Part shown: one piece after another, positions 1 through 64,000 of the stretch
Layout: every line of letters starts with the position of its first letter
Position numbering within the stretch: the stretch's first letter is position 1
Assembly (NCBI GenBank): GCA_030141605.1
Contig: JAQGDQ010000650.1
Location: 55,457 to 119,456 of the forward strand
Source of the DNA: Tubiluchus corallicola
Lineage: Eukaryota > Priapulida > Priapulimorpha > Priapulimorphida > Tubiluchidae
Length of the DNA: 64,000 bases
Reading direction: 5' to 3'
Made by a program: the position numbers and the translations under genes
The notes under the pieces: model-generated
Database searches by the model: none
What the model was told of the DNA's origin: nothing
Seen by the model: the letters and a program-made list of their open reading frames with translations, nothing else

Positions 1-596
1 TTGCAAGAACATGTTCGCACAGTGTTGACAATTCCTCTAAACCACGTCTGAGCACATCAGCAGCGGGTACTCCTTTTGTCTGAATACGCATGTTGATTCT
101 AAAAAATAGAAAAATAGCAAACTAAACCACTTTTTAGTCACAGTAATGTCATAAGAAACATCAGTTAAATAAAAACACGTGGCAATTTTTTTCAAAGTTT
201 GTATGTAGATCTATTTTAGACCTTATTCTAGTGTATGAGAAGGAAAAAGAACAAGCTGTATTACGAAGAGTGTCAATGTACTTTTAAATGATCTGTTTTT
301 GCACTTTCAGTGCTACACTTAATATGTTCTTTTTAGGTATAACAGCTAACACAATACACCTTCCATGTGCTTTATAGTTTATATGAAGCTAATCATTATT
401 TTAATCACTACCTGTTTTCTGAAGGGTGCGGTACGCTATACCCACAAAACTCTACATCTGGGTTTTTCATGATCACGTGTCTGAGTGAGTTGCCTAGAGT
501 ATGATCCTCTCCGTTTAAAACGAATGTTCGACAAGTCTCGTCTTGCATGTTTTCAGTTGGCATAACCTCTAGTACCCTTCTCGAATTTTGCTCCAT
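1..596 (-). CDS. POLR1D: RNA polymerase I and III subunit RPAC2 (AC19), 5' part
   Basis: This is the small alpha-like subunit shared by RNA polymerases I and III; it pairs with POLR1C to form the assembly platform in the nucleus. Two exons are visible on the minus strand: 596-412 (start ATG at 596-594) and 98-1, which runs off the window. The junction AG|A restores an Arg codon, and the intron has GT at 411-410 and AG at 100-99. The protein carries the family signature: TFVLNGEDHTLGNSLRHVI, then MKNPDVEFCGYSVPHPSE, then INMRIQTKGVPA and RRGLEELSTLCEHVLA, which align without gaps to animal RPAC2. About 94 residues are seen; the usual length is 110-135, so one short C-terminal piece is missing. 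Its start lies about 300 bases from a WDR19 exon on the other strand. Identification is secure from recalled family sequence; the start is the first ATG of the open frame. Confidence 0.93.
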
Positions 597-902
597 GATG
601 GATGCCAGTTAATATAGTTCTGCAGTGATAATAAGAGGTTTAGCTTTTTGGTTTAGAGACTGACTTACTACAAGCACCAGGTTCCTGAGTTTTAATATTA
701 ACAGGAAAATAGACATTTTGTTTGGAGCTCAAAATCTTGGCTGGCATTATTTTCCATTAAAGTCTAGTGATCGTCTAACAAAAATGAGCTTTACGCATCT
801 GTTGTAAGTTAAGCAACAAATCTAGTTATCAACAAATATGCAACTAGTGACTAAGGCTTTAATAAGAGGAGATATGTAGTTATTTATTTCATTCATTTTT
901 AG
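597..902. other. gap between POLR1D start and first visible WDR19 exon
   Basis: About 300 bases, AT-rich, stops in all frames, no recognisable coding block. It must hold the POLR1D 5'UTR and probably its promoter, and also intron sequence of WDR19 ending in the acceptor TTTTTAG at 896-902. I see no clear TATA or GC-rich promoter motif. Confidence 0.5.
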
Positions 903-3701
903 GGAACTATAGGAATGCACATGATGTTCTCTATAGTATGTACAAGGAATTGCGACTTCATCACATCAAAGTTTCAACAGAAATGAGCACAAACTTGATG
1001 ATCTTACATAGTTACATACTAGTCAGGGTAATTATTCATTGTTATTTGTCTCATTCCCCATCAAGCAGTTTAACCACCCATTATATTGCACTGTAGTAGT
1101 CACAGTATTTCATAACAAACATAATACGATCCAGTTATTAATTTCACGCAATTTGCCTTTTTGGCATGATATTTCATCAGACAATCACATAACAAAAGCT
1201 TTCACTTCAATATTCTGTCATCATATTTATATATATTGTTGATTTCTTCTACATTTTCATAATCAAACTGCAGAATCTGAATTCAGTTTAAAACCACTGG
1301 AAAGTAATAATCACATTCATCCATTCATGACTTATGAATCACGTCTTTCCAATCTGGGAATTACTTTTGCGACAGATAATTTGTATGTAACTGAAATGGT
1401 TGATGGTTGTACTGCACTGTACACTACATGAAGAAAAAAGAATATTTCTAACTAAATTTCTGTTTACATTAGATTCACGTAAAAAGAGGAGATCATCTCA
1501 AGGCTGCACGGCTGCTAATTAGAGTGGCAGATAACATCAGCAAATTTCCTGCACGTAAGATGACATTTGATTTTTAACTTTCGTGTTCGTCAAATTATAA
1601 ACAAAGAGGTGAGATGCAACAACGTAAAGTTTCATGACTCATAGTAACTTCATATTATCTTTATGTTATGTCATTGTATGTCAAACCTTGCAATGTGGTG
1701 TCATTAGTTGTAGCCTCTCCGTACTTACACTTTTGTTGACTGTCACATTTTGCAGACATTGTACCCATATTGACGTCAACAGTTATTGAATGCCAGCGAT
1801 CGGGACTAAAAACTTCAGCTTTCAGTTATGCAACCACGTTAATGCGATCAGAGTATAGACAACAAATAGATCTAAAGTACAAAAAGAAAATAGAAGCCAT
1901 TGTCAGGTAGAGTAAGTAATGCAACTTGAAAAAAAACTTAATTTCTTGTAACTAGACAAATTACTTTAAATTAAATTGTACATGTAAATATGGTAAGGGG
2001 TAATGCTAAGAACTAAAGATGATAAAGGCATAGATGAAAAATGTGTTTCAACTTTTTTTTCAAATTAGCTCGCAATTAACAGTTCTGGCATTCACAGTCA
2101 TAATTCAATTAATGAAAAATGCATTTCAACTGTGCAACAACAGAAAGAGAGATTATAAGTGTTGTTATGTGTACTTGCAAATTGTCTTTCTCTTTTAAAC
2201 AGTGTTCATGTGGATCTTTATGCCAAAATTATTCTCTAGTTAACTACATGGGGCAAATATTGACTTTTTTAGGAAACCAGATAAGACAGAAGAAGAAGAA
2301 CCATTATCTCCGTGTCCATATTGCGGTTTTGAATTGCCAGAGATGGAACTGAGTTGCCCAGAATGTAAAAATACCATTCCATACTGTATCATAACAGTAA
2401 GTAGAAGACTTATAATTTTTGAAAAAGTAAAAAATACTATTGCTACATTTTGTGAAAGCATTAATCAAGAAGTTTGCCATAAAGAAGGTCATTTTACATT
2501 TTTTGCCTTGAAGAGGTAACAAAATAGAATAAGTAAGTGAAGCATATTTATTTTTGTCCCACAGCTAAAGAATAATATACATTTTACAGGGTCAACATGT
2601 GATAACAAGTGACTTTGCTGCTTGTCCACAATGTGATTTTCCAGCTCATTATTCTGAATTCGTCAAGTAAGTTCCAAAAGCTAAAATTAAAAGTACTAAC
2701 TTAATTAAACACCACATTGTCGATGTTTCATTTTCTATGTCTGTTGTTTGAGGAGTTATGATTACCTTAACTGTTAAATCCTTAGTGATACTTTTCTCAA
2801 GATGTTACTCATATATCACAAATGCCGATACACATTTAATTCTTTTTGATAACAGCTTGGCTGAGGAAACAATGCTAATTCTGCTAGTAAAGGCGATAGT
2901 GACACTTTAAATTAGAAAGCAATCCAAAATGTAACCCTATTTCAGATCTGAGTTCTAACATTCTTTGTCCAGTAAAATCTGCATACCTACACTATCTACA
3001 CAAGAGGAAGTAATTAAAACCATATACAGTGAAATTCTTCATGACTGTGGCATACATGAAGTGAAAATTTTTATGAAAAAAAGTCCAACCGAAGAATGGT
3101 AAAAAATGTTGCCCTATTTCAAGTAAGACTTGTGCCTTTTCCCACTCCACATAGCACTCACGCGACACACTAAGCGTCAAGTGTGTAAAAAAGAAATCAG
3201 AAGACTGATACCATTCTTCAGCAAGCTGCAATAGATTTTATCAATGAGTAACAGAGAGTGTATTTAACAAGGTTGGAAAGCAACTAAGGGAGTATTTTTA
3301 GAAAAAGTAATGAGTAATGACTTCTGCTGGAACTATGCAAAAAAAATTATAGGTGTCTTTGATGTTGACATGTGCAGTGATATAACCACTGATGCTGTCA
3401 CACAGTGCGGTCTACTTTCTCTAATGATGCCACTGCTGACACAAAACTGCTGCCGCAAAGAGTATGCAATGCTATATCAGTTAGCACAAAACTGGATGTG
3501 ACAGCCTAATAAATGTTACCATCGGCGATATTTTTTTTGTAAATTCCACTAACAGTAATTAAACCATCTTTACTGGTACATTTTTTCAGGCTATTAGAAA
3601 CAGAGACCGTGTGTACAATGTGCTCAACAAAATTAGCTGCAAGTGATTTACGTAAAACAGAGGAACTGCAGCGATACCTCCACCCTGAAGGAGAAGAGTG
3701 A
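903..3701 (+). CDS. WDR19: WD repeat protein 19 / IFT144, C-terminal six exons
   Basis: IFT144 is a core subunit of intraflagellar transport complex A, which drives retrograde transport and membrane-protein entry in cilia. Exons are 903-1027, 1473-1554, 1756-1906, 2273-2396, 2590-2666 and 3590-3701 (stop TGA 3699-3701); every junction is GT-AG and in phase. The translation follows the vertebrate C-terminus: [82 protein letters not shown], then paired CxxC motifs ([35 protein letters not shown]) of the terminal zinc-ribbon-like region, ending [14 protein letters not shown]. Roughly 220 residues of about 1340 are present; the WD40 repeats and most TPR-like helices must lie upstream of the window. 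That upstream part would have to span POLR1D, which sits at 1-596 on the opposite strand. The first visible exon enters in phase 1. Confidence 0.93.
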
Positions 3702-4954
3702 ATCAGATAAAGAGCCCTCACTGAATTGCAGGCGTGTGAACCAAATATGTGAAACCAACAGAAAAATTTTTTATTTAAGATTTACACAAGAGTGAAACCG
3801 TTGCACTTAATATTGCATAGTATAAAACATCTAGAAGGAAGCAACTTAGCACCAATTTTAATCTTATCCATATTAAACTATCTGTGCCCATTTCTTCACT
3901 GCACCAAATGTAAAGGACTTAAAATTAGAATCTGATAGGTTGTTATCCTTCTACTGCAAACCACTCAAATAACGGTGAACTTGCATGCCACGAAGATATG
4001 GTTTTTAATGTTAACCAAGGCAGCTTTTGAAGTAATCATGCTACATGAAAGCACATTCAAAACAAAATGAACAACACAATGATTATCTCTCAGATGTTAT
4101 CTGATATCTGAATCTGTTGTAATACCAGGCCCAGAAAAAAAAATGTGTTTGTTTCCGGTTGCCGACTGACTATTTTTTACGTACTACTTGATTTATTTTT
4201 TCTTCCATTTATCAAAATAAAATTTTTACTTGCCTTTCGATTGCTGACCAGATTCACGTTTTATACAGGTGCTTCTATTATGCAAACAAAATGACCAGCG
4301 GTCACCCGTGCAACTTGTAACTTGATAACCCAGTAGTTCCCACTTATCAGATACCATAGCAGTTATCAGACATCACTGCAGCCTGCACAGTGTGATTCAT
4401 AATGAAACAATGTGATAGTGATTGTTCACAATAAAGTTGTTTGTAAATATTAATATAGATGTTTGTTGCTATGTGGGCTGTGTCAAAAAAAACTAACCAT
4501 CTTCACTATTGATTAAAATGTAGAAATTCTGAATTTTTGTAAAAGTTAAAGTAAGCCTCTCAAATCATTTAATTTACCGGCGAGTTTGGACGCAGCACAG
4601 TTTTTATTCTAGAACTTTTTAAGTAACCTAATAACTAAAGTCTAATATGAAGAACATCTTGAGATAAGGTACACAAGAAAGTGATTCAGAACTATTGCAA
4701 TGCAAAAATTGTAGATAGTTAGTGCAGCTACATTTACTACAAAAAAACTGTAATAAAAGTAAAAATTAAAAGATGTAAAAAATTAAATAATTAAGCAGTA
4801 AAGTTATATAATATTAAGAAGTTTCTTTTTATTTTATGCAGTAGCTAAGACGCACTAATATTCAGCCATACATTAAACATAAATGATCTGGTGATGAGAA
4901 TAACTTGGACACTAAGTGGTGAAACTGCTTGAGTGTTACCTGTTCTTATGATCA
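3702..4954. other. WDR19 3'UTR and intergenic DNA
   Basis: AT-rich sequence with no credible coding frame. It holds the WDR19 3'UTR; candidate AATAAA signals lie at 4216-4221 and near 4430. Beyond those I see nothing structured until the short hAT-like MITE at 4963. Confidence 0.5.
4216..4221 (+). terminator. candidate poly(A) signal for WDR19
   Basis: A canonical AATAAA about 515 bases after the WDR19 stop codon. No cDNA evidence; a second AATAAA near 4430 is an alternative. Confidence 0.3.
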
Positions 4955-4962
4955 CTACCCAG

Positions 4963-5057
4963 TAGGGGTGAGCATTCTCTACCAGAAAGCGAATTTGAAT
5001 CGAACCGAACTAAAAAAACTCGTTCGAATCTCGCTCGACGTTCGATGCTCACCCCTA
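4963..5057. mobile_element. 95 bp hAT-type MITE, copy 1 (deleted form)
   Basis: Ends are perfect inverted repeats, TAGGGGTGAGCAT at the left and ATGCTCACCCCTA at the right. They are flanked by an 8 bp duplication with one mismatch: CTACCCAG at 4955-4962 and CTGCCCAG at 5058-5065. The interior carries CTCTACCAGAAAGCGAATT and CGAACCGAAC, shared with the longer family members at 9495, 10633, 10922 and 20631. The 8 bp target duplication points to the hAT superfamily. No transposase is encoded. Confidence 0.8.
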
Positions 5058-5065
5058 CTGCCCAG

Positions 5066-7240
5066 TGGCCAGTGCTGGTGTTTACACTTTCATGTTCATA
5101 TGCTGGTTTATTCATTTTAATTGAAAAAAGAAAGATCAAGCACACAGAAGCATATTTGTCTTTTATTAATTAATTAAAAAAATAATTGCTGTGTTTCTTT
5201 AATAAAAATGACACCTTTAAATAAATGCAAAAAAGTGAAGAACTCTTCAAAGTGAGACTTCATAATCTTGTCAAAAATCAGTTAATTTGCATCAACGTAG
5301 TCACACGACAAAACAAAAAAATAAAATCCCTACCTACCCATAGCATAAAGTGTAGCAACAAATCGGAAACAAACAATTGGCGCAAAGCAGCATAAATATC
5401 TATTTACGAGGAAATACAAAAATATATAAATTTTTAAAAGCGATGCAAGGACAAAATCTTCATAGCATAAAATCATTTTATGTAACTGTATCACTTTAAC
5501 GTTGTAGCCATGATTTCATGGATGACATTCTTATTAGCACTTTTTCTATAGTTATCCATCCACATTGTACATGTACACTGTAGTAATACACATGTAGCAT
5601 TTCTATATTACCATTTGAGTAGATATTAGTCTCTTTATTGAAATCACTTTGGGAATAGTGAGAGTACATTATTTTAAAGTAACAAATTAAAATAAATTTC
5701 AATCTTTTATTCAAATTTTTAATGCCGTTTCCATTTTAGAGTATATGTGATATTGACAATTGTTATATTATATAGTTGAGTGGTTGAAGCTCATAAACAC
5801 TGTTGTCACTTATAACATTTATTTCGTTGTTTCCAGGTTTTGTGCAATCAATAAATGCTCGCATATGCAAGAAGTAAATACGAAGTTGCATCTTTCCTAC
5901 AATAAAAAATAACGAAAGTACCAATGATTTATAATTTTTTTAGTCGGCAATATAGCAATTATTAGCAAACAAATGAACCTTGTAAGCTAAGGCTCATATC
6001 ATCCATTTTGTTCTGACATCAGCACCACAACCTGCCGAAGCTTGTATATAAATAAGTCATTCTAAGAAAAATAATGTGGCCATTATGTGTAACATTCTTC
6101 TAACAAAGTATTTTACAAAGATTAAAGTGTAGGTAATAAAAATTTGAGTTCTCTAGACTGCAGCTGACTGATATCATTATGATATTATATAGTGATATAT
6201 TCTAGACAAAAGGTTTCAGTTCATACAAACATAAAAAAATGGGCCAAACGTGGCTTTTTCAGAAACAAATCCTGCCCGCATGTGCACACCAGCGTTGTAG
6301 TACTCTAGTCTCAGAGTTGGACCCTAGTTGCAATTTGCTTTACACTCGAACTCAATTTGGACTGACTCTGTCACTTACTCGAAACTTGACTTGGACTTGT
6401 AATAAATGACTTGTGACTTGACTCGGACTCTAAACAACGAAGCGCTGACTTGACTAGTGACTGGAACTGCAGGAACGGTAAAACAAACAATAATTACGCA
6501 TGTAATAACTTAGTAGTCAAATTGTTATTACTTGCAAAAGCATTTGAATCCCACGTTTGTTCGTAGTCTATAGCTTTTGCATCTACAATCAGTTAAAAAA
6601 ATTTCCGTGTTATTATTTGAACATACCTTCGATATTGCATAAGAAAAATTCAAAATACATCATGCACAGCTTTTTCAACAGCAGGCTTTTCAAATTGGCT
6701 AATAAAACATTTAGTTCCCTGCTACTAGTATGCCTAATAATTGAGTTTAGTCTTCAAAGAAGTTTGTTAGCAAGAACATACAGGTTTGTCAGATATAAAT
6801 CCCGAATTACTTTGTGTTGCGCAAACAATAGGTGCCATGCCTCTCTTTTTAGTTGTTCACACTTTTCGTGAGCACAGCGATACACGAAATTTGAATTTTA
6901 AGCTTAAAATTTGCTGGATTTTTGTACATCACACTGAATGTTGTATAAGTAGCACTGTACTTCAATTTCCATTTTCGCAAACGGCTGTAACACGCTCGTG
7001 GAAATTTTTTGCTGTTAAAATTCATGTTCAGTTGTGGTGTCATCACTCGCTCGCCTTTTAATAAGTTTTTAACCAGTTATTTAATTATCAGTAATGCTTT
7101 GGCATTATTATAGGTGTAGAAATGTATACTTCTTACCGTACTGATGCTACTCAAGTTGATATTGCATTTCATTTATTTAAATACTATATAAATTAAATAC
7201 TAATGAGCAATTCACAGTGAATCTGGTTATTACAATGCCT
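5066..7240. other. gene-poor intergenic DNA
   Basis: No frame here looks like a real gene: the overlapping open frames at 6557-7061 lie on both strands and have no conserved motif. The one structured segment is the degenerate ACTTG-rich block listed separately at 6306-6476. The remainder is AT-rich filler. Confidence 0.4.
6306..6476. repeat. degenerate ACTTGACT-type repeat block
   Basis: About 170 bases built from variants of GACTTGGACT, such as TTGACTTGGACTTG and TTGACTCGGACTC, with less AT than the surroundings. It looks like a decayed simple-sequence or transposon-internal repeat. I find no clear inverted ends, so its class is unknown. Confidence 0.5.
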
Positions 7241-7243
7241 CAT

Positions 7244-7270
<27 letters not shown>
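7241..7270. repeat. (TA)n microsatellite
   Basis: About 13 consecutive TA dinucleotides, followed by a short CA stretch. Confidence 0.9.
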
Positions 7271-7274
<4 letters not shown>

Positions 7275-7544
7275 GATAATTTGCGTCACGCTATACAAAT
7301 TCTTCAGTAAGCATTGCAGCTCAGATGTATACACGTATTATGGAAGTAAGGTACACCTTTTGTATATCTTTAATATTATGCAATAATGAACGCTAATCCT
7401 AAAGACTTATAAGATACTTTTGCTTTCAACTCTTTTCTTCATGACTAAACATACATGCTTATCCACTTTTGCTAGCTACAAACGAAAAATTAATTTTTAT
7501 TCATCCTTTGGCGCTAGGTCCTCATAATATTAATTTTAAATACG

Positions 7545-7745
7545 TAATTAATTAATTAATGAAATGAAATGAGTGAATAAATGAATAAATAAGCAGCTGA
7601 AAATCAAATGACTTGTGATGAAAAAAGAAATAAATAGAAAGAAACAAGGAAGAACAGATAAACGAAAAAACAAATGGATAGACAAACAAACAAACAAATG
7701 CACAAAACGAGTGAATAGGTGAAAATCGACAATTACCATTAATCT
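7545..7745. repeat. degenerate tetranucleotide tract
   Basis: Runs of AATT, AAAT, GAAT and CAAA-type tetramers (for example ACAAACAAACAAACAAA near 7682) on a purine-rich plus strand. It resembles the tract at 39336-39540 in the first mesh-like intron. The minus strand is open for 66 codons only because of this composition. Confidence 0.65.
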
Positions 7746-7825
7746 CATTTATACGCTTATTAACTCTGACTAATTAATAAGCTAGTCTATATATTAATAT
7801 TCTTGGTATACATATATATATATAT

Positions 7826-8290
7826 AAGATTCGAGGCTGCAGCTCGGACGAGGGCACCATTTGCGGCGATCTATACGTCAAACGAAAGGTCTCGATCTAG
7901 TGTCGCGCCATTGATGGTTTATTTTTCGAATCGGGGCCCACCGGGACAAACGGGGGGCAAAAAAACCTCCAAAAATGGCCATTTTTCAGCCATTTTTTTG
8001 CAAAAGTTATACGTTTGAGATCTGAAGAACGGGAACGGGCCTATGGATAGATAGCCCGTTCAACGGTGGGTGTAGTAGGCATATTTAGAATTTGCGAGAG
8101 AGTCATGGCGCCCCGCAACGGACGTTTTCCCGGACCCAACTCGCGATTTTTTCGAAATTTTTGCCAAACAGCCTGCAGAAAAAACTTTCTAGCGACGCCT
8201 GGTGGGACTCTCAGAAGGAGATATATAGCTCTTTAGAACGTCCACCGAGAGGAGTAGCGAGGAGTTAATTACATGTTCTATTTTCGGCAA
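7826..8290. other. GC-rich unclassified island (probable repeat)
   Basis: About 460 bases with markedly higher GC and more CpG than anything around it, starting right after an (AT)n run at 7808-7826. It contains GGGGCCCACCGGGACAAACG, a near-palindrome with CCAAAAATGGCCATTTTT, and GAACGGGAACGGGCC facing AGCCCGTTC. No open frame, tRNA fold or inverted termini could be seen. A repeat of unknown class is the most likely reading; a CpG-island promoter without a visible gene is the alternative. Confidence 0.4.
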
Positions 8291-8299
8291 TTTTCGCTT

Positions 8300-9090
8300 A
8301 GACAACTGCTGACGCAAAGCCATAGTTGTGACGTCAACCATTATACTCTGTCTATAAACTTATAACTTTAATTCAGTAAAAGCTGCTACTGGCTTTGCAT
8401 TATAAATGAGGACTGTGTAGGATGTTCGCGTATTTTTGATGATAAGTGTACTTATACGCAAATTTTTTTGCGGGGCCTTTGCTAGTAGTTAAATTATTAT
8501 TTAAAGATAGTCATGTGTGTCTCTTCTTCCCATTATTGAACATTATTTTATTACAAACTAACACATTCGTATAATAATTCAATTTTCATTCGTCTTAAAT
8601 GCAAAATCTGATAATTTTTTTTCACCCCGGATATGTGCGAATTAATTATATTAGTAACAATTCTGAGAGGGTGGCTGACCTCAAAATACTAAATTAGGTT
8701 TTTATTCAATTTAGTGAAAAAGTAACAAGGATAAACGTATATACACTTGTTACTATCGCACATCTGTAGTATTTGTACAGCAATATGTTTCTGTTAGCAT
8801 TCCTGCGGTAAATGTGTTCAGAAATCTTAACCACAGATATATACGCAAAAGTAACTGACAAGACAATATAAAACAATAACCACTGAGCTATAAATTGCTG
8901 TTAAAAACCTGAAAGCAGTAAAGCGTCTCAAGCCGTCTTTGTAACAGCCAGCAAAACAAAATAAATTATCTGGGATGCAAACTGTCCTGAGCTCTAATAC
9001 TAAGTCTATATAGTACTTGGTAGTAGAAAAAAATTGCAGGTACATTTTTCTCAGCTTTTGTCAATCTATTTCCCGCAAGGGCTAATTAAT
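8300..9090. other. intergenic DNA without recognisable features
   Basis: AT-rich, no coding signal on either strand, no repeat structure that I can see. Confidence 0.4.
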
Positions 9091-9093
9091 CAA

Positions 9094-9375
9094 ATGAGAC
9101 AGACACTGAAAAACTGTTGACCCACCAAGATTCAAACCCAGAACCTCCTGTTCACATTACAAGTTCCTCGCAGTTGAGGCTACTGGCACAAATGAATAAA
9201 TAAACACTCCGTTTATAACATTTATAAATGATTCATATAAGCTGAAACGACAAAAATTTAGCCCTAACTTCCTTATGTCATGTTACCAAGTGCACAGCAC
9301 ACGATCGTTATTAATTTCGACGTATAAATAATTGTTGTGTTATACATACATGCAAGAGGCTCTAAAGTCTAAGCA
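9094..9375 (-). repeat. SINE-like repeat, copy 1
   Basis: Shares about 250 bases, with small indels, with 9950-10180: AATTAATCAAA, CACTGAAAAACTGTTGACC, ATTCAAACCCAGAACCTCC, AAATAAACACTC, and TTATTAATTTCGACGTA plus AAATAATTGTTGTGTTATAC. Read on the minus strand it contains a tRNA-like segment: GTAGCC as a weak box A, CTTGTAA resembling an anticodon loop, and GGGTTTGAATCTTGG as box B. I infer a tRNA-derived SINE head embedded in a longer repeat unit. It is not a functional tRNA, because the acceptor stem and folds do not close. Confidence 0.5.
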
Positions 9376-9494
9376 GCATGTCATAATGCCGCTGCTTACT
9401 TGTGCAAAATGTTCGAAGTTGAACGGATTCGTTTAAAGTTATCTGTCTGAGCCAAAGTGTATAAATGATATGAACCAGGTACTTTAGTGACTTA

Positions 9495-9855
9495 GTGGGG
9501 ACGAGCGTTCTCTACCAGAAAGCGAATTCGAGTGGAATCGAATTTGTTACGTCCGAATTCGAACCGAACTTCAGTATTTCGAAATCAAATTGAGAATGAC
9601 AGATTTTCAAACAAGTTTTCGAGCCACCAGTAAAAATTAGTCTTACAAAGATCATGCATATTACTCGATTTTGCTCTGCAGTAAAACCATTAATAATTTG
9701 TTTTAAATTGTGCACAGAAATCTCAGCTAAATTATGCTAATTGCATGATGGTTCAATCATTTTAATGATAAAGAATGCATGTGATTAAAGTGCAGAATTT
9801 TTCGAATCCATAATTTTAGGTTTGAACCGAATTCGAACGTTTGATGCTCACTCCT
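9495..9855. mobile_element. hAT-type MITE, copy 2 (~360 bp)
   Basis: Same family as the 95 bp element at 4963. The left end has GAGCGTTCTCTACCAGAAAG and the right end GATGCTCACTCCTA, with AAGCGAATTCGAG and CCGAATTCGAACG inside. The flanks GTGACTTAG and GTGATTAG fit a decayed 8 bp target duplication. The interior contains ACAAAGATCATGCATATTAC, shared with copies 3 and 4. It is non-coding. Confidence 0.7.
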
Positions 9856-9875
9856 AGTGATTAGTGACATTTACT

Positions 9876-10226
9876 GACCAATAAAGAACATTTCAGATCT
9901 CATCACAAGGAAGAAAGACATCAGTTTTACAACAATTACCCTAAAAGGTAATTAATCAAAGAATGCACTGAAAAACTGTTGACCAACCAAAATTCGAACC
10001 CAGAACCTCCTGTTTAGAAGGACAGTTCTCTCCTAGTTCGAGATTATTGGCTCAAATAAATAAATAAACACTCTGTTTATAACAGTCAAGTTACCAAGTA
10101 CACGGTACACGATAGTTATTAATTTCGACGTACAAATAATTGTTGTGTTATACACACATGTAGCGTGGCTCTAAGCAGACCCACTGAGCATCACTATAAA
10201 GAGATCTGAAATGTTCTTTATGTCAG
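9876..10226. mobile_element. TIR element carrying SINE-like repeat, copy 2
   Basis: Imperfect inverted ends enclose this copy: CTGACCAATAAAGAAC then ATTTCAGATCTC at the left, and GAGATCTGAAAT then GTTCTTTATGTCAG at the right, about 26 bp matching apart from a two-base indel. Between them lies the second copy of the tRNA-like repeat (minus-strand box B GGGTTCGAATTTTGG). Either the SINE-like unit hopped into a small DNA transposon, or the tRNA-like look is a chance feature of that transposon. Confidence 0.5.
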
Positions 10227-10632
10227 GTAGCAGAGGATACTACTGAAGATCTTTGTGAATGTAAAGCTGTGTACAACAACAAGTTGGGCCTACCTGCACA
10301 AGATGCTTATGTGCATTAGTGAATAGATAAATTACTATTGACTAAGATGTTTATTTAATGAGCTGTTGAAACGAAAAATACAATAAAAGACGAGTGAACA
10401 CTAAAGACAAGCTGATATAAAAGATATTTGGTGTGATTCGTAAAACAAGCTGGTCATGTTGTTGATCAATAAACAAACACATTTTATTGACATGTGCTTG
10501 CTTGCCACTGGCGGTGAACAAGATCAATCATATCTATGGTATGTAGGGTTGGTGCAAATCATGCTCTGGCTACTATATTCAACAGTTTTTGAATGTTTCT
10601 TGACTTCATTAAATCAATACAAGGCCTTTTAC

Positions 10633-10921
10633 TAGGGGTGAGCATCGCGCACTAGATTAGATTCGATCCTAAAATTATAGATTTGAATAATTCAGCACTT
10701 CAACCGTATATGTTCTTTGTCATTAAAATGTTTGAAATAGCATGCAATTAGTTATAGTGGTTTTACTGCAGAACAAAATCAAGTAATATGCATGATCTTT
10801 GTAAGACCACTTTTTACTACTGGTTTGAAAATCCTTCAAACTCAATTCGAATTCGATATAGTTTCGAAATACTGAATTTGAAAGTCACAAATTCGATTCG
10901 AATTCGCTTTCTGATAGAGAA
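10633..10921. mobile_element. hAT-type MITE, copy 3 (right end lost)
   Basis: Begins TAGGGGTGAGCATC and runs in the opposite orientation to copy 2 (AATTCGCTTTCTGATAGAGAA at its right side), sharing CATGATCTTTGTAAGA and TTTACTGCAGAACAAA. The expected last ~12 bases of the right terminus are missing because copy 4 begins immediately. This suggests that copy 4 inserted at, or recombined with, the end of copy 3. Confidence 0.65.
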
Positions 10922-11299
10922 TAGGGGTGCACATCAAATGTTCGAGTTGGAATCGAATTGGAGCGTTCGAACCAAAAACTATTGACCTGAATCATTCAGC
11001 ACTTCAACCACATACGTTCTTTATCATTAAAACATTGGAAACATCATGCAATTTGCATACTTTAGCTGCGATTTCTATGCACAAGTTTTAAACAATTATT
11101 GGTAGTTTTATTACAGAACAAAGTTTTTTAATAAGCATGATCTTTGTAAGATTAATAATTTTCGTTGGTGGTTAGAAAACTTGTTCGAAAATCTTTCAAT
11201 CTCAATTCAAATTGGAAATACTGAAATTCGGTTTGATTCAAATTCGAAAGTCGCAAATTCGGTTCGAATTCGCTTTCTGGGAGAGAATGCTCCTCCCTA
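10922..11299. mobile_element. hAT-type MITE, copy 4
   Basis: Starts TAGGGGTGCACATC directly after copy 3 and ends AATGCTCCTCCCTA. It has the same orientation and internal landmarks as copy 3 (CATGATCTTTGTAAGA, TTCGAATTCGCTTTCTGG). Head-to-tail tandem arrangement; non-coding. Confidence 0.65.
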
Positions 11300-11421
11300 T
11301 TTTTTACTTGGTCAATCAGTTTCAAACATACACGGCCTTACACACTATGACTATGAGTCTATGACCAATATTTATACCACGTTGACCATATTTATATATA
11401 GATAGTTTCACCTATAAACGG

Positions 11422-12277
11422 TGTAGGGAGCCGAGTGTACCACTGAGCCAAGTAGACCACTTCCGGTAAAACCGATGCGCTAAAAGTAGTGTCCCTACAT
11501 GGGCAGCCCAAGTAGGACACTAGCCATTTTTGTCGAGAATCGAGAATTATAATGACCATAATAAACCATAAAACGAAAAAGTAACTTTATAATAATGATG
11601 GATGACAATTTACAAAATTAATGTATTTTTTTACACAAGTATCATGAGTATTATTAGCTCCATTAAAATCATCGTAACATTAGACTAAGTATCTAGTGCT
11701 TTTACAAGAGAAACTATGCACACAGTTATTACAGAAATAACTGCAAGTTTAAAAATAAGACAGATGCTGCTAAGCCTTCACAACACGAAAAAGTAATTTT
11801 TAACTTTTTAGGAAAATCAAAGACAATTAGTTTTAATAATATCAACATGTTGGACACTGTTGTATATGGCTCGTGTAGGGCACATAGGCCGCTAGAACGT
11901 TTACTTAGGAGAAAACAATTATTTATACAAGAGGTAGTGTTCTGCCTGTGAAGCGAGGCAAAATAAAATATGATATACCTTAAACAAATGTTGAAATTGC
12001 ATAAAAAGTGGGTTTATTTCACTTCAACAACATTAATATCAAAGCCAAATTTAATATTGTCTGTTCTACCAGCTCAGAATAAAATTCTTTTATTTTCTCA
12101 GATGTATAAAAAATTATTCAACGTGTATTGACGTTTTTAATTATTAATATTACATAAACAAGGACGGTGCCAATACACTTAGCAACTCATTTCGCGACCT
12201 GTCTCTAGTGTCCTACTTGGGCAGCCCAAGTAGACCAATTGGTCTACTTGGCTCAGTGGTCCACTCGGCTCCCTACA
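11422..12277. mobile_element. 856 bp non-autonomous TIR transposon at GCAT 5' end
   Basis: Terminal inverted repeats start TGTAGGGAGCCGAGTG at 11422 and end CACTCGGCTCCCTACA at 12277, and about 38 bp match with one mismatch. After a short unmatched stretch the similarity resumes in a subterminal block (GGGCAGCCCAAGTAGGACAC at about 11501-11520; its reverse complement, with one base change, at 12209-12228). A direct duplication AACGG flanks it at 11417-11421 and 12278-12282. The right TIR contains a palindrome around ACCAATTGGT. No transposase-like frame is present. A 5 bp duplication does not settle the superfamily. The right end lies 17 bases upstream of the GCAT ATG, so the gene's 5'UTR or promoter has been displaced by, or now lies in, this element. 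Confidence 0.85.
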
Positions 12278-12294
12278 AACGGATTTTTTTCAAG

Positions 12295-13605
12295 ATGGCA
12301 GCTTTGTTACGAGTTTCTTGGCGTATAAATGTTTTTCGTGAATGTAAGTGTAAATTCCTAAAATTATCAGAGAATTATATTTTCTCTTACGAATTTCAGC
12401 GTTTCACTTCTACTCAAACAACTGTTCAAAGCATTTTGCAGAAGGAACTGGACGGTATTAGATCGGCTGGTACATGGAAAGGTGAACGGATAATTACCAG
12501 CAAACAAGGCTCTGCAATTACTGTAAAAGGATCGGAAAAAACCGTTTTAAATTTCTGTGCCAATAATTACCTAGGGTTGTCCAGTAATCCAGATGTAGTT
12601 GAAGCTGGTAAAGCGGCGCTTGACAGCCATGGCGCTGGTTTGAGCTCTGTACGCTTTATTTGTGGCACGCAGGATATTCACAAAACCTTAGAGCAAAAAA
12701 TAGCAGAGTTTCATTTTAATCGCGAAGATGCGATTCTTTATCCTAGCTGTTTTGATGCAAATGCTGGTTTATTTGAATGTCTGTTAACTGCAGAAGATGC
12801 AGTTTTGTCAGATGAACTTAACCATGCATCGATTATTGATGGCATCCGCTTATGCAAGGCACAAAAGTTTCGATACAAGCACCGTGACATGGCAGATCTT
12901 GAATCCAAATTGCAAGAATGTCATAATGCCAGAATCAAGCTGATTGCAACAGATGGTGTGTTTAGCATGGATGGCAATGTCGCTCCATTGAGAGAAATCT
13001 GTAATTTGGCCGACAAATACAGTGCGCTCGTTTTTATTGATGAAGCTCATTCGACTGGATTTTTTGGTAAAACGGGACGTGGAACAGAAGAATACTTGGA
13101 AGTAGCGGGTCGCATTGATATCATAAATTCTACTTTAGGAAAAGCGCTAGGTGGTGCTTCAGGTGGATACACAACTGGGCCAAAGCATTTGACTGATTTG
13201 CTGAGAAATAGATCTCGGCCTTACTTGTACTCAAACTCGCTTCCACCTCCTGTAGTAGCCTGTGCGACAAAAGTGTTTGATATTCTCATGGCAAATCATA
13301 AGTTAGCAGACCGTGTCCATAGCAGTACTATGCGGTTTAGAGGTAAAATGAAAGATATTGGATTTCAGCTAGGAGGTGATGAGCATCCCATCTGTCCAGT
13401 AATGCTTGGTGATGCTAAATTAGCTGCACAGTTTGCTGAAAAGATGTTAGAGCGGGGTGTGTACGTTATAGGATTCAGTTACCCCGTTGTACCTAAGGGA
13501 AAAGCAAGAATAAGAGTTCAGATTTCCGCCTCACATACAGATGATCAGATAGATTATGCAGTTGAATGTTTTAAAGCAGTAGGAAAAGAGCTGAGTCTGA
13601 TTTAG
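12295..13605 (+). CDS. GCAT: glycine C-acetyltransferase (2-amino-3-ketobutyrate CoA ligase), mitochondrial
   Basis: The PLP enzyme converts 2-amino-3-ketobutyrate and CoA to glycine and acetyl-CoA, the second step of threonine breakdown after threonine dehydrogenase, in the mitochondrial matrix. The frame gives 436 aa in a single exon; human GCAT is 419. Residues 1-45 are Arg/Lys-rich with few acids, as expected of a mitochondrial presequence. The mature enzyme shows LDGIRSAGTWK, LNFCANNYLGLSS, GAGLSSVRFICGTQ, DELNHASIIDGIRLCK, ATDGVFSMDG, FIDEAHSTGFFG, and the Schiff-base lysine in NSTLGKALGGASGGYTTG (Lys at about residue 283), then GFSYPVVPKGKARIRVQIS. The same frame is open upstream to an ATG at 12208, but those 29 codons lie in the transposon terminal repeat and the flank, so I chose 12295. 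The lack of introns is unusual beside the intron-rich neighbours and could mean a retrocopy. The gene is tail-to-tail with the mesh-like gene. Confidence 0.95.
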   Translation: MAALLRVSWRINVFRECKCKFLKLSENYIFSYEFQRFTSTQTTVQSILQKELDGIRSAGTWKGERIITSKQGSAITVKGSEKTVLNFCANNYLGLSSNPDVVEAGKAALDSHGAGLSSVRFICGTQDIHKTLEQKIAEFHFNREDAILYPSCFDANAGLFECLLTAEDAVLSDELNHASIIDGIRLCKAQKFRYKHRDMADLESKLQECHNARIKLIATDGVFSMDGNVAPLREICNLADKYSALVFIDEAHSTGFFGKTGRGTEEYLEVAGRIDIINSTLGKALGGASGGYTTGPKHLTDLLRNRSRPYLYSNSLPPPVVACATKVFDILMANHKLADRVHSSTMRFRGKMKDIGFQLGGDEHPICPVMLGDAKLAAQFAEKMLERGVYVIGFSYPVVPKGKARIRVQISASHTDDQIDYAVECFKAVGKELSLI

Positions 13606-16600
13606 AGGAAAACCAAATCCTTTTTAAGTTATTATGTTAAAATATGGTTTTACAGAAATAAGCAAAATAATTATACCCATTCTTTACTCCTCCTAAATAC
13701 ATTCAATTGTGGATATGTTCGAGACTTATGGTATGCATTTGTCACTACTTTAAACTTGCTTTATACCAACATGCATCTCCGAAAGTCATGAGCAGGCCTA
13801 GCTGATTCTGTGCTGTTGAGCAGGAATTTTGTGCATTGATATTAAAAAAATTAGTATTGCTGTTTCAAAAAAGGTGTTTTAAAAACAAATTTTGCTTCAT
13901 TGTTATTTTTCTTCTAAGAAAAAAATTCAAGTTCTGCACGGATTTTTGGACTTATATTAAATGACACTTTTTTATTTATTTCTGTCTTAAGTTTTAATTA
14001 CTGAATAGTAGATGGAATTTTTTGTTTTATTTAAATTGTGTTTAAGTTTTCTTTGTTTATGCCGTGATATTAAACATGCATTATATTTATATCAGGTAGC
14101 TTATCTAAAGTTTAACATATCCATATGGATTATTGTCCATATCAAGAGAGCTTGATGTCACATAAACACTGCAGCGACAACAATATTTTATAGCTAACTT
14201 GAGTGTTTAGTGCTTGAATAGTGCACACTTATCTATTATCAGGTGCAAAACTCAAATGTGACTTGGTCTTTCAAATGTTGTGTCGGACCTGGTCAGTTTA
14301 ATATATAATGTAATTCAAATGCTATATTTATGATATTATTCTGTGTACAGTCCCATATATACTTGTTTGAGTGATCAAATGAGTGAGTGATCATACTTGT
14401 TTGAGTGTTCATTTTTTTGGAAAACGTCAGCTATGTTTTAGGAATTATAAAATGTAAAATTTCATATCTTGTTAGACTAATATAATGGATTAAGTTTATT
14501 ACATTTCATTGACAAAGATGAATTAAAGTCTACATGAGTAACATAATTTGTGAGTGATTGTTGTAGTTGATTAATCACATTCCAATTGACAGAACTTCTG
14601 GAAAAACATTTAACGTTAGTTAGTTGTATAGGAACTGTTAGATATCTATATCAAGTGTCACTGTTAAGGTCTACTAGGTTGCTTTTAGAATTTTTGAAAG
14701 TGTTTAAGATTTTTCACTGCATTAAAAATCTAAGTCCAAAGGATTATTTAAAAGAAAAAACGTGCTAAAGAATCTTACGGCGCTGCGGCACATTCAGACT
14801 AGCGAGTTTCCTCTCTGACAGCAAACTCGCAATATGAACTGCTTTGTGAGTTATTGTAGGCAAGTTATTGCAAACTCTGACAGACGCTGTCTAGTGTGAG
14901 CGTCTCCCGAGTTCCTCTCGACACTTTTTGCAGTGCATAAGGAGGTGAGTATCAGCTTGTGTTTACTGTCTAGAGCAACTCACAGCAAGTTTTGCTTTCT
15001 GGCCTGAGCTAGGGAGTTACTTGGCAAGGAAACTCATTAGTCTGTTTGTGGAGAATCTCAGATTTAACAATAGCCAGTTTTTGTAGTTTTACATTGTAGT
15101 TAGTTAAAGTGGAGTGGTGTTAATGTAAAAGTGCACCTGATGAATAGGCACAATTTGGAATGCCAGCAATTGGTTATTATAGACGAGTTTTGTTTTTGTT
15201 GTTGTCAATTTGTTCTTTTTTTCTTGCATCTGATTCTGTTTTTACAATAACTAAGATCCTTTTACATATCTCAACGTTCCAAAAGTATTTATTGCTGTCA
15301 AGTTGCACAAATTTCTTACATTCCAGTTTGTTTTTGTGATCTTTTACAGTTTTGGATTTACAGTTTTACAATTTATAGTTCTAGTCAAGTTTTTTTAATG
15401 TCTGTCAGTTCACTGTTCCATGTATATCATTGTAAACTTCCTGTACTCAAATTGTAGAGAATAGAAAGGCATGATTAAATTTGAACTTCAAAAACCATGT
15501 AAGAATTTTTGAAGCAGTTTAAATTAGCAACAAGGTGTTCAAATAATGTATGTAGGACATTCATGTCTGGTAACGGCCTGGCATAGCAACTTACTATGCA
15601 GTATTGTATAAATCCTTTAATAATGTACGCTTTGATAATGTTCATTGAGTCTATTTTATTCGCTAGCTTTTTTTCAACTTTTTGGTATATTTTATTGTTA
15701 ACTACATTCCGTGTATGTTATGTGGTACCTGATTATTAAAATCAGGGCAAATTGTGCTATGATAAACAAAATTTATTCGCAACTAAAACAGGTTGAGGCA
15801 AATTATATGTTCCAATCATGTTACATGAAAAGAATGGTATTGAGTTAATAAATAAAAATTGATTTGAACTGCTACTTGTTGTAGCATTGTTGTATTGGTA
15901 AGATGGGCAATTTTATCATTCTTTTAAATGAAACAATATTAAGATACAAACATGGACAATTTAATAAAATTTTAATTTATTAAATAATAATCACACTTCG
16001 AAAAATCATTTTTTTCTCTTTGTACAAAACTAAATATTCTACTCATCTATTACTTAATAAAAGAACATGCTTTGGACTGCAAAAATTCGAGTATGCTAAA
16101 TTACAATAAACATGTTAAATCCTATCAAAGATAATAGCTGTGTTGGAAATTTTAGGTATTTTAAATTTTTTGATATTAATTACATCTTTACAACATTATA
16201 ATGCTTAATTTTAATTTAGCTAATCCATTCATAATGTTTTTTAATAATCAGTAACATTAAATTAAACATGAAACAAGTATATTGCTCTACCATGACTCAA
16301 ATAGTTTATTAAAAAATAATAAGTACACTAATTGTAAAATTATACCTGCTATCTTAACTACCATCATATACACAGACCACAGCTCATATTCTTGAAACGT
16401 GCACTGCATTTTCTGCATAAAATGTTACTTTCAGTTAACTTACCAAAAAACTTATGTTTCTGACATAGATTGACACGATGGAATTAAAAAATTGCAAACT
16501 AGACCGAGGGCACCAGATTTGCCAATCACTGCTCAAGTTAAAACCAACTATTTCAACTGAGTTCTATTTCAACTGATCTACTTGGGATTGTGTTTAGTAT

Positions 16601-16932
16601 ATGGCTCACAGAAAATATCTGGCAAAAGATTAATAAAAGAAATCATGTAGTTGAAGGAAACTGCTGATGTTGCAGTAAATTTATTATTTGAGAGTCTGTT
16701 TAGATAACTACTGTATTTATGTGACAAGTTCTATGGGTACTTTCTAAAATGCTATATAGAAAAAAACAAAACAGCTGCTACAAATTTTAATCAGACACAG
16801 ATGAAGAAACCCCAACAAACTGACTAATAAAAAGCAGAGAACAAACAAATACTCTTCTAAACTTTTTGGATAAATCTATTAGTAGACACACACTTGCTGC
16901 TGTAAAGTCCCTACCATGGATGTTACTCCTGC
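13606..16932. other. convergent intergenic region between GCAT and the mesh-like gene
   Basis: Holds the 3'UTRs of both genes. Candidate signals are ATTAAA at 13956-13961 and AATAAA near 15847-15856 for GCAT. A segment at about 14768-15060 is less AT-rich and repeats ACTCGC/GCGAGTTT words; it may be a decayed repeat. No further genes are visible. Confidence 0.45.
16680..16685 (-). terminator. candidate poly(A) signal of the mesh-like gene
   Basis: TTTATT on the plus strand reads AATAAA on the minus strand, about 250 bases past the stop codon of the mesh-like gene. This is inferred from position only. Confidence 0.3.
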
Positions 16933-19900
16933 TTAAACCACTGACTCTGACTTGTCCACAGAGTCAAATTCACTCTTAGTTGTGGACTCAACTGAACCTG
17001 AAAATAATATATCTGTGGAATACACTGTCCGAAAATCTTAATAAGGTAATATGTTGAATGTATAAATTTTCACCAAGCACCCACAATTTACAAGTAGCTA
17101 TTCATTTGTCCACTCTTCAAGCAAATACTGAACATAAATTTGTAGAAACATAAAACACTTTCCAGCTGATCGTTTTAGCAGATATTTAGCATGATACTCT
17201 AGGAAGCCTTGTTTAGTTTCATTCAGTACACTGATTTAACTGCCTACTTGGTTGAAAACAATATTTAAAGCCGAACCACAACTAGGCCAAACATGAAAAA
17301 TTGATACTGACCTTTATTACTTGTATCTACTATAGGCAAGTCAATATCAGGTGGAATAGTTTTCTCAGGAAGAACAGAAACCTTTTCAGCAGCTCTTCTG
17401 TCATATCTCACCTCCTCCGGAGGAGGGTAGCTGTATGATGGCCTGTAAATAAGTCATCAATTTAGTTAAAATCAACTACAGAAATCATTACACTTAGCGT
17501 CAAAATGTTAGTAACAATTCACTGCTACGACAACAATAATCAAGTAATGCACATAGAATAGCTGATCTATCTAAGAACTAAAAATTAATATAAGCTGTGC
17601 AACAATGATTAAAAAATAGTGGCTTCTCAACATAGAACGGAATTTTAGTAAAAGTGGCATGCATAATTTTAGGAAAAAATAATCACATAGCTTCCTATGA
17701 ATCCTTAAAACACGAATGGCAATTTTCATTGAAATAATAATTATTTGAATTGAACTGAGTATGACAATTACCATCTAATTGAATAATAATTTTCAAAACA
17801 CTTCGAAGTTTGCAAATATGAGTATTGAGGCAGGACGCCTGCTACTGGCAGGCAAATGAATCAATGCCACACTCATCTATCAACTATCTTCTCTGCCCCA
17901 GGAATTATTTTGAACTGGTCCTTGTAGCTGCTAGTTTACTGTCATTCATGTTTTGTGCAGAGGTATCTCTTACTACCACTCACAGTCATTAGTCAGAAAA
18001 TGAACTGCATTGGAGAAACATACCTTTATTTTTTCTGTCATTTGATAGTTGATCAGACGATCTGCAAGTTTACGATTTCGTATTTGTTTTGTTTGCTTCT
18101 CACAATGTGAATTTTTGTAGTTTTTATTCACAATATTTGTATTAAGGTGGATTGCTGCATCAACGTTTTATTGTCGAGATGTACAGATAAGCAAATGTTT
18201 GTATTTGAAGAAAAGCCATGTCTCTGCTTAAGTGAATGCTGGCTATTATTTTCATTTTAAGAATTCGTTTTCCTCACAATCAATTTAAAAAAAAATCACG
18301 TAATAAAGTAGCACAATTTTCTATGCACCGATATATTCATAATTGTAGATAAGCAACTGTAATGGCTATGGCTATGAGCATCAACATCAGACCTGATGAT
18401 GCTACAATTTCTTGAATGAAATTCATAGGACATGACGAAATCTTATGAACTATTTCTCTGTTTTCATTATAAAAATGTGGGCTTCTTTATTAAAAGGAGT
18501 GGCTTTCACATATTGCACATTTTCCATTGAGATTCTTATACAGCTTTGTTGCGATGCTCAAACACATTGTACTTGATCCAATACTGACATAAAATAATTA
18601 TCACAGTTGTTAGCATTCTCTTATATACTTACAAGTCATGTACATAATGATCGTGTTTATCTGCTCGACCTCTCCAGTAGAAGATGTAGAAGAAGCCTAC
18701 AATGACAATGATAGCAGGCACCATGACACCAAATGAGATGGCAATCTTGTTTCCGATCTCTGTCAGTCTACGATCCTTGTGACCTGTAATAATAATAACA
18801 AAATTATGAAAATTCTACACATCATGGCATGCTTCACAGTTTCATTGTTTTTGAAACAGATGCCACTCTGACTCAAACAAAAATGAATTTGCATTAACCT
18901 TTTTAGTCTTAATATAAACATAATATGAGCTAGTCTGAACAATTTTTAATTCTAATCGCTTGATACACACAAAGAGCTCTTATGATCGACATAGCTGCTG
19001 AAAAAATACCAGCACTTTGCTATTAGGTTGTTAAACTGAAGAGTGGGAAGTTAGTTCAGCAAATGTTCTAGCACAAGAACAGCTCTTTTGTGAAAATGTC
19101 AAACAAGTTTTTTAACTCCAAGAGAATATTGCAATGCTTACTTCTACAAAGAACTGATATGCCATCAGACCACTGTCCATTCTCCATACATCGTCTTTCC
19201 TCTGTGCCCCAAAACTCGTAACCGGGAAGACAGTTGAAACGAACCACTGAACCAGACTGATAATTGTAGTAATGTTTCTCTCCATTGTATGGGGTCGGTA
19301 GAGCTTGACACGAGACAACTGTAAATAAGATAAGTCAATATATACATATATATATATTTAAATATATCCTAATAATGTACACCTAAAAATTTACCGAGAA
19401 TCAACTAAAAATAATTAAGGTGCACACAGTTGTTGGACTAATAGACTAAACTTTTCAAATACATCGTCCACAAGATAATCCCAGAAGTGTTTGTAAGACA
19501 TGTGACAATTTCTCACACTACATATTGCGATAGTTTGGCTGAAAATTTGATACAGGAAAAGTGATCAGTAACAGAAAACCAAATTTGAGTCCTTTGAAAG
19601 GGTTTAAACTGTGTTTTTAAACATAATTACTTAACTAAGCAAAATGAGTAGCTGAGTACCTCTTTTCAGCCCTGTGCGTAACATGGTTTCATATGATTCC
19701 TGTATTGTTCTTGTCCCAGCAGCCAATAACCTATTTCCGGAAGTGATGTAATCATACTGACAAAATTCATTGTCTCCACATGTTGCCAGGACGTTGTACA
19801 TATCAAATGAAGCATTGGGATGAATTTCAGGAAGCTAAGCAGAAAGCATACAACTTGGTAAAACTCAAGTTAAAAGTTCAGAAATTCAAGAACATTCAAG

Positions 19901-22900
19901 CTAATCACAAGAACTAGTTCAGCCACTAAACTGCTAAAGGAAGTACAGGTGCTCAGTTCAGTCAGCTGTTATAAGTGTATACTACCAGGTCAAACAACTT
20001 TCTCACTTTTGTGAAAATTGCTTGCTATTTATTAATGGCTAGCGACCAACTGCTTTGTGTATTAATAACTGTTGTACAATGGTAAAATGTTCTGAACATG
20101 TGGCATTTGCTGCATTTCATAAGATTATGTATACTTTCTCATTGTTTATAATTTGAGAACCAATGATTTTGCAACTGAAGGACACCAGCCTACAATGAGT
20201 AAAACACTTTACAGGAACTCGAAAATGCAACTAGAGCTACAAAACTAAAAATAAGGAAGAAAGCAAGAGAGCACTTGCTATTGATTCACCAGTTCTCTTA
20301 TCATGTCCTATGACCAAAAACAAACTACTAATCTAATTACAATTGTCGTTTGGTAATGTAACATTCAACATAAACAAGAACGCAAAGCCCTACTTTTTCA
20401 AAAAATGGCTCGAATCCCTCTTCCATATAATACAAGGTACTCTTTCCTGGTTTATATGTAAACATTGTTGTTCCTTCAATGCGCCCTGAAACCAACACTC
20501 ACTATAATTATTCAAATAAAAACAATGACAATGATAACTTGCACTAATCACTAGTGCCAAAAATAACAAAAGACAAGAAAACCAAAAAATATTAAATCCT
20601 TGCTTGCTTATGGTGGTGGAAGGTGATAACTTGGCGTGAGCAAACACTACTCGAAATCAAATTCGAATTGAATTTTTGGCTGTCAAAGTCGAATTGTATC
20701 AAGTTTCAAAATTTCAAATCTGAATCGAATTCAGTATTAAAGATATTCAAATAAATTTCGAATCAGTAATATAAATACTAATGTCCACAAAAAACTGGAA
20801 TTAGTTGTGAGATAATGAATACTGTGAATGTAGCATATGGCCACTAATTTACCACTAAGACTATAATGATTTGGTTTGCATAGCTAAAATTAAGAATCAC
20901 AGAAAAAATAATTTAACACACATAGAAATCTAGTGTCTACTTGAATCTACTTTTACTTACTGTACAAGTGATATGTTGGTTGTTTTGCACATTTCAAAAA
21001 CTTGTATGTTTTATTGCAGGTCTTGCAAGTTGCTTCTGATGACTCGTTAAACTTGAATTAAGTATGACCAATAAGTATTTGCTTCTGCAAACCATCTTAA
21101 CAAGGCTTAATATTTTGTTGAGGTTTAGCATATGAATATTTTCTAAATTGCAATTGTATGACAACAATACTGACTAAATAATTGCCACTCTCAGTCTCAC
21201 CACTTATTTTCGTTTTACAGCAGCTTGCAAAGATTGCGCATATAGCTTTTGTTCTACGGTAAAAACTCGTAATAATTTGTTAAAAAACAGTGTGCAACAA
21301 TCCCAGCCAAATTGTTCTTATATTACACAATTTTTCAATTTTTTAGTGACAAAGAATGAAGTAATTGGGGCTTTCAATTATTCCAATATTCGAATCGAAC
21401 ACCAACAAAAAACTCGCATGAAAAGTTCGATGCTCATATCCAGAGATAACAAAAGATCTTCAAGATTAATAAGGTCATGAATGCTATAATTGCCCCAGTG
21501 CTAGCATTACTATATCCCAAGCTTAGCTGACTTACCTTCAGTTGTCTTGGAGTAATAATGTGAAATTTTGGTGCATTTTATCCAATCCTAATAACTCTAA
21601 AGTCAAATTCAAAATCAAGTGCCCATAGGAGACTCTCATGCAACAGCAGTATTCCCTACGTGCCAAGTTTCATTAGCTTCAGCTTAAAGGAGATATAACG
21701 GAAAATATTCTGCTAGAAAAAATCCTGTACCAAATATAGGACTACTACCTTCAAAGGCAAAATGAAGGTTAGTATTTATTCGTGATCCTTCCCCTCGCTA
21801 GTACTAGCTATGTGTCAAGTCATTACCTAGGTCTCCACTAGATTTCTAAAGCCGCTTTCGTTTGCCGAGGGATAATAATTCATACATTACATTGTTAACT
21901 TACAAGTTTCTCCAAACTCGTAGAAAATATCGCGGTCTGTGTCAGGACGTACTAACTGGCCCTGGCTGGTCCTAAAATCGTTATCAGGGTCATCATCCCA
22001 TGTCCCCAGTAAACCGCGTGTATAATGCTGAAAACCAAAATAGTTACTGCATCAAATCAAAGATTTCTTTGGTACCATAGTTTTTGGCAAAAGAAAATAT
22101 TGAAAGCATCACAGTGGCATTATCTCTCGACTACAGCTAACTATAGTATAAAATTTATCTCAAGTCAGAACTAAACATGCAAACTGTAAGGTCGAAACAA
22201 ATGAATCATTATTTAAATTGTAAATAGATCATACAACAACCTGTAAGATTAAAACAAGGTGGATTATTATTTATTAGGTGGTACATCACAGGGTAAACTC
22301 GAAACATGGAGGATTATTATATATTAACTGATTCCATATAATATACTTCAATTACTAGACCTCTTTATATTCCACTACTTTGTAAGACAATTCCAATGAA
22401 AAATTTTAAATGTAATGCATTTTATATTTACCTATTGGCAACCGATACTGCTTTTTTGCGAAGGAAAAGACAAGAAAATAAAAATTAGGACCAATACCAA
22501 AGTGGAAAATGTGGTTATAAGTTATCCATGAGGATGTTTCTATACCTTAAACTCTAGCGGTAGAAACATGGTAACTGTTAGTGATCCATGATTTTCTTGA
22601 ACATGGAATCCACCACCCGATGCAAATTGCACCATCACCTCCGACTGATTTAAGTTAACATATGGGTTGAACACGGTAACACCTACAAATAAAAATGATT
22701 TCTACAATTTGTTTGCTATTGCAATATTGTGCAAAATTTATATATGCACAGAGATTCGCAAGTAAAGTTTATAAAAAATCTTCTTGGCTTGTAAGTGTGT
22801 AAAATGTCCAAAAGGAATATTAATAACTATTGTTAATAATAGGTAACGTTCTTGCTAAATTGGTAATGTAAAATCGAGGCATAACTACCTTTATAAACCT

Positions 22901-25900
22901 GAGCCTTAAAGTATGGTCGATCAAAATATATTTTGCGGCCATCAACAAGTACAGTCAACTTGTAACGCCATCTGGCATGGTATGGACGACTTTGAACTTC
23001 TACAGTAGCAGACTCATTTTCTCGTGCAACAATAGCTGTCATCATTGTTCCATTAGATTCGGCATTGTCTAAAACCAAAGCATAAACAATGTAAGAGTTT
23101 AACAAACAAATCTGAAGAAATTTGGTAAATAATTAACAGTTTTCAAAAATTTAAAAACCTAAAGCATTTGAAATCGACATTAACTTAATTATATCAGTTA
23201 TAAACTACCTCTATGAATTTGCTCACAAAGGCTGAATCAAAATGATCACAAAATTTTACTAATATACTCAGATTGAAGACAGCTAAGAATTAGTAAAGAA
23301 CAAAAACATGTATAATGATTTATTCTATTAATATTGCAAAATTACGGAAAAGTAAGAAATTATGGTGATGGAGTGCAAGTTTTTAAAAACAACTTTTAAA
23401 AAAATTTGCCTATGGCATATCAAAGAATGCAAAAATATATAATTTGCAAAATTTCCATTTTCAATTAAGAAGAATTTAGTGAATAAATTTTCTGTTTACA
23501 AATTGTAGATAACTAATGATAAAACAGTGCTGGTGAAAACAAGAAACTAAATTTTTATCAAAACTCACATGTTGAATTAGGAGGTTGTTCAAATCGCACT
23601 TGTACATAAAGCTTGTGAGGAAAGTTTAACTCTTTCTGCTCATGATGATGACTGGTGTTAAGCAAAGTGAATTCACCTTTACCATTGAAACTGTACTTCA
23701 AGCCATCAAATGTGATAAAGTGGGGATCACCAAAAGCAATCGCTAAAAAATAAATCGCTAAGTTGATTAAATTTTAGTCATAAACATCCTGAAGGAAAAA
23801 GAAAAAGTATTATTAAAACAGCTATAACACTTTCCAAATATGCAAACATCTGACCGACACACGTATTTTACACAGCAGAATATAAGTATGATACCATTAT
23901 TGGTTCAGCATCATCTATCCTTGATAATGATCTACATTCTGGTTGCCATGATACAATAAATACACCGTATAATAAATGCACTCTGCAGACAAATGTTGAA
24001 TGTTGAACCCGAATCCTAGTTTATAGAATGTAAAAATTTACATATGTAATCGAGTGACGCAGTAATAAGGCAATTAGAGTTAAAACCTACAGTGCTCCCT
24101 ACATTTTTATGATCACATGGCACAATATTATACAAGTACTAATGTTATTTTCAAAGTTTGTACAACAATCTGAGATGCCACACAAGTTAATAATCAGAAT
24201 TTACAGTAATTTGCTGATTACTGAAATAAATTTCACACGACACTGTATTCCAGTAAATACCATAAATAAGGTTTAGTGATCCATTCTGATGCCACATTTG
24301 TATGTTAATAAAGAAAATACAGTCTTCATTCTAAAAGGTAAATTTTGCACTAGGCTTCTAATTCTAACATCTTTATCACTGGATAATACAGGTCACATTT
24401 TTTAAATGAAACTAGAGTTGTTATTAAAAATCTATGTGTCCTAACTTGCATTTTACCACGACATTGCATCTAGCACATAATTTACAAAGAAAGCATGGTT
24501 AATTAATGTGGACAGTACATATGCATATTATAAAATGATTTTACCAGATTTTGGTGGTGTATAAGTTTGGCAGTCATCTGAAGGTCGTCTCCAGTAGTAC
24601 GGATCACAGAAATCATTCCACTCACAGCAAAAGAAATAGGACATTATGTCATATTGGTAATGACACCAATCTGGAATTTTGGGAGGGTAGATATGAGGGT
24701 ATATACCCCAAGGATGCGACCTGTCTGGTGTGCTGCCGTATCGTGTGTCAAAAACATGCATTATGTTTCCTCGAATGTCATAGCAGCACTGCTGGCTAGC
24801 TCCAATTAAACTAAATTAATGAACATGAGTATTTAGTATAAATGCAACTAACAAAACGTCAAAAAAATCAAAATAAGGCTTATGTACAAATATGTATATA
24901 TAAGAACAATAAGTGATACTGTGTTCAATAAATAGAAAATGCAGTATTGTCAGATGAAAGCATAAAGCGTCACATTTTCTCAAACTACTTTAAATTACTC
25001 ACTTTGGATAGGACTGTCGCACGCAATGCTGAGCACCAACATTAAACTCGCAGTCGAGTTTTCCATACTTATTACAGCTGTCGTCAGGCACCCATCTGAT
25101 TTTATCTGTTTCTGCTTGCTCCAGGGTACAAGGGCAGTAGTTCAGACTGTTCAAGATAGGCGTCTTCTGACTATAATACAGATATTTCATAAATGATTCA
25201 TGTGTTCCACAAGCAAAGATCTCGACAAGTATCAAAAAGCTTTTTTGAAACATCATGAAAATTTTCTTAAAAGAATGAAAAGACATTTCATTTAATTATG
25301 TTTTAATCACAGCTATTAGATAGAAACTCATATGACAAAAAACTGAAGTAATTAAACAGCAATTTAACATGATGCATATCATCGTTGTCTATGCTTATTG
25401 CAAAAAAACTTGAGCGAGAGATAAAACAAAATGTAAAAGATATTACTTCACAATGTAACTGTCAAATCACTGCAAGATATGAAAAAGACAAAAGCTAAAA
25501 TGTAATCAACATTTTTATGCAAAAAAGTATTATAAAAACTATAAACTAACTGCCAGGTATGTATAAAAGCTTTACAATGTACGTCATCATCATTCTATAA
25601 CTCTTAGATACTCTAACATAAAACAAGAACAACAACTTAGTGATTTTTACGGACCTGTCGCTATCATGCCATCGCATGCACTTCTCCATAGCCCAATCTC
25701 CTCCAAAGTTCTGTCGATAATGGGGCTGAAAATACCAAGCCAGTGGTATAGGTGGACTCCAGTAATGACTGTAAAGCATTAAAAACTGGCAATAGCATCA
25801 ATGAAACAAAATACAAATACAAAAATTAATTTAGTGTGGTGACATATATGGTTTTCTGACAGCCTCAGTGACATTTCTCCTAGAGTAATCACTAAACAAC

Positions 25901-28900
25901 ATAATCGTCATAATAATAACTACATTAACATTCATTAATTTTTATCTTGTTTTTAAGTTTCTAAGCTCGTTTTCACAATAGCTATTTACTTATTACAAGG
26001 TCTCATTAAACCTTATTTTGACATATGATAACAAAACAAAAATATTTTTCTACAAGCTGAGCCTAACACGCAGAAGAAACTAATTAATTTTAAAATTCAA
26101 TGCTTTGAATAATGAAAGCACTAGTCTACAAAATTTGCAGAACAAAATACCAACATATAAATTAAGTTTTTTTAGCTAAGATACAAAAGGCATAAAGCTT
26201 CTCTCAAGTCTGGCATACAATACTGCAATCTGACAACTTCATTTTGGAGCTGCAAATTTTGAACGTTTGAGGAGTTTGCAAAACAAACTCTCTAGTTTCT
26301 CCGTGAAGTAGATGGAACATAGACCAATAAAAGTGCACTTTAAACAGCCAAAGAACGTTTATAAATAAAATAAAATGACAGATAAAATTAATTGGATAGA
26401 ATATCTTGTTTCAAGACACATTTACAAGAATCAGTAAAAGATTAGTATATTAGCTTTTCATGTTACAAAGCTCACCCTTCCCACTCTTCCCCTGTTATGT
26501 TAAATCTTATGGCTCCGAAGTCATATCTTTTGTAGGCCCAATTATTATTACGTGTCATTGCAGTAGGCTTGAACTTATACAGTCCATCATTTGCTCGTCC
26601 AGAGACTAATTCATCTATATACTCCCAGTATGCTGCTTTTGCTGCCAAATCTTCTCGATATCCCCATATAGCTAAATTTCAAAAATGACAGTAAGACAAA
26701 ACTATTAAATGCATGCAAAAAGTTTGTTGCACAGCCAAATGATAAAACTACATTATAGAATAACTATTCTGTAATCTCCACAGATCAAACGTTAATTCAT
26801 CTTACTAAAAAAACAGTCCAAAAAATTATTTTTTATATCTCTCTTCGCTTTGAGCATCTATTGCTTTTCAATTTAAGTAGTTGCTGTAAACATAGAATAA
26901 ACACAATTAGTTTGTATTTAACATAAAATGCAAATAAGCATCTTCTAACAGCTTCACTACAATGTTGAGAGATAATATTTGATGTATAACTTTCGATCAT
27001 TATAACTCATTCATTTGCTCAGCATTTTCACATTCCAGAATACAAATACTAACATAAGCGGTCACTTTTTTGCCAAAAAAGTTATTCCCTGCTGAAATGC
27101 CATACCAGATGATGTGATCAGTGTCCCAAATGTTAGTGTTTTTAAAAGCAACTTGAAGGCAAAGCATCAAAGCCATGTGGCCAGCTGAGTTATTAAATTT
27201 GAAATGTCCAGTACTTATTCGCATTGTTGTTTTTGTTGATGTGGATAGTTTGCATATAAATTCACCAGAGAGGTATGCACATACTAGGCTATTGCATTTT
27301 GGGATGTTACAGCTCACTTGACCTTGTTATTACAACACAAATCTTTTATACTATTTACTAGTAAATTACTCTGAATGACTCAATACTCAGTTATAAAACA
27401 GATACGAAAGCAATAATTTAATTGATTTTAACTGACCTAACTCTAACCTAGCATCAGGGAGATAAGTCATGTTAAATGGATCCCATCGGATTTCCAACTC
27501 AGTAGCATCAAGAATTGTCTGGTCACCTTCCCATTTATGAATCCACCACTTCCTAGGCTCCAGCTGAATCCGGGGTGGCTCGTGACGAGTAGGTTCGGCT
27601 AAAACAAACACCAGCAAATGTTGAATTGATTTGCTACTTTGCGCAAGCACAAACACACCATTTGAGCAGTTTTTTTAAAAGACATCCTAACTTCTAACCG
27701 AAGTTGCAACTGGCAAGCCACTGGCACAAGTGTTTAATGTTTGCTGAATAACTATCGCATTACCCACGTCATAAAGATGATATGCCAACCGTCGAAGCAG
27801 TGAATATCCAACATCTAGAAGAGATTATATTACTCCATATTAACTATTAGCTTCTTTTTCATAAGAAAATGGCGATCTGCACTCTTAAACTAACTGTGCT
27901 GTAGTCATATGCAAGTCATACGTAATTATAGTAACAAAAATACTGAAGAAGTACTAAGCTTCATTTTTCATTACATACAAATGTAAAAGAAGTGAAACCT
28001 TTTGACACTTGCGTTAAGTAAAAAGAAATAACTTGAAAGCACACTTATTTTCACAAAAGCACCAACAAAATACATTAACACGTTTGTGAAATATGTACTC
28101 ACAAATAAAGAACCAGCCTTTAAAATTGTAAGCACTTGTACCATCATGAGACACCTCCAGCTGCACTGCACCACTTTTATAGAACATGGGCAGTAAACAC
28201 CGCGCACGAGTCTCATTCACATATCTACACTCAACAGTCTATAAAAAAACATATCACTACACAGTTAATCACCAAAGTTACTTCCTTTTAACAAGCCAGA
28301 CGCTAAAGGGATGCCATATTTAGAATGACAAAACATACTTGCAAGAAAATAACATTTATAATCTTAATTTTAAAATGATCAGTTAATCATAGAATAAAGT
28401 TCCAGTTGCTGAATGTTTGAAACCAAATTTTACAGAAGTAATAAAAAGGTGAAATGAAAAAAGACTGTGAACCAATACTCCTTTGTTCAGGTACAGGCTC
28501 AAACAAACTCTTTCATATTTTCTTTTCTCCGTTCGAAGTTTTGATTTCACCATATTTAATAACTGTAAGCTAATCTTATCTTACTCACTCCATTTTGGGA
28601 CCATGCCACATGCGTTAATTCAGTAAACTTCCACAAATGCTTCAACCCAGTTCCAGTTGTAGAGTTTAAATACTAATTTAAAAATGTACCTGTGTTTCAA
28701 ATCGTGCTTTTATTGTGCGCCCCTCAACGAAGCACGGACCGGAAATGTTAATGGCTTCTCCACCAAACATGGTACCAACCGATGGGTAAGACAAAATAAC
28801 ACCTGAAACAATTTACTTGTTACAATTTTAGTAAAAAGATTACTAAAAATATGGACTAGAAATGTGCAAAATTACAGTGAAAAACAACATAATAACTTAC

Positions 28901-31900
28901 AATTAAGAAATAAGTATTTTTAAGTGATGTATGCTGATGCTTGTGAAAATTTAAATTTAGCACAACCATTCTATATCTCACAATATTTTTTAACAGTGCA
29001 ACACAAAAACTACTTTAGTTACATATAATAGCCCTAACCCTAACCTTAACCCCAACTCAGTTGTATATATATTATATGAGGCATAAACTAATAAATCACA
29101 TTTTGATCTTTACTTTAAATTGTAAATAACATTTGAAATCACATTTGTTTAGAGAAAGTGTGTATGCATAGATTCTGTTTTTTCTAGCGATAGTATAAAA
29201 TTTTACATTTTAAGAATATAGTCATTATGCTAGACTTAATGCGAACTAAATAAACTTTAAAGACAATAAATAACAAATTCATACCCTGGGTCTCATTAGT
29301 ACAGCCACCTCTTTCAATAACCTCATCTACCCGGAAAATCCAACGACCTGGAGCATCGCCAGTGCTTGTGTACTCATCAATACGTGCGATGCCTGGGTTA
29401 CCAGAAAATGGTGTCAGCGGCCACCATTCTGAACCATTTCCAGCATTAAAACCAACCTAAACATGAGTCACACAACAGCTATGAGACACTCAGTTAAGAA
29501 AAGATAAGAAAAGGTACAAACACAAGCAGTCACGCAAAATTTATGGAACATATATTATGGAACTATTTTGAAACATATTCACAAATCATAATAGTTATAG
29601 AGCAAAAAAGGGATAAAAATATCTAGTGGTTCCTAACACATTTAATGGAACCCATTTATCACTACTAAAATACAAAACCTGATTTAGCAAACTTTTAAAC
29701 AGTCCATTAAAGGCAGCAAATAAAAATATAAATAATTTCAAAAGTAAGCACAGTATGCAGAAGACTTACCACTGCACCCCAGTTGCCTCCGAGACCACTG
29801 TCAGGATGTCCACCAGAATTGGTACTTGCGACCCATGTAACTTGCTCATAGTTCAGAATACAGAACGTGTGAACTTCATCTGTAGCACAAGCAACTTGAA
29901 AAGAATTCAACTAAAAGAAAAAAATTGGAAAAAATTAGAAAATGAAAGCTAAAATAAAAAGGGCAACAATTAAAGCCATACTGCTATTCATTTATAAGTT
30001 CATAGTGATTTATTTTAGCTATATTAAATTTTTGCATCTCTTTTAGGCCTATTTGGCTGAGTGTACAGCAGCAGGTAGCAACACTAATTTAATCAATTCA
30101 TTGATCTACCATACAAAATCAGTTGTGCATGCTGTAGTTGAGTTTAGTAAGCTATAAATGAACACACAACTCTACACGTAATCATTTCTTTTATGTGATA
30201 AATGACTCTGCTGTTATTTTCATCTGCAAACAGCCATATAGTCAACACATTATTTACTTTTTTATGTAAACAATACATAAGTCGTGAGAGTTCAGAAAAC
30301 TGAAGCAACTCTGTCTAGCACACATAGCAGAATAGTATAAAAAAGATTCACTAGTGATTTTAGATACACTTTCATCTAACTATTTTGTTATTTGCTGTTT
30401 TTGTGTCAAGTTAAGTTCACTCTCACATGGTGATTGCTTAAAGCCCTTTAATAACAAGCGTCAAAACAAATAATTTTGGGTTAATTGTGAGATTAACAGA
30501 TTAACTAACAGGTAGTGAGGTATTTGTTGCAGTAACTCCGCATAACAATAAGTCACATTTAGATTTGGCAAAAAAGGCATGAAAACTTTGCTTAAAAGTC
30601 AAACAAAGTTTGACCTTAAGGTTGCATAATTTCTAATTACTGCTTATTCAATGCTATTTTAACAGTAAACATATTTTAAACAAGGGAGATAGTTTTAACA
30701 GGCTGCAACTGCTTGGCATTCTCTGTAGTATTATGTCATTGCATTATAAAATTCATGTTGTACTGTACTTGGAAGTCAAAATTCAATATTTTCTCTAAAA
30801 AGTTAGATTAATAATAACTCATTAAATAGCATTTACAGGAGAGCATTTTCAAGTCACCAGATTTTAGCAAAAAATGTACGCAAAGTAAGTGAAAATAAAA
30901 TTGCTGCCAAAATAATGGCAAAATATTTTGATGCTGCTCTTGCCTTAACAAATTCACTTACCGGTGGTCCACCTTGGTTGTAGACATTAGCACCCTTAAA
31001 TGTGACTTCATGCCAAGTGCAAAGAAAAGCATATCTGGCAGTAAATTTTGATGCTCCAATAACACCTGTTTTAAATACGAATAGTTAATATACGGTTTAT
31101 ATACTTCCCTGTCTCATTAGTAAGTCGTATCGCAAAAGTTAGTGTAATTTTTACACTTTGCAAAAAAGCTGGAAACTCTGATGCCAAGCATACCTGCTGC
31201 ACTTAGAAACTGCTAGGTGTAATAACCAAGGATTAACATAAAAGCAAAACAAGGATTCAACAATCAACAATCATAAATTATATAGTATAAAAACATTGAT
31301 AAATGTATAAAAATATATAAATGTGAACAAAAAACAGAAAAATGGTATCTACAGTAATATTCCATTTGAGCGTTGTAGGCAGTTCCACCTACATAATAAT
31401 AACAGTACCTCATAGAAAAGACATGATAATAGATAAACCATTAGAAATATTAAGTAATATCAAGGCTCAGTACTTATACAATTCTTACGTAGTACCTGCA
31501 CGTAATTACTACTATGAATAAGCAAAAAATAAAAACTTTCCAATCTTTTCGAACTGTATGTATTTTATACACTTATATTCAATTACATCATAATTATTAT
31601 GAATGAGTCTTAATATTAACAAAATTCTACAGAGACTTGGTCAGAGTCAAAACTGTAAAAAAAACTGGTATCCTGGTACAGTAGTACCTGGTATGAAGTT
31701 TGAACCAATTTGAAATTGTATTTCAATCTAATATTAATACTAAAAACTTGATATGACTTTTAGATAGCTCAAAAGCTGCCTAAATCTGATGTTCTATGTA
31801 ACATCTAATTTCTCTACAAAAGCGTTCATAATTAAGCTTATATAACTGACAGCCATCAAAAACTGAAAAGTATTTATTAATTTTTATGAGAAACCTCATG

Positions 31901-34900
31901 TTGCTAAATTTTGTATTAACTCTATTAAACAGTTCCTTAATTCTCATTTTTCTGTGTCATCGTTATCGCATAAATAAAATGTAACAACCTCACCTAAAGA
32001 AACTGCACAATTTGCAATCAGCAAATTGGGATCACAGTTTATTACAGGTAATCTGGAATCTATATAGACCTAGTCAGCTTAGGTAGAATATTTACTATCT
32101 TGAAGTACTAAATGCTTAAAAATTTTGTTGATAAAGAAATGCATACTACTCGCATACATAAATACACCAAAATACACTAGTGTCTATGTCAAAACACAGT
32201 AAAATGTCTTCCAGTGTAATGTCTCAAGTTCAACATTTGCAGTTAAAACTACTGGGTTACTAAAAATAGTAAATTAAAGGCACATCATGGCCTTGGTGCA
32301 ACTTGAAATCATACAAAAAATGAAGAAATGTAAGGAAATTAAATTGAAACAGTATCAACAAATACACTCTGCGTACCAGAACGAATATCACCAGTGATTT
32401 GATCCAAAACTATTTTATCTTTTCTGTTCTGTTCTTCAACTTGCTCACTTGTCACTACACGTTGCTTAGCAGTCCGATAGTACACCTGAAATAATATGAT
32501 TATTCACACATGCCATCCTACCAAATCAAAAATCAAAGACAAGCAAACGTTTTATCATATTTTCAAGAAAATATTTTTCTCTCCTTTAAAGACAGTTGAA
32601 AAGACAGTACGTGAAAAACTATTCTTAAACGAGAAGAAAAAGAAATTTCAAGGTATATCCCAAATCTTTCAACTTTCGATACAAAGTTATAATTACTTAG
32701 CATTACACTTACCTGTTTAAAAGACTTACATAATTATAAAAAGAAAATTTCTAATAAATTAAAACATTTGGGCCAACTGGTAAAACGGTATCCCATTACC
32801 ATCCCAGTGTTTATCACTGACTCACCGAAAAACGCATTATTGATCTTGCTGATAATATAAAATAATTAATATTTTTGCTTAGTTAGCAAACAAAATGCTA
32901 CGAAATCTGATTATTTTTTCAAACTTTATACAATGCTATCTAAACTTGTCTCAAGCAAGTTATTGTTAAAATGGCCGTGCCCAACGGTCATCACGGGAGT
33001 TAAAATTACAAGTTTTATACAGCATTGCTGCTAATACACTTTCCGTGCACAATAAGACAGCATAATAAGTGATACAAAATTTCAAAACAAATTTGTGATG
33101 TTTTATTAAGGGAAGTGGATAGTGCTCGGATGACCAGAACCACGTTACCGAATTATATTGTTCCGATGATCAGAACCACATTTCAAAAGGATAAATTTCC
33201 GATAATCACGTACATGGAATTAGCCAAACTTTTACAAGAACTTAGTTTAAGTGTAGAAATATCATAAGAGAATAATTTTTGAAATACAAAAAGTGAAATC
33301 TTTTAACGCAGAAAAATCGCGGACATAAACACTAAACACTATCAACCACAAAGCTCGCTTAGCTCCACCTTCAATGATTTCAGTGCTCTGACATGCAGAG
33401 GCGACCTAACAATACCGACTCTGGCATAAACTACACAAATTTCAAATGTATTCGCACCAGTTTTAAAAAAATCCACACCCATTGGCTCTCTTGTACAAAA
33501 ATATCCTCATGATTGGTGATTACATACGTTAATTACAGGCGATAACTACGTTACTTTACGGCATTTTCTGTTGGCTATTTTTCCAGATAAAAGTGGTGTT
33601 CAGAGCACACCCGATACAGACACCAGTTCAGGTGACAGTTGATTTGAGTACAACGTATGTTAATTTAGCCGTTATCTGGATTATCGGAAGAGTATCAATT
33701 TTTTAATGGTCGGAACTTGTGCATGCAGCAAAATTCGCAGTTCCGATGATCAGAACAATACCCACTGCCTAAAGTTATTAAGTGTGTTTTCTTGTTTTTC
33801 AGGACTCTAATTATGTGCCCTTGTATATATATATGTTTCTAAATGCCCGCAAGTGCAGCAAAATTTATCTACACCAATAAATCTCCAACTAGAAACTCTT
33901 ACAGTTTTAGTGCCAGTCACTGCCAGTGCTGGTTGGTACTCGTTGTGCTCTACTGGTATAGCTATTCTTTTAAAAAATACACAAATATACAGCACTTGGC
34001 AAATATACAGTACACTGGTATATAACTACCACTTTATTAGGTAAATATAATCAGTCTAAGCGAAATTTAAATTATAGGTTTAATATCGTTTATATCCAAC
34101 TAGAGTGAATAATCGTCTGGATTTTCCTGGATAGGTCACGGAACTAAGAAGCCAAAATGAATCCAAAAATTGTCATGGGAAATAAGTGTTTACCGCTGAT
34201 TTCACATTTTTCAAACTCATACACAATTAGTCAATCCAAATACAAATAAATGAAAATAAATGTATTTGTTAAGTATGCTGTTTGAGCCTTTGAAGCTTGT
34301 TTGAACGTTTCGTTCATTGTTAAGTAAAGCTGTACTTAGACCAAGTCATTAATGATGGTTCTATTTTGCGTAGCGACAATTTTTTTCTAGACCACTACAT
34401 GATTTACGTGGACGCCATTCTAAATTATTTGTACAAATACTCTCGCACTAATATCAAAGCCCATTTCTTCTTTTCTTGTGTTGTGTCCACAAGTTTGGAA
34501 CTCACTTAATAGTGAAACACTAGACGCATCAAATCTACCGCAGTTTCGCAAACTGTTGAGGAGAAACCGTCAATAATCGTGTTATGGTTAGGTATCTTAG
34601 ACTTGGAAAGCAAGTTTCTCAAGCAAATTTAAATAGCAAAATTGGATTTCGCTGTTTTAGCCTAGATTGCAGAGAAGAAATCTTTAGAGAAATACATCTG
34701 ACCATTATACAAAGTGATTAAAGAGGTCTCTATACTTTTATATGATAATTCTACACATATATATCTATCTATATAATATACGTATATTATACATTATACT
34801 ACCGGATTATGCAATTATCTATTCACCTAACATCCTGGCGGCTGGGGTTCCTGCTACAGTATTATATATGGCTCGTGCATTACCAGAGAATGGAGGTCCG

Positions 34901-37900
34901 GAGCCGGAGACACCTTTGCCTGATGACCAGTCACGCGGTCACCAGACTCACCACTTAAACGCTAACACCGACTAGTGACTACTAAATACTGGCGAAAACT
35001 ATGGAATGTCACAGCAAATATCCAAAAATGGAACAAATCGTCATGCAACCCTCGACAAAATGGAATTTGTACATCATCCCGTGACAAGTATTTTTATTTT
35101 TTATGATAACTAGAATGCTACTTACTTTTGAATCGGTGTAAAAATCAATTTCGGACATAAACACAGCAATGATAGCTGGATCAACTTCTTCGGGATATTT
35201 TTCCCACGGAAGTACAATAGGTGTTTGTCTGACAAACAATGGTGGAGGCTCAGCAAATGACAAGAAACCATCATTGAAGACCTGTCAACAATCATGTAAT
35301 AAACTGAAACAAGATTAAGCTCACACAGAGGATTCTTGGCTTACCTTTTATGAAGAAATTAAATAAACAATTATTTTATACAAAAATTGCCGTTAATTTG
35401 CATGTTTTAGCAGAAAGCTTTTAAGTGTGCCGATTATATATATATAATTATTATCATTATAGTTATCATGCTGCAGACAAAAAGCAACAAGGAAACATGT
35501 AAGCGTAAATCCAAGCAACAGTAAACCCTCCTGAAAATAATTGCAGCGTGAAACTGTACTACTTTTTCATGTTAACCATGTTCTGACAGGCAGAGACCTA
35601 ATTAATAGTCACTATAGTCAGGCATTGCATGTTTCTAGAAGAGATAAGTCGTGATCAGTTTCAATCATTCTATAGGTTCCCAAACAATAACGATGCATTA
35701 ATTTATTATTTTTAAATGTAGTTAATAGAACGTTTAAAACTCATTTTTCGTACAGGATAGTAAACCATAAAATAATGAGAAAAATTAATAATGCCGCCAA
35801 AATACAAAAATTAGTTTGAATACAACTCAGCAGAATATGCAGGCAAATAGTGATATAGCCATACAGCAATTCCCGCTTGGAGCCACAGAACAAAATTTAC
35901 GGAAATTTTTGCACTATTTACAAAAATTTTTGAGCGCTTAATTGGCACTTTGCCATCTGAATATAGGAACAATTAAATTTTTCCCTGGATGATTAGGGTT
36001 TTCTAATTCATTGAATACATGAGGTGCTGTAAAAAACTGAAATTTGTTCTCAAAATATCTTTAAACTACGCCAGTAATTGGTAATTCAATAATATCTTTT
36101 CGCAGAGATGCGTTAAAGTCAATAAAACACTATTTGGCAGAAATACGCTGAAGCAAGCAGCTACCCCAACAAACCTAGCGTAGACATTCGCTAATGAATT
36201 AGTGGACGTTTTGTGACTACACGAATCATAATGAGATTAACCATTTTGGGATTCTATTACAATGATTATCTTTCACATTCAAATGCGTAATATTGTTATT
36301 ATTATTGCCATAGCTCTAAAGCGATATTTTGATTATTGTTTGTCTCAGTACAACAAATACTTATGGTTACTACTTACACGTATTTTACTTCTGTTTGAAT
36401 AAACAAAAAATTAAGCCAAGAAGAAGTGATCATTATAACTATAACCTAATGCGGAATAAGTGACTTTACTCTACGGGTGCGCAGACTATTGAGCTAATTA
36501 GACTAATTAGAGTAATCGCGTGTGAAAGTAATGTTAAGGTGGAAAATGTAATTATAAAATTTTTTTAATACAGATAAATAGCATAAAAAGTTTTGACACC
36601 AATTGTTACACAACTGTCAGAAGTATACTGCTGAAATACAGAAGTGTTCACATTATAGTTATAAGTAAAGAAATCTAGCTACAGCGTAAAGACTGGAAAA
36701 ACGTTAGTAATGTTATTGCTAGTATAATGTAGGAGTACGCGTTCGCCTCCTTTGTCAGCTAACATTTATACCTCATTAGGTATGATAACTGCAGGTTTAT
36801 AGTTGCTTCTAATTAGAATGAAACAGAAATAAAATTATTACAGAGGTAAATGTTTTAGTTAATAAGGTCACTATAAAATTTCAGTACAAAGAGAGTCCCT
36901 ATATAATATTAAAAGACAAAGTAAGAACTCTTCATCCTGCTAAACAGATTTACAGATTTAAATAAAACATAACCAGTAATACTAGTGTCTAAATGTTATT
37001 GGTGATTAATACTGAAGATGATAATTTAGCAGAATGCTGCGAGTAAGGCGCGTTGGTCTACTATATATATATGTAGGCCTATTGCCTTGACATGGGTTAT
37101 TCCGGTAGATAAGCGTTGTGAAAAAAAATGTACAAAAACATGCAGTGTTAATTGAGAAAGAAATGGCAGCCTTCAGTAATTAGTAGTGCAGCTTTAGCGA
37201 AAAAGGTACCAGATGCAAATATTAATGTAGTAATTTTTAAAGAAAACGTGCAAGTTCATAAGTACAGTGTCCAGTCAAGAGTCAGCGTGCAGAAAGATGT
37301 TGCTCACAGAAGCACTCAAGGTTGAGAAGACGAGTAGCAGACATCATGCAGAATAACAAAGTCGGCAGGTTATAAGTCAGCTGCATCTACATACTTACAA
37401 ATGTGTAATTATATCGACTACCGTGGAACGGTAATTCAAAATCTAGATAAACTGTAAATGAGAATCCGGCTAACGTTTGGGTATATTTATCTCCGTACTG
37501 CTCTCCATATGGGTACATAACCCTGGCCGTCCATTGCGGGAGCTGTGTGACTATAAACAGCAAAGAGTACATATTATATAAAAATTCTAGACTAAAAATA
37601 CCTCACAGTTATACGAGCATTGGTTTTTGCCGAAACCAGCTAGGAATACACTAGTTTAGAATCTTTACAATTTCACGTAAGCGCGATGAAATGTCAAATG
37701 TGTGGTTGTTTGGACATTCAAGCTTTCTATATTCATTGGGTCCAAATTTACCTTATATGCCCAGACCCGATTTGTGCGATTGTAATAATAATATCAGCAC
37801 TTATATAATAATAATCCAAATGGGACGTGGGAACAGGATAGCTACCTGTGACTTTTGATCAAGCATTGAGTTTCAAACAAAAAAGAAATGCTCGTAAAAC

Positions 37901-40900
37901 TGCCATCACGACTGTAAGGGTCACTACAACTTTTACTTACAAATGAATAATTGTAGCGACTCCCATAAAAGGGCATTTGAAATTGAAGATTAACTGTAAA
38001 TGACCATCCAGCCAATGTCTGAGTATAAGAATCTCCATAGTAATCCCCATAAGGGTAAAGAACTCTTTTGTCCCATGGTTCTGGGGCTTGAGTAACTGTA
38101 ATGGGTATCAAAAATGAGATGACAATTATGATAAAATGATAACAGCAAGATTTATACTTTCTATATTGATGGCCAACAAATATTGAGTATAGTTTCCCAC
38201 ACATAATTATACACGTTTATTAATATATAACTGGTAACAGGCACATTTTTACACCTTTTTAAAACACATATTAAACATATTTTTTATCATTCTTTTGAGT
38301 TACCGGCGTGAGGACTGAAATAAAGTAAAGTATTTTGAACCCAAAAGCATTTAATTATAGTCATAAACAAAATCATTTATCTTTTTTCTCCAACATGAAT
38401 GTTAGGCCTATAGTTACGAAAAAATACTCGATTGCATGTTGTATGAGTTCTTCAAACAATACTAATTTGTTGGTCTGATTCACGACACATTTGAATTAAA
38501 ACTATTTACTTCAGCATATGGCCTCAATGTAATTACTGAGTAGCATAGTAAATAAACAAAACGTAGAAAGCTAATAATCGCTCTTGAATATAATATGGAA
38601 GGAGAAGGCTATTTTCTATCCTTTCAACCTGTTTTAACCTTTATTTTGACCTTTGCCCTTCATGATTGATGATTCAATTAGTGGATCCTGTTGCCTGTAT
38701 AACCTTTTTAAACCTTCGTTATTTTTGAAAAAGCGTAGGCGCAAAGCCGCAAACTCTTTTAGATGCCAGCATAGCAATCATAAATCTTATCATCTTCATG
38801 ACTCAGATTTTACACAAAAGGTTTGAAAATGTAACCTAGGTAGGATAAACAATCCAGCGGTGTTACGTGTACGATATCAAGATCCGTACGGCGTATGCAT
38901 GTCAATAAACCAGTAAGGACCTTTGGACTGTTTTTGACTAGGTATGTGTAGGTAAAGGTGCGCAACTGATCAAAGCAAATAGAAACTTGTGCTGTATTTA
39001 TAGCCCTCTACGCTGTCACATTTATATGACCAAATTCAAAATGGCGATGAAGTTTTCTTGTTAAATCTATCACTGCATAATATACGTTCTTGTTTAAGAG
39101 CCATTTTATTTTATCAAAAGCTAACTGTTTTGTCACATTCAATAGTCTTAATTTAGCTTGTAATTATTTTATTAATTAAGACGTTATTATATTTATTATG
39201 AAGGATTTACTCAGCCAGCTCTATAGGCACATTCTATGATAACCATCACAGTCACTTAGGCTGACCATTATAAAGATTGTAACAGTAGGCGCCCAAGATG
39301 GTAGTCTGCCCATCATGAGAAAGCTCTAAACATGAGTAAATGGATGAATAAATAAAAGAACGAACAAAGGAAAGAATAAATAAATAAAGGAGTAATTTAA
39401 TGAATGAATGAACGAACAAAATTAAATGAATCAATCAATCAAACGAATCAAGGAAAATCAGTGTATAAAATCATGAAAGAAATAAGAAAACCAAGGAAGC
39501 GGCGGACAAATGACTGATGAATGAATGACAGAACGAGATAAGTGCATATCGCATTCTTTTAGCTTAAATTAAAAAAAGGCATACAGCCTAATATTTTCAT
39601 TATAATCAAGTGACACGTACATATAACCATTAGCATTACCGTTAGAAAAACAAAATTAAGAATATATGTTTAAGAATATAAACCCCTAGTAAATAAACAA
39701 CCATTTACTTAAATGTTTAAATAATAAAAAACATAAAATAAAACGAGAAACCTGTGAATGTTACCGTGCTGGCACCATAAATACCTATGACTGGAACGTA
39801 ATATCCAAAAATTTTCGAAGTTTGCCTGGCGTAACAGGCAGACGCTTATTTCATGTTCATCCACACATTAGATGGTTTAAATTTGACTTCATTTCAGTAT
39901 GCAGCAATGATGAATACTAATATTAAACAACATGCTTTAATCGGGAACTTAAACCGAACTATAAGCATCCTAAACGCATTTCGAGTACTGCGAACACAAT
40001 TTCGCAGGCCGGCACAAAAAATTAGGCGCATATCAATCAATTTATTATCCAATCATTTAACTCATGTGCCCATCTAGCTAACCGACGTCACTTAAAACTG
40101 ATTTGTTTAATCAACGGTTTTTTTTATTTACCCAAAGCAAACACCTAATTGATACATTAATTCACAGGATGATCGCGGAATATTATGTTAGCAAATAAAA
40201 TTAAAAAATGACAAGTTTTACTTCGTGTAAGCTTAATAGATTTTTATCTTACGATTGCTTTAGCTACTTCCACACGGGCCTATCACAAATACATAAGTTG
40301 TAACATGTAAGTTTTTAGACTATTAACTGTTAGTGGCGAGTTAATATATTTATAGTGCAAAATGATCACTTATTTGTCGTTATTTATGCATGTAGCTGAA
40401 TGCTCATAATGTGTGTTTAGCAAACGCAGTCAAGCAATGCTAGGCCTGGTCAGTAAATGGACGGATGATCACCGGAAAACTGCTTCTAAGAAATTTCACC
40501 TTCTATAATGCTTTCAGCTATTTACTGCATTCAAACTTGCACAAGACACCTCTATCGGCTGAGTACCTCATTTCAGAGAACTAGATTTAATACTAAACGT
40601 TGGGTAAGTTCTGGTCCCGCAACAACAGCAAAATTAAAAGAGCCTGTCGTTAGACGCTGGACAGAGGCTGTACCCTGTTTGCAGTCTATGGAACGGACCG
40701 AACGGTACATCACTAGCGGTATAAATTCTTGCAGTGAAACTTTTAGCAAGCTGCTTGAAACAGGCATAATTAACTAGGCTCTGCAAAAAAGTGGCCTGTT
40801 ACTTTAGCGGCGGGTTAGCTGTTATTTTTCGTACTTCGTCGAATCTGTACAAAGCACGTTTAAAACATCAAGTTTAATGCAATTAAGTCTAATACAAACT

Positions 40901-41506
40901 TAGGCCTATATCAAATTCTCAGCTTCTCATGGGATGACGACACTGTTGTGTCGTAACCGAAAGCTAAAAAATGTGGAAATTTCAATGAGTAAATTCCTTC
41001 ATGTATCTGAGTATTCTATATTTTGAATAAGTAATAACGCAGTTAAGCTCTGTTCATACTTCATATTTCATACAGACACTTTTGTAATTTTAAAAAGATT
41101 ACAAACTAAATTTTTCTACCGTAGAAAAATTAAATTTACAAAAAAATAACATGAATTTATATTTATTCACAGATTTGTTGGTTGAGAATGGTTTAGAGAT
41201 TAAACCAAAACATTCTATTTTAGCTTATTGAAAATTATACTTGCACTGATCTGATTTGGTGCTGATCTCATTTACAATTTCAAGGATATCATACAGGCTG
41301 AATTTTGTTGAAAGATAAAGACAATTTATGTGTTCATCGTAGTAAGTTCATCTAGTGCACAAAAATCGTACAATTCTTAACAACAAAACTATTTTTCAAA
41401 TAAAAAAATTCTCACCTTGTCCTTCCACAGCAACAAAGCAATAAAGTGAAGTAAGCGTTAATGTTCCTACTAGGGAAAGAAAAATTGTCCGTCTTAAAAA
41501 AGTCAT
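16933..41506 (-). CDS. mesh: Mesh-like cell-junction transmembrane protein (NIDO-AMOP-VWD-Sushi)
   Basis: In insects Mesh is a membrane protein of smooth septate junctions; I infer an epithelial adhesion role here. The exons on the minus strand are 41506-41416, 38095-37941 (2a) or 37550-37399 (2b), 35281-35126, 32485-32377, 31065-30962, 29910-29770, 29456-29285, 28802-28690, 28238-28103, 27598-27437, 26671-26476, 25768-25655, 25170-25003, 24810-24545, 23742-23569, 23068-22889, 22682-22546, 22027-21904, 20485-20394, 19834-19660, 19318-19142, 18783-18633, 17442-17312 and 16997-16933. They sum to 3489 nt (1162 aa), with all phases matching. Domains by residue: signal peptide 1-27; NIDO about 60-305 (GRWIFRVDE at its end); IPT/TIG-like 310-395 ([17 protein letters not shown]); linker with [13 protein letters not shown] about 512-655 ([21 protein letters not shown]); VWD about 697-900 ([31 protein letters not shown]); post-[22 protein letters not shown]; Sushi 989-1048 with four cysteines; TM about 1061-1084; tail with [15 protein letters not shown]2 is the related alternative, but it lacks NIDO. 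Confidence 0.9.
20631..21442. mobile_element. hAT-type MITE, copy 5 (812 bp, mesh-like intron)
   Basis: Left end TTGGCGTGAGCAAAC and right end GATGCTCATATCCA are diverged versions of the family ends, with ATTCGAATTG and ATTCGAATCGAAC inside. The 8 bp flanks GTGATAAC (20623-20630) and GAGATAAC (21443-21450) differ at one base. At 812 bp it is the longest copy in the window, but no transposase frame is visible. It lies in the intron between mesh-like exons 18 and 19. Confidence 0.75.
29032..29053. repeat. telomere-like CCCTAA interstitial run
   Basis: CCCTAACCCTAACC followed by TTAACCCC, two to three units of the metazoan telomere repeat, in the intron between mesh-like exons 7 and 8. Too short to be more than an interstitial trace. 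Confidence 0.6.
33111..33769. mobile_element. ~660 bp TIR element in mesh-like intron
   Basis: The ends are similar inverted sequences: GGAAGTGGATAGTGCTCGGA at the left, and at the right GATCAGAACAATACCCACTG, then CC. About 30 bp align with several mismatches. Subterminal copies of TTCCGATGATCAGAAC occur at about 33161 and 33741. No clear target duplication and no transposase; superfamily unknown. Confidence 0.5.
34404..34576 (+). pseudogene. LINE reverse-transcriptase C-terminus relic
   Basis: The plus strand encodes, with a frame break, [11 protein letters not shown] and then [27 protein letters not shown] and a stop at 34574-34576. This is the typical C-terminus of CR1/Jockey-type LINE ORF2 (RxH...VWNSLP...FK..L). 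It lies in the intron between mesh-like exons 3 and 4, antisense to the gene. Only the last ~55 codons remain. Confidence 0.6.
34820..34975 (+). other. GC-richer coding-like segment, unidentified
   Basis: An open stretch with [20 protein letters not shown] then [20 protein letters not shown], ending at a stop at 34973-34975, in much less AT-rich DNA than its surroundings. It lies 240 bases beyond the LINE relic in the same intron. It might be part of another element or a stray exon. No family recognised. Confidence 0.25.
35282..37398. other. mesh-like intron between exons 2b and 3
   Basis: 2.1 kb AT-rich intron. I searched by eye for a third copy of the duplicated exon 2 and found none, and saw no transposon ends. 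Confidence 0.4.
37399..37550 (-). CDS. mesh: mesh-like alternative exon 2b
   Basis: 152 nt exon with the same phases as 2a, encoding [20 protein letters not shown] and [12 protein letters not shown]. It has the acceptor TTTATAG and the donor GTAAGT. The intron between 2a and 2b is 390 nt, long enough for normal splicing, so exclusion would need regulation or decay of double-inclusion mRNAs. Both copies are open, with good splice sites. Confidence 0.83.
37941..38095 (-). CDS. mesh: mesh-like alternative exon 2a
   Basis: 155 nt exon, entering in phase 1 and leaving in phase 0. It encodes the start of the NIDO region, with [20 protein letters not shown] and [12 protein letters not shown]. It has the acceptor TTACAG at 38096-38101 and the donor GTAAGT. 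It is about 70% identical in protein to exon 2b. Each is 2 mod 3 in length, so joining both or skipping both shifts the frame before exon 3; only one can be used per mRNA. Confidence 0.85.
39336..39540. repeat. degenerate GAAT/AAAT tetranucleotide tract
   Basis: Stretches such as AATGAATGAATGAACGAAC, AATCAATCAATC and AAATAAATAAAG. It is the same kind of sequence as 7545-7745. Confidence 0.65.
40508..40777 (+). CDS. possible small protein, unidentified (89 aa)
   Basis: An 89-codon frame within the first mesh-like intron, antisense to that gene. The N-terminal half is rich in Arg, Ser and Thr with no acidic residue ([26 protein letters not shown]), which would suit a mitochondrial presequence. 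The C-terminal half is mixed ([27 protein letters not shown]). The DNA is less AT-rich than its surroundings. A 64-codon frame also exists on the minus strand here, and I recognise no family, so it may be chance. Confidence 0.2.
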   Translation: MLSAIYCIQTCTRHLYRLSTSFQRTRFNTKRWVSSGPATTAKLKEPVVRRWTEAVPCLQSMERTERYITSGINSCSETFSKLLETGIIN

Positions 41507-42123
41507 CTTGAGTCTAGCAATTACTACACAAAGTACAACAACGGTTCCACTCCCTAATTATTGTCCATAGTGTCTACCAAGCATGCGCACTATCGCATAT
41601 GGGCTGTTTATGGTCATGGAAGTTGGACCCGGGATAAATATTTGTCCAACTAACGCATACACAGCACCAACGAAATACAGCTTTAGCTATCATTCTTGCA
41701 CCTATTTTTATGTTATATTGTATGGGCACATATATGTCACTGGTCATAAAATAATTTGAATGGCATATTAGCCTTTGTTAAATAAAATATACTATAGTAA
41801 TAAGTTAACTATATAGTGTTGAAAAAGCCTAAACCTATTCTATTTTACTGAGGAAATATCAACGAGCGCGCGTTGATCTACACAGCACTGCGCTTATCGG
41901 CTCAAGAAAACATAAGGCCTACATAGCCCTAAATTTAAAAAAAACAACAAGCACCGGAATTTAATTACCTATCGCTTTGAATTCTAGAACAGCGTTTATA
42001 ATTTTAGGCTTAAAAGATATTGTCTTATTTTTGTAGATTTCTGTATTGCAGCCAACCAACAATCAACTCAATATCACATGACAGCGTAGCGTACGCGGCA
42101 TTAAACAGCACTAAACACTAAAC

Positions 42124-42247
<124 letters not shown>

Positions 42248-44204
42248 ATCTGTGATATGTAACTTTATACATAATGCATACATATATTTTGTTTAGAATA
42301 AAAAATCAACCTATGATACCTCACGGCGAGTGCGAATGGTGATTGCCGACCAGTTGAATTCGTGTTTATTTCATAAATGCCTCTGATACAGAGCACGTAA
42401 ACAAATCTACATCTAACAACGAACACCTTAATCGAAAACACAAGGAAAAACAGATTTGCCGAATGTTTATACATCAACTACGAAAAATTACAGATCATTA
42501 GTAGCATTAGAAACAGAGAGCAAGGTAAGATCTCAAAACATTATTATTATACGGTAACGTCGGTAAGCAATTGCTTGCGGACATTATGGCTATGGTTCGT
42601 AATGACGGTATGAGTGATGAATCTGTTCTTCTTTTTAATTAAACGGGTGCTGCGGGATGCTTTGTGAAACTTCCTATGCTAAAAGGCTCACTTGCATCTA
42701 TATTATAACTTTGATCGTGAGCACAAATTCTGCGTGCTAATCATGAACACGAATCACTGTAAGTTTCTCCTTTTCCTCCTCTTTTATCCTCATCCTTTTC
42801 CTTCTTCTACAAAAATCTAAATTTATTGACGACTAAAGAAATTTGGATTAGGTAAAATAAATTTAAGTTTTACCAGTTTTGCGTATCCTACAAGAAGGCT
42901 GATATGTAATGAACAAGAAAACCCGTAATTAAAAACAGCAAGGAAAAAAGAAAAAAGAACACAACGTTTCAAACTACCATTGTACTAGTCTTTGTTAGAA
43001 TGAGCAAAAGAGGATAAATCAGAAAAAACACAAGGAATTATTAGCTCTACTGCAATTATCTTTCGAGAGCTTTTTGTATATATTTATATTGTATATATAT
43101 ATATATATCCTTTGTTATCATTTTTGTGTTATATATATATATTATTAACACAAAAATTATAGCTAACACATTAAAAAGGATGCAAGCATGTAAAAAACAA
43201 CGCAGAAGCACAGCTAATAAAAGGCAGAAACGCGGAAGTATAAAACAGAACTATCTACCGTCATAGAACACACTTCTCGTCTTTAAGAATTAGGCTGTGT
43301 GAAAAGAGGATAATTATTCATATGTAGTTTGATTTGATTTGATTTGAAGCTCGATGTACGCTGTGTCGTTAGCATGAGCTAAAAACAGAAAAAGCACCAG
43401 CATTCATCGGTGCGCGGTAAAAATGGCACAGGAAAAATGGCATATAATTATGTTCTTTTGATGCAGTTGATTTCTATTATAAAACTATAATGCGCTCAGT
43501 AGGAAGCAGATCTCTACTGCTTCTTCTACAGATTGCTTTACTAGCAACAGACTCATAAAATAATTGCCCATTAAATAGAATTATGATCAATAATGCACGA
43601 ATGTTCCACACAGTGCTTATTTACCTTTTTAAACACTAATTTTGTCGATGATGATAGACTGACAAATATATACGTATTTACGTACCAAGTCACCCTATAA
43701 GGCTATACTGTACGCACTAACAAGCAAAGGTTACAGACAGTGTTACACAAGCGAGAATGTCTCGAAATGGAACTGGAAATAGCGCATACTGACAAAGAAG
43801 AAGTACTAAACAGCAAGTACTCCCTCTGAGACCTTCACAAAGTGATTCATGAATGTGTTTTTTTTTGTACGTGGTGTTCGGTCAAGTTCTGCGAAAAAAG
43901 AGCCGGTGAAAATATTCCCATTTTGGTACCCTGTACCCGCCTTTCGTCACAAAGTTTCTTGTAAATATGCTAGGTATTTTTGTCTAATACTAATAGGCGT
44001 AACTTCCTTGGCAGAGGTAAAAATAATTATCCTCACTGTAACCCTAACCTTAACTACATATTTTACTAACTGTGTCACTTTACCGTGTCCTTTTTTCCTG
44101 TACCACTGTTGCCTGTACTATTTTTACCTACATTCGCATCTGTAAATGCACGAGCTAAGTATTCGTCTGCTGCGCTGGTTAGTGGTTCCGTGAGGTAGAT
44201 CGTG

Positions 44205-44285
44205 AGCAGAGCCTTTTGCCTGGCATCATTCGGCGGCGGCGCCACGGCAGCGGTAAGGAGTTTGCTCACTTGTTTAACAAACAAT
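44205..44285 (+). promoter_or_regulatory. GC-rich PMM 5' flank
   Basis: A short GC-rich stretch (ATTCGGCGGCGGCGCCACGG) directly before the PMM start codon, standing out from AT-rich flanks. It is consistent with a TATA-less housekeeping promoter or GC-rich 5'UTR. Inferred only. Confidence 0.35.
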
Positions 44286-47200
44286 ATGGATGAGAAGCGT
44301 GATTTGCGGGACAGATCCACAATTTTTTTATTTGATGTTGATGGTACTTTAACTGCACCCAGAAAGGTAATGAAAATTTAATGTGTTTAATAATTAAAGG
44401 TTCTAACAGCGATATTTTTTCTTTTATTGGAAGCTTATGCTTAATTAGCCGCGTGGTAAGTGAACATTGAAAGTGAATGAGACTCAATTTCTTTAAAAGA
44501 CTATGACGCATTGCAGTTTGTCACAGCAAAAACGATATTGCTTAATTTCTTTTCCACTTCTTCATTTACCTGAAAACGCCAGTTTAAAGCTAAATATTTA
44601 AAGTTTATGACGCATTACAGTTTGTTTTTTAGAAATTTTACCCATTACCGTGTCGTTTCTACCCTAACATTATCGGTGCCAATTCTACCGCTGTTTTCCG
44701 CCACCGTTTTAAAAACGCAAACCTTAAACGCTTTTTGAAGGGCAGAAGTCTGCTGTAGTAATGGTTCCGGTTCTGGTTCAAGTTAAGGTGTGTCGTTAAT
44801 GACATTTGCTCCCGCTAAACTTGTATCTTTTACCTTTTACCTCGAAATTCATGTGTATTGTCCTAATTAGATCACAAACTATGCTGCGTATCGCAAGTTT
44901 GAGATTTCGTGAAATTTTTGTAGTGTACTATTTTCTAGTCAGTCAAAATTCTCCAGTAGAATTGGTACGCACCTGACACAGACAGGTAGTGACATCTCAG
45001 TTTTCATAATCGAGGAAACTACATCTGTCGAAGATTTTTTCTATTGCTAGTATGGCCAATGCTACGGGTCAACGAAATATAGACACAAATAAGTCTCAAA
45101 CTAGGAAGTCGGTAATATCAACAGGAAATAAGTGTGGTACGTGCCGAAAACTATGTAAAAAAGACGAGCCTTGTTTAAGATGTGAGGTTTGTGATTTTTG
45201 GCGCATATTAGTTGGCGAAGATGTTGACTTCAAAACACACAAAATACATGTAGCAAACCCAACAAAAACCTTTCACTGGAACTGCAATAAGTGTGAGACA
45301 AGTACAAAGAAACTGACTAGCAAAATCGATAGTTTAACTGTAAAACTTACAGAACTGGAAAACAGAATGACGGACTTTGAAAAAACAACACTCGGTAGGT
45401 CTGAGCTTGAGCAGAATTATGAAAATTTCAGGTTTTGGATAAGCAATGGCACAGCAAAGGCAAATGGAATAAGAATTAGAAAGAACATTCAGCAAAATGT
45501 CAGAAAGGGAGAAACGACTTAATCTTTTATGGCATACCAGAATGCAGCGGTGGATATCCAGAACAGAGGAAGATCTATGATCTGGAATGCGTAATGAAAG
45601 TCTGTCTGCAATTAGACTTAAATCCTCGAGATGCATTCAGCATACCTATGAGACTAGGAAAATACGATTCAAAAGCAGAAAGAGGTCGCCCGCCTAAGAT
45701 TACAGCTGCAAGCGAATCAACAAAGGTATAGATCACTGAATGTAAACAAATCCCCGTATAGACGGTATGCTCCCGAGGTTTTTAAAAGAAGCAAGCTTAG
45801 AACTAGCTAAACAGCTGACATTACTTTTCCGTAAATTGTTTGACAAAGGAAAGCTACCTGAAGATTGGAAGTTGAGTCAAGTTTCACCGATCTACAAGAA
45901 GGGAAGTAAAATTGATAAGAACAAATACAGAACAGTAAGCCTAACGTCACTACCATGTAAACACTAGAGAAAATTATCCGAAAACGATTGACATATTACC
46001 TAAAAGACAAATTATCAAGAACATAACACAGACTTTTGAAAGGCAAGGCTTTTATTACACAACTGTTAGACATTGTCGAGTCGATTTATGCACTAAAAGA
46101 ATCAATCGTGGAGCTTCACTTGACACAATCTATTTAGGTTTTGTAAAGGCATTTGATTCAGTCCCTCACAAAAGACTCTTCCTAAAGTTTCATGACTTTG
46201 GCATCTGGGGAAAACTACATCAATGAAAAGAAGATTTTCTTTGCAAGCGCAGTGGAAAGAGTCAAAGTCAGTAATGCATTGTCAAGATGGGCACCAGTAT
46301 TATCAGGCATTCTGCAAGGCGGGGTGTTGGGTCCCATATTATTTATTTGCTATATAAACGATATGCCTGAATTAGTGGAAAATATTATTAGACTGTCTGC
46401 AGATGATGCAAAGATATTCAGTGAAATTGACTATCAAACAGATGCTGAAAAACTACAAACTGACTTGAGCAACCTATAAGAATGGGCTGAGGTTTGGCAA
46501 ATGAGGTTCAGTATAGACAAATGTAAAGTGATGCACGTGTAGGTTGCCATAATATGCACAATAACTATGTTATGTTTAATGATGGAATACCGATTGGCTT
46601 AAACAAAATGGCGAGTGAGAAAGATTTTGGAGTTATTGTAGATAGTAAACTGAAATTCGATGAACACGTAGTAACAGCAACCAGTAAGAGAAACAGAATA
46701 GTCAGAATGATGAAAGGCTTGTTTGGCTACATAGACACCATCATGCTTTTGCCATTATACACCACATTAGGTAGAAAGACATCAGTTTACTAGAAAACAT
46801 ACAGTGTAGAGCAACAAAAATGGTTTACTAATATCAAGTCTGGAGTACGAAGACAGATTGTTGACAGTGAAACTGCCTAGTTTAACATACCGTAAGTTTC
46901 CAGGTGACATGATAGAAGTACACAAGATCACACACGGCTACTATGACACACCAATAAAACTGGCAAAAAGCAAAGAAGGAAGGATGAGGGGTCATGCGTA
47001 TAAACTAAAAGTACAATATAGTAGACTCAACACAAGAAAATAATTTTTCACAGTAAGGGCACCAGGATTATGGAATAAGTTACCAAAGCAGATTGTGGAG
47101 GCACCATCTTTGAATGTTCTCAAGAACCATCTAGATGAACATTTTGGAGCAGCCAGCCTGTGCAGACTCCCAAGGCATACCTTAGCAGATAGCCATAGTT

Positions 47201-50200
47201 TTTTACCGAAACCGTGAACAAGTCAATGTTCGGAGAGATATGATTTTTTTATTTTGTGAAAAGTTAAGCGCTGTTAAGATCCTCAACAGGCAGTAGCCTA
47301 TGGAAGACGACAACGACACAGACAGCCATAGTTTTTTACCGCAACCGTGAACAAGTCAATGTTCAGAGAGATATGATTTTTTTATTTATGTGAAAAGTTA
47401 AGCACTGTTAAGATCCTCAACAGGCAGTAGCCTACGGAAGACGACAACGACCGGTAACTGGTAACACTGGTTTCTTCTTCCCTGGGGGATTTGAGTAGTC
47501 GTTGCTAATGGTTTTTTTTTTGCTTTGATATGACCAAGGATCCTGAAGACAACATTAATAAACATAAGTAAAAGTGATAATGCTTAATTACTGTGCCACT
47601 TTTCATTTTTCTGAAAATGCCAATTTGAAACTATAAACTGACAAATTTAACTTACGTTTGCAGTGTAGGTCTACTATATCAACAACAATTACTGAGTAAA
47701 CTGAAGTTTTAATATGTTATAGAAAATCACGCAGGATGTTGAAGTGTTTTTGGAGGAACTGAAAAGGAAGGTTGTTGTTGGAATTGTAGGTGGCTCTGAT
47801 TTACAGAAAATATCCGAGCAGCTTGGTGCATCTGAACAAGAGAGTGAGTATATTAATCCTTGCCTGTGCTTCATAATTATGCTTATCTCACATAAATTAA
47901 GACTTCTCAAAATTAAGCCCACAAATAATGTACAGCAAATTCAAAGAAAAATAATCACTACAGAAGATCAAGTGGGTCAGCTACTGCTATTTCAGTTCCT
48001 TCTCAGTTTCTGCCTTCACTGTATGCGAAACACAGGTTTAAATTTGTGTAGCATACATCTTTTTTATTACAATTTTGTATCATTACAAAGTTTTGTATAT
48101 TTTATTGCATACAAATCTATGCCCTGTTCTACTAGGTTTTTTAATTTTAGTTTAATTATTTTTAATAAATATATTTGTAAATTATTTTTTATAAATATGT
48201 TTTTACAAAACAGGTTTATTTTCTGGAATATTGCTGATGAATGTCACTTGGTAACTAGCTTAATTTGTGCCTGCAAGTATCTGGTGTCTCCATTGCATGT
48301 TTGTTGTCTTGTTAGGCACTTGTACAAACTTATTTCAATTTTTCAGCCATTAATAAATATGAATACGTCTTTTCCGAAAATGGTTTGATTGCTCACAAAA
48401 ACGGAAAACTAATTCATAAGCAAGTAAGCATACTTTACTTTTCTGTATAGTTAGACCATGTTTGTGAAGTTGACAATGCAACTAATCAATAAGCATTTAT
48501 GCAGGGCTGTCTTAACGCATGGGCACGCTGAGCAATTGCGCGAGGCGCCTGTGCTATCTATGTATGTTGTGACTTGCTGTCAATAAATAACCTGAACACC
48601 ATTGACTTCAAGCCACTTATAAAGCAATACACTGCAAAGAAATCATAACTGTTCGAGCTGAACACTTGATTAATATAAGTTTAATTTTATCGACCGTTTA
48701 CATGAGTGGTGTGCAAGCTGCAGCCTGCGAGCCGCTTGCGACTCCTCTTGTGCAGCCCGCGAACAGGTTTGTCAACCTAGTGAAAGTGCGGCCCGGGCGA
48801 TGAATTGAGTCTTAAGTATCAGGAAGATATTTCCAACTGAAGCCTGTGCCATGACCGCAAAGACAGTGCGGTAGTTTTTCTTCCACTAGATCATTGGCAT
48901 TAACCCTTACAAGATGGTTGTCAGTTAATGTTACTGTCGAACATGACGAAATTTCACGTTGCTCACTTGGAACCCAAAAAAGCGATGTAATCACAGAACA
49001 CAGCAAACTACTACGGAAGCCACCATTGAAACGTTCAAATGTGCACGAAATGCGAGAAGTAATCTGATTGGCTGGTAAGAAGACCAACCAGCCAATCTCT
49101 AGGCTTCTATTACCGGGCCGGTTGATTGGCCCAGTCGTCTTCTTGGTCAAAGCAGGTACGAGTGGGCAGATCAATTTGTAAGTAGCCAACAAGCTGAAAA
49201 CATGTGGTCACCCCGATATAGGGTGATTCCCAGATTCTAGTTTCTGCTTAGGCTCAGTAGTACACGCCTCCATCAGTGGTTGCTTCATCGTTTCATCAGG
49301 TGTAGTGTTCTTATAGATCAGAAACATGGATAAGAAAAAGAGGAAGATTGAAGAACTTCGAGTGTTTCAAGACAGATTAATATGCACTGTACTGCACAGA
49401 CTGTGTGATACACTGTACTAATATGCGTTGTAATAAAATTACCACTACCTTACATGAAAGTTGAAACCTATGGTTTTTAATGTAAATTTTAATAGCTTCT
49501 AAAATAGTTTTCTTGGGCGTAGTAGTAATGACGTGCGAAGATTGAATGCAAAAAAATTGCTATTAGGTCCTACTGTTCTTGGCTCCTTGACCAAACAGTA
49601 TGGGGCCCGCAGAAATTGCGGAAAAGTTTAAAGGAAAACTGGATGATTGTGTAAACACGAGTTCAGAATAAAGAATGTTCTAAAATATTGAAAACTACAA
49701 TAGCTTATTTTAAATCAAAGCTTAGATTAAATAATAATTACCTCAGATACTAAAATTTCGTTAAACTTTCAAAGCTACGCACAGCTCCGTGAATCTACTA
49801 AGATTGGCAGTGGTGCCTTTTTGTCATGTCCGCGTGGCCGACAAATAGAAAGCGGTACCGTGATAACCATGATCATGAACTCCTGTGTTAGTTTCATGAC
49901 GTCATATGATGTAAAGCCCATTTTTCGTGACATCATGCGTTTAAGCAGTAATGTAACACCTATGCAAATGTGCTTGACACACAAGGGAAGACACCTGCCA
50001 TTGCACAAACTGTGGTTAGTTTCTGACGTAAACAATAGCTGTGTTCGGTTGCCATTAATTAACCTTATTCAAATGTATATTTTGGACAGTAAATTAAAAT
50101 GAGATTGAGCCTAAACAATCGTCCGGTCTTTAATGTGGCCCGACTAGTTAGATAATTTGCACCCCCCTGATTTACATTTTAAGTCCTATGCTCAGTTGTG

Positions 50201-53200
50201 TAGGTGGGACCCCTAGGCAAAGCAGTGGATAATGCTGTTAAGATGGCTCTTCATTTATGAATCAATAATAAAAGCCTAGTTAACACTTTTACTACTTAAT
50301 AGTTTTTTCTGATGAGCAGTTGATTTCGTATGTACAGTAAAGGCTTAGCAATGTCCAGAGAATTGTACTGTTAATGAAAATGTCTTTAAGTGATGCTGTG
50401 CCTTATACAAGAAATACAGTTAGTAGACAAAATATTTCTGTAGGAAGTAACATAGAATACTACTAAACTCTATACTTGTTTCTCTACTCGACTTTTTTGA
50501 GGTACTACTATATGTTAAACTTATTATGTTACACCTTAATGCGATTCCTGTTTTTGTTTTGAATTTTAGAGCATTCAACAAAAGATGGGGGAACAGAAGT
50601 TACAAGCCTTTATTAATTTTGCTTTGCGATACATGTCCGAGTTGAAGCTTCCAACAAAACGGTAAATATTAATGTTGAAAATTATAGAACTGTGCAAGTT
50701 TTACTTGGTGAACTGCCTTATTGATTTTGCTAGAAATGTACTGAATCTCCAGATTCAGTGATTTTAATGGATCCAGATCTGGTAGAAATCGTACGTCGGA
50801 TTTGCACTGTTTGTTTTTCTATTTTTGCATGTGTAAAACTAGTAATTGTGCACCATTTGTGGAAAACTGGTCTGGCTAAGAAAAAAAAAGGCATAATATT
50901 TTAATTATTATCTTAACAATCTTAGTGTTTTAAAGAATTTGAAGGTAAAGAATTAATTTTTGTGCCCTTACACTTGTAGCCCTTGTGATACCAGCAATCT
51001 TCACAGTGTTTCCTTGCAGCAAGAAACGTGAAAAGATAGCGCTTTTGCTGCAAAAGTGTGCAAATTTACAGCTGTTCAGTTGGCAGTTTTTTAGTGTAAA
51101 CCCAACAAATAGAGTTTACATTATATGCGGTATATGTAATAATAAAGTGCAGATCAAGTGTCCAAATTTACAGTGTAGTAACTTTAGAGAAACATCTGAA
51201 AATGCATAAGTGATGCCACTATGTGAGGCTAAACTAATGAAATTGAGTGAGTGCATTGAAGGCCAATTGTCAAGTACAGACTTCTTAGTAAATTCTATTG
51301 CGGTAGGTGCCGCTTAATAGACTCACTTTGGGAAGTGTTTTGACCCAATTAACCGATTGAAACCTATTAACCGATGTGTGAAGTATTACTGGTATAGAAG
51401 TATGAGTACCAGCTTACTATGCACTACATGGGTTTTAATGAATTTTAGAAATGGAATAATACTCAAATTCCTTTATACAGTTAAAAATTAGAAAAGGTAT
51501 TTTAAAAGTGAATTAGCAATAAATTAAAAAGTATACTTTTCTAAATCACACAAGTCTGTTTATTTTGCAAAAATTCCTTCAAAGTCAGCTACTTCATTTT
51601 GTCGCAAGGAAGTTGGCTCACAAAGTTCTCGTAATGATAAAAACTTTGAAAATCTGTTGTTATGTGATGCAGAAATTCTCATAAAACACTTAGTGTTTGG
51701 CGTGCTTAAACTGTTGGTGGTGCCCGTGTTTTTGAGTCAATTAAACGATTGAGTCAATGAACCGTGAGTCTATTAAGCGGTGCCTACTGTAGTTTCTTTT
51801 TACCTGTTAAGTGTCAACTCACTGCACCAAGAAAAAATAAAAAGTTACCTTCTTTAGATATACAACAATTCTTATTTAATAATAACTTGTCAGTAAGCCA
51901 CTAAACTTGAAAAAAATAAACTACATATTACTGACAACAATTTTAGCTTTCAAGTTTGTCGACTAATTGTCAGCCAAATGCATATTTGATTCAGTAAAAG
52001 ATTAATGTCATTATAAGGAAATTATTTGCATTCATTTATTCACATATCAATGAAAGGAACTTAACTAAGGTATCAATCAGTACTACACTGAACTTAATTA
52101 ACAATTTTAATATCAGCTACATTAATTTGTAGAATCATTCACGTACAGATCTGAATCCGATCCCCAATTGGCAAAACTGGATTCGGTGCATCCCTAGATT
52201 TTGCCCTGTGTATATGTTTTGGTTTAAGCTTCTAGTTAAACTTATACTATTGTTGGTTGAAAATACATTGTGAAGTTGATTAATTTTTCAACTCAACTGC
52301 ATGTAGTATATCACTTTTAAGTGCTTAAATCTTGCCTTTAGATTTGCAAAACATTAGCTGATTTGAATCTTTCCTTAAAAATGAAATTTGTGTGATGTGG
52401 GAACCGATAAATTTAACCTCTTCACTGCTGTGCAGTTTGTAGTGTTGCTGGTGCAGGGGAATATTTTAATAAAAGGGAGAGTTACTACTGTTACAAATAG
52501 TATACATGTACTACAGATCACTGTAACTTTGCTACATCATCTCAGTTTTACTATCACATGTATCACTGCTATCACCATAGTTGTTGACATCCCTCATAAT
52601 TTCGACTACTGCTGCCCCCAGTGCTGTCAGCCACCACCGCTACAAGTATGCATTTTCGTCAACAACAATTTTCATTATGTCATTTCAAAAACAGTTTTAT
52701 TTTTTTCAGTCTGCGAAATATAGGGAAGAAAACAAAAGTCAAAACCCAAATGACTTCAATACACATTCAGTAATAGTGGTAATCTTTTCTACAAGTTTTG
52801 CCCATGCTTTTGGATGTAGGTATTTTACGGCCTATGTATTAACTTTTTGGCCAACGGAGGACAATGCCACTGTTTATTTTCAGTTGCCTGATTCACAAAG
52901 TGAGGCTGGCCTGTGCAGGCATCATTGCTACTGGCGTAGGTGTCAGTTAATTTGCATATTAAACAGGACTGTAAACAGTCGTCAGAATAGCATTTTATGA
53001 TGGATGATTTTTGTCATAGAGGCAGTGAAATGGTTAATAACAAATACTTGTTATTTCAACAGTATTAGTTTATTAGCAGTTAGTCTAGTAAGACTGTAAA
53101 ACTTTTACTAGTCAGAAACAACCTGAAGGCCACATGTTTTAACTGCTGCAAATAAGGCTGCTTTTGTTATGTCTTAATGTTTAACAGAAGTATGAAGCAG

Positions 53201-56200
53201 GTTGGGCTAACATCGGGTTTGTAGCTATTGTAGGTAGTTAGCCTAAAACTGTAAACTTTTCAGGGGAACATTTATAGAGTTCCGTAGTGGCCTTATCAAC
53301 GTGAGTCCTGTAGGCAGAAGTTGTTCACAGTCTGAACGGGAAGAGTTTAATGCTTATGACAAGATACATCAAATTCGACCCAAATTCGTAGAGGCACTTC
53401 GTAAAGAATTCCCAGATAATGGACTGCATTATTCTATAGGTATGTAGACATTAGTACTCTTTATAACCATGCAGCATGGTATATTGGCTAGGATGTTAAA
53501 ATTGATATATGGTATTAGTCTACATTTGTAGAGAGCTATTGACACACCGTCTACAATCGTGATAAATATATTAACAATATCAAATTAAATTTAAGCCAGT
53601 TTGCAGCAAAAGCAAAATTCATTCCACAAAAAGTTGATGTTGATGTTGCTTAATAACAATAACATTACATTAGTTACTTGTTTATGTAGTCTGGTGTATT
53701 TCAAGCCAGTGTCCAGTGGTTAACAATAGGGCTTGTTTATTAGACTGCTTATTGTGGCAAGTCTGATACTGATACCTTATCATCATTAAAGATGGTCTTC
53801 TAGGAAAACTAGTAGCAGTATCTTAACCACTACGCCTTCCCTCGGTGAAGTAATACAGAAGTTATGGCAGATGAATTCGTCCCAAAAAGAGATTCATACA
53901 ACCTGTTACTAATTAGACCAGCTTTGTTCAACTTTGGTCGCTTAACTGAGTTCGCAATTGTTTTTTCCCTTATTGAGGTCAGAATTACAAATAAGGGTAT
54001 TTGCATGTTATGAGACATTTTATTTTTGCTGTTACTTTATTCATTGTGAAGAACTCAAAATATTGCTTTTGTGTAATTTTGCAGGTGGCCAAATCAGTTT
54101 TGATGTATTTCCGATAGGATGGGATAAAACCTACTGTTTACAGCATCTAGAAAAAGACAACTTTAAAACAATTCACTTTTTTGGTGACAAAACAAATCCA
54201 GTAAGTAGGTTTACTTATTTATGTAATATAATTATATATCCAACTGTACAACTGGACTAAAGACCAGTTTAAATCATCGGCAATAGTACACTCATATCTT
54301 GGTTTGCCAGAACTCGATTTTATGGATATCGGAAGAATCTGACAAAATCTGGGTCATTAAAATGTCCCACATACTACGAACACAGTCCGTCGTTTCGCGA
54401 GCTGACCGCTAGTGAGCTTTGTTTACTTCATTGCATCAGTGTTTCTATGTATATTATAGTGCCCAAAAGTAAGAATTGGTCACACAAAAGTATCTTATTT
54501 AGGCAGTCAATGTAGAGTCAATTATGCAGAGTTACTTGAGTCAATTATTGACAGTTTTCATATACTTTTGCATAGGAGTGGGCCATGTTTGAGACAATTA
54601 GGCGATTTTTTCTACATTACTCTAAATCTAATGCATGACGCCTACTGTATTATCTTAGTATCGGTAAATGCGGACAATTGGCAAATTCAGACCGACGTCA
54701 CCCTACTTTTGTCATACAAACCAAGATATGAGTGTACTGTGCTCAATTATGTTTTAGCCAGTCTGAACCTATAATGAATTTTTATTTTTTATGGATCCGA
54801 TTCGGTTTTTCCAAAACAGATTTTGAAAACTGTTTTTCAAGGATCAAATCCGAATGTTACCTGATTAACAGCCGAATCTGACCCCAATATTGTGTATATG
54901 TACACATATAGTGTAAGCCTACACATTTTCTCTGTACAAACTTTAAATGTTATTAGATCTATAACAGTCTCACCTTTCTGCATCATCACGCAAATTTCAT
55001 ATCTAAAGTTTCCAAGTTTGTTAATATATAGGGTGTGCTTGACAAAAGTGCAGCAACCATGATTAAAAATTTAATTAAAACATTTTGCACACCTACCTGG
55101 GCTTCTTTTTGCACAATCTGTATTGAACCGTAAATTATGTCTATCTACTCACTTTCTGAAAATTCCCAAACAAGACTGTTTTTTTTCACTACAATGAGCA
55201 ATAGACACGGATTTAGATGTTGCGCATGTTATACAGTTGATAAGTAGTAAGTGCATTCAGTAACGTCAATACAGCAGAGCTTTTAAGAAGCAACAGGCAG
55301 TCACTTTAGTGTTTTGTGTAAAAAATGTTAAAGTAATATGTCTGCATACATGTTATTTAATTTAAAATTTATTTCTATTTTGTGTAGTTTCATTTGTATT
55401 TTTGTTTTTTTAAACGTTCATTTTGCAACATGCATAAGCAGAATGGTCCGAATCTTAGGGCACACACACGAGATTTTCGCGTAAACAAAGTTCGAAATGA
55501 TCGTTGGAAATGAAAATAATGTCCCTGCATTTCGTAGGTAATTAGCCAAACTAGATTATTTGGATCAGATCGGTTCCTCATCATCAGCACTGTTTCCGAA
55601 TGTCTAGCACAACATTGACAAAATACCTACAACAGCTACAGTGCTTGTGGCATGATTTTAGTTAAGAATATGCTGCTTGTAGTCAATTATTTGAAAGCTG
55701 TTATTGTTGAATATTCGACTGACTATACCCAAGTTTTTTGGGTATTGCTGAAAATTTAAGCTCGTTTTGAACACCCCTTTACACAGGATAGTTTGCAATG
55801 TTGTTACTGAGTTTTCATAAGTTTTACTAAACAGTGTGTAAAAACACTATTGTGCAGATGCGTTGTAATGGTCTTGAAGAATTATAGTAGTGCACGATGT
55901 CAACAGTTACAGGTGAAACCAATTTTTATTATTGTCCAAACATTTTCGGCAAGCGTCGCCATCATCTGGAACAAAAACAGCCAATTACAATTCAAGAAAA
56001 CAAAATAAAATAAAATAAAATGAAAATGTGATGAATTACAGTGACAAATAATTTTGATGTGACAGTAACTAAATTTTTAACTATTCAGTGCAGCAGGAGT
56101 GTTGAAAACCAGCATAAATTTTCACTGAAAGTGCTTGGATAGCACAATATAATCCACAGTATAACAACCAAGGCTGGTTATAGCCAAAGTCAAGTGCCTG

Positions 56201-58365
56201 AGTGTATGCACAAAATAGAAATGAAGCCTTGCAAGGGGATAACATAACGATGAAAATAGCACTTTTGAGACTGGCACAAGTTTTTTAATGAGTGCCTCTG
56301 TTCAGCAACTATTTTATTGTGAACTAGTAAATGTATAGTGTTTAAACTCCGTTATTTCTAGGATCAAGGCGTATTTTATGCAATAAATGCTAGCATAGGA
56401 TCAAGATGCTTTTCTGAGTTACCACTGGTATGATTCAGTGTGATGATAGCTTGAGTGTGTTTTATGTAGGTGTTACGGTATAAGCATTTTTAACTGCCTG
56501 CACAAGACCTGAGTGGGAGGGAAATACAACTGGTTTTCAGCATAGCGCAGATTAAAAAGTCTCTATTTTTATTTAAATAGCTGTGCCTGGCATATATAAT
56601 TTATTGCATATTATGAGCATTTCAGCGTGGGCCTACGTTAATTAATAACTAAGTTTACACCCTGACTGCCCTATGTGTTATTTAAGGTAAAATCACTCTA
56701 TTTATATGAAAAGTCACAGAATTATTTAGTTTGCAAAGCAGAACAGTTTGTAGTTTTTAAAGGCTCTGTTATTTTAGCCTGTTTCACATTTAATTACACA
56801 ATGGCTTTATTCAGGAAGCTGTCAAGTTCTGAAAGACATGAGAACACGTCATTATCGGTAGCAGTAAAAAAATTGCTGAAGTCTAGCAATGGCTTCAACT
56901 GTGTCAGTTCACAAACTGACTCTTTTTCTATGTCAGAATCATCGTGCTTGCTTCATTGACTGTAAGTTACAATTGAAACAACTCTGTTAGCTGGCGACCC
57001 ACCAGCACCTCTGTTTATGCTGTACTTGATACGCATTGAAATTTACTTGTAATAACCAGAGGTTCGTTATAACAGGCCGACGTACCTGTAACTGTTGGTG
57101 ATGTCTTTCAATAGTATTATTCCACTGTACTAAGGTTTTACGCCTCCAGTCTTGAAAAATGTTCTATAGCTCTTTGGAAAGAGGAAAAGGTGGGTTATAA
57201 GCAGATGTAAATCTTTTTTAAAACATCTAAACCAGCGCGAATGCCAATCATGTAATTCGCGACTGAATTTCGCAAAGCCTTCTCTTAGGACCCTACACAT
57301 TATACAGGAGTGCTGCCATTGTCATTGTAAGGTGGTGAAAACGGCCTAATTAACAAATTAGTATTCCAAAAATTGCCTGTGACACAATCAATAAGGTCTT
57401 GCATGGTGCTATTATTTTGCTCATGAGCTCAAGTTCAAATTCCAGTTTAGGTTTTACGTTTTTTAGCTTGCAAAATTATTGGTTAGTATGCTGGTCTAAT
57501 AATGTTTATCATTTCACACAGTTTAAACTTTGTGCAACGTTTTCTTTTGGCATTTGGCTAGTTTGTTATAATTTGCCTTCTTTATGTTACAAATGTTGTG
57601 TTAGTCATGCTTGCATGCTTATAATCCTTTCTGAAGAAATAGCCGTCACTCCTTTGATAGATTATAGGCTGCAGATTACCGTGGACAAAAACCGTGAACT
57701 CTTTAGATATGGCTATGACAGGTCTTTCCAAATTGCTCTTCAATGCAAGCTGTGACTGATTTTGCTGCCATGCCAGTAGCTGTATCAGATTTTGCTAATA
57801 TACCAGCGAGTAGCTGTAGCTGTTTTACTGCCATGTCAGTAGGAGTTTCAATTTTTGCTGTAATGCCAGTAGCTGTAAGAGGCTTGTATAATTTTAACCT
57901 ACATGCACAGTCCAACGATGAACTTGAAATTTTATACTTGAATTTTTCCCTAGTTGTCACCACTAGTTGCACTCACTGGCCTTTTAATTTAGTTTCTAAA
58001 TTAAGCTTCTTATCAACAGCATTTTGGTGATTATTATGAATAGTAAAGTGTATCTATAATTCTAACCTAAAAGTATCCCAATGTTTCTGACTGTAAGTCA
58101 AAGTGTGTCCCCTTTCCATCTGAAAAATGATTCCCTTACCTATTAATTAGGGCAACATGTTATTTACTTCATCGATTACTTCCTTAGGGTTAGATGGCAC
58201 TTTTCAGCCAACAGCCCTAAAAAACTTTTAAACTAAATTATTGCTGTCTTCTTATAGGGAGAGAATGATTATGAAATCTTTGTTGACCCTCGTACAGTCG
58301 GACACTCTGTAAAAACTACTGATGATACAATGAGGATAGTAAACGAACTGCTCAGCATTCTTTGA
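44286..58365 (+). CDS. PMM2: phosphomannomutase (PMM1/PMM2 family)
   Basis: The cytosolic enzyme interconverts mannose-6-phosphate and mannose-1-phosphate, feeding GDP-mannose and dolichol-phosphate-mannose synthesis for glycosylation. Exons are 44286-44366, 47723-47843, 48347-48423, 50570-50661, 53264-53439, 54085-54200 and 58258-58365. They sum to 771 nt (256 aa), all GT-AG and in phase; human PMM2 is 246 aa. It is a HAD-type phosphatase fold: nucleophile and acid in [14 protein letters not shown] (Asp17, Asp19), [28 protein letters not shown], then [20 protein letters not shown] (phosphate-binding Arg), [23 protein letters not shown] and [12 protein letters not shown]. Introns are up to 4 kb and packed with transposons, all leaving the exons intact. 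I cannot separate PMM1 from PMM2 orthology; invertebrates usually have one gene. A GC-rich 5' flank precedes the ATG. AATAAA lies at 58568-58573. Confidence 0.95.
45052..45725 (+). pseudogene. LINE ORF1 (PHD-like zinc finger plus coiled coil), frameshifted
   Basis: The first 156 codons are open to 45522 and carry a PHD-like cysteine pattern: [18 protein letters not shown], then WNCNKCE. A probable coiled coil follows ([20 protein letters not shown]). A frameshift near 45490 moves the continuation ([33 protein letters not shown]) to another frame. PHD-type fingers and this IxxYGIPE block are usual in ORF1 of CR1/L2-clade elements. The likely role in an intact element is RNA binding and chaperoning. 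Confidence 0.7.
45753..47170 (+). pseudogene. LINE ORF2 reverse transcriptase, decayed
   Basis: RT blocks are recognisable across several frames: [73 protein letters not shown] (the catalytic ADD box, with Ser where Tyr or Phe is usual), [19 protein letters not shown], then the C-terminal [20 protein letters not shown]. Stops interrupt at 45964, 46477, 46791 and elsewhere. It is non-functional. Confidence 0.75.
47191..47451 (+). repeat. tandem duplication of LINE 3' end (2 x ~130 bp)
   Basis: Two direct units, 47191-47323 and 47324-47451, each starting AGCCATAGTTTTTTACCG and ending GGAAGACGACAACGAC, with a handful of differences. They form the 3' tail of the LINE. Confidence 0.85.
48704..50169 (+). 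mobile_element. hAT element, deletion derivative, in PMM intron 3
   Basis: The left end GAGTGGTGTGCAAGCTGCAG and the right end (reverse) CAGGGGGGTGCAAATTATC are inverted. The flanks GTTTACAT (48696-48703) and ATTTACAT (50170-50177) are an 8 bp duplication with one mismatch. The GGTGTGCAA/GCCCGCGA termini are typical of metazoan hAT elements. Interior 49326-49421 encodes [18 protein letters not shown], similar to the start of ZBED/GTF2IRD2-type hAT transposases; the rest of the transposase is gone. Confidence 0.75.
49326..49421 (+). pseudogene. remnant of hAT transposase N-terminus
   Basis: A 31-codon frame after an ATG: basic [18 protein letters not shown] and then divergent sequence to a stop at 49419-49421. 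It matches, from memory, the KKRKV...RVFQ start of one hAT transposase group. The BED finger and catalytic core are not found. Confidence 0.4.
50731..52196. mobile_element. hAT-type non-autonomous element in PMM intron 4
   Basis: The ends TAGAAATGTACTGAATC and (reverse) TAGGGATGCACCGAATC differ only by transitions typical of CpG/methylation decay. They are flanked by a perfect 8 bp duplication GATTTTGC at 50723-50730 and 52197-52204. The length includes a nested element at 51301-51789. No transposase. Confidence 0.85.
51301..51789. mobile_element. pogo/Tigger-like MITE nested in the hAT element
   Basis: Inverted ends: left CGGTAGGTGCCGCTTAATAG then ACTCAC; right (reverse) CAGTAGGCACCGCTTAATAG then ACTCAC. 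Subterminal AACCGATTGA and CAATCG repeats occur. CAGTA start with TA at the right flank suits pogo/Tigger elements; the left flank has TG, a decayed TA. Non-coding, 489 bp. Confidence 0.65.
54284..54739. mobile_element. 456 bp TIR element in PMM intron 6
   Basis: Left TAGTACACTCATATCTTGGT and right (reverse) CAGTACACTCATATCTTGGT match over about 22 bases. They lie 84 bases after exon 6. CAGTAC start again resembles pogo/Tigger ends; no target duplication is clear. Non-coding. Confidence 0.65.
57758..57880. repeat. four-unit minisatellite, 30-33 bp
   Basis: Four diverged units, starting GATTTTGCTGCCATGCCAGT at 57758, then 57788 (33 bp), 57821 and 57851. Unit lengths are multiples of three, so both strands stay open and give decapeptide-like repeats ([20 protein letters not shown]). 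It lies in PMM intron 6; probably not translated. Confidence 0.6.
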
Positions 58366-59749
58366 TCTTTGTGTAACTACTTAACATGTTTGTGCTAATT
58401 ATGGATACTTCAATTAGCCGTTTCCGTGCTGTTTTTTGATAAAATGACATTCCATTTTAGTGTAAAGTGAGTGTTGGTGATAAGAGTACAATAGTTGCAA
58501 TGTTAAAATTGTAGTGCCATATACTAGTTACAGCTTTTAGAAATTTTTGGCCAACTCTTCAAAGAAGAATAAAGCTGAGTTATCAGCATGGCTGAAGAAA
58601 TTATTATTGTTATGTTACAATTAGGTTTTAAATTATTTTCGAAGTTTTATTTATGATGGGTCAAAGATCACAATTAAAAAAAGGTTAACCTGTTATCTTT
58701 TCTGTTTTTTTGATAGTAATATTTTTTTTTAATTTTCTGTTTTGCTGCCATTTGCTAAAAGGCATAATTTACAAATGAGTCTCACGTATCACTGTGTCAT
58801 TTATAAATTATTTTTAGAAATGCAATGTGAAATAAAGTTTGTTGTAGAATTTGTTGTAAGAGTCCGTAGTAATATTTTTTAAGAAATTGCAGATATTCAG
58901 ATATTGAAAATGCTTTAAAATTGCATAGATGTATACTTTAAAATAATATAATTACATTGAACATGTTAACTATAAAATGCAGCATTAATGTTCAATTTAG
59001 TTAACATATTCATTGTTCAACATGTTCAGAAAAAGTAAATATGGCTGGTATGTACTGTATCCTAATAGTCCTAAGCAATTTAGTCCAAGAATTTAAAGTA
59101 AAATTTGAACTGACGGCCACAAGAAGCCGACACTGTAGTACAAATAGTAATGGCAACAATATTGTTACTATGTATGGCATTTTGACATAGTGTCAGATGC
59201 CATTACTATAACATATATTGACAAAGTGTAAGGCGCCAACACTATAACATATATAGCAATGCAAAAAATATTGTTAGTTTGTACGACACTTTGATTAAAA
59301 AAATTCTATTGCATGCAAAACTCTATTGCACTTGCTGTGATCAAGTTAAATAAAATTGCATTTTATTTTCAAACACTGCAAAGTTGTCATCATCTTTGTG
59401 GCAGTCTTTACAATATGTGCACATTCATGTATTTACACTTCACTAGAAAGTAAAGTCACGCCATTTAAGATGTGCAAGAATAAAGATGTACACAGAACTG
59501 CTTATTGTAATGTTATTAAGCATATTCTAACCATGTAACATTCTAAATATAAATTATATCTTGATGTTATTGGACATGTGCTAGGAACCTTCGCCAATTG
59601 TGAAAGCCTTATTGACGTCTTTGTATTGCACTTTGTCTCTTTCTTTTGCAAGTATTGCATTTAAATATGTGCATTTTCATGATAATATTACACTACCACG
59701 TGATGTCTTATAATCCATTTCCTGGTGCACACAAATAAACCTAAGATGC
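58366..59749. other. PMM 3'UTR and intergenic DNA
   Basis: The PMM 3'UTR with AATAAA at 58568-58573, then AT-rich DNA. A short two-unit repeat with ACTATAACATATAT occurs near 59180-59260. No coding signal. Confidence 0.4.
58568..58573 (+). terminator. candidate poly(A) signal of PMM
   Basis: AATAAA about 200 bases after the PMM stop codon; its position is typical. Confidence 0.45.
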
Positions 59750-59758
59750 TTTATTAGA

Positions 59759-60052
59759 CTAATGGATGTTTGTTGTTGGACAACATGACTGCAACGTAAA
59801 CCTGAATCTAACGAGTCCAAAGCAAGCAATTTGCCTAGGATCACAAAAGAGATTATTTGTGGAAAAACTGCTGTTTGGCTTGCTATTCATGTCAGGTTTC
59901 ACGTTTCTAGAGTAAATCACATCGTTTTCTCTTCTCGCTAGGTGCTTGTTAGTCATAAAAGGAAATACCATGTCAGGTGTATTAGTACTTGCACGAAAAT
60001 CTGCATAATTTAAGCCATCTTTTGGTGTACAGTTTGTGTTTGTAACAGTCAT
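59759..60052 (-). other. open frame in the presumed 3'UTR, tyrosine motifs
   Basis: A 97-codon frame preceded by an in-frame stop. It carries GLNYADFRAS and ENDVIYSRNV, reminiscent of immunoreceptor-type tyrosine tails. It could be an alternative terminal exon (acceptor-like TTATGCAG near 60005), the 3'UTR of the exon at 60372-60493, or chance. Evidence is weak. Confidence 0.2.
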
Positions 60053-60371
60053 TTACTTCACCTTGGGCTGTTTATGTTGTGGATAATCTTGGAAATAGTC
60101 CATATTTAATTATAACTCTTTAGTCGCGATGTAATTTATCAGTTAACACTAACAACAAGTGTCTGATTGATTAAGTTAGTTAAGTTATTTGTACTTTTTC
60201 TCCGGGGAACTGAGCATCTAGGCAACTCTTTAATCATTTCCAGTGTGTGCCTGCATAGACAGTTTTGCACCAGACTATAAGATTCTTATGTAGCAGAGCA
60301 ATTGATTGAACTTGACTAGGGTATCCATGTGCACTTGTTTCTTTCATGCAGAGGACTCAGCATGTAAAACC

Positions 60372-60493
60372 TTAAGTATTTTCATAAGTCAATGGTGGAA
60401 TCCCATTCTCTGGATTTGGTTGCATTTGAGTATGTTCTGTGTCTTGTTCTTCTCTCACTTCATTGATCTGTTCATCTGGGAGAGGCTGATCAG
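60372..60493 (-). CDS. probable last exon of an unidentified minus-strand gene
   Basis: A 122 nt stretch preceded by a strong acceptor (TCATTTTCTGTTGCAG on the minus strand). It is open only in one frame for 39 codons and ends with a stop at 60374-60372. The peptide is acidic and polar (DQPLPDEQINEVREEQDTEH, then ENGIPPLTYENT at the very end), like a cytoplasmic tail. GC is higher than in the flanks. AATAAA on the minus strand (59755-59750) would give a 0.6 kb 3'UTR. Upstream exons were not found between 60494 and 64000 and may lie beyond the window. No family is recognised, so the exon is an inference. Confidence 0.4.
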
Positions 60494-60731
60494 CTGCAAC
60501 AGAAAATGAGCCAGTGAAGCATCGCATAGCAAAGCTTAGAAATTCAGTGCATTTTACAGCTTATCTTTTCTACATGCACTTATATTTTAATTCGTTTGTT
60601 TTTAGTAAAATATTTATATTATTTATTTCAATAAAAGCATAGAAGCTTTCCGAAATATTACAAGCTGTAAAAGTTTACAGCTGTGCATATTAGTAAAATA
60701 GAAAACATTAATTAGTAAATATATATATATG

Positions 60732-61330
60732 TTACAGGCAAAGTGTGGGTATTCTATAGAATTTCTAGGCATTTATTAGAAGACCAACACAAACTAGGTA
60801 AAGTGTCTAAAATAGTTCATTCTACGCTTATGCAAACATTTTGCTGCACTTATTCCATACATTATATATATAATGCAAAAGTTTGTCTAGGCAAAGTGTG
60901 TAACCTTGGGTTTTGAAGATACATTTCCCGGGTATTTTATAGAATGCTGATTAAATTGCAGGTAAACTAAAAATAAAACATATTCAGTTGTTCTCATATA
61001 ATTTGCCTATGTCTATCCTAATCTAATATAAAATGCCAATTTTCTATTTTCTTTTCGGTTCATAGCATTACGAACATTCCAAGTTGCACACAACCAAGTT
61101 GAGGAAAAAAATTGTACTTAAGAACTGTGATGAATCCAGCTCCAGGCTTACTTGATATAGAAATACAATGTATACAAATCCTAGCAATTATGCAAAACGT
61201 CTAGGAAAAGTGTGAAAGAGTCGCAGCCAAAACATATATTTCACACTTTTCCCAAAATGCATAGGCATTACATGAAATGCCTAGAAATTTCATAAAATTG
61301 AAATTTCTAGATTTTACACTTTGCCTGTGA
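60732..61330. mobile_element. ~600 bp TIR element with AGGCAAAGTGT motif
   Basis: Left TTACAGGCAAAGTGT and right (reverse) TCACAGGCAAAGTGT are inverted within ATATATG/CATATAT flanks. AGGCAAAGTGT and GGAAAAGTGTG recur inside, and GAATTTCTAGGCAT/GAAATTTCTAGGCAT occur near both ends. Non-coding; superfamily unclear. Confidence 0.6.
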
Positions 61331-61859
61331 CATATATAAATTTCACAGATAGTAGATTACAAAAATGTGAAGATGCTTCTTATTGTTGCCGCTCTAGTGC
61401 TAGATGGAACAGTAACCTTTAGGAAGGTCTAATAAAAGGCGGATCACTGACTCATTCACTCAGACACATGGTATCTACTAAGTTTTTTGCCTTTCTAATG
61501 AAATGTGGTTTATGAAAATTGTTAATAATTTTATGCGTTATTTTTGAACTCCTTTACAATGTGACAAGTAAGATTAAATCTAACTCAAGAAAAAACCAGT
61601 ACTGAATCTATACAACTTGTTTTGAGATTTATTTTCATTGCACGTAAAGTTGTCAGGCAGATATGAAATCACTTGCGGAGTTGAGGACTGTTGTACTAGT
61701 GGAAAGACAGGCAGTTTGGGTATTTACAGAGGTAGTGACTGCCAAAAGGTATGCACCGATTAGCTACAATCGTGGAAATTTTCATTTGCATTTCCTCCTA
61801 CGCTGTCAGTTGTTTCCAATATTTTTTAGTAGTATTTAGGCATTGTAGGGTAGTTGTGC

Positions 61860-62470
61860 AGCTGGGGTTTTAAAAAGCTGGGAGTTTCTTAAAGGCCTAA
61901 GATAGGGGACTGGGTCATGTCAAAATTCCATAAAGATAATAGCTAGAATCACGAAACTTGCGGGGTAGAGGCCTGATATACGTACTCAGAGCCTCTACAG
62001 GTGTAGGAAACGTGACCTCTGGGTCAAATGTGAAAAAAGTGAGAAAATAGGGAAATGTAAAAAATGGGGCAAGTGACTTTGTCATTCGGCTTCACTTACA
62101 GTTCTGGACTAGGACTAGGAGTTTTTGCATGTATGGGTAGCCAAAAAACTGGACGAAAATACGTGGGTCGGCTGAGATGTGTTGCCAGTATTGAAGAATA
62201 GTGGCTCATAGTATACCAAATGAAAGGTTTCAATGAGACAAATTGAATCATGGAATGATATAAGTTACGTTGAGATGAGATTGGCGAGCATCACTGACCC
62301 CACCACGGATAAAATACGGGTCGAGGAGGCAAATGCTTTTCAATGTCTACGGAAATTAGCTTGTAGTTTATCAAGTGAAATGTGTCAATGAGGTGAATTG
62401 AATGGTATAATTTGGCAACATATTAGTTGACATTAACTACGGGTAAAAAAGCCACAAGTTGCATAAGTGT
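61860..62470. repeat. unclassified repeat with internal duplication
   Basis: Less AT-rich than its surroundings. Two diverged copies of a ~50 bp unit at about 62206 and 62354 share AATGAAAGGTTTCAATGAG / AGTGAAATGTGTCAATGAG and AATTGAAT. In style it resembles the GC-rich island at 7826, but I could not align the two. No frame or TIR. Confidence 0.35.
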
Positions 62471-63282
62471 GAAGTAAATTTCCTTGGTAATCAAGCAACG
62501 CGAATTTAATAAAATCAAAATATAGCTTTCAGACAAAAGGCTGATGTCTTTTCAAAGATTAATTTTGTAACTATTGTTTGCAAAATCTTCAGTTTCTGAC
62601 CACGTCAGAAACATTGTCGACTGGAATATGCTGTCCTTTTTTTAATTTCTAACCTCATTTAAGTATTATTACGAATTGTGTTGGTTTTTAAATTTCTATT
62701 ATGAAATGTCACTTTACGGAGTAATTTGCTTTTTATTTGTTTTTATTTTATTTTTTAAGTCTCGTAATGCAGCTGATTGAAGATTTAGTGAAGTTACAAT
62801 GTTAACATTTCTCATTTGATAAATATTAGTCCGTGACATTTCAAAAACCATATTGATTTCAGCTTTGGCAACAACTGAAATGTCTCAACGATTTTTCCCT
62901 GGTTTCACTCAGGCGGCTTTTGATGTCAGTGAAAAAAGAAACTGAAAGACTAGACGGATGCAGAAAATAAACTTTAACAATAGCGCTTGCTGCTGGATAT
63001 CTAACGTTTATTTCGTTTTCACCTTGAAAACCTTTCGAAAAGAGCTTAACGCAGTGTTCAACAAAGTAACTCGCAAAATGTATGAAAGAGCAGGCAATGC
63101 ATTCTTTTGTTCACCATTTTGCTCAATCCTTTTTACAGTAACGCTGTTTGCTCAAAGTAAGAGAGTAACTGTACTTGCCACTGCAAAAGATCATACTACA
63201 TATTAGCATCTGCAAATTAACTCTAACTGCAAATCAATAGCAAAATCTAACTGCCACATTTTGGTTGTTCTTAGTTTCAGGG

Positions 63283-63713
63283 CATATGAGAGTGGTCCAG
63301 CAGGTGCTTTGGAGCCCAAGAACTAAGAAAGTCCCACAGCAATCATGCAGTACCCCCTAGAGAACAAGCACTTTCTACTACCCCCAGCCCGATATACACT
63401 TATATTGTATCTATCCAATGAGAATGTATCTTCACAAATCAGCATGTCCGAAACGACAGGAAAGTTTAGTTAGAGAGGCAAGGCAGAGAAGAGGACAGCA
63501 GGCACTCTTTCAGATGGGACTAGTAGGACTTAATACACTTCCTGTAAAAGACTGCGCAGGCCCTTCTATTTTGGAAAAAAAATAGAAGAAAATGTTGAAA
63601 ATCCAGATCTAGCACGACTGAGTATTGGATCTGGCATTGCCAGACAAATTGATTTTGATAGTGTCATTAGAAATGTTGCAAACAAAAAAGCCAGAAAAGC
63701 ACATTTTAATTAG
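63283..63713 (+). pseudogene. decayed coding fragment, unidentified
   Basis: One frame runs from 63283 to about 63592, interrupted by a single TAG at 63358-63360, and carries MRMYLHKSACPKRQES and REARQRRGQQALFQMGLVG. After a run of eight A bases the open frame shifts, continuing as KIEENVENPDLARLSIGSG and RQIDFDSVIRNV to a stop at 63711-63713. Codon-like texture, one nonsense codon and one homopolymer frameshift suggest a pseudogene or transposon-derived ORF. No family recognised. Confidence 0.35.
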
Positions 63714-64000
63714 TAATCTAGTTAAATGTTAAATTTGTTTTTTATTTTTTAAAGAAAAGTATTCTCCTTTGAAAAAAATATTATGAACGTTTAAAAAGCA
63801 TTTCACTATAAAACAAACCTAACGGGGTGATTAGTGAATGTAACCATAAATATAGATTTATGTTGCTGCATTAATTGAATATGTTTGCTACAGTATGCTA
63901 TATCTGATCATGAAAATAAAGCATTTATGACAGTTAACACGTAGATTTTGTGGACATCGAATCCTCAATTTTGAGAAAAATCTTTGCCCGCTTTGGAGCC

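Follow-up and report, generated by a model that had tools for sequence, protein, structure and literature searches.

Does the Mesh-like gene of the priapulid Tubiluchus corallicola contain two neighbouring exons of which each transcript uses exactly one and, if so, which part of the protein would that choice alter? The window (the whole 64,000-nucleotide stretch of DNA analysed here) carries this gene on the minus strand, with two similar exons, 2a and 2b, between a start exon and the exons encoding a NIDO domain. One-of-two use is favoured by the reading frame, the exon phases, the homology of the copies and the coding constraint on both, and on the sequence we consider it likely that 2a and 2b arose by tandem duplication and that splicing uses them as mutually exclusive exons. 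Each cell would then make either the 2a form or the 2b form, while transcripts with both copies or neither would meet an early stop and probably undergo nonsense-mediated decay.

Layout of the locus and reading frames of the splice chains

The features on which the analysis rests are as follows (a slash marks the exon-intron border).

41416..41506, minus strand: exon 1, coding part, from the ATG to the donor AAG/GTGAGA; ends in phase 1
37941..38095, minus strand: exon 2a, 155 nt, phase 1 in and phase 0 out; acceptor ACAG, donor GTAAGT
37551..37940, minus strand: inter-exon intron between 2a and 2b, 390 nt
37399..37550, minus strand: exon 2b, 152 nt, phase 1 in and phase 0 out; acceptor ATAG, donor GTAAGT
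35126..35281, minus strand: exon 3, 156 nt, phase 0 in and out
32485-32377, 31065-30962, 29910-29770 and 29456-29286, minus strand: exons 4-7, remainder of the NIDO domain; end of exon 7 provisional
16933..28809, minus strand: remainder of the Mesh-like gene, with AMOP, VWD and Sushi domains (Pfam) and, by eye, a hydrophobic segment and short tail; exon ends approximate

The exon coordinates, the lengths of 2a and 2b (both 2 mod 3), their phases and their AG/GT borders all agree with the preliminary description. Exon 1 is separated from 2a by 3320 nt and 2a from 2b by 390 nt, and intron 2 spans 2117 nt. By eye, the exon 1 product resembles a signal peptide. Pfam places NIDO (E 5.3e-31 and 4e-31), AMOP, VWD and Sushi in that order, all above the curated cut-offs, which is the domain order of the Mesh family, and the Sushi domain is followed by the hydrophobic segment and then the short tail.

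The chains 1-2a-3-4-5-6-7 and 1-2b-3-4-5-6-7 are both open, encoding 309 and 308 aa, respectively. By contrast, double inclusion (1-2a-2b-3) leads to a stop at codon 109 and skipping of both copies (1-3) to a stop at codon 34, so that neither joint inclusion nor joint skipping yields a full-length protein. The earlier claim that using both or neither breaks the frame, whereas one of the two keeps it, is hence borne out through exon 7. Its products of 1162 and 1161 aa were recovered in their open frame and one-residue difference but not in their totals, as a rough automatic 24-exon chain, in which some exons are clipped, gave 1098 and 1097 aa. The word "strictly", which had been applied to the exclusivity, is apt for the full-length reading frame but not for the RNA, where a frame lock cannot prevent double inclusion or skipping. 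Published validation rules for human mutually exclusive exons tolerate reads that contain both exons when using the two together would disrupt the frame (PMC5740500). In the same study, 91 of 122 annotated human mutually exclusive exons have lengths not divisible by three (PMC5740500).

A tblastn search of 35201-41600, covering introns 1 and 2, found no third copy of exon 2. When 20 exon peptides of the gene (the last exon lay outside this search) were compared with the window, no convincing second copy was found at E up to 0.5, the single exception being a 20-residue match (E 0.04) that we took as chance. The same kind of search gave no convincing second copy of exon 3, with one weak match at E 0.13. 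In addition, an Rfam scan of the whole window returned 0 matches at the gathering thresholds, and a search of viral contigs for relatives of exon 3 gave 19 pattern matches, none of them related.

Divergence of the two copies, their splice sites and rival readings

The proteins encoded by 2a and 2b are identical at 36 of 52 aligned positions, one of which is a gap (69%), in keeping with the roughly 70% previously noted for these tandem duplicates. Their likeness is not due to chance, as tblastn in a 6.4 kb search gave E = 5.6e-22 and 2.1e-22. At the DNA level, the 42 codons nearest the donor differ at 35 nucleotides, distributed as 9, 2 and 24 over codon positions 1, 2 and 3, and the third-position excess (24/35) has a binomial p of 2e-5. 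Over these codons pS is 0.71 and pN 0.165; the test starts past the opening 10 codons of 2a and 9 of 2b, the stretch that contains the alignment gap. An assembly artefact or allelic duplicate is ruled out by the 35 differences between the copies over 126 aligned bases.

To this divergence can be added the odds that a neutral copy stays open. In simulations starting from 2b (20,000 runs each; substitutions only, without indels or splice-site loss), 33% of copies were free of stops at 0.1 substitutions per site and 15% at 0.2, falling to 8.8% at 0.3, 4.3% at 0.5 and 2.4% at 1.0. Given the pS and pN values and these low stop-free odds, 2a and 2b very probably both encoded protein over the greater part of a long history; both copies bear the mark of coding constraint, with which a recent loss in one would still fit, as such a loss would leave no visible sign.

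The two copies are thus adjacent, homologous, similar in length, equal in phase and bordered by splice sites, with donors that score low. That the splice sites are "intact", as had been reported, is correct in that AG and GT are present at both copies, but their strength calls for qualification. With textbook weights, the acceptors score 0.42 (2a) and 2.02 (2b), within the span of -4.2 to 4.9 covered by the other exons of the gene, while both donors read TTT/GTAAGT and score -0.31. This is the low end for the gene (-0.3 to 7.5) and reflects the TTT that precedes an otherwise consensus GTAAGT. Among the other AGs in 41400-35300, 34 of 292 score at least as high as the 2a acceptor and 14 of 292 at least as high as the 2b acceptor; among the other GTs, 22 of 351 equal or exceed either donor. 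The position of the donors at the bottom of the range, and the dozens of sites in the region that score as high, were counted against the main reading, as was the fact that a recently dead copy would still look open (with a probability of 0.33 after 0.1 substitutions per site and of 0.15 after 0.2).

Three other readings were weighed. The 2a copy might (also) be the final part of a different first exon driven by a promoter of its own, giving transcripts 2a'-3 and 1-2b-3. The frame is indeed open from an in-frame ATG at 38204 through 2a and includes a hydrophobic run, which by eye has the look of a signal peptide. A pyrimidine tract translated as codons is hydrophobic anyway, however, and 2b too has an in-frame upstream ATG (37572), indicating that such ATGs arise easily. 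We regard this reading as improbable, chiefly because the 2a acceptor matches those of 2b and of the exon 2 of a paralogous gene (described below) in position and phase. A reading in which one copy is dead or decaying and only the other is used would accommodate the two weak donors, and a recent death would leave no trace, a third of neutral copies being stop-free at 0.1 substitutions per site. Yet synonymous divergence between the copies is high and nonsynonymous divergence low, neither contains a stop, both borders are present in each, and a long-dead copy would be unlikely to stay open; we judge this reading very unlikely.

A reading compatible with mutually exclusive splicing is that regulated double inclusion or skipping serves to lower the amount of Mesh-like protein. 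Both wrong outcomes give early stops, and in the human study, exons whose lengths are not multiples of three occur in 377 of 629 clusters, with joint-inclusion reads in 83 of those 377 (PMC5740500). Such a dial alone, however, leaves unexplained why both copies show coding constraint despite differing at 16 of 52 aligned positions, and we hold it to be an outside chance. Mutually exclusive use of 2a and 2b remains the reading that we prefer.

Candidate means of choosing between 2a and 2b

How might the choice between 2a and 2b be made? The inter-exon intron is 390 nt long, which makes steric hindrance unlikely; the criterion in the human study is less than 50 bp between donor and branch point (PMC5740500). 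RNA pairing in this intron and its flanks, which the preliminary description had put forward as a check, gave no convincing signal. The 390-nt intron folds much as its shuffled versions do (z -0.51; 35 of 100 shuffles are as stable or more so), and no significant complementarity of the docking and selector type was detected between the inter-exon and flanking introns. In a stem scan of five intron pairs, 18, 58, 101, 128 and 184 of 200 shuffles reached the observed best, the values for the inter-exon against the flanking introns being 18, 58, 128 and 184. Cruder whole-duplex energies for five comparisons were matched by 2, 9, 9, 57 and 58 of 60 shuffles. The one low value (2/60), in which the final 500 nt of intron 1 were paired with the 390-nt intron, found no support when the stem scan took in the final 600 nt of intron 1 (58/200). 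All these tests are shuffle comparisons within one sequence. With an inter-exon intron too long for steric hindrance, splice sites that appear to be of the ordinary GT-AG type and no intron pairing that stands out, the 2a/2b choice would probably be set by trans-acting splicing factors.

RBFOX proteins bind UGCAUG and favour the upstream exon. Two copies of this motif follow 2b.

37345..37350, minus strand: UGCAUG, RBFOX-type motif, 49 nt downstream of the 2b donor
37139..37144, minus strand: UGCAUG, second copy, 255 nt downstream of the 2b donor

At the frequency of UGCAUG in the window itself, at least two copies in 300 nt have P 0.006, a value to be read with the post hoc choice of both stretch and motif; across the whole of intron 2, two in 2117 nt are unremarkable (P 0.19). 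The motif is absent from the paralogue in the 599 nt examined. The pair after 2b is a weak lead to RBFOX control, under which an RBFOX protein would perhaps favour 2b.

Position relative to NIDO, origin of the duplication and known systems

The choice had been described as swapping the first strands of the NIDO domain. By the Pfam definition it does not, as the domain match starts two residues ahead of exon 3, at residue 81 in the 2a form and 80 in the 2b form. Exon 2 contributes about its last two residues to the match, and its segment (about residues 31-82), nearly all of which precedes the core, is located just N-terminal of it. The two proteins would accordingly be expected to differ over about 51 residues between the signal-peptide-like start and the NIDO core. 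Nidogen and tectorin have a similar N-terminal stretch ahead of their NIDO cores, and the exon 2 segment may be an N-terminal extension of the NIDO fold. Searches of sequences of solved structures (PDB) with exons 1-2a-3 and with the NIDO region gave 0 matches at E up to 1. The adhesion-specificity switch suggested earlier is a role that the choice between 2a and 2b could conceivably play.

The same genome contains a second Mesh-like gene (contig G000:C2307), which has NIDO and AMOP exons and, like the gene in the window, an exon 2 of unequal phases.

C2307 221747-221599: paralogue exon 2, 149 nt (2 mod 3), same phases as 2a and 2b, ending in phase 0

Within the 30 kb examined, neither a second exon 2 nor an exon 1 was found, so that the paralogue shows equal exon 2 phases but one copy as against two here. 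Because the duplicated exon has unequal phases, as does that of the paralogue, the frame lock was probably inherited automatically from an asymmetric ancestral exon. A lock of this kind follows from duplicating any unequal-phase exon and is hence not independent proof of regulation.

Over exons 3-7 the two genes share 183 of 226 residues (pN 0.119, pS 0.83). For exon 2, pN is 0.165 between 2a and 2b, 0.154 between 2b and the paralogue and 0.124 between 2a and the paralogue; the last fits the gene split (0.119), whereas the other two are larger. These distances suggest that the exon was duplicated no later than the gene and that the paralogue lost 2b. Faster change in 2b would fit them too, and over the 42 codons compared the proteins of 2a and 2b each show 78.6% identity to the paralogue.

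Taken together, these elements would compose a fuller scenario, in which an RBFOX-type switch acting through UGCAUG turns 2b on and 2a off and swaps the outermost NIDO-flanking segment, giving a tissue-dependent partner at epithelial junctions, with an age about equal to or greater than the paralogue split and the paralogue keeping one form; as a whole we consider it unlikely. Were both forms made, the animal would have one junction protein with two outer ends, which would offer a simple way to ask if the flank of NIDO governs the choice of partner or the properties of the barrier.

On their own, the sequence facts are ordinary for mutually exclusive exons. In arthropod muscle myosin heavy chain, arthropod N-cadherin, Dscam and human U2AF1, as here, the exons are homologous neighbours of similar length and equal phases whose joint use breaks the frame. 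Unlike those systems, 2a and 2b sit in a Mesh-like NIDO/AMOP/VWD/Sushi protein, and competing RNA pairing was not detected here. The arrangement is of a well-known textbook kind; among the matches listed from the open-licence literature, none described mutually exclusive exons in mesh. According to PMC4964579, Mesh and its beetle orthologue DVSSJ2 have NIDO, AMOP, VWD and Sushi in the order found in this gene; DVSSJ2/MESH is also described there with a TIG domain and a single transmembrane segment, and our comparison covers NIDO, AMOP, VWD and Sushi. The three isoforms given there for Drosophila mesh (CG31004) differ in the C-terminal cytoplasmic region (PMC4964579), whereas the variation at this locus falls on the N-terminal flank of NIDO.

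A second Mesh-like gene on contig C2307

The genome contains a paralogue of the window Mesh-like gene:

G000:C2307:212656-221747, second Mesh-like gene; exons for both NIDO and AMOP are present

A single exon 2 was found in this paralogue. The two genes also differ in the region of exons 3–5, whereby the counterparts of these exons share one continuous open frame in the paralogue (C2307 220269 to ~219900), while introns are present in the window gene. Directly upstream of the paralogue exon 3 acceptor (minus strand) lies a very long leucine-coding run, which we read as a simple repeat serving as a huge pyrimidine-rich tract.

Other genes and a repeat in the window

Three other protein matches were identified in the window:

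411-608, minus strand, exon with a match to the RNA polymerase Rpb3/Rpb11 dimerisation domain (E 4.1e-20)
12148-13605, plus strand, open frame with a Pfam match to aminotransferase class I and II at E 1.4e-70
47723-48388, plus strand, exon-like open frame with a match to eukaryotic phosphomannomutase over residues 7-39 of the frame (E 1.7e-6)

The dimerisation domain exon presumably belongs to POLR1D/RPAC2. The aminotransferase frame runs for 485 residues without interruption and the gene apparently lacks introns, in contrast to the adjoining, intron-containing Mesh-like gene. Upstream of Mesh-like exon 1 is a long GA-rich dinucleotide repeat (window ~42123-42247).
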